This document shows positions 1 to 43,014 of a stretch of DNA of 43,014 nt, in pieces. The notes under the pieces are model-generated. The model saw only the letters and a program-made list of their open reading frames with translations, was not told the DNA's origin and ran no database searches. Each line of letters opens with the position of its first letter. The first letter of the stretch is position 1. Origin of the DNA: an uncultured Alphaproteobacteria bacterium (GTDB lineage: Bacteria; Pseudomonadota; Alphaproteobacteria; Rhizobiales; Aestuariivirgaceae); NCBI GenBank assembly GCA_937870685.1, contig CALMZX010000070.1, positions 1 through 43,014 of the forward strand. Direction: 5' to 3'. A program made the position numbers and the translations under genes.

Positions 1-752
1 CCATCATCGAGTACGAACCGCTCGACACCAATGGCGGCGGCACGGGTCGCCATGACGCCGTCGCCTGGGGCTATGCCCGCGGCGCCGACTCCATGGGCGT
101 GGACATCATCCAGAACTGCGAGGTCACGGGCATCCGCCGCGAAGGCGGCAAGGTCGTCGGCCTCGATACCTCGCGCGGTCCCATCAAGACCAGGAAGGTC
201 GGCGTGGTTGCGGCGGGCCACGTCTCCACCATCATGGACATGGCCGGGGTGCGCATGCCGATCGAGAGCATGTGCCTGCAGGCGCTCGTCTCGGAACCGA
301 TCAAGCCGGTCATCGACTGCGTGGTCATGGCCAACACCGTGCACGGCTACATCAGCCAGTCTGACAAGGGCGAACTGGTGGTCGGTGGCGGCACCGATCC
401 CTACAACAACTATTCGCAGCGCGGTTCCTTCACGGCGCTGGAACACACAGTCACCGCCCTTGTGGAAACCTTCCCCATCATTTCGCGCCTGCGCATGCTG
501 CGCCAGTGGGGTGGCATCGTGGACATGACCGGCGACCGTTCGCCGATCCTCTCCAAGACCGATGTGGACGGGCTTTATGTCAACTGCGGCTGGGGCACCG
601 GCGGCTTCAAGGCCATTCCCGGTTCGGGCTGGGTCTTCGCCGACACCATGGCGAACGACCGTCCGCACCCCATCGCTGAACCTTTCTCGCTCAACCGCTT
701 CGCTGAAGGCCGGCTCATCGACGAAAGCGTCGCTGCGGCAGTCGCGCACTAA
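1..752 (+). CDS. soxB: Sarcosine oxidase beta subunit, C-terminal part (5' end outside window)
   Basis: Codons run in frame from base 3, so the N-terminal part with the main FAD-binding fold lies before the window; about 249 residues remain. The visible part opens with the GGTGRHDAVAWGY-like segment typical of the beta subunit of heterotetrameric sarcosine oxidase, an FAD/FMN flavoprotein of the DAO superfamily. The end holds GWGTGGFKAIPGSG, the flavin-proximal glycine-rich loop expected near the C-terminus. Sarcosine oxidase demethylates sarcosine to glycine, passing the methyl carbon to tetrahydrofolate and electrons to oxygen. The stop is 12 bases before soxD, which has its own AGGGAGG ribosome binding site; the order soxB-soxD-soxA-soxG is the classical operon. 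The assignment is firm because of both sequence and neighbours. Confidence 0.95.
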   Translation, partial: IIEYEPLDTNGGGTGRHDAVAWGYARGADSMGVDIIQNCEVTGIRREGGKVVGLDTSRGPIKTRKVGVVAAGHVSTIMDMAGVRMPIESMCLQALVSEPIKPVIDCVVMANTVHGYISQSDKGELVVGGGTDPYNNYSQRGSFTALEHTVTALVETFPIISRLRMLRQWGGIVDMTGDRSPILSKTDVDGLYVNCGWGTGGFKAIPGSGWVFADTMANDRPHPIAEPFSLNRFAEGRLIDESVAAAVAH

Positions 753-764
753 GGGAGGTCTGAA

Positions 765-1109
765 ATGCTTGTTGTCACCTGCCCTGTCTGCGGCGTCCAA
801 GGCGAAGAGGCCGATTTCCACTACGGCGGCCAGGCGCATGTGCGCCGTCCCGCCACGTCGGACCCGGTCAACATCACCGATGAAGAACAGCGCGACTACC
901 TGTTCATCCGCCACAATCCCAAGGGCCTGCACTTTGAACGCTGGCGCTGTGACCGTGGCTGCGGAAAATGGTTCCATGCGGCGCGCGATACCGTGACGCT
1001 GGAGTTCAAGGCCTACTACGGCATCACAGAACTGCCGCCCGTGGAGCTGCAGCAGCAGGCCAAGGGCCCGTGGGCCGACTATTTCAAATCTGTTGCGAAG
1101 GCGAAGTAA
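765..1109 (+). CDS. soxD: Sarcosine oxidase delta subunit
   Basis: This 114-residue protein begins MLVVTCPVCG, with a CPVC pair near the start and a second cysteine pair in WRCDRGCGKWFH around residues 62-70. Together these form the zinc-binding site known in SoxD, a small structural subunit of the tetrameric enzyme. The length matches the family. An AGGGAGG box sits six bases before the ATG, and the gene ends three bases before soxA, so the two are probably translationally coupled. SoxD has no catalytic role of its own; it stabilises the alpha/beta assembly in the cytoplasm. Confidence 0.96.
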   Translation: MLVVTCPVCGVQGEEADFHYGGQAHVRRPATSDPVNITDEEQRDYLFIRHNPKGLHFERWRCDRGCGKWFHAARDTVTLEFKAYYGITELPPVELQQQAKGPWADYFKSVAKAK

Positions 1110-1112
1110 GCG

Positions 1113-4100
1113 ATGACCGGCAAACCCTATCGTCTGGCCTCCGGCGGCAACCGCATCGACCGCTCCAAGCCGCTCTCTTTCAGCTTCGATGGCCGCACCG
1201 TGCAGGGCTTCGCGGGTGACACCGTTGCCTCGGCTGTTCTGGCGTCGGGACAGCGCGTCTTTGGCCGCTCCTACAAGTATCACCGCCCGCGCGGCGTGAT
1301 CGGCCTCGGCTCGGAAGAAATGAACGCGCTGATCGGTGTCGGCGTGGGCGCACGCCACGAGCCCAACCTGCGGGCCACGCAGATCGAGCTCTTCAACGGC
1401 ATGACTGCCGTTTCGCAGAACCGCTGGCCGTCGCTCAATTTCGACATCGGCGCCATCAACAACAAGCTCTCGCGCTTCTTCCCCGGCGGCTTCTACTACA
1501 AGACCTTCATGTGGCCGCGCGCCTTCTGGAAGCACGTGTACGAGCCGGTGATCCGTTACGCCGCCGGTCTCGGCAAGGCGCCGGAAGACCGCGACCCCGA
1601 TACCTATGAACACATGCACATCCATGCCGACGTTGTCGTGGTGGGTGGCGGCATTGCAGGCCTCACGGCCGCCGAAGCCGCCGCCGCAGGTGGCGTGCGC
1701 GTGTTGCTGATTGACGAGAATCCCGTGCTGGGCGGCATTGCCGATCTGACTGCTGGCAAAGTCGGAGAAGGCTCCGTGGCTGGCTATGCGAAAGCCGTTG
1801 CTGACCGACTCGCAGCACTGCCAAATGTGCAAATTCTTTCGCGCACCACGGCCGTCGGTCATTTCCATCACAACTACATGATGGCCTTCGAGCGCGTCGG
1901 CGACCATGATCCGTCGATCCTTGCGGCAGGCGCACCGCGCCACCGTTTGTGGAAGATCCGCGCCGGTCACATCCTGCTCGCCTCGGGCGCGCTGGAACGC
2001 CCGATTGCCTTTGCCAACAACGACCGCCCCGGCATCACGCTGGCATCCGCCGTGCGCGGCATGGTTGAACGCTACGGCGTTGCGCCGGGCACAAACGGCG
2101 TGGTCTTCACCAACAATGACGACGCCTATCTCACCGCGTTGGCCTTGAAGAAGGCGGGCGTGAACGTGCAGGTCGTGGACAGCCGCGCCCGCCCGCAAGG
2201 TGAACTGGTGCAGCAGGCCATGGCCGCAGGCATTGAAGTGTCGCCCAGTTCCGTGATCTCCAAGGTTGACGGAAATCTTGGCGTCAAGTCGGTGAAGATC
2301 GCCGCCTACCGCAAGGGCCAGGGACGCGTCATCACCGAGAAGAAGGTGGACTGCGACTTCATCGCCATGTCGGGCGGCTGGAATCCGGCGCTGCACCTGT
2401 GGTGCCACAACGGCGGCAAGATCAGGTTTGATGACGGCCTCGCCAGCTTCCGCCCCAACACCCACACGGATGCCATCACGGCAATCGGTGCCGCCAACGG
2501 CAGCATGTCCGTTGCCGAAACCCTTGCCGAAGCGCTTTCCGCCGGTGAAGCTGCGGCAAAGTCCGTCAACGCCAAGGCCAAGGCCGCAAAGACCAAGCTG
2601 CCCGCCGTGGAAGAACCCTCGCGCGGTGCCCTGGAGGCGATCTGGTTTGCACCGGCCACGGGCGGTTACAATGAAGGCAACAAGCACTTCATCGACTACC
2701 AGAACGACGTGACCGCCGCCGATCTCGAACTGGCCCAGCGCGAAGGTTATGAATCGGTCGAGCACACCAAGCGCTACACCACCTTCGGCATGGCAACCGA
2801 CCAAGGCAAGACTTCCAATCTCAATGGTCTGGGTGTCTTGTCGGAAGCGACAGGCCGTTCCATTCCGGAAATCGGCGTCACCACCTTCCGCCCGCCCTAT
2901 ACACCCTATTCCTTCGGCTCGATTGCAGGCTCGCTCACCAAGGAGCTGTTCCTGCCGATCCGCGGCACGCCGATCTTCAACTGGCACAAGGACAAGGGGG
3001 CGGTGTTTGAGCCCGTGGGCCAGTGGCGCCGCGCCTACACCTATCCCTCGGCGGGCGAGGACAAGCATGCCTCGATCACGCGGGAAATCCTCGCGGTGCG
3101 CAACAAGGTCGGCCTGCTCGATGCCTCCACCCTCGGCAAGATCGAGATCAAGGGGCCTGACGCCGCCGAATTCCTCGACCGCATGTACACCAACATGTTC
3201 TCGACACTGAAGGTCGGCAAGTGCCGCTACGGCCTGATGATGAACGAGTTGGGTTTCCTCAGCGACGACGGCGTCACCGTGCGCCTCGCTGATGACCACT
3301 TCCTGATGCACACCACTTCGGGCGGTGCAGACCGCATCGCGGCATGGCTTGAGGAATGGCTGCAGACTGAGTGGACGCATTACAAGGTCTTTGTGACGCC
3401 AGTCACCGAGCAGTGGGCACAGTTCGCCATTGCAGGGCCAAAGGCGCGCGAGGTTCTCTCCAAGCTGGAGCCGGACTTTGACGTGTCGAACGAAGCCTTC
3501 CCGCACATGTCGTTCAAGATCGGCCGCATGGGTGGCTATCCGGTGCGCGTGTTCCGCATCTCCTTCTCGGGCGAACAGTCCTACGAAGTGGCGACGCCTG
3601 CCAATCTTGGCCGCGGGCTCTGGGATGCAATCCTCGCCGCTGGCGAAGAGTTTGGCATCGAGGCCTACGGCACCGAAGCGCTGCACGTGTTGCGCGCCGA
3701 GAAAGGTTACATTGTTGTCGGCGATGAAACCGATGGCACAACGACACCGATCGATGTGGGCCTCGAAGGCCTGGTCTCCAAGAAGAAGGCCGACTTCATC
3801 GGCAAGCGTTCGCTGGAGCAGTCCTACCTCAAGGGTCCGAACCGCAAGCAGCTTGTGGGCCTTCTCACCGAAGACCCGAATGATGTCCTGCCCGATGGGG
3901 CATATGCGGTGCGCGAGGTGAAGGACAAGCCGCCGATGGCCATGATCGGCCAGGTGACGTCCACCTACATGTCTCCCACTCTGGGCCGGTCCATCGCCAT
4001 GGCCCTCATTGAAAACGGCCGCGCCCGCATGGGTGAAACCATTTCCTTCCCGCTGGAAGGCGGCAAGGTGATGAAGGGCAAGATCGTCAGCCCCGTGTTC

Positions 4101-4133
4101 TATGACCAGGATGGAGGCCGCATCAATGCTTGA
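1113..4133 (+). CDS. soxA: Sarcosine oxidase alpha subunit
   Basis: The 1006-residue protein has the full family length. The N-terminus carries a ferredoxin-like/2Fe-2S-fold segment (FSFDGRTVQGFAGDTV, about residues 23-39). A pyridine-nucleotide-disulfide oxidoreductase domain with a dinucleotide loop VVVVGGGIAGLTAAEAA follows near residues 174-190. The C-terminal part from about residue 600 onward is GcvT/aminomethyltransferase-like and is expected to bind folate. In the known enzyme, alpha holds NAD and the folate site, and methylene-H4folate is formed there when tetrahydrofolate is present. The stop overlaps the soxG start by eight bases, indicating tight coupling. I see no truncation or frameshift. 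Confidence 0.97.
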   Translation: MTGKPYRLASGGNRIDRSKPLSFSFDGRTVQGFAGDTVASAVLASGQRVFGRSYKYHRPRGVIGLGSEEMNALIGVGVGARHEPNLRATQIELFNGMTAVSQNRWPSLNFDIGAINNKLSRFFPGGFYYKTFMWPRAFWKHVYEPVIRYAAGLGKAPEDRDPDTYEHMHIHADVVVVGGGIAGLTAAEAAAAGGVRVLLIDENPVLGGIADLTAGKVGEGSVAGYAKAVADRLAALPNVQILSRTTAVGHFHHNYMMAFERVGDHDPSILAAGAPRHRLWKIRAGHILLASGALERPIAFANNDRPGITLASAVRGMVERYGVAPGTNGVVFTNNDDAYLTALALKKAGVNVQVVDSRARPQGELVQQAMAAGIEVSPSSVISKVDGNLGVKSVKIAAYRKGQGRVITEKKVDCDFIAMSGGWNPALHLWCHNGGKIRFDDGLASFRPNTHTDAITAIGAANGSMSVAETLAEALSAGEAAAKSVNAKAKAAKTKLPAVEEPSRGALEAIWFAPATGGYNEGNKHFIDYQNDVTAADLELAQREGYESVEHTKRYTTFGMATDQGKTSNLNGLGVLSEATGRSIPEIGVTTFRPPYTPYSFGSIAGSLTKELFLPIRGTPIFNWHKDKGAVFEPVGQWRRAYTYPSAGEDKHASITREILAVRNKVGLLDASTLGKIEIKGPDAAEFLDRMYTNMFSTLKVGKCRYGLMMNELGFLSDDGVTVRLADDHFLMHTTSGGADRIAAWLEEWLQTEWTHYKVFVTPVTEQWAQFAIAGPKAREVLSKLEPDFDVSNEAFPHMSFKIGRMGGYPVRVFRISFSGEQSYEVATPANLGRGLWDAILAAGEEFGIEAYGTEALHVLRAEKGYIVVGDETDGTTTPIDVGLEGLVSKKKADFIGKRSLEQSYLKGPNRKQLVGLLTEDPNDVLPDGAYAVREVKDKPPMAMIGQVTSTYMSPTLGRSIAMALIENGRARMGETISFPLEGGKVMKGKIVSPVFYDQDGGRINA

Positions 4134-4719
4134 GGCCCGTTTCGAAAGCCCCCTCGCCAGCCTCGCGGCCCCCACCGACACCTATGTGTCCATGCGGGAA
4201 ATCGCCGAGCGCGGCATGATCGACCTGCGCGGCTCTGCCGGCGACAGGAAATTCATGGCAGCTGCCAAGTCTGCCCTTGGTGTTGACCTGCCGAAGCAGC
4301 CGCGCACCACGGCGACGTGGGGCGATGTCCGCGTGTTCTGGCTCTCGCCGGACCAGTGGCTCATCACCTGCCCGCGCGCCAAGGCGCAGGAAATGGCGGA
4401 CCAGCTGTCGAAGGACCTCGCTGGAATCCACTCGCTTGCCGTCAATGTCTCGGACATGCGCGCCATCATTCGTCTCGAAGGCGAGGGTGTGCGTGAAGTT
4501 GTCATGAAGGGCAGCGCCATCGATCTCACCCATGGCGACTATCCGCCCGGCACGGTGCGGCGCATGCGCTTTGCCGAGATCGCGGCGCTGCTGCATGTGG
4601 TTGAGGACAACGTGATTGATATCTACGTCTTCCGCAGCTTCGCGCAATACACCTGGGATTTCCTGCGCAAAGCCGCACGTAAGGGCAGCGAAGTCCGGGT
4701 TTTTCCGAAGGCGGGCTGA
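4126..4719 (+). CDS. soxG: Sarcosine oxidase gamma subunit
   Basis: I start this gene at ATG 4126 (MLEARFESPLASL), which overlaps the soxA stop by eight bases; an upstream in-frame ATG at 4102 lies deeper inside soxA and is less likely. The product is 197 residues, the usual size of SoxG. It has a GcvT-like fold: a DLRGSAGDRKF segment, FWLSPDQWLITC, VSDMRAIIRLEGEGVREV and a final YDV-type strand region ending in RSFAQYTWDFL. The gamma subunit packs against the folate-binding part of alpha. It is the last gene of the sox operon; the next gene is about 100 bases away. Confidence 0.94.
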   Translation: MLEARFESPLASLAAPTDTYVSMREIAERGMIDLRGSAGDRKFMAAAKSALGVDLPKQPRTTATWGDVRVFWLSPDQWLITCPRAKAQEMADQLSKDLAGIHSLAVNVSDMRAIIRLEGEGVREVVMKGSAIDLTHGDYPPGTVRRMRFAEIAALLHVVEDNVIDIYVFRSFAQYTWDFLRKAARKGSEVRVFPKAG

Positions 4720-4821
4720 CTGCAAGCTCCGGTCGATTGTGCCTGAGGGGGAGAGCGCGTAGCCTTCTGCCTCGCCGGGGGCGCCAGACAACTCTGTCAC
4801 ACGAGACAGGTGGAGGGTGCC

Positions 4822-5121
4822 ATGACCGCGTACAATGTTGTGCGATTCCGGACCAAGCCCGGCAAGGAGCAGGCGTTTCTCGACTTTCACAGGAAAGCCC
4901 CACCTCTTCCCGGCATGCGCGAAGGGATGATGATCAAGACAGGTGACCGGGCTTATTGCCTGATTGTGAAGTGGGACAGTTTTGACAGCATTGCCGCTGC
5001 ACGTCCGCAGATGATCGGCATGCTCGACCAGTTCCGGGACAGCCTGGAAGATCTGGGTGGAGGCCTCGGCGTGACTGACCCGGTCTCCGGCGAGGTCGTG
5101 GCCGAACTCGGCAAGCACTGA
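4822..5121 (+). CDS. Small ABM/Dabb-type dimeric alpha-beta barrel protein
   Basis: A 99-residue protein starting MTAYNVVRFRTKPGKEQAF. The ATG at 4822 is preceded by GGAGGG at 4812-4817; an in-frame GTG at 4810 has no such site. The pattern of an N-terminal beta strand, KPGKEQAFLDFHRKA helix, a central strand ending in CLIVKWDSFDSI and a C-terminal helix is typical of the antibiotic-biosynthesis-monooxygenase/dimeric alpha-beta barrel superfamily. These small proteins can be heme-independent oxygenases or simple ligand-binding dimers; the substrate cannot be read from sequence. It lies 102 bases after soxG on the same strand and 46 bases before a DUF1993 gene, so it may be carried on the sox transcript. 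Confidence 0.7.
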   Translation: MTAYNVVRFRTKPGKEQAFLDFHRKAPPLPGMREGMMIKTGDRAYCLIVKWDSFDSIAAARPQMIGMLDQFRDSLEDLGGGLGVTDPVSGEVVAELGKH

Positions 5122-5167
5122 GCTGCCGCACCAGACGCTTCACACTCTATCGGCGAGGAGATCTCCC

Positions 5168-5716
5168 ATGACCGTTTCCACGGATACGCAGTCAATCCAC
5201 AAGCTCACCATCGGCGTGATGTTGCAGGGCCTTCGCAACATGTCCAGCATCATGGACAAGGCCAAGGCCGAGGCACCAGCCAAAGGACTGAAGACAGAGG
5301 CGCTGCTGGACAGCCGCCTGTTCCCGGACATGTTCAACCTGCTCCAGCAGATCCAGTATGTGTGTTACCTGTCGGCGGACTTTGCCCGGCATTTCACCAG
5401 TGAACCTCCGCCGCGCGTGGGTTATGACGAAGCCAGTTGGGAGGAGTTGCGCAACAGCCTGGAGGTTGCCGCCGCCTATCTCGGCAGCATCAGTCCGGCA
5501 ACGGTTGCGAGCCGCGCAAGCGCGCTTGTTCCCACCTTCATGGACGACAGCAAGGGCATGAAGGCCATTGACTATGCCGCCAGTGTCATCGTGCCCGATT
5601 TCCATTTCCACATGGTCGTGGCCTACGGGCTGCTGCGCAACAGCGGCATCGGGCTCGGGAAGTCGGATTTTCTGGGGCCGCTGGCCAGCGTGGAGATGCC
5701 GCCCGGCAAGGGCTGA
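5168..5716 (+). CDS. DUF1993 domain protein (DinB-like helical fold)
   Basis: A 182-residue protein with the DUF1993 layout: an N-terminal helix TIGVMLQGLRNMSSIMDKA, LDSRLFPDMFNLLQQIQYVCYLSADFA, and a C-terminal VPDFHFHMVVAYGLLRNSGIGLGKSDFLG segment with conserved histidines. The family is predicted to share the DinB/YfiT four-helix metal-binding fold; its reaction is unknown. An ATCTCCC-AT context with GAGGAG at 5155-5160 gives a good ribosome binding site eight bases upstream of the ATG. It converges with the MTHFR-like gene, leaving 27 bases between the two stops, with no clear terminator there. Confidence 0.85.
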   Translation: MTVSTDTQSIHKLTIGVMLQGLRNMSSIMDKAKAEAPAKGLKTEALLDSRLFPDMFNLLQQIQYVCYLSADFARHFTSEPPPRVGYDEASWEELRNSLEVAAAYLGSISPATVASRASALVPTFMDDSKGMKAIDYAASVIVPDFHFHMVVAYGLLRNSGIGLGKSDFLGPLASVEMPPGKG

Positions 5717-5743
5717 CACTGCACGCGGTCTTCGCGCCGCTGG

Positions 5744-6640
5744 TCAGCCCTTCTGGGTCTTCAGCCAGGTGAAGAGCTTGTCGAAACCGCCAAACGGGTA
5801 GAGGTGCGGCGCGGCGATGTTCAGCTCCGGCTTGTCGAAGTGCAGCTTGGCCAGCTGGTCGACGAATTCGGTCGGCTCGGACACCGTCAGCAGCTTGGTG
5901 ATGTTGAGCGCCTGCTTGCGGATGAAGCGGGCGGAATTGCCCACGCCGCACATGGCGGCATACTTCACCAGCGTCTTGATGGTCGCGGGGCCGGGAACGC
6001 CCACGTAAATCGGCAGGCTGATTCCAGCTTCCCGCAGCGACGAGGCCCACAGGGCAAGCGGGCCTGCCTCGAACAGGAACTGCGTGGCGATGAAACCTTC
6101 GATGCCGTTGGCCTTCAGCCAGGCGTTCTTTTCGGTGAGCGCCTTCAGCAGGGCCGCTTCACCCTGCTTCTTGGTGATGTCAGGGTTGCCCTCGGGGTGA
6201 CCGGCAATGCCGATGCGGGTGATGCCCGCCTTCTGGAACAGGTCTGTATTGAGCATCTGGATTGCGGCGTCGAACTTGCCGATGGGTTCGGGCGCGCCGC
6301 CACCCAGCGCCAGCACCGTTGTCACACCGGCCTTCTCCTTGAAGGCCGTCAGGCGCGCGTCAAGGTCGGCCTCATCGCGCACGAAGCGGGCGGGCACGTG
6401 GGGAATGGGTTCAAAACCGAGCTTGCGCAGTTCGGCAGCGGCGGTGATCTGCGCCTCCAGGTCCTGCGCCTCAATGAGGGCGATGAAGACACTGGCACCC
6501 GCCGGCATGTGTTCCTTGAGCAGGGGGAATTTTTCGATCTGCTTTCCCGTGACCTCGATGGTGGCCTTGGAGAGGAAGGCTCCCAGCGGATTTGCCAATG
6601 CGGCAGATGCGGTTGGCGGGAATTTGACGCTGGTGTCCAT
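5744..6640 (-). CDS. Methylenetetrahydrofolate reductase-like protein
   Basis: A 298-residue protein that I assign to the MetF/MTHFR superfamily (FAD-dependent 5,10-methylene-H4folate reductase, TIM barrel). Support comes from the length, VLALGGGAPEP near residue 115, IGIAGHPEGNPDI near 145 and FIATQFLFEA near 185; the middle pair matches the MTHFR GGDP and AGYPE-like positions. The N-terminus lacks the usual SFEFFPP motif, reading ATIEVTG instead, so it is a divergent branch. Such a gene beside sarcosine oxidase would handle the methylene-H4folate produced from the sarcosine methyl group. It runs divergently from the GbdR-like regulator, sharing a 160-base promoter region. The exact reaction of this branch is inferred. 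Confidence 0.82.
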   Translation of the reverse strand: MDTSVKFPPTASAALANPLGAFLSKATIEVTGKQIEKFPLLKEHMPAGASVFIALIEAQDLEAQITAAAELRKLGFEPIPHVPARFVRDEADLDARLTAFKEKAGVTTVLALGGGAPEPIGKFDAAIQMLNTDLFQKAGITRIGIAGHPEGNPDITKKQGEAALLKALTEKNAWLKANGIEGFIATQFLFEAGPLALWASSLREAGISLPIYVGVPGPATIKTLVKYAAMCGVGNSARFIRKQALNITKLLTVSEPTEFVDQLAKLHFDKPELNIAAPHLYPFGGFDKLFTWLKTQKG

Positions 6641-6702
6641 GGCGGGGCCTCTTGGTGGGGAACGTCGCTATCGTGCCACCCCTGTCGCGCGCTGCTTACC
6701 AG

Positions 6703-6754
6703 TTTGCGACACGCATAGCTTGTTCCCGACGGCTGCGACGATATTGCGTCGCAA
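6703..6754. promoter_or_regulatory. Candidate operator: repeated TTTGCGAC / GTCGCAAA motif with inverted repeat
   Basis: Between the MTHFR-like gene and the GlxA-type regulator, the octamer TTTGCGAC occurs at 6703-6710. A perfect 7-bp inverted repeat TGCGACG-N6-CGTCGCA lies at 6735-6754, followed by AAA to give GTCGCAAA. A third GTCGCAAA-like copy falls at the regulator start codon (6806-6813). The divergent gene layout suggests an operator used by the regulator for itself and its neighbour; this is inference from position and symmetry. Confidence 0.4.
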
Positions 6755-6800
6755 AACCGCACCTCGGTGACGCCTATGGACAAAATGCCGGAAATGGACC

Positions 6801-7850
6801 ATGATGTCGCAAATAGACAATCCGCTCGCGAGGCACCCCATGTTCGGCGACAAGGCCAAATCACTCCCGCATGCCGTTGCCCTTGTCCTCCTGCCGGAAT
6901 TCACGATGATGCCGGTGACCTCGGCAATCGAGCCCCTGCGCCAGGCGAACCGCTTTGCCGAAAAGGCGCTTTACCGCTGGACTATGCACTCCATCGACGG
7001 GCAGCCCGTTGCCGCCTCCAACAATATCCTGACCATGGTCAATGGCGATCTGGAATCCGTGCCACCGGATGCCGCCATCATTGTCTGCGGCGGTCTCAAT
7101 GTTCAGAAACATGCGGACAAGCGCCTGATCAGCTGGCTGCGCAAGGTGGCGCGCCGGGGCGTCAGCATCGGCGCGGTGTGCACGGGTGCCCACATTCTCG
7201 CCGAAGCCGGCCTGCTGGATGGCTACAAATGCACCATCCACTGGGAAAACCTGCCCGGTTTCACCGAGGCATTCCCGGAACTGGAGGCAACGGGCGGCCT
7301 CTTTGAAATCGACCGGGACCGCTTCACCAGCGCTGGTGGCACAACCGCCATCGACATGATGCTGACCCTCATCGCCAGCCAGCACGGGCCAGACCTTGCC
7401 GCGCAGGTGGCAGAGGCCATCCTGCACTCGCCGATCCGCCACCACAGCGAGAACCAGCGGATGTCGCTGCCGGCGCGCATCGGCGCGCGTCACCCGAAAC
7501 TGGTGTCGATCATCGAGAAAATGGAAGGCTGCCTGGAAGACCCGTTGTCGCCCAGCATCCTGGCCAAGCAGGCGGGCCTGTCCACGCGCCAGCTCGAGCG
7601 TCTCTTCCGCCGCTACCTCGACCGGTCACCCAAGCGTTACTATCTGGAGTTGCGGCTCAAGAAGGCGCGGTCCCTGCTGCTGCAAACCGACATGTCGGTG
7701 ATCAATGTCGCACTGGCCTGCGGCTTCTCGTCGCCATCGCACTTTTCGAAATGCTACCGCTCGTTCTACGGCCGCACGCCCTACCGCGAGCGTGGTTTGC
7801 CAACGCCTGCATCAACAGGTCAGGGAGAAGAAATCGGGGAGCGAATCTGA
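6801..7850 (+). CDS. GlxA-family transcriptional regulator (DJ-1/PfpI + AraC), GbdR-like
   Basis: A 349-residue regulator with two domains. Residues about 25-200 form a DJ-1/PfpI-like glutaminase-type fold (VALVLLPEFTMMPVTSAIEPLRQANR, GAVCTGAHILAEAGLL with the nucleophile-elbow cysteine). Residues about 235-330 form an AraC helix-turn-helix domain (LSPSILAKQAGLSTRQLERLFRRYL, VALACGFSSPSHFSKCYRSFYGRTP). This is the architecture of GbdR/CdhR/ArgR-type activators. GbdR in pseudomonads senses glycine betaine and dimethylglycine and activates sarcosine catabolism; the sox operon and MTHFR next door make that the best guess, with the ligand inferred. Two adjacent ATGs (6801, 6804) could both serve as starts. 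The last 20 residues are low-complexity. Confidence 0.88.
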   Translation: MMSQIDNPLARHPMFGDKAKSLPHAVALVLLPEFTMMPVTSAIEPLRQANRFAEKALYRWTMHSIDGQPVAASNNILTMVNGDLESVPPDAAIIVCGGLNVQKHADKRLISWLRKVARRGVSIGAVCTGAHILAEAGLLDGYKCTIHWENLPGFTEAFPELEATGGLFEIDRDRFTSAGGTTAIDMMLTLIASQHGPDLAAQVAEAILHSPIRHHSENQRMSLPARIGARHPKLVSIIEKMEGCLEDPLSPSILAKQAGLSTRQLERLFRRYLDRSPKRYYLELRLKKARSLLLQTDMSVINVALACGFSSPSHFSKCYRSFYGRTPYRERGLPTPASTGQGEEIGERI

Positions 7851-8153
7851 CGACTCGCTCCCCTCCTCCGACAGGCAACCCGCGACCGGGGGCAGTAAAC
7901 GGACTGCTGTCTGAGACCGTTGTTCTGATCTTTGGATAGGCGCGCTTTCTTCGACCATTGCGCGCAATTCATCGCCGTGTTTTTCAGATATTCATCGTAT
8001 GAGTTAGAATCAAGTAGTGCAATATTTTTCCGCGTTTTTTCATTGTTATCCATACACGCGGATGAATATTAATGCATGCTTTCAACTCAAATAGGGCAGA
8101 CATCGTCAGCCACAACCGCTCGCAGGGACCGTTCGTGCCGCCGGTTTGAAATT
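7851..8153. other. 303-base intergenic region, AT-richer than surroundings, no convincing gene
   Basis: This gap lies between the 3' ends of the convergent GlxA-type regulator and FeuQ-like kinase genes. Bases about 7960-8090 are clearly AT-richer than the flanking DNA, with T-rich stretches at 8020-8050. A minus-strand frame from ATG 8053 encodes a lysine/asparagine-rich start that turns arginine-rich and runs into the regulator gene. It has no ribosome binding site and I do not call it. No strong terminator hairpin with a U-tract was found. Confidence 0.5.
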
Positions 8154-9554
8154 TCAGATTGTGCTGGCGGCCGAACCTGCAAGTGCAGGCAGTTTCAGAA
8201 TTGCCCGCAACCCGCCGAGATCGGCCTTGTCCAGCGAGGCAACGCCGCCATACATCGCCGCCGTCTCTGAAACGATGTTGAGGCCAAGGCCCGAGCCTGG
8301 TTTTGACTCATCCAGGCGCTGTCCCCGCTTCATGGCGATGGCGCGTTTCTCCGGCGGCAGCCCGGGGCCATCGTCATCGACCTCGATCAGCATCCACGGC
8401 CTGCCGTCCTCGCCTGCCTGGGGCAAAAGCCGGGCGCGAACCGTCACCTTGCTCTTGCTCCACTTGCAGGCATTGTCCATCAGGTTGCCCACCATCTCCT
8501 CAAGGTCCTGGCGCTCGCCACGGAACTTGAGCGGCGGCCCCGGCTCCACGGCCACCTCAAGCCCGCGGTCGCGGTTGATGCGCTGCAGGGTACGGGCCAG
8601 CGCCTGCAGGACGGGATCAACATCGGTGGCGGACCCCACCGTCTGGGCGCGCGCGGCGCGGCGGGCACGGTCAAGGTAGAGGTTCACCTGCTCACGCATC
8701 ACGCCGATCTGTTCCATCACCTTGTCGGAGAGCGGACCCCTGTGGTCACGCGCCTCATTCGTCAGTACACTGATGGGTGTCTTGAGGGCATGGGCCAGGT
8801 TGCCGACCTGCATGCGGGCCCGGTCGATGATTTCAAAATTTGACTGGACCAGCAGGTTCAGTTCGTCTGCGATGGGTTGCATCTCTGAGGGAAAGTCCCC
8901 CTCCAGCATTTCAACCTTGCCGGCGCGGATGTCGTTGAGCTTGCGCTCCATCTCCTTCATCGGCTGCAGGCCGTAGCGCACCTGGAAGAAGATCGCCGCC
9001 AGCAGCCCGAAACCGATCAGCGCCAGCGAGAGATAGAGGCCGCGCCGGAAAGCCTGCACTTCGGTGCGCAGTTCATCAAAGTTGCCGGTCACGACAAACG
9101 AGTATTCGGCATCGCTGCCAAACAGCTTGAGGCGCTGTTCGATGCCGCGCAGCTGGTTGCCGGCGGCGTCGGACATGGAAAAGCGCGCATAACCCTCGCG
9201 GTCGCGGTTGCCGAGGCCGGTCGCAGGCAGGGCCAGCGGCGGCTCCAGCAGGGAGGCGGAGACCGCCGGTTTCTGGCCTCCTTGCACCACCGGTGCCACC
9301 TGCCAGTACCAACCTGAATCCTGCAACTGGAAGCGCGTGTCGGCGAAATTGCCCTGCACGCGGGGCGAGCCGTCGGCGGCCAGATCGATATTCACCTGCA
9401 AGCCGTCCATGATGGCGCGCAGGCGCGCATCGAAATTCCGCTGCACCGTTTGCTGGAACAGCTCCGAGAGAACAATAACGGCGGCAATGAGCAGCACGAC
9501 AGCCGTGACGGCCGCCGAAACGGTCAGGCGGAAGGCGAGGGAATTAGTCCGCAT
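8154..9554 (-). CDS. feuQ: Sensor histidine kinase, FeuQ/PhoQ-like
   Basis: I start at ATG 9554, which overlaps the response regulator stop by 11 bases; the longer upstream frame lies inside that regulator. The 466-residue protein has a first membrane helix at residues 9-30, a periplasmic sensor domain of about 140 residues, a second membrane helix at 173-193, and a HAMP-like linker. The H-box NLAHALKTP has phospho-accepting His255. Then come an N-box NLMDNACKWSKS and G-boxes DDDGPGLPPE and GSGLGLNIV. This is the PhoQ-like class with a four-residue-shortened HisKA typical of FeuQ. FeuP/FeuQ is needed for osmoadaptation and cyclic glucan export in Sinorhizobium; the signal here is unknown. Confidence 0.88.
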   Translation of the reverse strand: MRTNSLAFRLTVSAAVTAVVLLIAAVIVLSELFQQTVQRNFDARLRAIMDGLQVNIDLAADGSPRVQGNFADTRFQLQDSGWYWQVAPVVQGGQKPAVSASLLEPPLALPATGLGNRDREGYARFSMSDAAGNQLRGIEQRLKLFGSDAEYSFVVTGNFDELRTEVQAFRRGLYLSLALIGFGLLAAIFFQVRYGLQPMKEMERKLNDIRAGKVEMLEGDFPSEMQPIADELNLLVQSNFEIIDRARMQVGNLAHALKTPISVLTNEARDHRGPLSDKVMEQIGVMREQVNLYLDRARRAARAQTVGSATDVDPVLQALARTLQRINRDRGLEVAVEPGPPLKFRGERQDLEEMVGNLMDNACKWSKSKVTVRARLLPQAGEDGRPWMLIEVDDDGPGLPPEKRAIAMKRGQRLDESKPGSGLGLNIVSETAAMYGGVASLDKADLGGLRAILKLPALAGSAASTI

Positions 9555-10215
9555 TGCCGGGCGGCTGGACACAATAGCCCATGCCGCGGATGGTGTGCAG
9601 CACGTCCACGCCCAGCTTCTTGCGCAGGCGGCCCACAAACACCTCGACGGTGTTGGAGTCGCGGTCAAAATCCTGGTCGTAGAGATGCTCGACCAGTTCG
9701 GTGCGCGACACGACCTTGCCCATGTGCATCATCAGGTATTCAAGCAGGCGGTACTCCAGCGAGGTGAGCTTCACGCCCATGCCATTGACCATGACCTTGG
9801 CACCCTTGGTGTCCAGCGTCACCGGCCCACAGGTCAATTCACTCGAGGCCTGTCCGGCGCTGCGGCGGACGAGGGCGCGCACACGGGCAAGGATTTCTTC
9901 CATGTGGAAGGGCTTGGTCACATAGTCATCGGCGCCGGCGTCAAAGCCCGCCACCTTGTCGCTCCAGCGGTCGCGGGCCGTGAGAATGAGAACCGGCATC
10001 TTGCGGCCAGCGCGGCGCCATTTTTCCAGAACGCTCACACCGTCCAGAACCGGCAGGCCGAGATCAAGGATCACCGCATCGTAGGGTGAGGATTCGCCGA
10101 GGTAGTGCCCCTCTTCACCGTCCAGGGCCTTGTCCACCACATAGCCCGCGTCGGTCAGTGCCGTGGAAATCTGGCGGTTGAGGTCGGCATCATCTTCTAC
10201 AACGAGAACGCGCAT
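9544..10215 (-). CDS. feuP: OmpR-family response regulator, FeuP/PhoP-like
   Basis: A 223-residue OmpR/PhoB-type regulator. The receiver domain (1-120) has the acidic pair Glu7/Asp8, phospho-acceptor Asp51 in VILDLGLP and the lysine in VTKPFH. The winged-helix domain (about 128-218) has LTSLEYRLLEYLM and SNTVEVFVGRLRKKLG, ending in the typical TIRGMGYCV. Segments such as EKWRRAGRKMPVLILTARDRWSDKVAGFDAGADDYVTKPFH (shown as SDKVAGFDAGADDY for brevity) are characteristic of FeuP from rhizobia. It is followed by the kinase with an 11-base overlap and preceded by a PepSY gene, a common arrangement for PhoP-like systems. Confidence 0.9.
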   Translation of the reverse strand: MRVLVVEDDADLNRQISTALTDAGYVVDKALDGEEGHYLGESSPYDAVILDLGLPVLDGVSVLEKWRRAGRKMPVLILTARDRWSDKVAGFDAGADDYVTKPFHMEEILARVRALVRRSAGQASSELTCGPVTLDTKGAKVMVNGMGVKLTSLEYRLLEYLMMHMGKVVSRTELVEHLYDQDFDRDSNTVEVFVGRLRKKLGVDVLHTIRGMGYCVQPPGNAD

Positions 10216-10253
10216 GGCGGGGTCCGGCTCCAGCTATCGGCAGCCGAACCGGA

Positions 10254-10664
10254 TCAGAGGATGTCGCCGCTGCGGCCATCCACCATCACGCGAGTCAGCT
10301 TGCCGTCACCGCGCAAGGTGACAGCATAAACGCCTGAGGGCAAGAGTCTGACATTCAACACCTTTGACCCCGGAACCATGTCGCGGGCAATGCGGGCAGC
10401 CTGGCGCGGGCGGATGGTGACACCGCCGCTGCCCGGTTCATCGGCGCCAAAGTCAGTGGTCCCGTCATCGAAGCCCGGGTCTTCGAGGCCCTGGGCCATG
10501 TCCCACGGGGCAGCCTGTGGCGGCGCGAGCCGCTGGGTACGGACCTCGCGGTTCATCAGCTTCAGCCTGCCAGCCTCGGCGGAGGACGACAGCAGGCCGA
10601 CCGATCCTGCTGTGCTGGCCAGCAGGAGAAAGATGGCAAAAATCCTGGTCAACTTGCTCGTCAT
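10254..10664 (-). CDS. Periplasmic PepSY-domain protein
   Basis: I start at MTSKLTRIFAIFLLL (ATG 10664), giving 136 residues; the alternative ATG is four codons upstream. Residues 1-30 form a signal peptide ending near SSAEA. A disordered, proline/glycine/aspartate-rich stretch follows. The C-terminal 60 residues are one PepSY-type repeat: RPRQAARIARDMVPGSKVLNVRLLPSGVYAVTLRG then DGKLTRVMVDGRSGDIL. PepSY proteins are thought to inhibit peptidases or modulate sensor proteins in the envelope. The gene lies 38 bases upstream of feuP in the same direction, so a role as modulator of the FeuQ sensor is a reasonable inference. Confidence 0.85.
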   Translation of the reverse strand: MTSKLTRIFAIFLLLASTAGSVGLLSSSAEAGRLKLMNREVRTQRLAPPQAAPWDMAQGLEDPGFDDGTTDFGADEPGSGGVTIRPRQAARIARDMVPGSKVLNVRLLPSGVYAVTLRGDGKLTRVMVDGRSGDIL

Positions 10665-10694
10665 GACACTCCGCACCCCGGCTATCGGTGACGA

Positions 10695-10728
10695 GCATTA
10701 GGTCAGCCAACCTGAACGCCACATGAAC
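10695..10728 (-). promoter_or_regulatory. Candidate PhoP-type box and promoter of the PepSY-feuP-feuQ operon
   Basis: Reading the minus strand, GTTCA at 10728-10724 is repeated at 10717-10713, a period of 11 bases. A TAATGC -10-like hexamer follows 12 bases later at 10700-10695. Two half-sites 11 bases apart, 11-12 bases before the -10, is the PhoP class arrangement, which suggests autoregulation. An alternative constitutive promoter is TTGAAA (10771-10766), 17-base spacer, TATTTC (10748-10743). Confidence 0.4.
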
Positions 10729-10798
10729 AGTGCTGCACCTGCGAAATACCCGTGAAATCAACACCTTTCAATGGTTTACGATGTCTTAAGAGGTTCCC

Positions 10799-11251
10799 TC
10801 AGGGCTTGCGACCAGCAACTGGCCGTTGCAGCGCCCCGGCGATTTTTTCCAGTGAACGGCCCCCGACATAACCTCCGACTCCGACCGAGAGGAAATCCCA
10901 GAATTCTGGCGGCAGGGCGGCCCAGCGCGGATTGAAGGGAATGGGGTGGCCCGCAGCGAGATCCGCCAGCGGCAGAAACACGCCCACAAAACCGAGAAAG
11001 CCGAGAAAAGACAGCATCAGCAGGGGCCGCCAGGTCTTGGTCAGCCAGGCATCGGAGTTGATTTCCGCAAGGATGGCGGACTGCTGCAAGGTCATCTCGC
11101 GCCCGAGATGCTCTACCAGCCGGGCCTGCAAATCGGCTTCCAGCCTGCGGCGCAACTCCGTGTCCTTGATGTAGGCATCGAGAATCTTGCCCACAGGCCC
11201 GCCCATGAGGCTGCCCACGATGTTGCTGATCAGTGCGACGGGAATGGCCAT
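10799..11251 (-). CDS. Holin of the GTA 3TM family
   Basis: A 150-residue protein with the features of the 3-TM holin family linked to gene transfer agent release. It has an N-terminal hydrophobic IPVALISNIVGSLMGGPVG stretch, then an amphipathic charged region (residues 25-65, LRRRLEADLQARLVEHLGREM). A strongly hydrophobic segment follows around residues 75-100 (LLMLSFLGFLGFVGVFLPLADL), then a glycine-rich final segment FWDFLSVGVGGYVGGRSLEK. Holins permeabilise the inner membrane so that the endolysin can act and particles escape. Its ATG overlaps the lysozyme stop by one base (TGATG), so the pair is co-translated. It is the last gene of the GTA operon. Confidence 0.88.
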   Translation of the reverse strand: MAIPVALISNIVGSLMGGPVGKILDAYIKDTELRRRLEADLQARLVEHLGREMTLQQSAILAEINSDAWLTKTWRPLLMLSFLGFLGFVGVFLPLADLAAGHPIPFNPRWAALPPEFWDFLSVGVGGYVGGRSLEKIAGALQRPVAGRKP

Positions 11252-11928
11252 CAGACCCCCTCCTCTTTCAGTTTCTTGATGCGGTCGAAAACGATGAAGG
11301 CTGCCGCTCCCAGCACCACAAGTGCGAGGATGGCAGCCCAGAACCTCGGCACGGCGAGCCCCTGCGCCAGTGCAGCGGCTGCAGCCAGCAGCGCGGCATG
11401 CACGGTGCGGCTTCGCGCCGGGTGTTTTCCCTGCTGCGGCTCAACCGGTGCCCCGCTGGATTGTCCTGGCGTGGCGTTGTCCGCGACACCAGCTGCAAAC
11501 ATGGCCCCTTCGGCGGCACGCCGCCTCACAAGACCGGGCAAGGTGCGGCCTCCCGCTTTCACCCACAGGTTCAGGCGGCGCGGCACGGCATCGAGGTCTC
11601 CGGCATTGACGGCTTTCAACACGCCGGACTTGCGGAAGTTGCCGAGCCCGACATTGAAGGCGAAGGACACAAGCGCCGAGAACTGCGGGCCGGACAGTTG
11701 CACCTCCAAACGCGCCGCCACGCCGTCGGCAACAGTCTTCACGTCACGCGCAAGGATCGCGGCTGCTTCAGCCGTGGTGATGCGCAGTCCGGGTATCACA
11801 ACCGGCGCGCCAGCCATGGAGGTGTGGCCATATCCAATTGTCCAGACGCCAACGGCATCACGGTAGGCTTCCGACCGGAACCCTTCATAGCGCCGGATGA
11901 GGGCCAAGCCTTCATCGGTCATTTTCAT
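11251..11928 (-). CDS. GH24 (T4-type) lysozyme with C-terminal membrane segment
   Basis: The start is ATG 11928, overlapping the upstream stop as ATGA; the product is 225 residues. Residues 1-145 are a GH24 muramidase with the full catalytic triad spacing E-x8-D-x5-T: Glu15, Asp24, Thr30 in YEGFRSEAYRDAVGVWTIGYG. ALVSFAFNVGLGNF and the RRAAEGAMFAAG helix complete the fold. A Pro/Ser/Gln-rich linker follows. Residues about 175-212 are hydrophobic (LLAAAAALAQGLAVPRFWAAILALVVLGAAAFIVF, in two pieces), ending in positively charged KKLKEEGV. It cleaves peptidoglycan during cell lysis. A C-terminal anchor is unusual for this family and suggests membrane-tethered control of the enzyme. There is no N-terminal signal peptide. 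Confidence 0.93.
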   Translation of the reverse strand: MKMTDEGLALIRRYEGFRSEAYRDAVGVWTIGYGHTSMAGAPVVIPGLRITTAEAAAILARDVKTVADGVAARLEVQLSGPQFSALVSFAFNVGLGNFRKSGVLKAVNAGDLDAVPRRLNLWVKAGGRTLPGLVRRRAAEGAMFAAGVADNATPGQSSGAPVEPQQGKHPARSRTVHAALLAAAAALAQGLAVPRFWAAILALVVLGAAAFIVFDRIKKLKEEGV

Positions 11929-12161
11929 GGCTGGCCACCGGCAAGGATGCGAATCGCTTGGGACGCCCATGCCCCCAGTGAAGCGGCCAGCGAAAAGAGC
12001 AGCAGCACAGCCATCCAGCCGCCCCTGGCGCGCACCAGCGCGTCACGGATTTCACGCACGTCGCTGCGGATGGCTTGCAGTTCGTGTTCCACCGTTTCCA
12101 TGCGGGCCTGCAGCCCGCCAATCTCTCGTTCAAAGTCACCCATGGCTGGTCCTGTTGTCAT
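11925..12161 (-). CDS. Small XhlA-like coiled-coil/membrane protein of the lysis cassette
   Basis: A 78-residue protein whose ATG (12161) overlaps the DUF2793 stop as ATGA and whose own stop overlaps the lysozyme ATG in the same way. Residues 9-46 form a heptad-rich coiled coil (EREIGGLQARMETVEHELQ, IRSDVREIRDALVRAR). Residues about 49-70 are one membrane helix (MAVLLLFSLAASLGAWASQ), followed by a short tail. This is the layout of XhlA-type proteins, which cooperate with holin and lysozyme in PBSX-like lysis cassettes. The resemblance is in architecture and position, not firm homology. The longer frame upstream of 12161 lies inside the DUF2793 gene and is rejected. Confidence 0.7.
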   Translation of the reverse strand: MTTGPAMGDFEREIGGLQARMETVEHELQAIRSDVREIRDALVRARGGWMAVLLLFSLAASLGAWASQAIRILAGGQP

Positions 12162-14611
12162 TGGATGCGCACCGCGCTGATCACGGTGGCGTTGTTGCCG
12201 CTTCCGTTGTTGGGGGCCTGCGCCTTCATGAGGCACGCGGCATTCCCCACAGTAGTGGCCATCTGCAGCTTGATGGTCGCGACGGCGGCCAGCGACACGA
12301 CGGCACTGACGGCGAAGCCCAGCGTGACGTTGGCCACGCTGGCGTGGTAGGCATTCTGGCTTGCGTAGTGGCCGCTGCCATCACTCAGCCGCACCGTCAC
12401 CTGGCTCGCCGTGGTCGTGGTCTTCTGGTACTGCGCCTGCGACGTGAGCAGCCATGTGCCTGCCGCCAGCGTAACCGACGGCCCGTCATAAAATGTGTTG
12501 CTGGTGACAAGCTGCACATCAGCTGCCAGCGCCGCCGTGGCATTGGAGAGAACAGCAACGCCGCCCGGATCGGTGAAGCCCTCGCCTTCCGCCGCTGTCC
12601 ATGCCCGGTCGATCACGGCCAGGGAAAGGATTGATGATGACAGTTGCGCCGTGCCGCCTGCATTGCCCACATCGAGGGCAGCAGGCGTGAAACTCGCCGT
12701 GGCCGTGAGTGGCGACGTGGGGCTGACGCTGCCCGCGCCAAGTCCTGCAAACTTCCAGTACAGCAGCTTGGCTGCCCTGGAAGCCGCCACATGGAACCTG
12801 TACGATGTGCCCGGTGCCAGCGCCGCCGCACTGCCGCCGAACTGTTCAACGCCGCCCACGGTGAGTTTGATCACCGGCACCATGGAGCCCGCGGCGAAGG
12901 TCATCTCCAGCTTGTCGGCCCCGTTCCTGAGGCAGAACACGGTGCGCAGCGTGGCCTCCGGGTTGGGTGCGGTGAATGCGCCCGCAACCGTGATCTCGTC
13001 GGCGGTGAAACCGGAGACCGGCAGCGAGAGAACGTCAGCGGCGCGCGACGGAGCCGTTCCGGTTGCCTCCATGAAAGAGGGCGGATAACGGCCCGGCCCG
13101 AACAGGCGCGCGCCGGACACGAAGCCGCGTGCAGATTGCCCGGTGTATTTGATCGGCGACGGCGGGCGGATGGTTGTACCCGACGAGACCACATACCAGG
13201 AGATCAGATAGACATTGTTGGCGAAGGGACCCTTGATGTCGAAGCCGCTGCTGCCGTCAGAAGGTTTCAGCGGTCCGCCGCTGTTGGCGAACATGAAGTC
13301 TCCACTGCCGGTGGACAGTCCCGGCACGGGAGCCGCACCATCGTCCATGCGCAGCAGAATGGCGCTGCAATAGTCCTGGCCGCTGGCGGTCGCCTGTGCG
13401 GGCAGATAGCCGAAGCGTTGCACGCTGTTGTCACCGAAGCCGGTCCATGTTCCGCTCCAGCCATCAGGGGCGGCAGCATCAACAACATTGCTTGCCGTCT
13501 GCTCGGCCACTGTGGGCTGGCTGCGGGTGTGCAAGTAGGCGAAGGCCGCCTCGAAGAGCGCGCCCATCGGGCAGCCCAGATAATCATGGGTCAGGCGGAG
13601 CGCGTTGGCGGCGACACTGGCCAGCAGGCGCTTGCGCGTCCAGCGCAGGCCGCCGGTGGAGTTGGTGAGTGTGGCAGAGGCATAGGCCGCGATGTCGCCC
13701 ATGGCGGCAGCGCTGCCATCGTTGAAGGCGGCAAAGCTGTTCCCGGCGAGATCGAGCACCAGCGCCTTCCTGCCGCGCAGGGGCTGCGGCAGCACATCCA
13801 GCGCAACAGCTCCAGCCAGCGCCGCAGAGACATCGCCGCCACTCCCCGCAAGATCACTGGTGACGCCGTTCTCGCGCTTGCGGAAGCGGTTGCTGCCGTT
13901 CGAGTACCAGATGTCGCCATCCTGTGGTAACACCGGATCAGTGGCCCGTGGCGCCAGACGCAGGGGCTGGTGTGCCGTCAGGGCACCACTCGCTGCCACG
14001 ATGCTCAGGGCATCATTGAAGGCGGAGCCGTCGCTGCTCACCTTGATCCGGAAATCATCGCTGCCTGCCGTCCCGATTTCGGCGCGGCCCGAAAATCCGG
14101 TCTGGAAGAGAAGCGAGGCCGTATCGCCCGGCGCCGCCTTGTTGATCTTGAGCTGGTGGCCAGCGCCAGCATGATTGAACAGCGTGGCGGCACTGGACAC
14201 CGTCAACTTGTTGGTCATGTCCGCCGTGGCATTCACGCCCAGCAGATCAAGGCCCTGCACTTCGTCCGGCACGCCGCCCAGTCCGGACCAGTCCATGCCG
14301 TCGAAGACAAGGAACACATCTTCGTCATCGACCCACAGGCGCCAGCCTTCGCGTGGCGTGATGAAGTGCCAGCCGCCGTCAATCCGCATGGCGATCTTTC
14401 CGGATTGCCCGGTCCACCCGCCAGACGCGGCGACAGCGACCAGATAGCGGTCACCGTCCTGTGGCGCGGCAGGCGGTGCCGCCAGCGTACGCGACTTCAC
14501 GCCGGCCTGCACAAGTCCGTCGAGCAGGGAGAGCGCTTCATTGTGGGTGACGTGTTTCTGCGCCTGCGCTGCGGCAAGATAAGGCAGGGCAAGATGTGGC
14601 GTGTCAGACAT
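12158..14611 (-). CDS. DUF2793 tail-fibre / receptor-binding protein with C1q-like end
   Basis: An 817-residue protein. The N-terminus (MSDTPHLALPYLAAAQAQKHVTHNEAL, given here as PHLALPYLAAAQAQKHVTHN) is the DUF2793 signature seen at the end of GTA and phage tail clusters; the domain covers about 1-120. A repetitive beta-rich middle follows, with GDIWYSNGSNRFRKRENG like a minor tail-fibre repeat. A concanavalin-like segment lies around 520-650. The C-terminus (about 680-817) resembles a C1q/TNF-like trimeric head, ending in NATVISAVRIQ. The protein is likely the adhesive fibre that recognises recipient cells. It overlaps the gp15 stop by eight bases. The domain assignments after residue 120 are from pattern only. 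Confidence 0.78.
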   Translation of the reverse strand: MSDTPHLALPYLAAAQAQKHVTHNEALSLLDGLVQAGVKSRTLAAPPAAPQDGDRYLVAVAASGGWTGQSGKIAMRIDGGWHFITPREGWRLWVDDEDVFLVFDGMDWSGLGGVPDEVQGLDLLGVNATADMTNKLTVSSAATLFNHAGAGHQLKINKAAPGDTASLLFQTGFSGRAEIGTAGSDDFRIKVSSDGSAFNDALSIVAASGALTAHQPLRLAPRATDPVLPQDGDIWYSNGSNRFRKRENGVTSDLAGSGGDVSAALAGAVALDVLPQPLRGRKALVLDLAGNSFAAFNDGSAAAMGDIAAYASATLTNSTGGLRWTRKRLLASVAANALRLTHDYLGCPMGALFEAAFAYLHTRSQPTVAEQTASNVVDAAAPDGWSGTWTGFGDNSVQRFGYLPAQATASGQDYCSAILLRMDDGAAPVPGLSTGSGDFMFANSGGPLKPSDGSSGFDIKGPFANNVYLISWYVVSSGTTIRPPSPIKYTGQSARGFVSGARLFGPGRYPPSFMEATGTAPSRAADVLSLPVSGFTADEITVAGAFTAPNPEATLRTVFCLRNGADKLEMTFAAGSMVPVIKLTVGGVEQFGGSAAALAPGTSYRFHVAASRAAKLLYWKFAGLGAGSVSPTSPLTATASFTPAALDVGNAGGTAQLSSSILSLAVIDRAWTAAEGEGFTDPGGVAVLSNATAALAADVQLVTSNTFYDGPSVTLAAGTWLLTSQAQYQKTTTTASQVTVRLSDGSGHYASQNAYHASVANVTLGFAVSAVVSLAAVATIKLQMATTVGNAACLMKAQAPNNGSGNNATVISAVRIQ

Positions 14612-17600
14612 GGATGATCCTTTCGAGTGGCGTGCCGGGGCCGTAGCTGTCGCTCAGCTGCGCCACACGGAATGTGAATGAGGCGGGCAGTGCGCCAAAA
14701 TCGGCGAGCATCTCGGCGTTGCTGTAAAAGGCGGCAGGGGTTGTCACGTCGCTGCTGCGCAGAAGCGCCGCGCCATCAAGCACGCTCACCCGGTAACGCT
14801 CCTGCGCTTCGCCAAGGGGAATCTCCGCGAGGTCCCAGCTGTCGCCTGCAAGGCGCGACTGTCTGATCCATGAAAACGCAATGCCACCTGCTTCGCTTCT
14901 TGAACGAAGCCGCACCGGTGGCAGGGGCCGCAGGGCTTTCAGCGTGCCGTTTGTCGTCAATTGCAGATAGGCCTTGTGCCCGGAATCCAGCCCGTGCGGA
15001 CCGATCCGCCAGGTGGATGAAAGCCCGGCCTCGGTGAGGGCAAGTGCCGGTTGCACCACGGCGGCATTGAGCAGCACGAAGCGGGCGCCCGCTTCCCGCA
15101 ATGGCAGCATCTCCGCGCCTGAACCTGCCAGCCCGCGCAGCAGTCCGTGCAGGCGGTAGGTATTGGGTGCCGTCAGCGTGGCAGCCTCGAACTGGATGAT
15201 TTCGAAGCCACTGTCCGGTGTTCCGATGGCCGCGGCATTGACGCCGTTCAGGAGTTCCAGACGGCTAACGGATGACAATGCGCCATGGTTCAGCACCACA
15301 TCGAAGGTGTTGCCATGATCCATGCGTGCCAGCGGTCCGGCAGGCAGTGCCGTCAAGGTGAAGCCCATGGTCGCCTGTTCGGAGACGAAACGGTTGAAGC
15401 CATAGGCGGCGTTGCCTTTCTGGCGCAGCAGGGCGAGGCGTCCCGGCCACGGTGCGGCCTGCGCCGCTATCCAGGGTGCGGCCGGTTGATCACCGCTTGC
15501 CAGCGCCAGGTCCATGAACAACGCATCCGGCGCACCATAGATCACAGCCTCCGTCCCGGCCTTGAGGCGCAGCACGGCAGGTGGCGGATCGTAGATGGTG
15601 GCGGCGTGGGCCAGTGCCTCGGCCTTGCGCGCCACGCCATCGGTGAGCGCCGTCAGCCGGAACGGTTGGCCGTCAATGGTCACCGCATCGCCCGGCTCGA
15701 GCGCGAGGCGCGAGGGCGGCAGCGCGAAGGATGCCGCCGTGCGCTGGCACCACGCCTCTTCCAGCGCCACATCACAGCGGGCCTGCGCCAGTGACTGGTT
15801 CACTGCGGCGGGAAGGCTGAGCGCGATCTCGCGGGCGCTGTGGCTTGCGGCGCGATCCTGCATCACGGCGGCACTGCGGTAATCGAGGCCTGAGTCCACA
15901 TAGGAAATCCGCACAACCGCCGGCAGGTCGGTTTCCTGCGCCCGGGTTTCGCTGAACACCGGCTTGTCCGCCCCCTCATCCACCAGTTCCTCATGCGGCA
16001 CGAGCAGCTGCGGGCTTTCCATCCGTGTACGGATGACCATCCGGCCGCCGGATTCAACCGCGTCAAGCGCAAAGACCCGCAGCAGGCTTTCCAGGGCGTC
16101 GCGCCCGGACATGGGGCGGTCGAGGACATAGCCGTCCACGAGGCCGGAAACGCCTTCCACCGCCACATCGCCAAGGCCGAAGCGCGCCGCCACCTCCCGC
16201 ACAAGTTCGGCAAGATCAATGGCGCCGAGGCGGCCATTCAGCCAGTGGCCGCGGGCATGGTTGGCCCCATCACCCCAGATGTCGGTGCGCACCGGAAAAG
16301 CAGGATAGGGTCTGGCATCCCAGGCCCAGAAAAACAGCCGGTCGGCGGGAACCATGGGCTGGCCGTTCAGGTCAGACACCGGATTGTGCGGTCCGCTGGT
16401 TGCCCAGTGGTCAGCCATGGCGAGGATATAGCGGTTCTGGATCAGGTCATCCGGCTGGCCACCGGAGAAAGGCGGCACGGCGCTCTCGGACGACTTGGCA
16501 TCGAAGAAGACATTGGGACCATTGCTGCCCTTGTCGATGGCGGGGCAGCCCAGTTCCGTGAACCACACGGGCTTGGATTGCGGTTGCCAGGCCGTTGCCG
16601 TGGCATTCTCCACACCGCCCGGCCTGTTGTGGTGGGCGTTGAGCCACCAGTTCTTCACGTCCTTGGGGCGGAACACCCAGGGCTTGCCATAGGCGCCATC
16701 GGTGATTGGCGTGCGCAATTGCTGGGCACGGTCGGAATCCGAGGCATAGAACCAGTCGTAACCTTCGCCACCGGCAATTCCGCTTGCGAGGTAGGACGGG
16801 TCGTAGATCGAGCGCCATCCCGCCATCGCATCGGCATGGCTGGTGCCATCGCGCCAATCCGTCAGCGGCATGTAGTTGTCGATGCCGATGAAGCCGACAT
16901 GCGGCGAGGCCCACAACGGATCGAGGTGGAAATGCACATCGCCCGAACCGTCCTGCGGCTGGTGGCCGAAATACTCCGACCAGTCCGCCGCATAGGAGAC
17001 CTTGGCCCCCGGCAGAATGGACTTCACATCGGCCGCCAGAGCCACCAGTGCCGATACAAATGGATAGGCCGAAGGTCCGGACCGCAGCGTTGTCAGTCCG
17101 CGCAATTCGCTGCCGATGAGAAAAGCGTCAACACCGCCCGCTTCCGCGCACAGCATCGCATAGTGCAGGATCATGCGGCGGTAGGACCATTGCGGCTCCC
17201 CGGCATACACAATGGTTTCGCCGGAGGGACTGAAGTCCGCTTCCACTGCAGTGCCCGTGAAGGCGGCGACCTGCGTTGCCGCTGTCGCGGTCCTGTCGGG
17301 CGTGCCTGCGCGTCCGGGCGCGATGCTCGCCGTGATGCGGCCACGCCAGGGATAGGCTCCTTGCGTTCCGGCAGCGTAGGGATTCGGCTTGCTGTTGCCC
17401 TGCGGCACATCCATCAGCACGAAGGGGTAGAACATCACCTTCAGGCCGCGCGCCTTCAGGTCGGCGATGGCACGCAGCACCGAGGCATCCGATGGTGTTC
17501 CGCCAAAGGCCGGCACGCCATCCACCTTGCTCACCTCGAGCGCCTCGTCACGCCCGATGCCGGAGACTTGCCACGGTTCGCCCGTTGTCACCTTCTCCGC

Positions 17601-18479
17601 ATTGTCCACGCCGGGGCGGATACTGCAGTGGTTGCAGCGCAGGTCGTCGCCGAACCAGGCCACAACCAGCGAGGCCATGCCGAGGTTGGGTGCCGTGCCC
17701 TGCAACTGGTCCAGCGCCACGCTCCAGTCGCTGCGTTCGGCAGAGACATGGGCATTCTCGCTGGCCACTTGCCCCGGTGCCGTTTCCTGCTGGATGATTT
17801 CGGTGTCGTAGCCAAACTCGGTGGAGCCGGGAATGATGTTCACCGCGCGAACGCGTGCCGCCGCACCATTGCCCTTGCCGATCACCTCGAAGGCCAGTTG
17901 CGGAATGCGGTTACCGAATTCAGCCAGCGGCAGGCGGTCAAAAACCAGATAGGCAAGGCCGCGGTAGGCGGGAGCGTCACCATCACCTTCGATCGCTTCG
18001 ATCAGGCTGTCGGGCAGTTGCGTCTCGCTGCCGTTGTAGAAACGCGTCGTGAAGGTGGAGATGTCAATCTCGCGGCCATCAGCCCAGACGCGGCCCACCC
18101 GGTCGATCCCGCCCTCGCACAGGCCCACGGCGAAATTGGCGTAGTAGGCATATTCGGTTGTGGTGGCCTTGGGGCCTCCTTTGCCGGAAGCGCTTTGCGT
18201 GGAGGTCGCGGCTTCTTCGAGAATATGCGTGGCCCAGATCACCTGTCCGGAAATCCGCATGCGCCCCCAGAGAGCGGGAATGGCGGCCCCTTCTTCGGAT
18301 GCCATCACGCGCAGGTCGGTGAGGCGCGGGCCTTCGCGGTGCTGCTTTTCGCCAAAGAGTTTCTGGTCCAGCACATTGCCGGCGAGCGCCCCTGCGGCCC
18401 GTCCCAGCACGCCGCCCAAGGGCCCGCCGATCAGCGTGCCAAGGGCAGCGCCTGCATATTGGAGAACAACTGTGGCCAT
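14604..18479 (-). CDS. RcGTA gp15-like tail hub protein with TIM-barrel glycoside hydrolase-like domain
   Basis: A 1291-residue protein, the usual length for GTA gp15. The N-terminus has a glycine/alanine-rich membrane-like segment (LIGGPLGGVLGRAAGALAGN). This is followed by a baseplate hub region with EGAAIPALWGRMRISGQVIWA. Residues about 430-730 form the GTA_TIM glycoside-hydrolase-like barrel (LIGSELRGLTTLRSG, VSYAADWSEYFGH, VWFTELGCPAIDKGSNGP with a candidate acid residue). A Phage-tail_3 domain follows (about 790-950), then beta-sandwich repeats (FEIIQFEAATLTAPNTYRLHGLLRGLAG). It is thought to form the tail spike that penetrates the recipient envelope. It begins three bases after the NlpC/P60 gene stop. 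Confidence 0.94.
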   Translation of the reverse strand: MATVVLQYAGAALGTLIGGPLGGVLGRAAGALAGNVLDQKLFGEKQHREGPRLTDLRVMASEEGAAIPALWGRMRISGQVIWATHILEEAATSTQSASGKGGPKATTTEYAYYANFAVGLCEGGIDRVGRVWADGREIDISTFTTRFYNGSETQLPDSLIEAIEGDGDAPAYRGLAYLVFDRLPLAEFGNRIPQLAFEVIGKGNGAAARVRAVNIIPGSTEFGYDTEIIQQETAPGQVASENAHVSAERSDWSVALDQLQGTAPNLGMASLVVAWFGDDLRCNHCSIRPGVDNAEKVTTGEPWQVSGIGRDEALEVSKVDGVPAFGGTPSDASVLRAIADLKARGLKVMFYPFVLMDVPQGNSKPNPYAAGTQGAYPWRGRITASIAPGRAGTPDRTATAATQVAAFTGTAVEADFSPSGETIVYAGEPQWSYRRMILHYAMLCAEAGGVDAFLIGSELRGLTTLRSGPSAYPFVSALVALAADVKSILPGAKVSYAADWSEYFGHQPQDGSGDVHFHLDPLWASPHVGFIGIDNYMPLTDWRDGTSHADAMAGWRSIYDPSYLASGIAGGEGYDWFYASDSDRAQQLRTPITDGAYGKPWVFRPKDVKNWWLNAHHNRPGGVENATATAWQPQSKPVWFTELGCPAIDKGSNGPNVFFDAKSSESAVPPFSGGQPDDLIQNRYILAMADHWATSGPHNPVSDLNGQPMVPADRLFFWAWDARPYPAFPVRTDIWGDGANHARGHWLNGRLGAIDLAELVREVAARFGLGDVAVEGVSGLVDGYVLDRPMSGRDALESLLRVFALDAVESGGRMVIRTRMESPQLLVPHEELVDEGADKPVFSETRAQETDLPAVVRISYVDSGLDYRSAAVMQDRAASHSAREIALSLPAAVNQSLAQARCDVALEEAWCQRTAASFALPPSRLALEPGDAVTIDGQPFRLTALTDGVARKAEALAHAATIYDPPPAVLRLKAGTEAVIYGAPDALFMDLALASGDQPAAPWIAAQAAPWPGRLALLRQKGNAAYGFNRFVSEQATMGFTLTALPAGPLARMDHGNTFDVVLNHGALSSVSRLELLNGVNAAAIGTPDSGFEIIQFEAATLTAPNTYRLHGLLRGLAGSGAEMLPLREAGARFVLLNAAVVQPALALTEAGLSSTWRIGPHGLDSGHKAYLQLTTNGTLKALRPLPPVRLRSRSEAGGIAFSWIRQSRLAGDSWDLAEIPLGEAQERYRVSVLDGAALLRSSDVTTPAAFYSNAEMLADFGALPASFTFRVAQLSDSYGPGTPLERIIHV

Positions 18480-18482
18480 GGT

Positions 18483-18914
18483 TCAGGTCAGGTCCGGAAA
18501 GCGGAAGACAAAGGCGATGCGGCGCTGCCACCAGGTCGACAGCGACACCTCGCACACGGAAAGCCCGTCGTGGGCATGGATCATGCGGTTTGCCGAAACG
18601 GCAATGCCTGCGTGTTTCGCGGGCAGGTGCGGCTTCCAGCGGAAGAGCAGCACATCACCCGCGGCAAAGGCGTTCTCTGGCACAGGGAGAAGATGGCGGA
18701 CGCCCGCCTCGGCCAGCGCCTCGACGCCGGAGGCCTCGGCCCATCCGGGAGCATAGGGTGGTGGCACTTCCGGTTCGCTGCCATAGACCTCGCGCCACAC
18801 GCCGCGCACCAGGCCAAGGCAATCGCAGCCCACGCCCTTGACGCTGGCCTGGTGCCGGTAAGGCGTGCCGATCCAGCCGCGCGCTGCGGCGATAATGTCC
18901 GATTGCTGGGGCAT
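18483..18914 (-). CDS. NlpC/P60 family peptidase (RcGTA gp14-like)
   Basis: I start at ATG 18914 (MPQQSDIIAAARGWIGTPY); the longer frame upstream overlaps the DUF2163 gene and is not used. The 143-residue protein is an NlpC/P60 cysteine peptidase with Cys32 in GCDCLGLVRG as nucleophile and the histidine of KHAGIAVS as base, followed by MIHAHDGL. In GTAs this enzyme cleaves the stem peptide of peptidoglycan at the tail tip so that DNA can pass. It starts seven bases after the gp13 stop and ends three bases before gp15. The residues needed for activity are all present. Confidence 0.93.
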   Translation of the reverse strand: MPQQSDIIAAARGWIGTPYRHQASVKGVGCDCLGLVRGVWREVYGSEPEVPPPYAPGWAEASGVEALAEAGVRHLLPVPENAFAAGDVLLFRWKPHLPAKHAGIAVSANRMIHAHDGLSVCEVSLSTWWQRRIAFVFRFPDLT

Positions 18915-18921
18915 GGCTGTT

Positions 18922-19806
18922 TCAGTTTCTCTTGCCGCCGGTGTTGGCGGGATCGCCCTGACGGGCAAAGCCGGTGACGAAATCATTGCCCGGCATGTGG
19001 GGGAAACCGCGAAAATTCGCGGCATTGTTGAACTTGCTCCGGCAGGTCGAAAATTGCCGGTCGCATCCGGCTGTGAGGCGGATCTGGTCGCCTGGCGCAA
19101 CGGCGAAGGCCGGAGCCTGCCAGAGCGTGATGTGATCCTCGCCCTCCATGTTGCGCTGGCGTTTGATGGCAAGGCTGCGCCCCTGTCCGTCGCCGCTCAG
19201 CCACAGAACGCGGCCCCGGGTGAACCAGTCGTCGGCGGCGGCAATGCCGGAGACGCGGAGCGTCTCGCCAGTCACTGCCATCACGGTTGCCGTCACGCTG
19301 TAGGCTGGCAGATTGGCATTGACGCCGCAGCGCGCATCCCCCAGCACAGCGTCACAGCCATGCTGGTAGATGCGCCCACGGGTCTGGCCCAGGATGTGCG
19401 AGAGGCCGCGCACTTCAGCCTGGAAAGCACCATCGCCATAGGTCACCTCGCCGAGGTGGCCCTTGCGCATGAGCAGGCGTTGGCTCACGTCGCTCCAGTT
19501 CACCCGCCAGATTTCGACTTCGGCATGGTCGAAATCACCTGCACGCAATCTTCCTGCGTCCAGCATGCCTGATTGCAGCGCTCCGCTGGCCTCCAGGTTG
19601 TCCACGGAAAATCCGAGCGAAGACTCGATTTCGCTGCCGGTGAATCCGGCCGCGGCCTCGAACGTCGTTCCGTCAAACTGCAACGCGCGGTCATGGTCGG
19701 TGAAGCCCAGCCGCTCGCCGGAGGCCAGAGTCAGGCGCCAGCAATGGCAGAGCGTTGTCGTGCCGGAGTCGAGATGGGCCTGCATCCCTGCAGGCAAAGT
19801 CCTCAT
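18922..19806 (-). CDS. DUF2163 / phage BR0599 family baseplate protein (RcGTA gp13-like)
   Basis: A 294-residue protein with the DUF2163 signature at the start (CHCWRLTLASGERLGFTDHD, then LQFDGTTFEAAAGFTGSEIES) and the BR0599 C-terminal domain (TRGRIYQHGCDAVLGDARCGVN, then AGCDRQFSTCRSKFNNAANF and FPHMPGNDFV). Four conserved cysteines are present; in RcGTA the homologous hub protein binds an iron-sulfur cluster, so a metal cluster is plausible here. The ATG overlaps the DUF2460 stop by four bases. It belongs to the distal tail hub. Confidence 0.93.
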   Translation of the reverse strand: MRTLPAGMQAHLDSGTTTLCHCWRLTLASGERLGFTDHDRALQFDGTTFEAAAGFTGSEIESSLGFSVDNLEASGALQSGMLDAGRLRAGDFDHAEVEIWRVNWSDVSQRLLMRKGHLGEVTYGDGAFQAEVRGLSHILGQTRGRIYQHGCDAVLGDARCGVNANLPAYSVTATVMAVTGETLRVSGIAAADDWFTRGRVLWLSGDGQGRSLAIKRQRNMEGEDHITLWQAPAFAVAPGDQIRLTAGCDRQFSTCRSKFNNAANFRGFPHMPGNDFVTGFARQGDPANTGGKRN

Positions 19807-20432
19807 GGCCGCACCTCGATCAGGGGGATGTCGGGAATTTCACCTGCTTCGAAGTGCGAGAGGTTGATGCTGATCTGGTCCGTGTCAAAACGCACTGGCA
19901 CATCAAACGCGAATCCGGCGGTCACGCTGGCCCCGGCTGCGGGAATGTGGCCGGGCAGAAAGGTGATCCTGCCTGTTGCCGCATCGAGGGTGAAGTGCGG
20001 CGTGGCCGTGCCGTTCACCGCCACCACAACGCTGCCTGCCACGGGGGCCGTGATCTCGCGCACATGTTCGCGTGCTCCCGTGCCATGGCGTTTGACAAGC
20101 TGGAACACTGTTGCCGAGCCGTCGCCCGTTCCCAGAAGCTGGTCCGTCGCCGCAGGCGTTGCAGCGGGCGGGCAGGACTTGAAATCCGCATGGTCCCGGA
20201 AGCGGAAGGCATGCAGCCTGCCCCGCCGTTCCTCGAAGAAGGCCACCACGGCCTGCACGTCGGCGATGGTCTTCATGCCGAAGCCCACATTGTAGCGGCG
20301 GCGTGAATGGGCCCAGCGGCTGTTGCGTTCCTCGCGGCCCGAGGCGGTTGTCACCACATCGGTGCGCCGCTCCGGCCCGCCGCTTGCGCCCCTGGCGATC
20401 GACACGGGGAAACTCACATCGTCGTAACTCAT
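19803..20432 (-). CDS. DUF2460 distal tail protein (RcGTA gp12-like)
   Basis: A 209-residue protein typical of DUF2460: DVSFPVSIARGASGGPERRT at the N-terminus, RNSRWAHSRRRYNVGFGMKT, VVAFFEERRGRLHAFRFRDH and GRITFLPGHIP. The family forms the distal tail ring that connects the tube to the hub. It overlaps the tape measure stop by one base and the DUF2163 start by four, in the fixed GTA order. Length and composition are ordinary. Confidence 0.94.
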   Translation of the reverse strand: MSYDDVSFPVSIARGASGGPERRTDVVTTASGREERNSRWAHSRRRYNVGFGMKTIADVQAVVAFFEERRGRLHAFRFRDHADFKSCPPAATPAATDQLLGTGDGSATVFQLVKRHGTGAREHVREITAPVAGSVVVAVNGTATPHFTLDAATGRITFLPGHIPAAGASVTAGFAFDVPVRFDTDQISINLSHFEAGEIPDIPLIEVRP

Positions 20433-20986
20433 TAGCTGTTCCTCTGGCCGCGCGCCAGCGCCCGGCTCATCTGCGCGGCGATTTGGCTCTGCGATTGCCG
20501 GAAGGACTGGATGTCAGGCGTGGTGATGTTGATGGTGACGTGTTGGCCGCTTCCGCCGCCACGCACGCCGAGCTTGCCGTCAGGCCCACGCGCCAGCGGC
20601 ATGATCGCCTCCGGCCCCGCCTCCCCCATCAGTCCGGTGCCACCGCGCAACGGGAACAGCACCGGCGAATTGACGATGCCGCCCGCAGCAAAGGGTGTCA
20701 CGCGGCCCGCCGAGAACACGTTTCCATTGGCGTTGGCGAAGAGCCCGCCCAGCAGGTTGCCCACCATGTTGCCAAGCGGTTTCAGCGCCTGCGACAGCGC
20801 CTGGTTCGCCATGGAGAGTGCCAGTCCCCGGAACACGTCCGAGAGCTTGCGGCCATGCACCACAGCACCCGCGAGCGAAGTCACCAGCCTGTTGCCGAAC
20901 GAGTCCGCCAGCCGCGAGAGGTCCTGCATCTCGCCGCGCAATTCGCTTACGCGGGACGATAGTGTGTCTGTGGTTTCAGGTGTCAT
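20432..20986 (-). CDS. Short phage tail tape measure protein (RcGTA gp11-like)
   Basis: A 184-residue protein with the tape measure hallmarks: N-terminal helical region (TLSSRVSELRGEMQDLSRLA), a hydrophobic middle ALSQALKPLGNMVGNLLGGLF and the conserved FAAGGIV...GGTGLMGEAGPEAIMPLARGPDGKLGV block. In phages the length of this protein sets the tail length; 184 residues is short even next to the roughly 220 of R. capsulatus gp11, pointing to a short tail. It starts 11 bases inside the end of the -1 frame extension of the tail chaperone, and ends on the first base of DUF2460. Confidence 0.93.
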   Translation of the reverse strand: MTPETTDTLSSRVSELRGEMQDLSRLADSFGNRLVTSLAGAVVHGRKLSDVFRGLALSMANQALSQALKPLGNMVGNLLGGLFANANGNVFSAGRVTPFAAGGIVNSPVLFPLRGGTGLMGEAGPEAIMPLARGPDGKLGVRGGGSGQHVTINITTPDIQSFRQSQSQIAAQMSRALARGQRNS

Positions 20987-21179
20987 GATGTTGATCCGGC
21001 CATTGGGCCATCAGGTCAAGGAAGCTCTGGCGCAGCCCCTGCACGGGAGGGGAACCCGTGTCACACACGAGTTCGCGCAGGGTGCTGCGCCAGAACTGTT
21101 CGGGCGCGAGACGCAAGTCCCGCAGGCCCAGTTTCAGGAGGGCGCGCCACGGAAAGCGATGTTCCGTGGCGCTTAGGGA
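20976..21179 (-). CDS. rcc01693-like tail assembly chaperone extension, read by -1 frameshift from gp10
   Basis: The -1 frame relative to gp10 encodes 67 residues from TCC at 21179 to TGA at 20978-20976: SLSATEHRFPWRALLKLGLR, DLRLAPEQFWRSTLRELVCD, then GLRQSFLDLMAQWPDQHHDT. The FPW-x10-15-LRLAPEQFW-x4-REL pattern is that of the rcc01693 (gp10.1) phage tail assembly chaperone family. The frame contains no ATG, GTG or TTG for more than 100 bases upstream of FPW, so it cannot be started independently in the usual way. The slippery signal at the end of gp10 explains its expression as a 176-residue gp10 fusion, like lambda GT. The frame overlaps the tape measure start by 11 bases. Confidence 0.85.
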   Translation of the reverse strand, partial: SLSATEHRFPWRALLKLGLRDLRLAPEQFWRSTLRELVCDTGSPPVQGLRQSFLDLMAQWPDQHHDT

Positions 21180-21185
21180 TTTTTT
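21144..21185 (-). promoter_or_regulatory. Programmed -1 ribosomal frameshift signal (slippery heptamer plus stem-loop)
   Basis: On the minus strand, the heptamer A AAA AAT (21185-21179) lies in the gp10 frame directly before its CCC TAA end. After a 6-base spacer (CCCTAA, 21178-21173) comes a perfect 11-bp stem: GCGCCACGGAA (21172-21162), 7-base loop (21161-21155), TTCCGTGGCGC (21154-21144). Tandem slippage by -1 moves reading from gp10 into the rcc01693-like frame. All three elements of a classical frameshift site are present, and the downstream frame has no start codon. Confidence 0.88.
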
Positions 21186-21505
21186 GGCGGCGCGTCCTCG
21201 ACGGCAAAGGTGGCCTTGAGCAGGTCGGCGACGATGCGGAGATAACCCGCGGCCCCGCCATCCACCTGCATCGCCGCCACGTCTTCGTCCGTCACGGCGT
21301 TGCCCGCGCCGCGCAGGCCTGCGCCAATGACGCGGATCGCATCGGTTGCACGGATGCGGCCCTGTTCAAAGCGTTCGGCGATGGCGAGAAGATCCTCGCC
21401 GCCATAGGCATGTTCGATTTCGGCGAGCGCGCCCAATGTCAGGCAGAGCGTATAACGACGCCCGCCCAGTTCAGCCTCGATTTCACCCCGGTGACGATTG
21501 GCCAT
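21173..21505 (-). CDS. GTA gp10 family tail assembly chaperone
   Basis: A 110-residue protein starting MANRHRGEIEAELGGRRYTL, with LCLTLGALAEIEHAYGGEDL and GRIRATDAIRVIGAGLRGAG, matching the GTA TA0X10/gp10 family. The closely related phage proteins are G-type tail assembly chaperones that coat the tape measure during tail assembly. The start overlaps the tail tube stop by one base. The last codons AAA AAT CCC TAA lie within the frameshift signal, so most ribosomes should make the 110-residue form and a minority a 176-residue fusion. Confidence 0.9.
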   Translation of the reverse strand: MANRHRGEIEAELGGRRYTLCLTLGALAEIEHAYGGEDLLAIAERFEQGRIRATDAIRVIGAGLRGAGNAVTDEDVAAMQVDGGAAGYLRIVADLLKATFAVEDAPPKNP

Positions 21506-21912
21506 CAGGACACCGTGAAGGTCAGCGCACCGGCCGAGGCGAGTGCGAGTTCGAAGGTCACTTCGCCGTCATGACGTCCGGCATAGTCGAGGGCGGAAAT
21601 CTGGAAGGGGCCTTCCAGCGTGCCGAAGTCGGGGATGATGACCTGCCAGGCCACGATCTGGGCGGCGAAGAACAGGCCCCGCACCGTGGCATCGCTGGCG
21701 GCATCTTTGAACAGGCCCTGTCCGCGGATGGAGGCGGTTTTCAGCCCGGCACCCGCCAGCAGTTCGCGCCAGGCACCGGCACTGTCCTGGGTGGTGGCGT
21801 CCACCGTTTCGGCGTTGAACGAGAGGCTGGTGGCGCGCAGGCCCGCAACTGTTTCGAAGCCTGTGCCGTTGTGTACCTTCAAGAGAAGGTCACGGCCTTT
21901 TTGTGCTGTCAT
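21505..21912 (-). CDS. Major tail tube protein, TP901-1 family (RcGTA gp9-like)
   Basis: A 135-residue protein: AQKGRDLLLKVHNGTGFETV, GLRATSLSFNAETVDATTQD, SAGAWRELLAGAG, FQISALDYAGRHDGEVTFEL. This is the TP901-1-type major tail protein, which stacks in hexamers to build the tail tube. An AGGAGC box (21917-21922 region) precedes the ATG. It starts 10 bases after the tail terminator stop and overlaps gp10 by one base. No anomalies were seen. Confidence 0.93.
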   Translation of the reverse strand: MTAQKGRDLLLKVHNGTGFETVAGLRATSLSFNAETVDATTQDSAGAWRELLAGAGLKTASIRGQGLFKDAASDATVRGLFFAAQIVAWQVIIPDFGTLEGPFQISALDYAGRHDGEVTFELALASAGALTFTVS

Positions 21913-21922
21913 GGAAAGCTCC

Positions 21923-22327
21923 TCAGAGGGGTTCGGTGGCGGCGCGGAAACGCAGTTGCGCGCCGAAGGTCTGTTCGTTTCGGTTGCGCGCCACGCTCCA
22001 GAAGACGAGGCGGAGGTTCACCAGCGCGTGCCCGTCCAGCACAAGATCGCCCCTGTCGAGCACCGTTTCGATGCGGTCGCAGATGGCCTGGGCCTGGGTG
22101 CGGCCGCGTTCGGCGGTGGCCACCTGCAGCTGCACGAAGTGCTCGTGGGCCTTGGCGTCTGCCGTGCTCCAGTCGCGGGTTTCGATCTGTTCAAAGCTGA
22201 CGAAAGGAGGCCTGGCACCGCGCGGCGCTTCGTCGAAGACATGGGCGCCGCCCAAAAGCGCGGCGAGCGGTGCATCGGCCAGAAGGGCATCGCGCATGGC
22301 CCGTTGCAGGCTGAGCGCGGCGTTCAT
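21923..22327 (-). CDS. DUF3168 tail terminator protein (RcGTA gp8-like)
   Basis: A 134-residue DUF3168 protein: NAALSLQRAMRDALLADAPL, AALLGGAHVFDEAPRGARPP, FVSFEQIETRDWST, HEHFVQLQVAT and CDRIETVLDRGDLVLDGHALV, the standard pattern. It caps the tail tube and joins it to the head. The ATG overlaps the gp6-like connector stop by four bases. In other GTA clusters a head-closure gene stands between these two; here there is no room for it. Confidence 0.93.
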   Translation of the reverse strand: MNAALSLQRAMRDALLADAPLAALLGGAHVFDEAPRGARPPFVSFEQIETRDWSTADAKAHEHFVQLQVATAERGRTQAQAICDRIETVLDRGDLVLDGHALVNLRLVFWSVARNRNEQTFGAQLRFRAATEPL

Positions 22328-22890
22328 GCCAGCCTCACGCTGCGGTGGGTGGCCAGCAGGTCGAGCGCTGCCAGCGGCAGTGCCCCACCCTCTCCATCGC
22401 CGCGATGGTCGAACCAGTGGGCGACGCCGAGCAGGATGGCCTGGCGCAGTTCCTCCGGCACGGCGGAGGCCGCGCCAAATCCCGCCGTGAAGCGCACTTC
22501 GATGGCATTGACGGGCCTTCCGCCGCGCGGCGGTGTCCGGCCATCGCGCAACACCGCCCGGGCGGGCCGCGAGACGTGATCGAGATAGTAGTGCGCCGGA
22601 TCAAGCGTCGCGGGTGTGTCATCAACACCATAGGTGATGATGTCTCCGATTGCCGTGACAGGGGCCAGTTGCAGCGGCAGCGCAGGGCAATCTGGCCAAC
22701 GGTCCGCGAACAGCGACCAGGCTTGCGTCACCAGACGGAGGGATGTTGCCTGTTCGACGGCGCGGCGCGCAGCCACGATCAGCCGCGCGATATAGGCATC
22801 GTCATCGGCATGGGTCACACGCAAATGCGTCTTGGCCTCGGCCAGCGAAACAGGTTCCGCCGCCGGAGGGGTGGTCAGGATGAGGGGCAT
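22324..22890 (-). CDS. Head-tail connector protein (phiE125 gp8 / RcGTA gp6-like)
   Basis: A 188-residue protein with the connector signature: EPVSLAEAKTHLRVTHADDD, AYIARLIVAARRAVEQATSL, LPLQLAPVTAI, and VRFTAGFGAASAVPEELRQA followed by ILLGVAHWFDHR. Such proteins form the ring below the portal. The C-terminus ends RSVRLA with a normal stop, so it is not fused to a closure domain. It is separated from the capsid gene by 102 bases that hold a palindromic heptamer repeat. No strong Shine-Dalgarno site is seen before the ATG. Confidence 0.92.
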   Translation of the reverse strand: MPLILTTPPAAEPVSLAEAKTHLRVTHADDDAYIARLIVAARRAVEQATSLRLVTQAWSLFADRWPDCPALPLQLAPVTAIGDIITYGVDDTPATLDPAHYYLDHVSRPARAVLRDGRTPPRGGRPVNAIEVRFTAGFGAASAVPEELRQAILLGVAHWFDHRGDGEGGALPLAALDLLATHRSVRLA

Positions 22891-22923
22891 GGGAGGCTCG
22901 TGAAGTGGAGTGAATTTTCACAA

Positions 22924-22988
22924 GCGAGTAGCGAGAAGCGAATAGCGAATAGGGAATCCCTACTCGCTATTCGCTATTCCCTATTCGC
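22924..22988. repeat. Palindromic array of 7-bp units between capsid and connector genes
   Basis: Two 32-base arms (22924-22955 and 22957-22988) are inverted repeats with 27 of 32 positions matching. Each is built from heptamers such as GCGAATA/GCGAGTA on the left and CTATTCG-type units on the right. The transcript would fold into a long hairpin starting five bases after the capsid stop. Heptamer arrays of this GCGAATAGCGAATAG type are dispersed in many rhizobial-group genomes. It may stabilise the 3' end of capsid mRNA. Confidence 0.85.
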
Positions 22989-22992
22989 TATC

Positions 22993-24201
22993 TTACGACA
23001 CGCCGAACTTCAGCGTCTTGATCGCCTCGAAGTTCTGGATGCCGCCGCCCACGCGCTTGGTCGTGTAGAAGAGCACGTAGGGCTTGGACGAGTAGGGATC
23101 GCGCAACATGCGCACGCCCACACGGTCCACGATCAGGTAGCCGCGCTTGAAGTCACCGAAGGCCAGTGCATGGGCGTCGGTGGCGATGTCGGGCATGTAT
23201 TCGCTCTCCATCACGCGGAAGTTCATCAGCGTGGCGGTGCCATCGGCGGTGGCGGCCGGCTGCCAGAGGTAGTTGCCCGCCGTGTCCTTGAACTTGCGGA
23301 TCGCGGCTTGCGTGGCGCGGTTCATGATCCATGTGCCGTTCTGGCGGTAGCCTGCCTTGAGTGCGTAGATCACGTCCACCAGTTTGTCGCTCGGGTTGCT
23401 GGCAGCGAAGCCACCTGCAACGCCGGTGGCGATGTAGCCGGTCGATCCCCAGGCCCAGGAGGCATTGGCCACCTTGGTGTAGTCCATGAAGCCCTTGGGC
23501 TTGTTCACGCCGTTGCCGGTGACGAAGGCTTCCGATTCCTGTTCGGCGAAGACCGTCTCAACCTCCTGTGCGATCCACTGGTCAAGGTTGACAGCGGAGT
23601 CGTCGAGAAGCGCCTGCGTCGCCGCCGGCATGGAGTAGAGTTCCATGGCGGGGAACTGCAGTTCCGCCAAAGTGTTGGTCGCGGTTTCGGGCCGGACCGC
23701 CGTCTCACCCACCCAGCCGGAGGCCGCACCCACGGTGGCAAAGGGCTTCTTGTAAACGGCCGAAGACACCTGGCGCACATCGGCAATCAGGCGCATGGGC
23801 GAGGCTTTGGAGAGAAGCCGTCCGATCTCGGCTTCGGTTTCCGACGGCACGAGATAGCCGCCGTCCGGATTGGAAGCGATCGACATGGATTTCTGTTCGA
23901 TGTCGAACAGGCCCTGCGTTTCGCCCTTGCGCACATAGCCATCAAAGGCGCGCTTGTGTTCGGAAGGTTCCGTCTTGGTTTCGGCGGCGAGCAGCGGACG
24001 GCGGGTCTTCAATGTCAGTTCGTCGATGGCGCGGCCGATGCGATCCACCTTCTCGGCGGTCACCACGTCGGCGCTCATGCGCTTCTCGATCTGCGCCAGG
24101 CGTTCGTCGTTGGCGTACTTGAAGGCTTCAAAGGCGATCAGCACATCATCCTGTGCCGTGCCTGCCACCACTTTCGTTTCCAGCGCGGTTGCAAAATCCA
24201 T
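22993..24201 (-). CDS. HK97-fold major capsid protein (RcGTA gp5-like)
   Basis: I start at ATG 24201 (MDFATALETKVVAGTAQDD), two bases after the protease stop; the longer frame overlaps the protease and lacks sense. The 402-residue protein has an N-terminal coiled-coil delta-domain (residues about 15-85, IAFEAFKYANDERLAQIEKR), GGYLVPSETEAEIGR, SMPAATQALLDDSAVNLDQW and the C-terminal PYVLFYTTKRVGGGIQNFEA, as in the HK97 family. The delta-domain is normally cut off by the protease. It forms the icosahedral head that packages host DNA. Confidence 0.95.
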   Translation of the reverse strand: MDFATALETKVVAGTAQDDVLIAFEAFKYANDERLAQIEKRMSADVVTAEKVDRIGRAIDELTLKTRRPLLAAETKTEPSEHKRAFDGYVRKGETQGLFDIEQKSMSIASNPDGGYLVPSETEAEIGRLLSKASPMRLIADVRQVSSAVYKKPFATVGAASGWVGETAVRPETATNTLAELQFPAMELYSMPAATQALLDDSAVNLDQWIAQEVETVFAEQESEAFVTGNGVNKPKGFMDYTKVANASWAWGSTGYIATGVAGGFAASNPSDKLVDVIYALKAGYRQNGTWIMNRATQAAIRKFKDTAGNYLWQPAATADGTATLMNFRVMESEYMPDIATDAHALAFGDFKRGYLIVDRVGVRMLRDPYSSKPYVLFYTTKRVGGGIQNFEAIKTLKFGVS

Positions 24202-24203
24202 GT

Positions 24204-24740
24204 TCAGGTTTCTCCGTGTTGTGAAGGGGTCGGGCCATTCTTGAAGAGCGCATCCGCCAGGGCCCGGCCTGCGGAGGTCACGTTGCTCACCCGCGCACCC
24301 TCCAGCATGGGGAAGGTGACGAGCGAGATTTCCCAAAGATCCACGTTCAGCAGACGGCGCGCCTTCACCAGGCGGTCGGTCTTGGCGGCAACCGTGCGGA
24401 AGCCGATGGACAGGCCATCAATGCCGCCGGACTCGAGCAGCGAGAGCAGTTCGCGGCCGCGCTGCACGTTGCGGTCGAGGCGGCCCAGCACGTAGAGCCC
24501 GCGCGGCGTCTCGCGGATTTCCAGCCAGCTGCCCACGGGCTCCGCCGGATTGTGCTGGAAGAGCATGCGCACACCAGATGTGCCGCGCCTCCGCAGGCTG
24601 TCGGTGAAGGCGCCGGGCATCACGATGTCGCCCTGCCCGTCACGCGCGCCAAACAGGCTGGCATAACCGGCAAACACGCCATGGGCGGAGAGCGCCTGCA
24701 ACGGCTTCTCCACCCCGCGCCTTGGCAAAGGCTGGGTCAT
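24204..24740 (-). CDS. HK97-family prohead protease (RcGTA gp4-like)
   Basis: A 178-residue serine protease of the U35/HK97 prohead family: FAGYASLFGARDGQGDIVMP, His63 in MLFQHNPAEPVG, Ser111 in GLSIGFRTV and WEISLVTFPML. The catalytic His and Ser are in place. It processes the capsid delta-domain during head maturation. It begins 26 bases after the portal stop and ends two bases before the capsid ATG. Confidence 0.95.
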   Translation of the reverse strand: MTQPLPRRGVEKPLQALSAHGVFAGYASLFGARDGQGDIVMPGAFTDSLRRRGTSGVRMLFQHNPAEPVGSWLEIRETPRGLYVLGRLDRNVQRGRELLSLLESGGIDGLSIGFRTVAAKTDRLVKARRLLNVDLWEISLVTFPMLEGARVSNVTSAGRALADALFKNGPTPSQHGET

Positions 24741-24766
24741 TGCATTTTCCTCAGTGTACGGATGGT

Positions 24767-25897
24767 TTAACGGGTGTAACCGACCGCCTGCCGCTTCTCG
24801 TCCACGCTCAGGAAGGTCGCGTCATTGACGCGTTTCCACAGGGCATCGCGGTCGGGGGCGAGGGCTTCCACCTGGTCAAGGTCGGGCAGCAGTGCGAGAG
24901 ACCCTCCGGCATGGGGCTCCAGCCACAGGGCCAGCGCATCGGCCACACGCAACAGCAGCGGCACGACCGTCTGCCGCCAGAACACGCGGTTGGCTTCGGC
25001 ATAGTTGGCGTATGTGTTGTCGCCGGGAATGCCCAGCAGCATCGGCGGCACGCCGAAGGCCAGCGCCACTTCGCGCGCCGCCATGTTCTTCGATTCAATA
25101 AAGTCCATGTCCTTCGGGCTGAAACCCATTTCCTTCCAGTCGAGGCCGCCTTCCAGCACCAGCGGACGTCCGGCATTGGCCGCCCCCTGATAGGCCGATT
25201 GCAGCTCGCCCTTCAGGCGCTCGAACTGTTCGGTTGTCAGGTGACCGTCCGCCGCCGCAAAGACCAGCGCGCCCGAGGGCCGCGCCGCATTGTCCAGCAT
25301 GGCCTTGTTCCAGGCGCTGGCGGCATTGTGGGTGTCGATGGCGCGGGCTGCGGCTTCCAGCGGTGAAAGCCCGTAGTGGTCATCACCGGGATTGAACAGT
25401 CTGAGGTGCAGAACGTTTTCGCGCGGCAGCCGCACGGATGTTCCGCCCACGGAGTATTCGTAACCTTCCGGCCAGCCGGAACGCGACGGCACCACGGCCA
25501 TGCGGTCGGGGCGCAGGGCGAAGATCTCGCGCGGGGTTCCATCGAGCGACACCAGTTCGGCATAGGCATTGCCCGCCAGCAGCAACTGTGTCACCAACTG
25601 GTCGATGAGATCGCGCCCGCCTTGCGCCGGGTTGGGCCGCGCCAGCAGGGATTTCAGTGGATGCGCCTCCACCTCCGCGCCATCCACCATCATCAGCAGC
25701 GGCACGGCGCTCACCGCTTCCGCAATCATGCGCACGCAGCGGTAACCGATCACATTTCCGGCAAAGCCCTCACGCGCCAGCGCCGCATAGTTGCGCGGCG
25801 TCCAGTGCGGACGCCCGGCACTGTGCAACGCCACCAGTGGTGCTGCGGCGGAGGATTTGGTGGAGAGAAGGGTTTTGAGTTTTGAGAGCATTTTCAT
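24767..25897 (-). CDS. Phage portal protein, HK97 family (RcGTA gp3-like)
   Basis: A 376-residue portal protein: GFAGNVIGYRCVRMIAEAVS, AVPLLMMVDGAEV, HPLKSLLARPNPAQGGRDLI, LLLAGNAYAELVSLDGTPRE, VLHLRLFNPGDDHYGLSPLE and FGVPPMLLGIPGDNTYANYA. It forms the dodecameric DNA-entry ring and binds the terminase. ATGs at codons 1 and 3 are both possible starts. The gap from the terminase stop is 19 bases. The length is as usual for GTA portals. Confidence 0.95.
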   Translation of the reverse strand: MKMLSKLKTLLSTKSSAAAPLVALHSAGRPHWTPRNYAALAREGFAGNVIGYRCVRMIAEAVSAVPLLMMVDGAEVEAHPLKSLLARPNPAQGGRDLIDQLVTQLLLAGNAYAELVSLDGTPREIFALRPDRMAVVPSRSGWPEGYEYSVGGTSVRLPRENVLHLRLFNPGDDHYGLSPLEAAARAIDTHNAASAWNKAMLDNAARPSGALVFAAADGHLTTEQFERLKGELQSAYQGAANAGRPLVLEGGLDWKEMGFSPKDMDFIESKNMAAREVALAFGVPPMLLGIPGDNTYANYAEANRVFWRQTVVPLLLRVADALALWLEPHAGGSLALLPDLDQVEALAPDRDALWKRVNDATFLSVDEKRQAVGYTR

Positions 25898-25916
25898 TCC
25901 CTATCGCGATCTTCGA

Positions 25917-27245
25917 TCACACCGCCCGCACCCGTGGCCCCTGCTGTTTTCGCAGCAGCAGTTCGGTGAGCGCCCAGACCAGCGCGTCCAGCCGGTCAGG
26001 AGAGGTGCCGTCTCCGATCACCGAGCACATTTCATCTTCCAGTTCGGCGAAGGCGCCGACGTGTGAGACGCGGCCCTGTTCGTAGAGGGCGGCCACCGGT
26101 TCGGCGCGGGCCTTCTTGCCTTTGGAGGCATGCACCGCCTTCACCGGCAATGCGCCGTCCACCTGGGCCAGCACGTCGCGCACCATGTCGCCGCCCTGGT
26201 TCACCTCGGCGACGATGCGGTCAGCGCCACGCTGGTGAAAGAGCTTCGCCACGCGCGCCGCCCATTGCAGCGGTGTCAGCCGCCTGCAGCTTGCATCATC
26301 CAGCACATAGGCGCGGCCATCTTCGCCAAGCCCTGCGCAGACGATGCCGCAAGCGTTGGCCCGGGCTCCCGATGTGGCGGGCGGGTCCACAGCCACGACA
26401 ACGCGTGCCATCGGCGGCAGTTTCCGCACCCGTGCGCGCTCAATCATCTCTCTTGTCCACAGGGCATCCGGATCATCGGCGATCACCTCGCCGTCCAGTT
26501 CCTGCCGCCCGAGGTTCGTGCCGCCGTATTTCGCCAGCACTTCGGAGAGGAAGGTAGCGGCGAGGTTGCCCCTGTTGTCCAGCGTCTTCGAGCGCGTCAC
26601 CACGGTTGCCGCGTCATTGATCAGTGAACGGATCACTTTCGTCGGGCGCGGCGTCGTGGTGATCACCGCCTGCGGGGCCTCGCCCAGACGCAGCGCCATC
26701 TGCAGGTTCATCCACACCGTGTCGGCCTTTTTCCATTTCGCCATCTCGTCGCACCAGGCGGCGTCGAACTGCGGTCCGCGCAAGCCATCCGGCTCCTCCG
26801 CCGAAAAAATCTGCGCCACCGAACCATTGTGCCAGGTGATCGTGCGCTTGGACGGCTCGTAGCGCGGGCGCTCGCGTTCGTTGTGAACCGCCAGCAAGCC
26901 GCTTTCACCTTCGATCATCACCATGCGGGCCTCGTCAAAGGTCGGTGCCACGATGGCGATGCGGGCACAGCGGCTCAGCACCGGTTCCAGCACGCCGAGG
27001 GCGAGCAATTTCACCCATTCGGCCCCGGCGCGGGTCTTGCCCGCACCGCGCCCGCCCAGCACCAGCCAATTGCGAAAGTCATGTCCCTCCGGCGGCAGTT
27101 GCTGGCCCGGCCTCGCCCAGTACAGCCACTGGCAGTTCAGCTCCGTCACTTCCTTTGGTGTCAGGGTCTGCGACAACCAGTGTCCCGTCCCGTTCCGCTT
27201 CGAGTCTTTCAATTTTTGCCGCAAGCTGTCGACGCTGCTCGTCAT
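25917..27245 (-). CDS. Large terminase subunit, DNA packaging ATPase-nuclease (RcGTA gp2-like)
   Basis: With ATG 27245 the product is 442 residues; ATG 27302, TTG 27176 and GTG 27149 are alternatives, and none has a strong ribosome binding site. Walker A is GGRGAGKTRAGAEW (27056 onward), Walker B is the DAAWCDE segment, and the nuclease domain has VVAVDPPATSG, RIVAEVNQGGDMV and RLDALVWALTELL, all intact. It cuts and pumps DNA into the head; in GTAs this is nearly sequence-independent headful packaging. Whichever start is used, it overlaps the gp1-like gene by about 70-220 bases, because conserved residues (WLYWARPGQQLPPEG) lie close to that gene's stop. Confidence 0.93.
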   Translation of the reverse strand: MTSSVDSLRQKLKDSKRNGTGHWLSQTLTPKEVTELNCQWLYWARPGQQLPPEGHDFRNWLVLGGRGAGKTRAGAEWVKLLALGVLEPVLSRCARIAIVAPTFDEARMVMIEGESGLLAVHNERERPRYEPSKRTITWHNGSVAQIFSAEEPDGLRGPQFDAAWCDEMAKWKKADTVWMNLQMALRLGEAPQAVITTTPRPTKVIRSLINDAATVVTRSKTLDNRGNLAATFLSEVLAKYGGTNLGRQELDGEVIADDPDALWTREMIERARVRKLPPMARVVVAVDPPATSGARANACGIVCAGLGEDGRAYVLDDASCRRLTPLQWAARVAKLFHQRGADRIVAEVNQGGDMVRDVLAQVDGALPVKAVHASKGKKARAEPVAALYEQGRVSHVGAFAELEDEMCSVIGDGTSPDRLDALVWALTELLLRKQQGPRVRAV

Positions 27246-27684
27246 CAAAATACGTGTGGGCGGTGCGGTCCTGTCTGCGCTTGAGCTTTTCATTGCGTTC
27301 AAGGTCGATCACCTTCTCCAGGGTCCGCACCAACGTGTTGACGGACTTGATGCCGCGTTCGGTGTTGAGCGCACTCACCTCCTTGCCGAGGTCCTGCAGT
27401 TCCTCCTCCAACTGGGTGAGGCGCTTCTGCAGCATGTCCTTCAGGCGCTGCAGTGTTTCACGCGTCGATTCCGGCTTGCGGGCAACGGGGGCGGCCCTGC
27501 TCCTCGCCGTCACCTTGCGCTTGCCGCGCAAGGCCCAGCCCTCCTTCAATGCTTTCATGGCAAGCGTGATCCGCGTCATCCCGATGCCGCGGGCAATGGT
27601 GTCCACGGCCTCGGCACCGGCCTCATAGCGCGCGCGAATGCCCGCCCAAGCCGGATCGCCCGGCGGCGGTGGTGTGTTGGTCAT
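27079..27684 (-). CDS. Small terminase-like protein (RcGTA gp1-type), first gene of the GTA operon
   Basis: A 201-residue protein. The N-terminus (DPAWAGIRARYEAGAEAVDT, IARGIGMTRITLAMKALKEG W) is a helix-turn-helix-like DNA-binding region with a phage small-terminase flavour. Residues about 73-150 form a long coiled coil (ETLQRLKDMLQKRLTQLEEE, then LNTERGIKSVNTLVRTLEKV), a layout known for GTA gp1, which is expected to bring DNA to the large subunit. The C-terminal 50 residues overlap the terminase gene in another frame and are variable. It follows a promoter-like sequence and a hairpin in the leader. Homology to gp1 is inferred from position and layout. Confidence 0.78.
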   Translation of the reverse strand: MTNTPPPPGDPAWAGIRARYEAGAEAVDTIARGIGMTRITLAMKALKEGWALRGKRKVTARSRAAPVARKPESTRETLQRLKDMLQKRLTQLEEELQDLGKEVSALNTERGIKSVNTLVRTLEKVIDLERNEKLKRRQDRTAHTYFDDEQRRQLAAKIERLEAERDGTLVVADPDTKGSDGAELPVAVLGEAGPATAAGGT

Positions 27685-27705
27685 CCTGGCCTCTTGATTT
27701 GATAT

Positions 27706-27735
27706 GAAAAAGGCCGCTCTGCCGCGGCCCTTTTC
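27706..27735 (-). terminator. Terminator-like hairpin in the GTA operon leader (possible attenuator)
   Basis: On the minus strand, GGCCGC (27729-27724), a six-base loop and GCGGCC (27717-27712) are followed by TTTTT (27711-27707). This is an intrinsic-terminator shape. It lies downstream of the putative promoter (27791-27763) and upstream of the gp1 ATG at 27684, with no gene between, so read-through of it may control the operon. A-rich sequence on the other side makes it bidirectional. Confidence 0.55.
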
Positions 27736-27762
27736 CGTTCGCCCATTTCGGGGATGTAGCGG

Positions 27763-27791
27763 AAACTACCGGAAGGACTGCGCAGTGTCAA
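27763..27791 (-). promoter_or_regulatory. Putative sigma-70 promoter of the GTA operon
   Basis: On the minus strand TTGACA (27791-27786) matches the -35 consensus perfectly. After a 17-base spacer comes TAGTTT (27768-27763), a weak -10. Transcription would start near 27755 and reach gp1 at 27684 through the leader hairpin. It lies in the divergent region shared with the LysR gene. Confidence 0.6.
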
Positions 27792-27863
27792 GTACTTTTT
27801 TCCTAGTGTATGCTTTTTCTTTTTTGCCGTGCCAGCAGCCGGGCCGCAACCTATTGTCCGGCC

Positions 27864-28760
27864 ATGGATATCCGGCAGCTGCAATATCTCGCCGCGCTTG
27901 CCCGCGAGAAGCATTTCACGCGCGCGGCGCAGGCCTGCAACATCACCCAGCCCACGCTTTCAGGGCGGATCCGCCAGCTGGAGCAGGAACTCGGCGTGCC
28001 GCTGCTGGAACGCGGCCAGCGTTTCATCGGCCTCACGCCGGAAGGCGAGCGCGTGCTCAAGTGGGCCCAGACCATCCTCGACAACTGGAACGCCCTGCAG
28101 GCCGAACTCTCGCAGATCAAGGGCAAGAAGGGTGCGCTGGTGGGCCGCCTGGTGCTGGGCGTCATCCCCTCGGCACTGCCCAAGGCCTCGCTGCTCACAC
28201 GCGCCCTCAATACAGCGCATCCGTCCGTGGATTTCACCATCCTGTCGCAGTCGTCGGAAGAAATCATCCGTACGCTGAATGATTTCTCGATCGATGCCGG
28301 CATCACCTACCTCGACAACGAGCCGGTGGAAGGCCTGATGCAGGTGGAACTGTACCGGGAGAACTACTGCCTGTTCGTCGCCAGCGAGAATGAGATTGCC
28401 ACGCACCAGAGCGTCACCTGGTTCGAGGCGGCGCAGCAGCCGCTCTGCCTGCTCACCCCCAACATGCAGAACCGCCGCATCATTGACCGGGCTTTCGCCG
28501 CCGCCAAGGTGCAGCCCACGGCACGGCTGGAAACCAATTCGATCATGAACCTCATCGCCTCAGTGCGCAGCATGGGGTTGTGCTCCATCATGCCGGACTA
28601 TTTCCGCAATGCGCTGGGATCGCTCGAAGGTGTCGCTGCCATTCCGCTGGTGGAACCTTCGGTGTCGCACAAGGTCGGGCTCGTAGCGGTTGACCGGGAG
28701 CCGCTCTCGCCCCTCATCACCGCGCTGTTCACCGCCGCCCGCAAACTGTCAGACACCTGA
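27864..28760 (+). CDS. LysR-family regulator, probably of the formate dehydrogenase operon
   Basis: I start at MDIRQLQYLAALAREKHF (ATG 27864), the regular LysR N-terminus; the product is 298 residues. The winged helix-turn-helix is at 1-60 (FTRAAQACNITQPTLSGRIRQLE), and the LysR substrate-binding domain runs from 90 to 295 (VGRLVLGVIPSALPKASLLT, LCLLTPNMQNRRIID, SVRSMGLCSIMPDYF). It lies just upstream of fdsGBACD on the same strand, which fits FdsR-like control; the ligand is unknown. It is also divergent from the GTA operon, whose promoter lies in the shared gap, so an effect on that operon cannot be excluded. Confidence 0.88.
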   Translation: MDIRQLQYLAALAREKHFTRAAQACNITQPTLSGRIRQLEQELGVPLLERGQRFIGLTPEGERVLKWAQTILDNWNALQAELSQIKGKKGALVGRLVLGVIPSALPKASLLTRALNTAHPSVDFTILSQSSEEIIRTLNDFSIDAGITYLDNEPVEGLMQVELYRENYCLFVASENEIATHQSVTWFEAAQQPLCLLTPNMQNRRIIDRAFAAAKVQPTARLETNSIMNLIASVRSMGLCSIMPDYFRNALGSLEGVAAIPLVEPSVSHKVGLVAVDREPLSPLITALFTAARKLSDT

Positions 28761-28768
28761 GTCTCGCC

Positions 28769-28933
28769 ATGAGCAACCGTTCCATCAACCTCCTCGGCTG
28801 GGTGCTGTTCATCGTTTCCGCCATCGGTTTCATCATCGCCGGCTGGGGCGATTTCTGGTCCACGGTGGGCAGCGTGTTCTTCCTCGTCGCCTGCCTGGTC
28901 TTTCTCATCCCCTTTTTCCGACCGCGCGGCTAG
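28769..28933 (+). CDS. 54-residue two-helix membrane protein
   Basis: ATG at 28769 is eight bases after the LysR stop. The frame gives 54 residues with two hydrophobic segments, LLGWVLFIVSAIGFIIAG (8-25) and VGSVFFLVACLVFLIPFF (33-50), ending in RPRG. Charges suggest both termini on the cytoplasmic side. I do not recognise a family. Its place between lysR and fdsG and the coding-like third positions support a real gene; a role in formate or respiratory chemistry is only suggested by position. Confidence 0.7.
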   Translation: MSNRSINLLGWVLFIVSAIGFIIAGWGDFWSTVGSVFFLVACLVFLIPFFRPRG

Positions 28934-28945
28934 GGAATAGACCGC

Positions 28946-28963
28946 GCCTATGATCCCATAGGC
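28946..28963. promoter_or_regulatory. Perfect 7-bp inverted repeat upstream of fdsG
   Basis: GCCTATG-ATCC-CATAGGC lies 45 bases before the fdsG ATG in the short gap after the small membrane gene. The symmetry and position suggest an operator, possibly for the LysR-type regulator encoded just upstream. No consensus promoter could be assigned with confidence. Confidence 0.4.
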
Positions 28964-29007
28964 TGCCGCGATTGGCATTCTCCCGCTTTCTGATGCACAA
29001 TCGCGAC

Positions 29008-29499
29008 ATGAGTGAAAAAACGACATCGCCCGCCTTCTCCGGAACGGCGTCCACCTCCGTTGCTGCCATCTGCCTGCGCCACGGCAACCGGCCGGATACC
29101 CTGCTGGAAATCCTGCATGACGTGCAGGAGGAGTTGGGCCATGTGCCGGAGGCCGCACTTCCCGTCATCGCCAAGGCGCTGAACCTGTCTCGTGCGGAAG
29201 TCTATGGTGTCGCCACCTTTTACCACGATTTCCACCTGCACCCCGTGGGCAAGCATGTGATCCGCATCTGCCGTGCCGAAGCCTGCCAGTCCATGGGGGC
29301 GCGCGAGCTGCAGGCCATGGCGGAAAAATTCCTGAATGTGCGCATGGGTGGCACCACCTCGGACAACAAGGTGACACTGGAAGCCACCTACTGCCTCGGT
29401 CTCTGCGCCACCGCGCCTGCCATGATGGTGGATGGCAAGGTGGTCGGCCGTGTTGATGCCGCCAAGCTCAAGCCCATTCTTGCCGAGGTGATGAAATGA
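29008..29499 (+). CDS. fdsG: NAD-dependent formate dehydrogenase gamma subunit
   Basis: I start at MSEKTTSPAFSG (ATG 29008), giving 163 residues. The protein is a thioredoxin-like 2Fe-2S subunit of the NuoE/HoxE type: DTLLEILHDVQEELGHVPEA, NLSRAEVYGVATFYHDF, then the cluster ligands CRAEACQSMG and CLGLCATAPAMMVDG. It passes electrons between FdsB and the rest of the soluble formate dehydrogenase. The stop overlaps the fdsB ATG as ATGA. The upstream ATGs in the same frame have no ribosome binding site. Confidence 0.95.
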   Translation: MSEKTTSPAFSGTASTSVAAICLRHGNRPDTLLEILHDVQEELGHVPEAALPVIAKALNLSRAEVYGVATFYHDFHLHPVGKHVIRICRAEACQSMGARELQAMAEKFLNVRMGGTTSDNKVTLEATYCLGLCATAPAMMVDGKVVGRVDAAKLKPILAEVMK

Positions 29500-31046
29500 T
29501 CCGCCTGTTCCTCACCCGCGATTCCGCCGCTGTCGCCGTCGGTGCCGATGATGTGGCCGACGCCATCCATGCCGAAGCCGCAAAGCGCAAGACCGATATC
29601 CACATCGCCCGCACCTCGTCGCGCGGCCTGTTGTGGCTGGAACCTTTTGTCGAGGTGGAAACGCCGGAGGGTCGTGTCGGCTATGGACCGGTCAGCGTTG
29701 CCGATGTGAAGGGCCTGTTTGATGCGGGCTTCCTCGCAGGCAAGGCCCACGCATTGGCCCAGGGCAAGACCGAAGATATCCCCTATCTCAAGAACCAGGA
29801 GCGCCTCACCTTCGCGCGCGCCGGTCTCACAGAGCCGCTGTCGGTCGAACAGTATGTGGAGCAAGGCGGTTTTGCCGGATTGAAGAAGGCGCTGGCCATG
29901 GCCGGAGCCGATGTCGTCAAGGAAGTCACGGACTCCGGCCTGCGCGGACGTGGTGGTGCCGGTTTCCCTGCGGGCATCAAGTGGAAGACCGTGCATGATG
30001 TGAAGGCCGAGCAAAAATATGTTTGCTGCAACGCCGACGAAGGCGACAGCGGCACCTTTGCCGACCGCATGGTGATGGAGGGTGACCCCCTCATGCTCAT
30101 CGAAGGCATGACCATCGCGGGCATCGCCGCTGGCGCCACCAAAGGCTTCATCTACATCCGCTCGGAATATCCGGCGGCCATTGCCACCATGAAGGCGGCC
30201 ATCGCTGCTGCTGTGGCGGCGAAATGGCTCGGGCAGAATATTCAGGGTACGGACAAATCCTTCACGCTGGAGGTCCGCCGCGGTGCCGGTGCCTATATCT
30301 GCGGCGAGGAAACCGCGATGCTGGAATCGCTGGAGGGGAAGCGCGGCATGGTGCGCGCCAAGCCGCCCATTCCCGCACTGGAAGGCCTGTTCGGCAAGCC
30401 CACCATCATCAACAACGTCCTCACCTTTGCGGCGGTGCCCTTCATCCTGGCGAAGGGCGGCAAGACCTATGCGGACTACGGCATGGGCCGTTCGCGCGGC
30501 ACACTGCCGTTCCAGCTTGCAGGCAACATCAAGCGCGGCGGCCTCGTGGAAAAGGCCTTCGGCGTCACGCTCGGTCAGCTGATCAACGATTTCGGCGGCG
30601 GCACCTTCACAGGCCAACCGGTGCGCGCGGTCCAGGTCGGCGGCCCGCTCGGTTCCTATGTGCCCATGTCGCAAATGGACCTGCCGATGGACTACGAAGC
30701 CTTCGCGGCTAAGGGTGCCATGGTCGGGCACGGCGGCATCGTGGTGTTCGATGACAGCGTCGACATGGCTGCGCAGGCGCGCTTCGCCATGGAGTTCTGC
30801 GCCATCGAATCCTGCGGCAAGTGCACCCCCTGCCGCATCGGTTCGACGCGCGGGCTTGAGGTGATCGACAGGATCGTGGCGGATGACAACCGCGCCGCCA
30901 ACATGGCCCTGCTCGAAGACCTCTGCCAAACCATGACCGACGGCTCGCTCTGCGCCATGGGCGGACTGACACCCATGCCGGTCATGAGTGCCGTCAAACA
31001 TTTCCCCGAAGACTTCACGCGCGCCAAGCGCCTTGCTGCGGAGTAA
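29496..31046 (+). CDS. fdsB: NAD-dependent formate dehydrogenase beta subunit (flavin/NAD-binding)
   Basis: A 516-residue NuoF/HoxF-type subunit with an N-terminal thioredoxin-like region (about 1-110, ARTSSRGLLWLEPFVEVETP). It also has the FMN/NAD motif GLRGRGGAGFPAGIKWKTV, the CNADEGDSGTFADRMVMEGD loop, GAGAYICGEETAMLESLEG, and the 4Fe-4S ligands ESCGKCTPCRIGSTRG with a fourth cysteine in DGSLCAMGG. It reduces NAD+ with electrons from formate. It overlaps fdsG by four bases and ends five bases before fdsA. All cofactor residues are intact. Confidence 0.96.
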   Translation: MIRLFLTRDSAAVAVGADDVADAIHAEAAKRKTDIHIARTSSRGLLWLEPFVEVETPEGRVGYGPVSVADVKGLFDAGFLAGKAHALAQGKTEDIPYLKNQERLTFARAGLTEPLSVEQYVEQGGFAGLKKALAMAGADVVKEVTDSGLRGRGGAGFPAGIKWKTVHDVKAEQKYVCCNADEGDSGTFADRMVMEGDPLMLIEGMTIAGIAAGATKGFIYIRSEYPAAIATMKAAIAAAVAAKWLGQNIQGTDKSFTLEVRRGAGAYICGEETAMLESLEGKRGMVRAKPPIPALEGLFGKPTIINNVLTFAAVPFILAKGGKTYADYGMGRSRGTLPFQLAGNIKRGGLVEKAFGVTLGQLINDFGGGTFTGQPVRAVQVGGPLGSYVPMSQMDLPMDYEAFAAKGAMVGHGGIVVFDDSVDMAAQARFAMEFCAIESCGKCTPCRIGSTRGLEVIDRIVADDNRAANMALLEDLCQTMTDGSLCAMGGLTPMPVMSAVKHFPEDFTRAKRLAAE

Positions 31047-31051
31047 CTCCC

Positions 31052-33913
31052 ATGCTGATCAAGGAAACCGATTTCGGAACGCCGGCCGCCAGCGGCAAGA
31101 TGGTGACGCTTGAAATTGACGGGCAGGAAATCAGCGTGCCGGAAGGCACGTCGATCATGCGCGCGGCGATGGAGATGGGCACCAAGATTCCCAAACTCTG
31201 CGCCACGGACTCGCTCAAGTCCTTCGGCTCGTGCCGCCTGTGCCTTGTGGAGATCGAGGGCCGCAAGGGCACGCCTGCCTCCTGCACCACGCCGGTTGCA
31301 CCCGGTATCAAGGTGAAGACCGAGACGCCGCGCCTGAACCAGCTGCGCAAGGGCGTGATGGAGCTTTACATCTCCGATCATCCGCTCGACTGCCTCACCT
31401 GTGCCGCCAATGGTGACTGCGAATTGCAGGACATGGCCGGTGCCGTGGGCCTGCGCGACGTGCGTTATGGTTATGCGGGCGACAACCACACCGCGCCCTG
31501 CAAGGCCAATGGCGAAGAGAATTTCCGCTACAAGCCCAAGGATGAATCGAACCCCTACTTCACCTTCGACCCGGCAAAGTGCATCGTCTGTTCGCGCTGT
31601 GTGCGCGCCTGTGAAGAGGTGCAGGGCACTTTCGCGCTGACCATCGATGGCCGCGGCTTCGCCTCGCATGTTTCCGCCGGCATGGATGAAGGTTTCCTCG
31701 CGTCGGAATGCGTTTCCTGCGGCGCCTGCGTGCAGGCCTGCCCGACAGCAACCCTCACTGAGAAATCCGTCATTGCCAAAGGCCAGGCGGAACATTCGGT
31801 GGTCACCACCTGCGCCTATTGCGGTGTCGGCTGTTCCTTCAAGGCGGAGATGAAGGGCGAAGATGTCGTCCGCATGGTGCCCTACAAGGATGGTGGCGCC
31901 AATGAAGGCCACTCCTGCGTCAAGGGCCGCTTCGCCTGGGGCTATGCCACCCACAAGGACCGCATCACAAGCCCGATGATCCGTGAACGGATTACCGATC
32001 CGTGGAAGGAAGTGAGCTGGGACGAGGCGATCCGGCACACGGCGCGGCGCTTCAAGGACATCCAGTCCCGATACGGTGTCGGTTCGATTGGCGGCATCAC
32101 TTCGTCGCGCTGCACCAACGAAGAAGTCTATGTGGTGCAGAAGATGATCCGCGCCGCCTTCCGCAACAACAACACCGACACCTGCGCCCGCGTCTGCCAT
32201 TCGCCCACCGGCTATGGCCTGTCCAAGACCTTCGGCACGTCCGCCGGCACCCAGGATTTCCGCAGCGTCGACGAGGCCGACGTCATCATGGTGATCGGCG
32301 CCAACCCCACGGACGGACACCCCGTGTTCGGCAGCCGCATGAAGAAGCGCATCCGCGCCGGGGCGAAGCTGATCGTCGTCGATCCGCGCCGCACCGACTC
32401 GGCCCGCAGCCCGCACGTCAAGGCAGCCTTCCACCTGCCGCTTCTGCCGGGCACCAACGTCGCCATCATCAATGCCATGGCGCATACCATCCTGACGGAA
32501 GGGCTGGAGAACAAGGCCTTCGTGGCGGAACGCTGCGAGTCAAAGGATTTCCAGCACTGGGCGAATTTCATCCGTGAACGGAGGAACTCGCCGGAGGTTC
32601 TCGGGCCCATCGCCAATGTGGACCCGGAAGCGATCCGCGGCGCGGCACGGCTCTATGCCACGGGCGGCAAGGCCGCCATCTATTATGGCCTCGGCGTCAC
32701 CGAACACAGCCAGGGCTCGACCATGGTCATGGGCATGGCAAACCTTGCCATGCTCACCGGCAACATCGGCGAGCGCGGCATGGGTGTGAACCCGCTTCGC
32801 GGCCAGAACAACGTGCAGGGCTCCTGCGACATGGGTTCCTTCCCGCATGAACTGCCGGGCTACCGCCACGTCAGCGATGACAATGTGCGCCAGCAGTTCG
32901 AGAGCGCCTGGAACATCACGCTCGATCCGGAACCGGGCCTGCGCATTCCCAACATGTTCAACGCCGCCATCGAAGGCACCTTCAAGGGCATCTTCGTGCA
33001 GGGAGAAGACCCGGCCCAGTCCGACCCCAACACGCAGCATGTCACGGCGGCACTTGCCAACATGGAATGCGTTGTCGTGCAGGATCTGTTCCTCAACGAG
33101 ACGGCGGCCTATGCCCATGTCTTCCTGCCGGGCACATCCTTCCTCGAAAAGGACGGCACCTTCACCAACGCGGAGCGTCGCATCAACCGCGTGCGCCAGG
33201 TGAAGAAGCCGCTGCAGGGCAAGCACGAGTGGGAAGTGGTCTGCGACCTCGCCACGGCCATGGGCTACGAGATGAAGTACGCCAACGCTTCCGAGATCAT
33301 GGACGAGATCGCGCGGCTCACGCCTGCCTTCAAGGGTGTGTCCTTCGCCAAGATCGACGCCATGGGCTCGGTGCAGTGGCCGTGTAACGACGCGGCGCCT
33401 GATGGCACGCCGATCATGCATGTGGGCAAGTTCGTACGGGGCCTCGGCAAGTTCATGATCACCGAATATGTGCCGACGGATGAGCGCACCAATCGCGAGT
33501 TCCCCCTCATCCTGACGACTGGCCGCATCCTCTCGCAATACAATGTGGGGGCACAGACACGTCGCACCGAGAATGTCGCCTGGCATGCCGAAGACGTGCT
33601 GGAAATCCATCCGCATGATGCCGAGGTGCGCGGCATCCGGCACGGCCAGCTGGTTTCCATTGCCTCGCGCATGGGGGCAACCTCGCTGCGTGCCGATGTG
33701 ACCGACCGCATCCCACAGGGCGTTGTGTACACCACCTTCCACCATCCGGTGTCGGGTGCCAACGTGATCACCACCGAGTTCTCGGACTGGGCCACCAACT
33801 GCCCCGAGTACAAGGTGACGGCTGTGCAGGTCACGCTCTCCAACCGCCAGTCCGACTGGCAGGACGAGTGGGAGGTGCGTGAGCGCGAGAACAAGCGGGT
33901 GGCGGCGGAGTGA
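31052..33913 (+). CDS. fdsA: NAD-dependent formate dehydrogenase alpha subunit (molybdenum/tungsten, Cys-type)
   Basis: A 953-residue catalytic subunit. The N-terminus holds a 2Fe-2S ferredoxin domain (CATDSLKSFGSCRLCLVEIE) and a His-containing Nuo-like cluster (DHPLDCLTCAANGDCELQDM). Two 4Fe-4S ferredoxin motifs follow (CIVCSRCVRACEEVQG, CVSCGACVQACPTATL) and a further cluster CAYCGVGCSF at the start of the molybdopterin domain. The active-site residue is Cys382 in CARVCHSPTGYG, so no selenocysteine is needed. MoCo-binding segments GANPTDGHPVFGSRMKK and GMGVNPLRGQNNVQGSCDMG and the C-terminal dinucleotide-binding domain complete it. It oxidises formate to CO2 in the cytoplasm, completing the oxidation of one-carbon units. 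Confidence 0.97.
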   Translation: MLIKETDFGTPAASGKMVTLEIDGQEISVPEGTSIMRAAMEMGTKIPKLCATDSLKSFGSCRLCLVEIEGRKGTPASCTTPVAPGIKVKTETPRLNQLRKGVMELYISDHPLDCLTCAANGDCELQDMAGAVGLRDVRYGYAGDNHTAPCKANGEENFRYKPKDESNPYFTFDPAKCIVCSRCVRACEEVQGTFALTIDGRGFASHVSAGMDEGFLASECVSCGACVQACPTATLTEKSVIAKGQAEHSVVTTCAYCGVGCSFKAEMKGEDVVRMVPYKDGGANEGHSCVKGRFAWGYATHKDRITSPMIRERITDPWKEVSWDEAIRHTARRFKDIQSRYGVGSIGGITSSRCTNEEVYVVQKMIRAAFRNNNTDTCARVCHSPTGYGLSKTFGTSAGTQDFRSVDEADVIMVIGANPTDGHPVFGSRMKKRIRAGAKLIVVDPRRTDSARSPHVKAAFHLPLLPGTNVAIINAMAHTILTEGLENKAFVAERCESKDFQHWANFIRERRNSPEVLGPIANVDPEAIRGAARLYATGGKAAIYYGLGVTEHSQGSTMVMGMANLAMLTGNIGERGMGVNPLRGQNNVQGSCDMGSFPHELPGYRHVSDDNVRQQFESAWNITLDPEPGLRIPNMFNAAIEGTFKGIFVQGEDPAQSDPNTQHVTAALANMECVVVQDLFLNETAAYAHVFLPGTSFLEKDGTFTNAERRINRVRQVKKPLQGKHEWEVVCDLATAMGYEMKYANASEIMDEIARLTPAFKGVSFAKIDAMGSVQWPCNDAAPDGTPIMHVGKFVRGLGKFMITEYVPTDERTNREFPLILTTGRILSQYNVGAQTRRTENVAWHAEDVLEIHPHDAEVRGIRHGQLVSIASRMGATSLRADVTDRIPQGVVYTTFHHPVSGANVITTEFSDWATNCPEYKVTAVQVTLSNRQSDWQDEWEVRERENKRVAAE

Positions 33914-34722
33914 ACCCGGCGCGAATGGCCACCGGACGCGAAGCGTCATGCTCCATATCCGTCACCGGCACCCTGAACGGCGAACCGCACACCTGGTCGC
34001 TGCCCGAGGAAGTGCCGGTGTCGCTGCAACTCAATTCCGTGTCCTATGCGGTGATGATGGCCACACCAGCCGATCTTGAGGATTTTGCCACCGGCTTCGT
34101 GCTGTCCGAGGGGCTTGTGGCCCATGCCTCGCATGTGGGTGCCGTGCTGGCCTTTCCGTCTGGTGAAGGCTTCACGGCGGATGTGGCCATGGCGCCGGAG
34201 AAATTGCTCCGTGAGCGGATGGTATCACGGTCTCTGGAGGGCCGCGTTGGCTGCGGCCTGTGCGGCATCGCCGAAATGGAGGATGCGATCCGCATGCCGC
34301 CGGGCAGGCTGCCGCACGCGCCGCTTTCCGCCCCGGCGGTGGCCCGCGCCTTCGAGGCCCTGCCGCGCTACCAGCCCATGAACGCCATCAACCGCACGGT
34401 GCATGCCGCCGCGTGGTGTGACGCTGCCGGGAACATTCTTCTGGCGCGCGAAGACGTGGGCCGCCACAATGCACTCGACAAGCTGATCGGCGCCATGGCA
34501 CGGACACGTGTTCCGCCTACGGACGGTTTTGCCGTGATGTCGTCGCGCTGTTCCTTTGAACTGGTGCAGAAATGCGCCACCGCCGGCATCAGCGGTCTGG
34601 CGACAGTTTCGGCCCCCACTGCCCTTGCCCACCGGCTGGCGCGGCAGGCGGGCCTTTCCCTTGCGGCACTCGCAAAACAGGGTGTCATGACATTTGATGG
34701 AGATGAACATGGAAATCCGTGA
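33910..34722 (+). CDS. fdhD: Formate dehydrogenase sulfurtransferase/accessory protein FdhD (FdsC)
   Basis: A 270-residue FdhD family protein starting with GTG 33910, which overlaps the fdsA stop as GTGA; ATG 33925 is an alternative. Key sequences are LQLNSVSYAVMMATPADLED, FATGFVLSEGLV, the cysteine pair in GCGLCGIAEMED that transfers sulfur to the molybdenum cofactor, REDVGRHNALDKLIGAM, and MSSRCSFELVQKCATAGIS. It is needed to sulfurate and insert bis-MGD into the catalytic subunit. The 3' end overlaps fdsD by 14 bases. Confidence 0.95.
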   Translation: MNPARMATGREASCSISVTGTLNGEPHTWSLPEEVPVSLQLNSVSYAVMMATPADLEDFATGFVLSEGLVAHASHVGAVLAFPSGEGFTADVAMAPEKLLRERMVSRSLEGRVGCGLCGIAEMEDAIRMPPGRLPHAPLSAPAVARAFEALPRYQPMNAINRTVHAAAWCDAAGNILLAREDVGRHNALDKLIGAMARTRVPPTDGFAVMSSRCSFELVQKCATAGISGLATVSAPTALAHRLARQAGLSLAALAKQGVMTFDGDEHGNP

Positions 34723-34930
34723 CACGGTGCGCATGGCGAACCAGATCGGCGACTTTTTCAAGAGCTATCCAGAACAGGAAGCGCTTGATGGCATCGCCGA
34801 GCACATCAACAAGTTCTGGGAACCGCGCATGCGCCGCATTTTCTTCACGCACATGGACGCGGGCGGCAAGGACATCAGCGAGATCGTGAAGAAGGCCGTG
34901 CCGCTGATCAAGCGCCCGAAGGCGGCGTAA
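34709..34930 (+). CDS. fdsD: Formate dehydrogenase delta subunit
   Basis: I start at ATG 34709 (MEIRDTVRMANQIGDFFKSY), with GGAG at 34699-34702 upstream; ATGs at 34697 and 34703 are also in frame. The 73-residue protein has the family signature MANQIGDFF and HINKFWEPRMRR. FdsD is a small chaperone-like subunit needed for assembly of the molybdenum enzyme. It is the last gene of the operon; a repeat cluster follows directly and may form the end of the transcript. Confidence 0.94.
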   Translation: MEIRDTVRMANQIGDFFKSYPEQEALDGIAEHINKFWEPRMRRIFFTHMDAGGKDISEIVKKAVPLIKRPKAA

Positions 34931-34940
34931 CAACACGTCA

Positions 34941-35145
34941 TGGGTGGCCCGCCTGAAGCGGGCCATGACGGTGCTGTTTTGGAGCGCAGCCCGCATCCGG
35001 CCATGGGTGGCCCGCCTGAAGCGGGCCATGACGGTGCCGTTTTGGAACGCATCCGGTATGGATGGACTGCCTGAAGCAGGCCATGACGAGGTACATTGGG
35101 AACGCAGTTTTGTTCCGTCATGGCCCGCTTCAGGCGGGCCATCCA
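34941..35145. repeat. Cluster of four palindromic 29-base repeats (three direct, one inverted)
   Basis: Copies lie at 34941-34969, 35004-35032, 35059-35087 (direct) and 35117-35145 (inverted). Each core is a hairpin GGCCCGC-CTGAA-GCGGGCC; the third copy is diverged (GGACTGC...GCAGGCC). The spacers also share a motif with GTTTTGGA and CGCATCCGG. The arrangement is like REP/BIME elements. It fills the gap between fdsD and the convergent XRE gene and may act as a two-way transcription end or mRNA stabiliser. Confidence 0.85.
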
Positions 35146-35161
35146 CATCATGCGCGTCGCC

Positions 35162-35914
35162 TCACTCCGGCTGGAGGATGATGAAGGGTTCGGTGATGCA
35201 GCGGCGCAGGAGTTTTTCGTAAGTCCCGTAGTCCGCCTCTTCCGGCTTGATCAGGCCGAAGCGCGGGTCGCTGCCGAAGCGGCGCACGGGGATCAGCACG
35301 ATCGGAATGGCGATGGGCATCAGTGTCGCGCCCTTGCCGGATTGCAGCGTCGCCAGCAGGCCGAACATCTCGCCGCCGATCATCGGCCGTGAAAGTGTCG
35401 CCATGCGATGCTGGCCGTGCTTGTTGGTGACGAGATAGATGTAGCCCGACTGGTGCGGCACCGAGACATAGCCATCCTGCTTGTAAGCCGTGTCGAGGCG
35501 CTCGCTTTCCTGGAACACCAGATGGGAGACCGATTGCTCCCAGGCAATCTCGGTGCGGTAGGCGTAGATCCCCTTGCTCACGCTGAAGGAGGGGCGCAGC
35601 GTCAGGTAGTTGCCTTCCAGCCATTTCACCGCCGGGCGTGAATAGGAGCCGAGCGACTCCGGTGCCAGGGCCGCATCGCTCACGGCATGTCCGTTGCCTG
35701 CCTTGCGCAGCTTCATGCCGAGTGCTGATTCCAGCCGCACCACGGTCGCCAGCGTGAAGGGCCGCTGGCCGGACATGGCCTTTTCCAGTGTCGAGAGTGA
35801 CAGCTTGGCGGTCTCCGCCAGCCCGGCGCGCGTCAGGCGGCGCTTGGCCAATTCCTCGCGGATCAGGCCGCTGATGGCCCGGTTCTCTTCCGCCGAGAGG
35901 TCTTCATCCGACAT
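35162..35914 (-). CDS. XRE-family helix-turn-helix regulator with C-terminal sensor-like domain
   Basis: I start at MSDEDLSAEENRAISGLIRE (ATG 35914), giving 250 residues. Residues about 15-70 are a lambda-repressor-type helix-turn-helix (RLTRAGLAETAKLSLSTLEK AMSGQ). The C-terminal 160 residues have a beta-rich pattern (KWLEGNYLTLRPSFSVSKGI, SGYIYLVTNKHGQHRM, RPMIGGEMFGLL, PIAIPIVLIPVR) that I cannot place in a named family; a small-ligand or signal domain is likely. It is transcribed away from the VIT/VWA-sortase genes with about 170 bases between starts, so it is the obvious candidate to control them. Its target is inferred. Confidence 0.82.
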   Translation of the reverse strand: MSDEDLSAEENRAISGLIREELAKRRLTRAGLAETAKLSLSTLEKAMSGQRPFTLATVVRLESALGMKLRKAGNGHAVSDAALAPESLGSYSRPAVKWLEGNYLTLRPSFSVSKGIYAYRTEIAWEQSVSHLVFQESERLDTAYKQDGYVSVPHQSGYIYLVTNKHGQHRMATLSRPMIGGEMFGLLATLQSGKGATLMPIAIPIVLIPVRRFGSDPRFGLIKPEEADYGTYEKLLRRCITEPFIILQPE

Positions 35915-36088
35915 TGCCGTTCCCGTCTTCCGGTGCCCACACAAAACCGTACATATCCGCACAGGGCCACCAAGCGCAAGAAACTGCGGGCGGATTCAGG
36001 CAGAAGAAAGATGGAGTTGACGTTGGCGGCGCAGGGCAATTGTCCGTAGATGAACCATCCGAGGGTGCTCAACTCGGAGGAACGACAA

Positions 36089-38320
36089 GTGCAGAGCCAT
36101 ACGCTTCCCGGCAGCGCAGACAGCCGGATCAAAACCCACCTCGACCGTTTCGTCGCCTGGTTCCTGCTGGCGGTGATGGCTGTCACGGCCTTCATCGGCA
36201 GCGCCGGGGCGGCGACACCGTTCGTCAGCCCCAACGACATGACCAGCGGCAGCCTGCTGCTGAAATCGAAGGACGGCAAGTACCTGGAAGCGCCGCGTCT
36301 CGGTGCCGACTACAGCGTCACAATCTCCGGCCCCACCGGACGCACCATCCTGACCCAGCGTTTCAGCAACCCGGCCAATGGCTGGGTGGAAGGTGTCTAT
36401 GTCTTCCCGCTGCCGGAAACGGCAGCCGTGGACACGCTCAAGATCGTGGCGGGCAACCGCGTCATCGTGGGTGAGGTGAAGGAGAAGCAGGAGGCCAAGG
36501 TCATCTATGAGGAGGCCAAGGCGGCTGGGCAGACGGCTTCGCTCCTCGAACAGGAACGCCCCAACCTGTTCACCAACTCGGTCGCCAACATCGGCCCCCA
36601 TGAAACGGTGGTGGTGCAGATCGAGTATCAGGAGACCATCCGCCAGTCGAACGGCAGCTATTCGCTGCGCCTGCCGCTGGTGGTGGTGCCGCGCTACATG
36701 CCCGCCCCCATCGTGCAGACGGTGGATTTCGGCGGCAACGGCTATGGCAGCACGGTCAATGACCCGGTGCCGGACCGCGACCGCATCCAGCCTCCGGTGC
36801 TGGACCCGCGCGTGAACGATCCCGTCAATCCCGTGAGCATCAGCGTTGATCTCTCGGCCGGTTTCGCGCTCGACGCTGTCACCTCGCACCATCATGCCGT
36901 GAAGGTCGAAACGCTGGACGACAGCCACCGCAAGCTGGTGCTGGACGGCGTCGACGTTCCGGCCGACCGTGACTTCGAACTCACCTGGACGGCCAAGGGT
37001 GCCGCGCCGCAGGTTGGCCTGTTCCGCGAAACGGTGAAGGGCAAGGACTATCTGCTCGCCACCGTCACGCCGCCGTCGGTGGCCGCCACGGGCCCGGTGA
37101 AGCCGCGCGAGACCATTTTCGTCATCGACAACTCCGGTTCCATGGATGGCCCCTCCATGCAGCAGGCCAAGGATGCGCTGTTGCAGGGTCTCGAAACGCT
37201 GAAACCGCAGGACCGCTTCAACGTGGTGCGCTTCGACGATACCTTTGACGTGCTGTTCCGCGACGCGGTTCCCGCCAACCGGGAATATCTCGACCAGGCC
37301 CGCGCCTTTGTCTCGGCGCTGCAGGCCAATGGCGGCACGGAAATGGTGCCGGCCCTGAAGGCTGCCCTGATCGATGGCAACGCCGCTGACTCCAAGACCT
37401 TGCGGCAGGTGGTGTTCATCACCGATGGCGCCATCGGCAACGAGCAGGAACTGTTCGCCACCATCGGCCAGGGCCGTGGCCGCAGCCGCATCTTCATGGT
37501 GGGCATCGGTTCCGCCCCCAACACCTACCTGATGACGCGCGCCGCCGAGATGGGCCGCGGCACCTTCACGCTGATCAGCGAAGTGGACCAGGTGAAGGCC
37601 CGCATGGAGGAGCTGTTCAACAAGATCGGCCAGCCGGTGGTGACGGGCCTTTCTGCCACGCTGGATGGCTCGGCCGCCGTGCTCTCGCCGTCGCAGTTGC
37701 CGGACCTCTATCGCGGTGAGCCGGTGCTGATGATGGCGGAAGCTGCCACGCTCAAGGGCACACTGAAGGTCGATGGCATGATCGGTGACACGCCGTGGAC
37801 TGTCTCGCTTCCGGTCTCTGCCGCAGCACAGGGCAAGGGCATTTCCAAGCTCTGGGCGCATCGCAAGGTGGCAGAGATCGAAACCGCCTCCACGCTGAAC
37901 CAGATCAGCATGGACGAGGCCAACAGGCAGGTGCTCAGCGTTGCCCTCACGCACCAGATCGTCTCCTCGCAGACGAGCCTGATCGCGGTGGACAAGACGC
38001 CCAAGCGTCCACTGAACCAGCCGCTGACGCGCGCCGAGGTGCCGCTCAACCTGCCGGCTGGCTGGAACTTCGACAAGGTGTTCGGCAAGGACATTCCGCA
38101 GCCGCTTCCCCTGAAGAAGGACGAGCGCGATGCGATGGCCGACGCTTATGTGCAGCTGGCCATGACGGAGGCTCCGGCCATGGCTGCGGCACCGCAGCAG
38201 GTGGCCCTGCCGCAGGGTTCCACGCCGGCCGGCCTGCTTGCCATCCTTGCTGCCGTGCTTGGGCTGATGGCGCTCGCCTTCCGCCTGCTCGCCCACGCCC
38301 TGACGCCGAAAGCCGCCTGA
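36089..38320 (+). CDS. VIT/VWA-domain sortase-dependent surface protein
   Basis: I start at GTG 36089, since GGAGG (36076-36080) lies eight bases upstream; ATG 36050 has no such site. The 743-residue protein has a signal peptide/membrane segment (about 20-42, FVAWFLLAVMAVTAFIGSAG) and a VIT domain (VEGVYVFPLPETAAVDTLKI, EKQEAKVIYEEAKAAGQ). The VWA domain has the MIDAS motif DNSGS at 347-351 and FITDGAIGNE. The C-terminal sorting signal has LPQGST at 707-712, a membrane helix (LLAILAAVLGLMALAFRLLA) and a short basic tail. It matches the marine proteobacterial sortase-target family. The next gene is its sortase. Metal-dependent adhesion is the likely role. Confidence 0.93.
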   Translation: MQSHTLPGSADSRIKTHLDRFVAWFLLAVMAVTAFIGSAGAATPFVSPNDMTSGSLLLKSKDGKYLEAPRLGADYSVTISGPTGRTILTQRFSNPANGWVEGVYVFPLPETAAVDTLKIVAGNRVIVGEVKEKQEAKVIYEEAKAAGQTASLLEQERPNLFTNSVANIGPHETVVVQIEYQETIRQSNGSYSLRLPLVVVPRYMPAPIVQTVDFGGNGYGSTVNDPVPDRDRIQPPVLDPRVNDPVNPVSISVDLSAGFALDAVTSHHHAVKVETLDDSHRKLVLDGVDVPADRDFELTWTAKGAAPQVGLFRETVKGKDYLLATVTPPSVAATGPVKPRETIFVIDNSGSMDGPSMQQAKDALLQGLETLKPQDRFNVVRFDDTFDVLFRDAVPANREYLDQARAFVSALQANGGTEMVPALKAALIDGNAADSKTLRQVVFITDGAIGNEQELFATIGQGRGRSRIFMVGIGSAPNTYLMTRAAEMGRGTFTLISEVDQVKARMEELFNKIGQPVVTGLSATLDGSAAVLSPSQLPDLYRGEPVLMMAEAATLKGTLKVDGMIGDTPWTVSLPVSAAAQGKGISKLWAHRKVAEIETASTLNQISMDEANRQVLSVALTHQIVSSQTSLIAVDKTPKRPLNQPLTRAEVPLNLPAGWNFDKVFGKDIPQPLPLKKDERDAMADAYVQLAMTEAPAMAAAPQQVALPQGSTPAGLLAILAAVLGLMALAFRLLAHALTPKAA

Positions 38321-38321
38321 C

Positions 38322-38981
38322 GTGACACACACCACACCCGCTTCGCGCCTGCCCGGACAGGGACTTGCACTGCCCGCCGGGCTGGCGCGGAAAGATGGAC
38401 CGGCGACCCCCCGCCGCCGGTCCATCCTCAACCTCCTCTCCGTTCTCTGCATCCTTGGAGCTGTCCTCATGCTGGGCAAGTCGAGTTGGATCATGCTGAA
38501 GGCCGAAGTGAGCCAGGTGCTGCTGGCACGGGCCTTCTCGCAGTCGGTGGCGAGCGGCGAGGCCGTGAAGCCATGGAGCTGGGCCGATACCTGGCCGGTG
38601 GCGGAAATCACCCTGCCCCGCATCGGCGAAACGGCCATCGTTCTCAACGGCGCCACGCCGGAGTCACTCGCCTTCGGGCCAGCGCATGTGTCGGAGACAC
38701 CGCGCCCCGGCGAGCGCGGCACCAGCGTCATCGCCGCCCACCGGGACACCCACTTCGCCTTCCTCAAGGATGTGAAGGTTGGCGATCTCGTCAGCATCAC
38801 GCGCAGCGACGGTCTCACCTTCCGCTACACGGTGACGGGCCTGCGCGTGGCCGACTGGAACCGGAGCGGCATCGACGCGCATGCGCCAGGCCACAAGCTG
38901 GTGCTGACGACCTGCTTTCCCTTCGGCAGCGTGGTGCGTGGGCCGGAACGCTACATCGTCGAGGCGGTGATGGTGCAGTGA
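38322..38981 (+). CDS. Dedicated class-C/D-like proteobacterial sortase
   Basis: A 219-residue sortase starting with GTG 38322, one base after the target gene stop. Residues about 35-60 are a membrane anchor (ILNLLSVLCILGAVLMLG). The catalytic residues are His140 (VIAAHRDTHF), Cys198 (LTTCFPFG) and Arg206 or Arg210 (GPERYIVEA), so it should be active. Sortases cut the sorting motif of a surface protein and attach the protein to a nucleophile; in Gram-negative hosts the acceptor is not known. It is genetically coupled to the VIT/VWA protein, as in the proteobacterial dedicated sortase system. Confidence 0.94.
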   Translation: MTHTTPASRLPGQGLALPAGLARKDGPATPRRRSILNLLSVLCILGAVLMLGKSSWIMLKAEVSQVLLARAFSQSVASGEAVKPWSWADTWPVAEITLPRIGETAIVLNGATPESLAFGPAHVSETPRPGERGTSVIAAHRDTHFAFLKDVKVGDLVSITRSDGLTFRYTVTGLRVADWNRSGIDAHAPGHKLVLTTCFPFGSVVRGPERYIVEAVMVQ

Positions 38982-39021
38982 AGCCAGCCTCCCCACGCCC
39001 GGTTCCAAGAGAAAACAGGAC

Positions 39022-39213
39022 ATGCCCATGATTCTCCTTCGCGATCTTCTCCGCTGGTCGCTCCCCCTGTTCTGGCTCGCTGTTGGCAGTGCCGCATTCT
39101 TCACGGCACACATCATGCGGGTGGAAGAAGCGGCCGCACTTCTGCCGCTGGGCACTGCCGCCATCATACTGTCCGCCACAACGGCGGGGCTCTCGCTGAT
39201 CTGGAAGGCTTGA
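39022..39213 (+). CDS. Small two-helix membrane protein
   Basis: ATG 39022 (63 residues) or ATG 39028 (61); AGGA at 39017-39020 suits the second better. Two hydrophobic segments, LLRWSLPLFWLAVGSAAFF and LPLGTAAIILSATTAGLSLI, are joined by HIMRVEEAAA. No family is recognised. It follows the sortase by 40 bases and ends eight bases before the radical SAM gene start, so it may be co-transcribed with either. Confidence 0.6.
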   Translation: MPMILLRDLLRWSLPLFWLAVGSAAFFTAHIMRVEEAAALLPLGTAAIILSATTAGLSLIWKA

Positions 39214-39221
39214 AATTCTCC

Positions 39222-40793
39222 ATGCGTATTGTGCTTGTGAATGTGCCGCATCCCGCGATCGGCAGCCGGATCCCGCGCGAGCAGTTGACGCCGCTCGGCC
39301 TGCTCTGTGTCGGCGGTCCGCTCATCGACGACGGCCATGATGTCTCGCTCATCGACGGCGAGTTCGGCCCGATGGCGCATGAGGCGATTGTGCGTGAGGT
39401 CGCGGCACGCGCGCCTGACCTTGTGCTGTTCGGCCATTCCGGATCGTCGTCGGCGCAGCCGATCATCAGCGCGGTGGCAGCACTGGTGCGCGAGGCCCTG
39501 CCCGCCTGTTGCATCGTCTATGGCGGTGTCCATCCAACCTATTTCTGGCGCGAGATCCTGCGCGACGATCCGAATGTTGACATCATCGTGCGCGGCGAGG
39601 GCGAGGAGACCATGCTGGCGCTGGCGCGGGCACTGCGCGACGGGCAATCCCTTGCGCACATTCCGGGCCTCGCCTTCCGCCGCGATGGCGCGCCCTTCGC
39701 CACGCAGCCCGCACAGGCCATCCGCGATCTCGACCAGTACCGCATCGGGTGGGAGCTGGTTGATCTCCGGCGCTACAGCTACTGGGGCAGCAAGCGGGCC
39801 GTGGTGATCCAGTTCTCGCGCGGCTGTCCGCATCTCTGCACCTATTGCGGCCAGCGCGGCTTCTGGACGAAGTGGCGGCACCGCGATCCGGTGAAACTCG
39901 CTAGCGAGATGGCCTGGCTGCACCGCGTTCACGGTGTCGAGGTCTTCAACTTCGCCGATGAAAATCCTAGCGCGGCGCGCAAGCCGTGGAAGGCCTTCCT
40001 CGAGGCGCTGATTGCCGAGAACATCAAGGTGACGCTGGTCGGTTCAACCCGCGCCGGAGACATCGTGCGCGATGCCGACATCCTGCATCTCCACCGCAAG
40101 GCGGGGTTCGAACGCTTCCTGATGGGCATGGAACAGACCGATGCAGCAACGCTGGCGCTGATCCGCAAGGGGGCGACCGAGGCAACGGACCGCAAGGCCA
40201 TCCAGTTGCTGCGTCAGCATGGCATTCTCGCCATGATGACCTGGGTGTCAGGCTTCGCCGAGCAGACCCATGCCGACATGTGGACGGGCCTCAGGCAGAT
40301 CATCTCCTATGACCCCGACCAGATTCAAACCCTGCAGGCCACGCCACACCGCTGGACGCCCTATTACCGGCAATCACTGGACCGCGTGGTGATCCAGACG
40401 GACCGGACGAAGTGGGACTACAAGCATCAGGTGCTGGCCATGCCCGCCATGCGGCCGTGGCAACTGTTCCTCTGGGTCAAGCTGATCGAAGTCGTGGCGC
40501 AGACACGGCCCCGGGCGCTGCGGCGTTTCCTTTTTCCGCCAGCTCACCTGAAACATGCCATCCGCTGGTACTACCGCATGGGGCGGCAGGTTTACTTCCA
40601 CGAGATCTGGCAGTTCATCACAAAGGACCGCTTCCTGCGCAACGGCATTCCGCTCACCGCCTTCAACGGTGAGGCACAGGATGGCGAAGAGGAGGCGATG
40701 GTGGTGGCGCGGGCGCCGCGTGCCGTCACGGCTTCTTCCTGCGCTTTGCCTTTGGCAGTTTCCACAGGTGATCAATCAGGTCATCGACGCTGA
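39222..40793 (+). CDS. B12-binding radical SAM protein, BchE-like
   Basis: I start at ATG 39222 ([20 protein letters not shown]), giving 523 residues. Residues 1-150 form a cobalamin-binding Rossmann domain ([52 protein letters not shown]). The radical SAM domain follows with Cys202, Cys206 and Cys209 in [16 protein letters not shown], then FNFADENPS and GSTRAGDIV. The C-terminal region ([19 protein letters not shown]) matches the anaerobic magnesium-protoporphyrin monomethyl ester cyclase-like branch. No pigment gene lies in the window, so the substrate is open. The last 68 bases overlap the convergent ycgN-type gene. Confidence 0.85.
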
Positions 40794-41187
40794 TGCCCTC
40801 TTCCGAATAGGCCATGCCGGCGACGGAGATGCCCGCTTCGGTGACGGTGGCCTGCGTGCCGGAGACGAGCGGATGCCACCAGGGCAGCGGATTGCCCTCA
40901 TCGAGCAGACGGTAAGCGCAGGTTTCCGGGAGCCAGCCCAGGCCGTCGATCACTTCCGGCGTCAGCGTCACGCAGTCCGGCACGCGCTTGGCACGGTTGG
41001 GATAGTCGGTGCAGCGGCAGGTCTTGAGGTCGAGCAGCTTGCAGGCCGCACGGGTGTAAAGGAAGTGGCCGGTGTCCTCGTCCTCCAGCTTGTTCAGGCA
41101 GCAGCGTCCGCAGCCGTCGCACAGGCTCTCCCATTCGGCACGGGACATGTCGTCGAGGGTCTTGGTCTTCCAGAAGGGCTCAGTCAT
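40726..41187 (-). CDS. YcgN/UPF0260 cysteine-cluster protein
   Basis: A 153-residue member of the YcgN/YkgJ (UPF0260) family: [76 protein letters not shown] and [19 protein letters not shown]. The conserved cysteines probably bind zinc or iron-sulfur; the function is not established. It starts 15 bases after the LysE-type gene on the same strand, so it may share its transcript. Its 3' end overlaps the radical SAM gene by 68 bases on the other strand. Confidence 0.93.
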
Positions 41188-41202
41188 CGGCCCTTGCTAA
41201 AG

Positions 41203-41814
41203 CTAGCGCGTGGCGATGGCAACTGCGGCGCCACCCATGGCGGTGGCGCTGGCGCGGTTGGCGATGCGCACGGCGCGCGGACTTTTCAGCCAGCCCCGCG
41301 CCCAAGAGGCAGTAAAGGCCCAGGCCAGATCAACCGTCATCATGACCAGCACGGCCGTTGCCACCAGTTCGGCAAGGCCGATGGCACCGACGCTGTTGAG
41401 ATCAATGAGCGAGGGCAGCAGCGCCAGATAGAAGACCATGATCTTGGGATTGCCGATGGTGAGCGCCATGCCGGTGAAGAACAGGCGGAGACTTGAATCA
41501 TCCTGCGGCAGGTCGCCCGAGGGCACATCGGCGGGGGCGGTCCACATCTTCCAGGCAAGGAACAGCAGATAGGCGACGCCTGCGTATTTGATCACGGTGA
41601 AAAGAAGAAAGAACTTCTGTGCCACGAAGCCGAGCCCCAGGACCGCCGCCACCAGCCACAGGGCCTCGCCGATCCACATGGCGGCGAGAAACGGCAGGAC
41701 ACTGCCAAGGCCCCGGCTGATCACCCGGGCGACCAGCGCCGCGATGGATGGTCCGGGGGAACCGGCATTGACAAAGAGCGCGGCGGCGAAGAGGGCGAGG
41801 GCTGAGAGTTCCAT
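41203..41814 (-). CDS. LysE/RhtB-family amino acid exporter
   Basis: I start at MELSALALFAAALFVNAGSP (ATG 41814); the longer frame runs through the terminator and the amt end and is rejected. The 203-residue protein has about six membrane helices and the LysE family motif NAGSPGPSIAALVARVISRG near the start, then LRLFFTGMALTIGNPKIMVF. These transporters export amino acids or related metabolites across the inner membrane; the substrate cannot be predicted. It is separated from amt by a strong terminator and precedes ycgN. Confidence 0.92.
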   Translation of the reverse strand: MELSALALFAAALFVNAGSPGPSIAALVARVISRGLGSVLPFLAAMWIGEALWLVAAVLGLGFVAQKFFLLFTVIKYAGVAYLLFLAWKMWTAPADVPSGDLPQDDSSLRLFFTGMALTIGNPKIMVFYLALLPSLIDLNSVGAIGLAELVATAVLVMMTVDLAWAFTASWARGWLKSPRAVRIANRASATAMGGAAVAIATR

Positions 41815-41829
41815 GGCGCAATCATAAAG

Positions 41830-41859
41830 ACTGGCGTGGGATTGCACCACGCCAGTTTT
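41830..41859. terminator. Intrinsic terminator between amt and lysE-type gene
   Basis: A perfect 10-bp stem ACTGGCGTGG (41830-41839) and CCACGCCAGT (41847-41856) with a seven-base loop lies nine bases after the amt stop, flanked by AAA on one side and TTTT on the other. It would end amt transcripts on the minus strand. Its U-tract there is imperfect (CTTTAT). Confidence 0.75.
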
Positions 41860-41867
41860 GCGTGCGC

Positions 41868-43014
41868 TCAGGGAACCACTTCGCCATGCAAGCCGACATC
41901 GAGACCTTCGATCTCGATCTCGCGGGAAACGCGCAGGCCTTGCACCTTGGCGATCACGTAGAGAATGCCGAAGGTCATGGCACCGCACCACAAGGTGACG
42001 ATGGCTGAGGCGAGGAGTTGCAGGCCAAGCTGGTGCCAGTTTCCTTCGATCACGCCGGACGTGCCGCCCCAGGCAGCGGAGGCGAAGAGGCCGATACCGA
42101 TGGTGCCGACATAGCCGCCCACACCATGCACGCCGAAGACATCAAGCGAGTCGTCGTAGCCGAGGCGTCGCTTCAGGCTGGTAGATGCGAAGAAACAGGC
42201 GAGGCCCGCAAGCAAGCCGATGGCGAGCGCGCCCATGGGAGCAACGAAGCCGCAGGATGGCGTGATCGCCACCATGCCGGCAACGGCACCCGAAATGATT
42301 CCGAGCACCGAGGGCTTGCCATGCTTGGCCCATTCCACCGCCATCCAAGCCAGAGCCCCTGCGGCACCGGCGATCTGCGTGTTCATCAGGGCGAAGGCGG
42401 CGGTGGCATTGGCGGCCAGCGCCGAACCACCGTTGAAGGCGAGCCAGCCAACCCAGAGCAGCGAGGCTCCCGTCACCGAGAGCACGAGATTGTGCGGCAC
42501 CATGGCCTCCTGCGGATAGCCCTTGCGCTTGCCGAGCATGAGGGCCGCCACGAGACCTGCGACACCGGAATTGATTTCAACAACCAGTCCGCCCGCGAAA
42601 TCCTTCACGCCCATCTGGGCGAGGAAGCCGCCACCCCAGACCCAATGCGCCACCGGCACATAAACCAGCAGCAGCCAGGCCGAGAGGAACCAGAGCAGGG
42701 CCGAGAACCTCATGCGGTCGGCAAAGGCGCCGCAGATCAGCGCGGGCGTGATGATGGCGAAGGTCATCTGGAACACCATGAACAGGCTTTCCGGAATGGT
42801 GCCGCTGAGACTGTCGGCGGCGAGGCCGTTGAGGAAGAGGCGGTTGGCATCGCCGAGGAAGGCGCCCTGCCCCGAAAAGGCAAAGGAGTAGCCGACGAAG
42901 ATCCAGAGCAGCGCCACCAGGCAGGTGGCGGCGAAACTCTGCATCATGGTGGAGAGCACGTTCTTCTTGCGCACCATGCCGGCATAGAACAGCGCCAGAC
43001 CCGGCAGCGTCATC
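41868..43014 (-). CDS. amt: Ammonium transporter Amt, C-terminal part (5' end outside window)
   Basis: About 381 residues are visible, and the frame is open to the window end; the first methionine in view (MTLPGLALFYAGMVRKKNVL) is an internal one of the first helices. The two pore histidines are present in VPHNLVLSVTG and DVFGVHGVGG, and the phenylalanine gate in MTFAIITPALICGAFADRM. Helices and the C-terminal cytoplasmic tail (SREIEIEGLDVGLHGE) are typical of Amt/Mep proteins, which conduct ammonium/ammonia in trimers. Often glnK is upstream, but that lies outside. It ends in a terminator. Confidence 0.96.
   Translation of the reverse strand, partial: MTLPGLALFYAGMVRKKNVLSTMMQSFAATCLVALLWIFVGYSFAFSGQGAFLGDANRLFLNGLAADSLSGTIPESLFMVFQMTFAIITPALICGAFADRMRFSALLWFLSAWLLLVYVPVAHWVWGGGFLAQMGVKDFAGGLVVEINSGVAGLVAALMLGKRKGYPQEAMVPHNLVLSVTGASLLWVGWLAFNGGSALAANATAAFALMNTQIAGAAGALAWMAVEWAKHGKPSVLGIISGAVAGMVAITPSCGFVAPMGALAIGLLAGLACFFASTSLKRRLGYDDSLDVFGVHGVGGYVGTIGIGLFASAAWGGTSGVIEGNWHQLGLQLLASAIVTLWCGAMTFGILYVIAKVQGLRVSREIEIEGLDVGLHGEVVP

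Follow-up and report, generated by a model that had tools for sequence, protein, structure and literature searches.

The window analysed here, a 43,014-nucleotide stretch of a draft alphaproteobacterial genome assembly (155 contigs), carries on its minus strand what is, by family matches, an intact head-tail gene cluster of the RcGTA type. Terminase, portal, protease, capsid, tail tube, tape measure and GTA_TIM hub genes were all found (Table 1), and the remaining head-tail genes have open frames with family matches. The tape measure protein scored 213.5 bits against NF058675 RcGTA_tape (cut-off 220), and its ATG sits within the overlap with the end of the −1 frame described below. Immediately past the hub gene lies an 817-aa DUF2793 protein (12158–14611, minus strand), perhaps a tail fibre or adhesin, and the plus-strand region adjoining the cluster (28972–33913) holds genes that, from their translations, we take to resemble those of an NAD-dependent formate dehydrogenase or of NuoE/NuoF-like subunits.

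Table 1. Positions of the features discussed, numbered along the window.
Feature	Position	Strand	Basis
gp9, major tail tube protein	21505–21912	minus	PF06199 E 5.7e-46; Rcc01691 of PDB 6tba (solved RcGTA) E 4.2e-49
gp10, predicted tail assembly chaperone, unshifted form of 110 aa	21173–21505 (ATG 21505, TAA 21175–21173)	minus	PF11836 E 1.8e-30
Shine-Dalgarno-like GAGGA, possible 5' stimulator	21195–21199	minus	sequence, 9 nt before heptamer
Slippery heptamer A AAA AAT in gp10 frame, putative −1 shift site	21179–21185	minus	sequence; in-phase heptamers of relatives
Hairpin, 11 bp with 7-nt loop, probable 3' stimulator	21144–21172	minus	z −5.80
−1 frame with TAC_6/rcc01693 domain (gp10.1), 67 codons and TGA, C-terminal part of predicted 176-aa fusion	20976–21179	minus	PF09550 E 1.3e-11; codon list
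Tape measure protein, 184 aa	20432–20986	minus	NF058675 RcGTA_tape and PHROG tape measure families
Other GTA head-tail genes: terminase large subunit, portal, protease, capsid, connector, tail completion, gp12, gp13, NlpC/P60, GTA_TIM hub protein, DUF2793 protein	12158–27302	minus	Pfam matches

The gp10/TAC_6 pair lies between the major tail protein gene and the tape measure gene. The Pfam text for PF11836 reads tail tube protein, GTA-gp10, and the available text of PMC11409702 names RcGTA g10 (pfam11836) tail chaperone 1 and g10.5 tail chaperone 2. An AlphaFold2 model of gp10 (pLDDT 83.3) gave 278 matches among predicted viral structures, of which two had E ≤ 0.001, neither functionally named, and several from E 1.5e-3 on were named tail assembly chaperone or tail tube protein. 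Foldseek against the PDB returned 27 matches with none at E ≤ 0.001, and the gp10 profile gave 30 matches among solved structures (best E 0.19) with no phage protein among them. Since these solved-structure searches yielded nothing significant, the proposed chaperone role of gp10 is drawn from gene order, from the naming in PMC11409702 and from the weak matches to predicted viral structures.

The gp10 frame ends in CCA AAA AAT CCC TAA, with TAA one codon past A AAA AAT, and re-reading confirmed the slippery heptamer recorded there by the first-pass annotation. The −1 frame, running from a first codon TCC at 21179 to the stop TGA at 20978–20976, scored 45.2 bits against PF09550 (cut-off 23.4) and 53.9 bits against TIGR02216, just below the curated cut-off of 56.1, and the earlier assignment of this 67-codon open frame to the rcc01693 family was thereby borne out. 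The same holds for the claim that the frame lacks an ordinary start over more than 100 bases upstream: by the codon list its nearest upstream stop is TGA at 21368, no ATG, GTG or TTG lies in it between that stop and TTG at 21116, which is its first TTG and falls within the conserved motif, and no ATT, ATC, ATA or CTG precedes the FPW codons. A slip on A AAA AAT would join 109 residues to 67 in a protein of 176 aa, and translation without the slip gives 110 aa; these lengths match the two products from one start that had been proposed, and the heptamers of relatives support the frameshift reading of them.

Slippery heptamers at the junctions of relatives

Relatives were taken as the best gp10 or PF11836 matches and hence form a non-random sample. 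The search of the order gave a match in 198 of 297 genomes, with the best 30 loci and 79 further regions read, and that of the class in 46 of 289 genomes, with the best 30 loci read. In a third search, of an R. capsulatus-like family, 50 of 61 genomes matched and 32 loci were read (the best 30 together with L236 and L239), and a scan of genome contigs contributed the best 80 of 125 loci, many of them from the same genomes as the other searches and merged with these. After removal of L001, which duplicates the window, and of the filler locus L230, the set gathered apart from the R. capsulatus-like search comprised 258 loci, 256 with gp10 and 252 with TAC_6 downstream, and 220 distinct gp10/gp10.1 junctions made up the comparison set.

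Relative to gp10, TAC_6 was in the −1 frame at 199 of these junctions, in the +1 frame at 16 and in frame 0 at five. No ATG, GTG or TTG was present ahead of TAC_6 at 82 of the 220, and 81 of these 82 were in the −1 frame. An in-phase heptamer of the form X_XXY_YYZ occurred in the overlap of 74 of the 81 start-less −1 junctions, against 6 and 7 of 81 in the two wrong phases. Its letters vary (GGGAAAN, CCCTTTN, AAACCCT and AAAAAAY) and its form is kept, so that the conservation predicted for the heptamer was found in form and not in letters. In-phase heptamers were also present at 10 of 53 ATG junctions and 28 of 65 GTG/TTG-only junctions in the −1 frame, and heptamer and start codon are thus not strictly exclusive; the GTG/TTG-only class is itself mixed, because many such "starts" consist of the last gp10 base and the TG of its TGA.

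The seven start-less −1 junctions with no in-phase heptamer in the overlap were L149, L156, L140, L185, L208, L237 and L235, and in L208 CCCTTTCCC was found 3' of the gp10 stop. Only L215 combined the lack of a start with a TAC_6 domain in the +1 frame, where a long extension of the gp10 frame encloses it.

Some heptamers run into the codons for the FPW motif, and a stricter count was made that admitted only heptamers ending before FPW or at its first base; by this measure 59 of 81 junctions had one in phase, and 6 and 7 had one in the two wrong phases. Among the remaining 22 start-less −1 loci, 15 had C CCT TTC at FPW and seven had nothing. These C CCT TTC sites appear to be partly a coding effect: CCC TTT led into CCN TGG at 22 of 37 junctions with FPW inside gp10, and where FPW lies past the gp10 stop the counts were 2 of 40 with no start, 2 of 35 with ATG and 5 of 57 with GTG/TTG. 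TTTCCCT "heptamers" were discarded as simply the FPW codons. Per codon of overlap, the 81 start-less relatives had 0.0487 heptamers in phase against 0.0042 and 0.0049 out of phase, with an in-phase background of 0.0013 in their gp10 bodies and 0.0053 in their TAC_6 bodies. When the stricter count was weighted by clusters at 80% identity (57 clusters), it stood at 37.7 in phase against 5.3 and 4.4; the values were 8.8 against 2.1 and 1.1 of 15 at 70%, and 5.8 against 1.1 and 0.1 of 10 at 65%.

For 199 junctions, codon choice was examined in those dicodons of the gp10 tail that precede FPW. Pro-Phe/Leu was written C CCT TTN in 25 of 28 cases, Gly-Lys/Asn G GGA AAN in 25 of 33 and Asn-Pro A AAC CCT in 32 of 39, and in gene bodies CCT makes up 7.4% of Pro codons and GGA 8.9% of Gly codons. 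An earlier version of this count (47/53, 25/35 and 33/43) was set aside, having taken in dicodons that run into FPW.

RNA structure and upstream elements

In the window, 11 uninterrupted base pairs (GCGCCACGGAA / TTCCGTGGCGC) form a stem that is closed by a loop of 7 bases and begins 6 nt past the heptamer, as the first-pass annotation had described. The 56 nt after the heptamer folded with a z of −5.80 (300 shuffles), and over 101 nt the region gave a z of −3.34, with none of 200 shuffles equally good. This hairpin is predicted to be a probable 3' stimulator of the shift.

Across 14 loci with GGGAAA or AAAAAA sites (seven of the window's genus, the window included, and seven others), the mean z of the 56 nt after the heptamer was −1.60; the control for 56-nt folding, 11 loci of the same genus that have start codons, averaged −0.04. 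The six other heptamer-bearing members of the genus gave −2.49, −2.67, −1.32, −1.70, +0.53 and −2.23. In the window and in L008, L019, L023, L033 and L034 the main stem opens 6 nt past the heptamer, in L021 it opens at 8 nt, and L003 and L011 form longer stems across the same stretch. The wider set gave mean z values of −0.91 for GGGAAA sites (7 of 25 below −2), −0.65 for AAACCC and −0.28 for CCCTTT, and gp10 bodies, as a control for folding, gave −0.25 with 10 of 199 below −2. Structure after the heptamer is not general across the wider set of junctions, and the expectation that the stem would be conserved thus holds within the genus, where five of six other heptamer-bearing members have z between −1.3 and −2.7, and not generally beyond it. 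The pairing register of the window hairpin is 3 nt off that of its genus relatives, of which five of the six heptamer-bearing members have stems, and covariation within the genus amounted to one double-changed pair (18–41), a count of 1 that 276 of 500 shuffles reach and that is not decisive.

The hairpin might instead be a terminator, an attenuator or a chance palindrome with no part in shifting, which would be compatible with use of the heptamer and would accord with the lack of a general structure in the wider set and with the z of +0.5 of L021 in the same genus. However, no T run follows the hairpin, the mean z differs between the 14 heptamer loci and the 11 start-codon loci, and the stem opens at the same 6-nt distance in the window and five others of those 14, so that we regard an unrelated hairpin as unlikely.

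The GAGGA that lies 9 nt ahead of the heptamer in the window is an addition to the first-pass annotation. Among 72 loci with a heptamer and no start, 43 had Shine-Dalgarno-like 4-mers starting 8–17 nt upstream of the heptamer, whereas codon-shuffled linkers gave 24.5 ± 3.8 (largest value 36 among 500). A first count (37/72 against 15/216), made with a laxer control, was replaced by the codon-shuffled one. The enrichment is no more than suggestive of an upstream element that may aid the shift, since the loci are related and the positions are spread over 9–28 nt.

Own start codons for the second gene

The sister of the window on a five-protein tree (SH-aLRT 99) is L003, at 75% identity the highest for the window, which has G GGA AAA, no start codon and the same heptamer–FPW distance of 23 nt. 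Among 20 distinct junctions of other members of the genus, three had a heptamer and no start, two a heptamer and GTG/TTG, one a heptamer and ATG, nine ATG only and two GTG/TTG only, and three were in the +1 frame with their own ATG. The minimum number of switches between heptamer without ATG and ATG without heptamer was 5 on a five-protein tree of 46 rows, and a fast tree built from all 220 short rows raised it to 18, counts that vary with the tree and fit gain and loss alike. Five loci (L008, L021, L023, L112 and L117) have an in-phase heptamer together with a start codon overlapping the gp10 stop, and may be intermediates or use both.

Outside the order, the rest of the class supplied 22 distinct junctions, several of them with low gp10 or TAC_6 scores, which comprised 11 with a canonical heptamer and no start, five with ATG only, one with a heptamer and GTG/TTG, one with a heptamer and ATG, one with neither and three in other frames. 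A different picture was obtained for the R. capsulatus-like family, which shows a full-length match between gp9 and Rcc01691 (E 7.7e-72) and is probably that of R. capsulatus. There the second gene had its own start in all 32 loci read (28 ATG, 4 GTG), its frame was −1 in 18, +1 in 12 and 0 in two, and an in-phase heptamer was found in two.

In a phage collection, gp10 matched six records, of which five were read (L261–L265), all five with an in-phase heptamer before a −1 TAC_6-like frame; a TAC_6 protein query of the same collection gave no match. The −1 frame has an overlapping TTG in L261 and L262, an overlapping ATG in L263 and a GTG 64 nt before the gp10 stop in L264, and in L265 no start was found ahead of the domain. 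Two of these records, L261 and L262, may in fact be pieces of GTAs that were deposited as phages. Placing the signal in "this kind of GTA", as the first-pass annotation did, was therefore too narrow, since it also occurs outside the order Hyphomicrobiales and in phage records. The second chaperone is annotated from an internal ATG past the FPW or PW(E) motif in L261 (1905–2063), L262 (1884–2063), L264 (1272–1457) and L265 (1281–1445), and in L263 the annotation begins at the overlapping ATG; dropping the motif in this way is perhaps a general error in frameshift-type clusters.

Homologues that lack a slippery site and in which the second gene has a start of its own, named beforehand as evidence against a frameshift, were thus found in the window's own genus and in 30 of the 32 R. 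capsulatus-like loci. They are taken here as a control rather than a refutation, because start and heptamer are mostly alternatives there. Overall, −1 frameshifting looks widespread in alphaproteobacterial GTAs and appears to alternate with overlapping starts.

The own-start relatives also bear on whether TAC_6 in the window might be a separate protein, begun at an unusual or internal codon in its own frame and coupled to gp10 termination. Overlapping ATGA or GTGA starts are found in many relatives, the window has the TTG at 21116, and ATT, ATC, ATA or CTG occurs in the TAC_6 frame of 52 of 72 start-less loci with canonical heptamers, against 40 and 31 in the other frames. However, none of those four codons lies before FPW in the window, and a start at 21116 would remove FPW...DLR. 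A separate start would also leave unexplained the in-phase heptamers and the −1 frame of 81 of 82 start-less loci, and the family with a start in 32 of 32 loci shows a drifting frame (12 of 32 in +1 and 2 of 32 in 0); we consider this reading very improbable. Still less credit is given to transcriptional slippage on the window's run of six A, by which mRNAs with an extra base would arise: relatives carry GGGAAAN, CCCTTTN or AAACCCT there, with no long single-base runs, and the hairpin and the Shine-Dalgarno-like element suit ribosomal shifting, though slippage could still contribute in the window. An indel in the A6 run that split one gene or deleted a start, whether by sequencing or assembly error or by decay, would suit a draft genome with a homopolymer at the site, but is the least probable of all given that the start-less layout recurs with other heptamers in Hyphomicrobium zavarzinii ATCC 27496, Filomicrobium insigne CGMCC 1.6497 and several Ancylobacter, and that the other head-tail genes of the window are open and match families. 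Ancylobacter aquaticus, like H. zavarzinii, is among the cultured strains whose junction is start-less.

Predicted mechanism and comparison with known systems

The anatomy of the window and the comparisons point to programmed −1 ribosomal frameshifting within the gene for the tail chaperone of this RcGTA-type GTA, a reading to which we give a probability of roughly 0.9. The site is real and conserved and in all likelihood works; its kind is familiar from phages, and here it is found in a GTA. The majority of ribosomes would finish gp10 at its TAA and yield the 110-aa chaperone; the hairpin would hold some ribosomes on the heptamer, perhaps assisted by the upstream Shine-Dalgarno-like element, and in these the Lys and Asn tRNAs would slip one base back so that the start-less TAC_6 frame is read and the 176-aa fusion is made. 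On the model of lambda G/GT, the coat around the short tape measure protein would consist of gp10, and recruitment of the tail tube protein gp9 would fall to the less abundant fusion, with the shift rate setting the ratio of the two. In lineages with an own start, that start, which lies close to the end of gp10 or overlaps it, would yield the second part as a separate, unfused protein; fusion itself therefore seems unnecessary, and the important quantity may be the ratio.

We further lean towards the view that the frameshift is ancestral in alphaproteobacterial GTAs and came from phage ancestors, its slippery form having been selected while the letters turned over and having often been replaced by an overlapping start. 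If so, two translational devices for one protein ratio would swap within one genus, and a retained heptamer would be evidence that cryptic clusters still build tails.

Several earlier papers touch on frameshifting in related settings, here as given in the portions of their text that were available. PMC8601537 implies that most of the Rhodobacter phages it describes show a frameshift, and a +1 frameshift has been put forward for another gene, that of a Wolbachia phage hydrolase (PMC10299305). In a ranking of heptamers in E. coli with the strongest stimulator, 61 of 64 were positive, A_AA.C_CC.U was outside the three failures, and A AAA AAT was absent from the strongest motifs (PMC4066793). No description of frameshifting at GTA g10/g10.1 was found in the available portions of the open literature, including PMC8601537, PMC3711429, PMC5009743, PMC4276943, PMC10885494, PMC10299305, PMC11409702, PMC9765227, PMC9022992, PMC8718954, PMC7296036, PMC6209664 and PMC9632790.

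The model-RcGTA family has start codons, and work on it would therefore not reveal the frameshift device. Gene finders miss or shorten the second chaperone in frameshift-type clusters, as in four of the five annotated phage-collection records (L261, L262, L264 and L265). The presence of frameshift and start codon within one genus offers a natural experiment on the purpose of the ratio and of the fusion, and a heptamer kept in form and not in letters offers a test of whether a GTA cluster is selected as a working particle.

The slippery site of lambda G/GT is GGGAAAG, a heptamer that is present among the window's relatives. As in lambda, the frames overlap between the major tail protein gene and the tape measure gene, and the second frame is −1, start-less and preceded by a slippery heptamer. 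Unlike lambda G/GT and the tailed phages, the present system is a cellular GTA with the domains TAC_11 and TAC_6, in which the heptamer letters change and an overlapping start occurs as an alternative. The gpG/gpGT ratio in lambda is 30:1 according to the portion of PMC5009743 available. RcGTA g10/g10.1 belongs to a homologous family with the same gene order, and the window gp9 matches Rcc01691; unlike in the window, the second gene of the R. capsulatus-like family has its own start throughout the loci read. The phiCbK-like Caulobacter phages have a chaperone pair ahead of the tape measure gene with slippery AAAAAAC or GGGAAAC (PMC3556154, available text); they are phages and not GTAs, and in that text only gp96, gp97 and gp99, not the chaperones, are related to GTA proteins. 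A similar layout was seen in the phage genomes Desulfofustis LS06-2018-MD02, ctuI7215 and ctOK67, in which a gp10-like gene (41%, 36% and 30% identity to the window gp10, respectively) is followed by a TAC_6-like −1 frame with in-phase GGGAAAC, GGGAAAC and CCCTTTA, respectively; ctOK67, unlike the window, has an overlapping ATG too.
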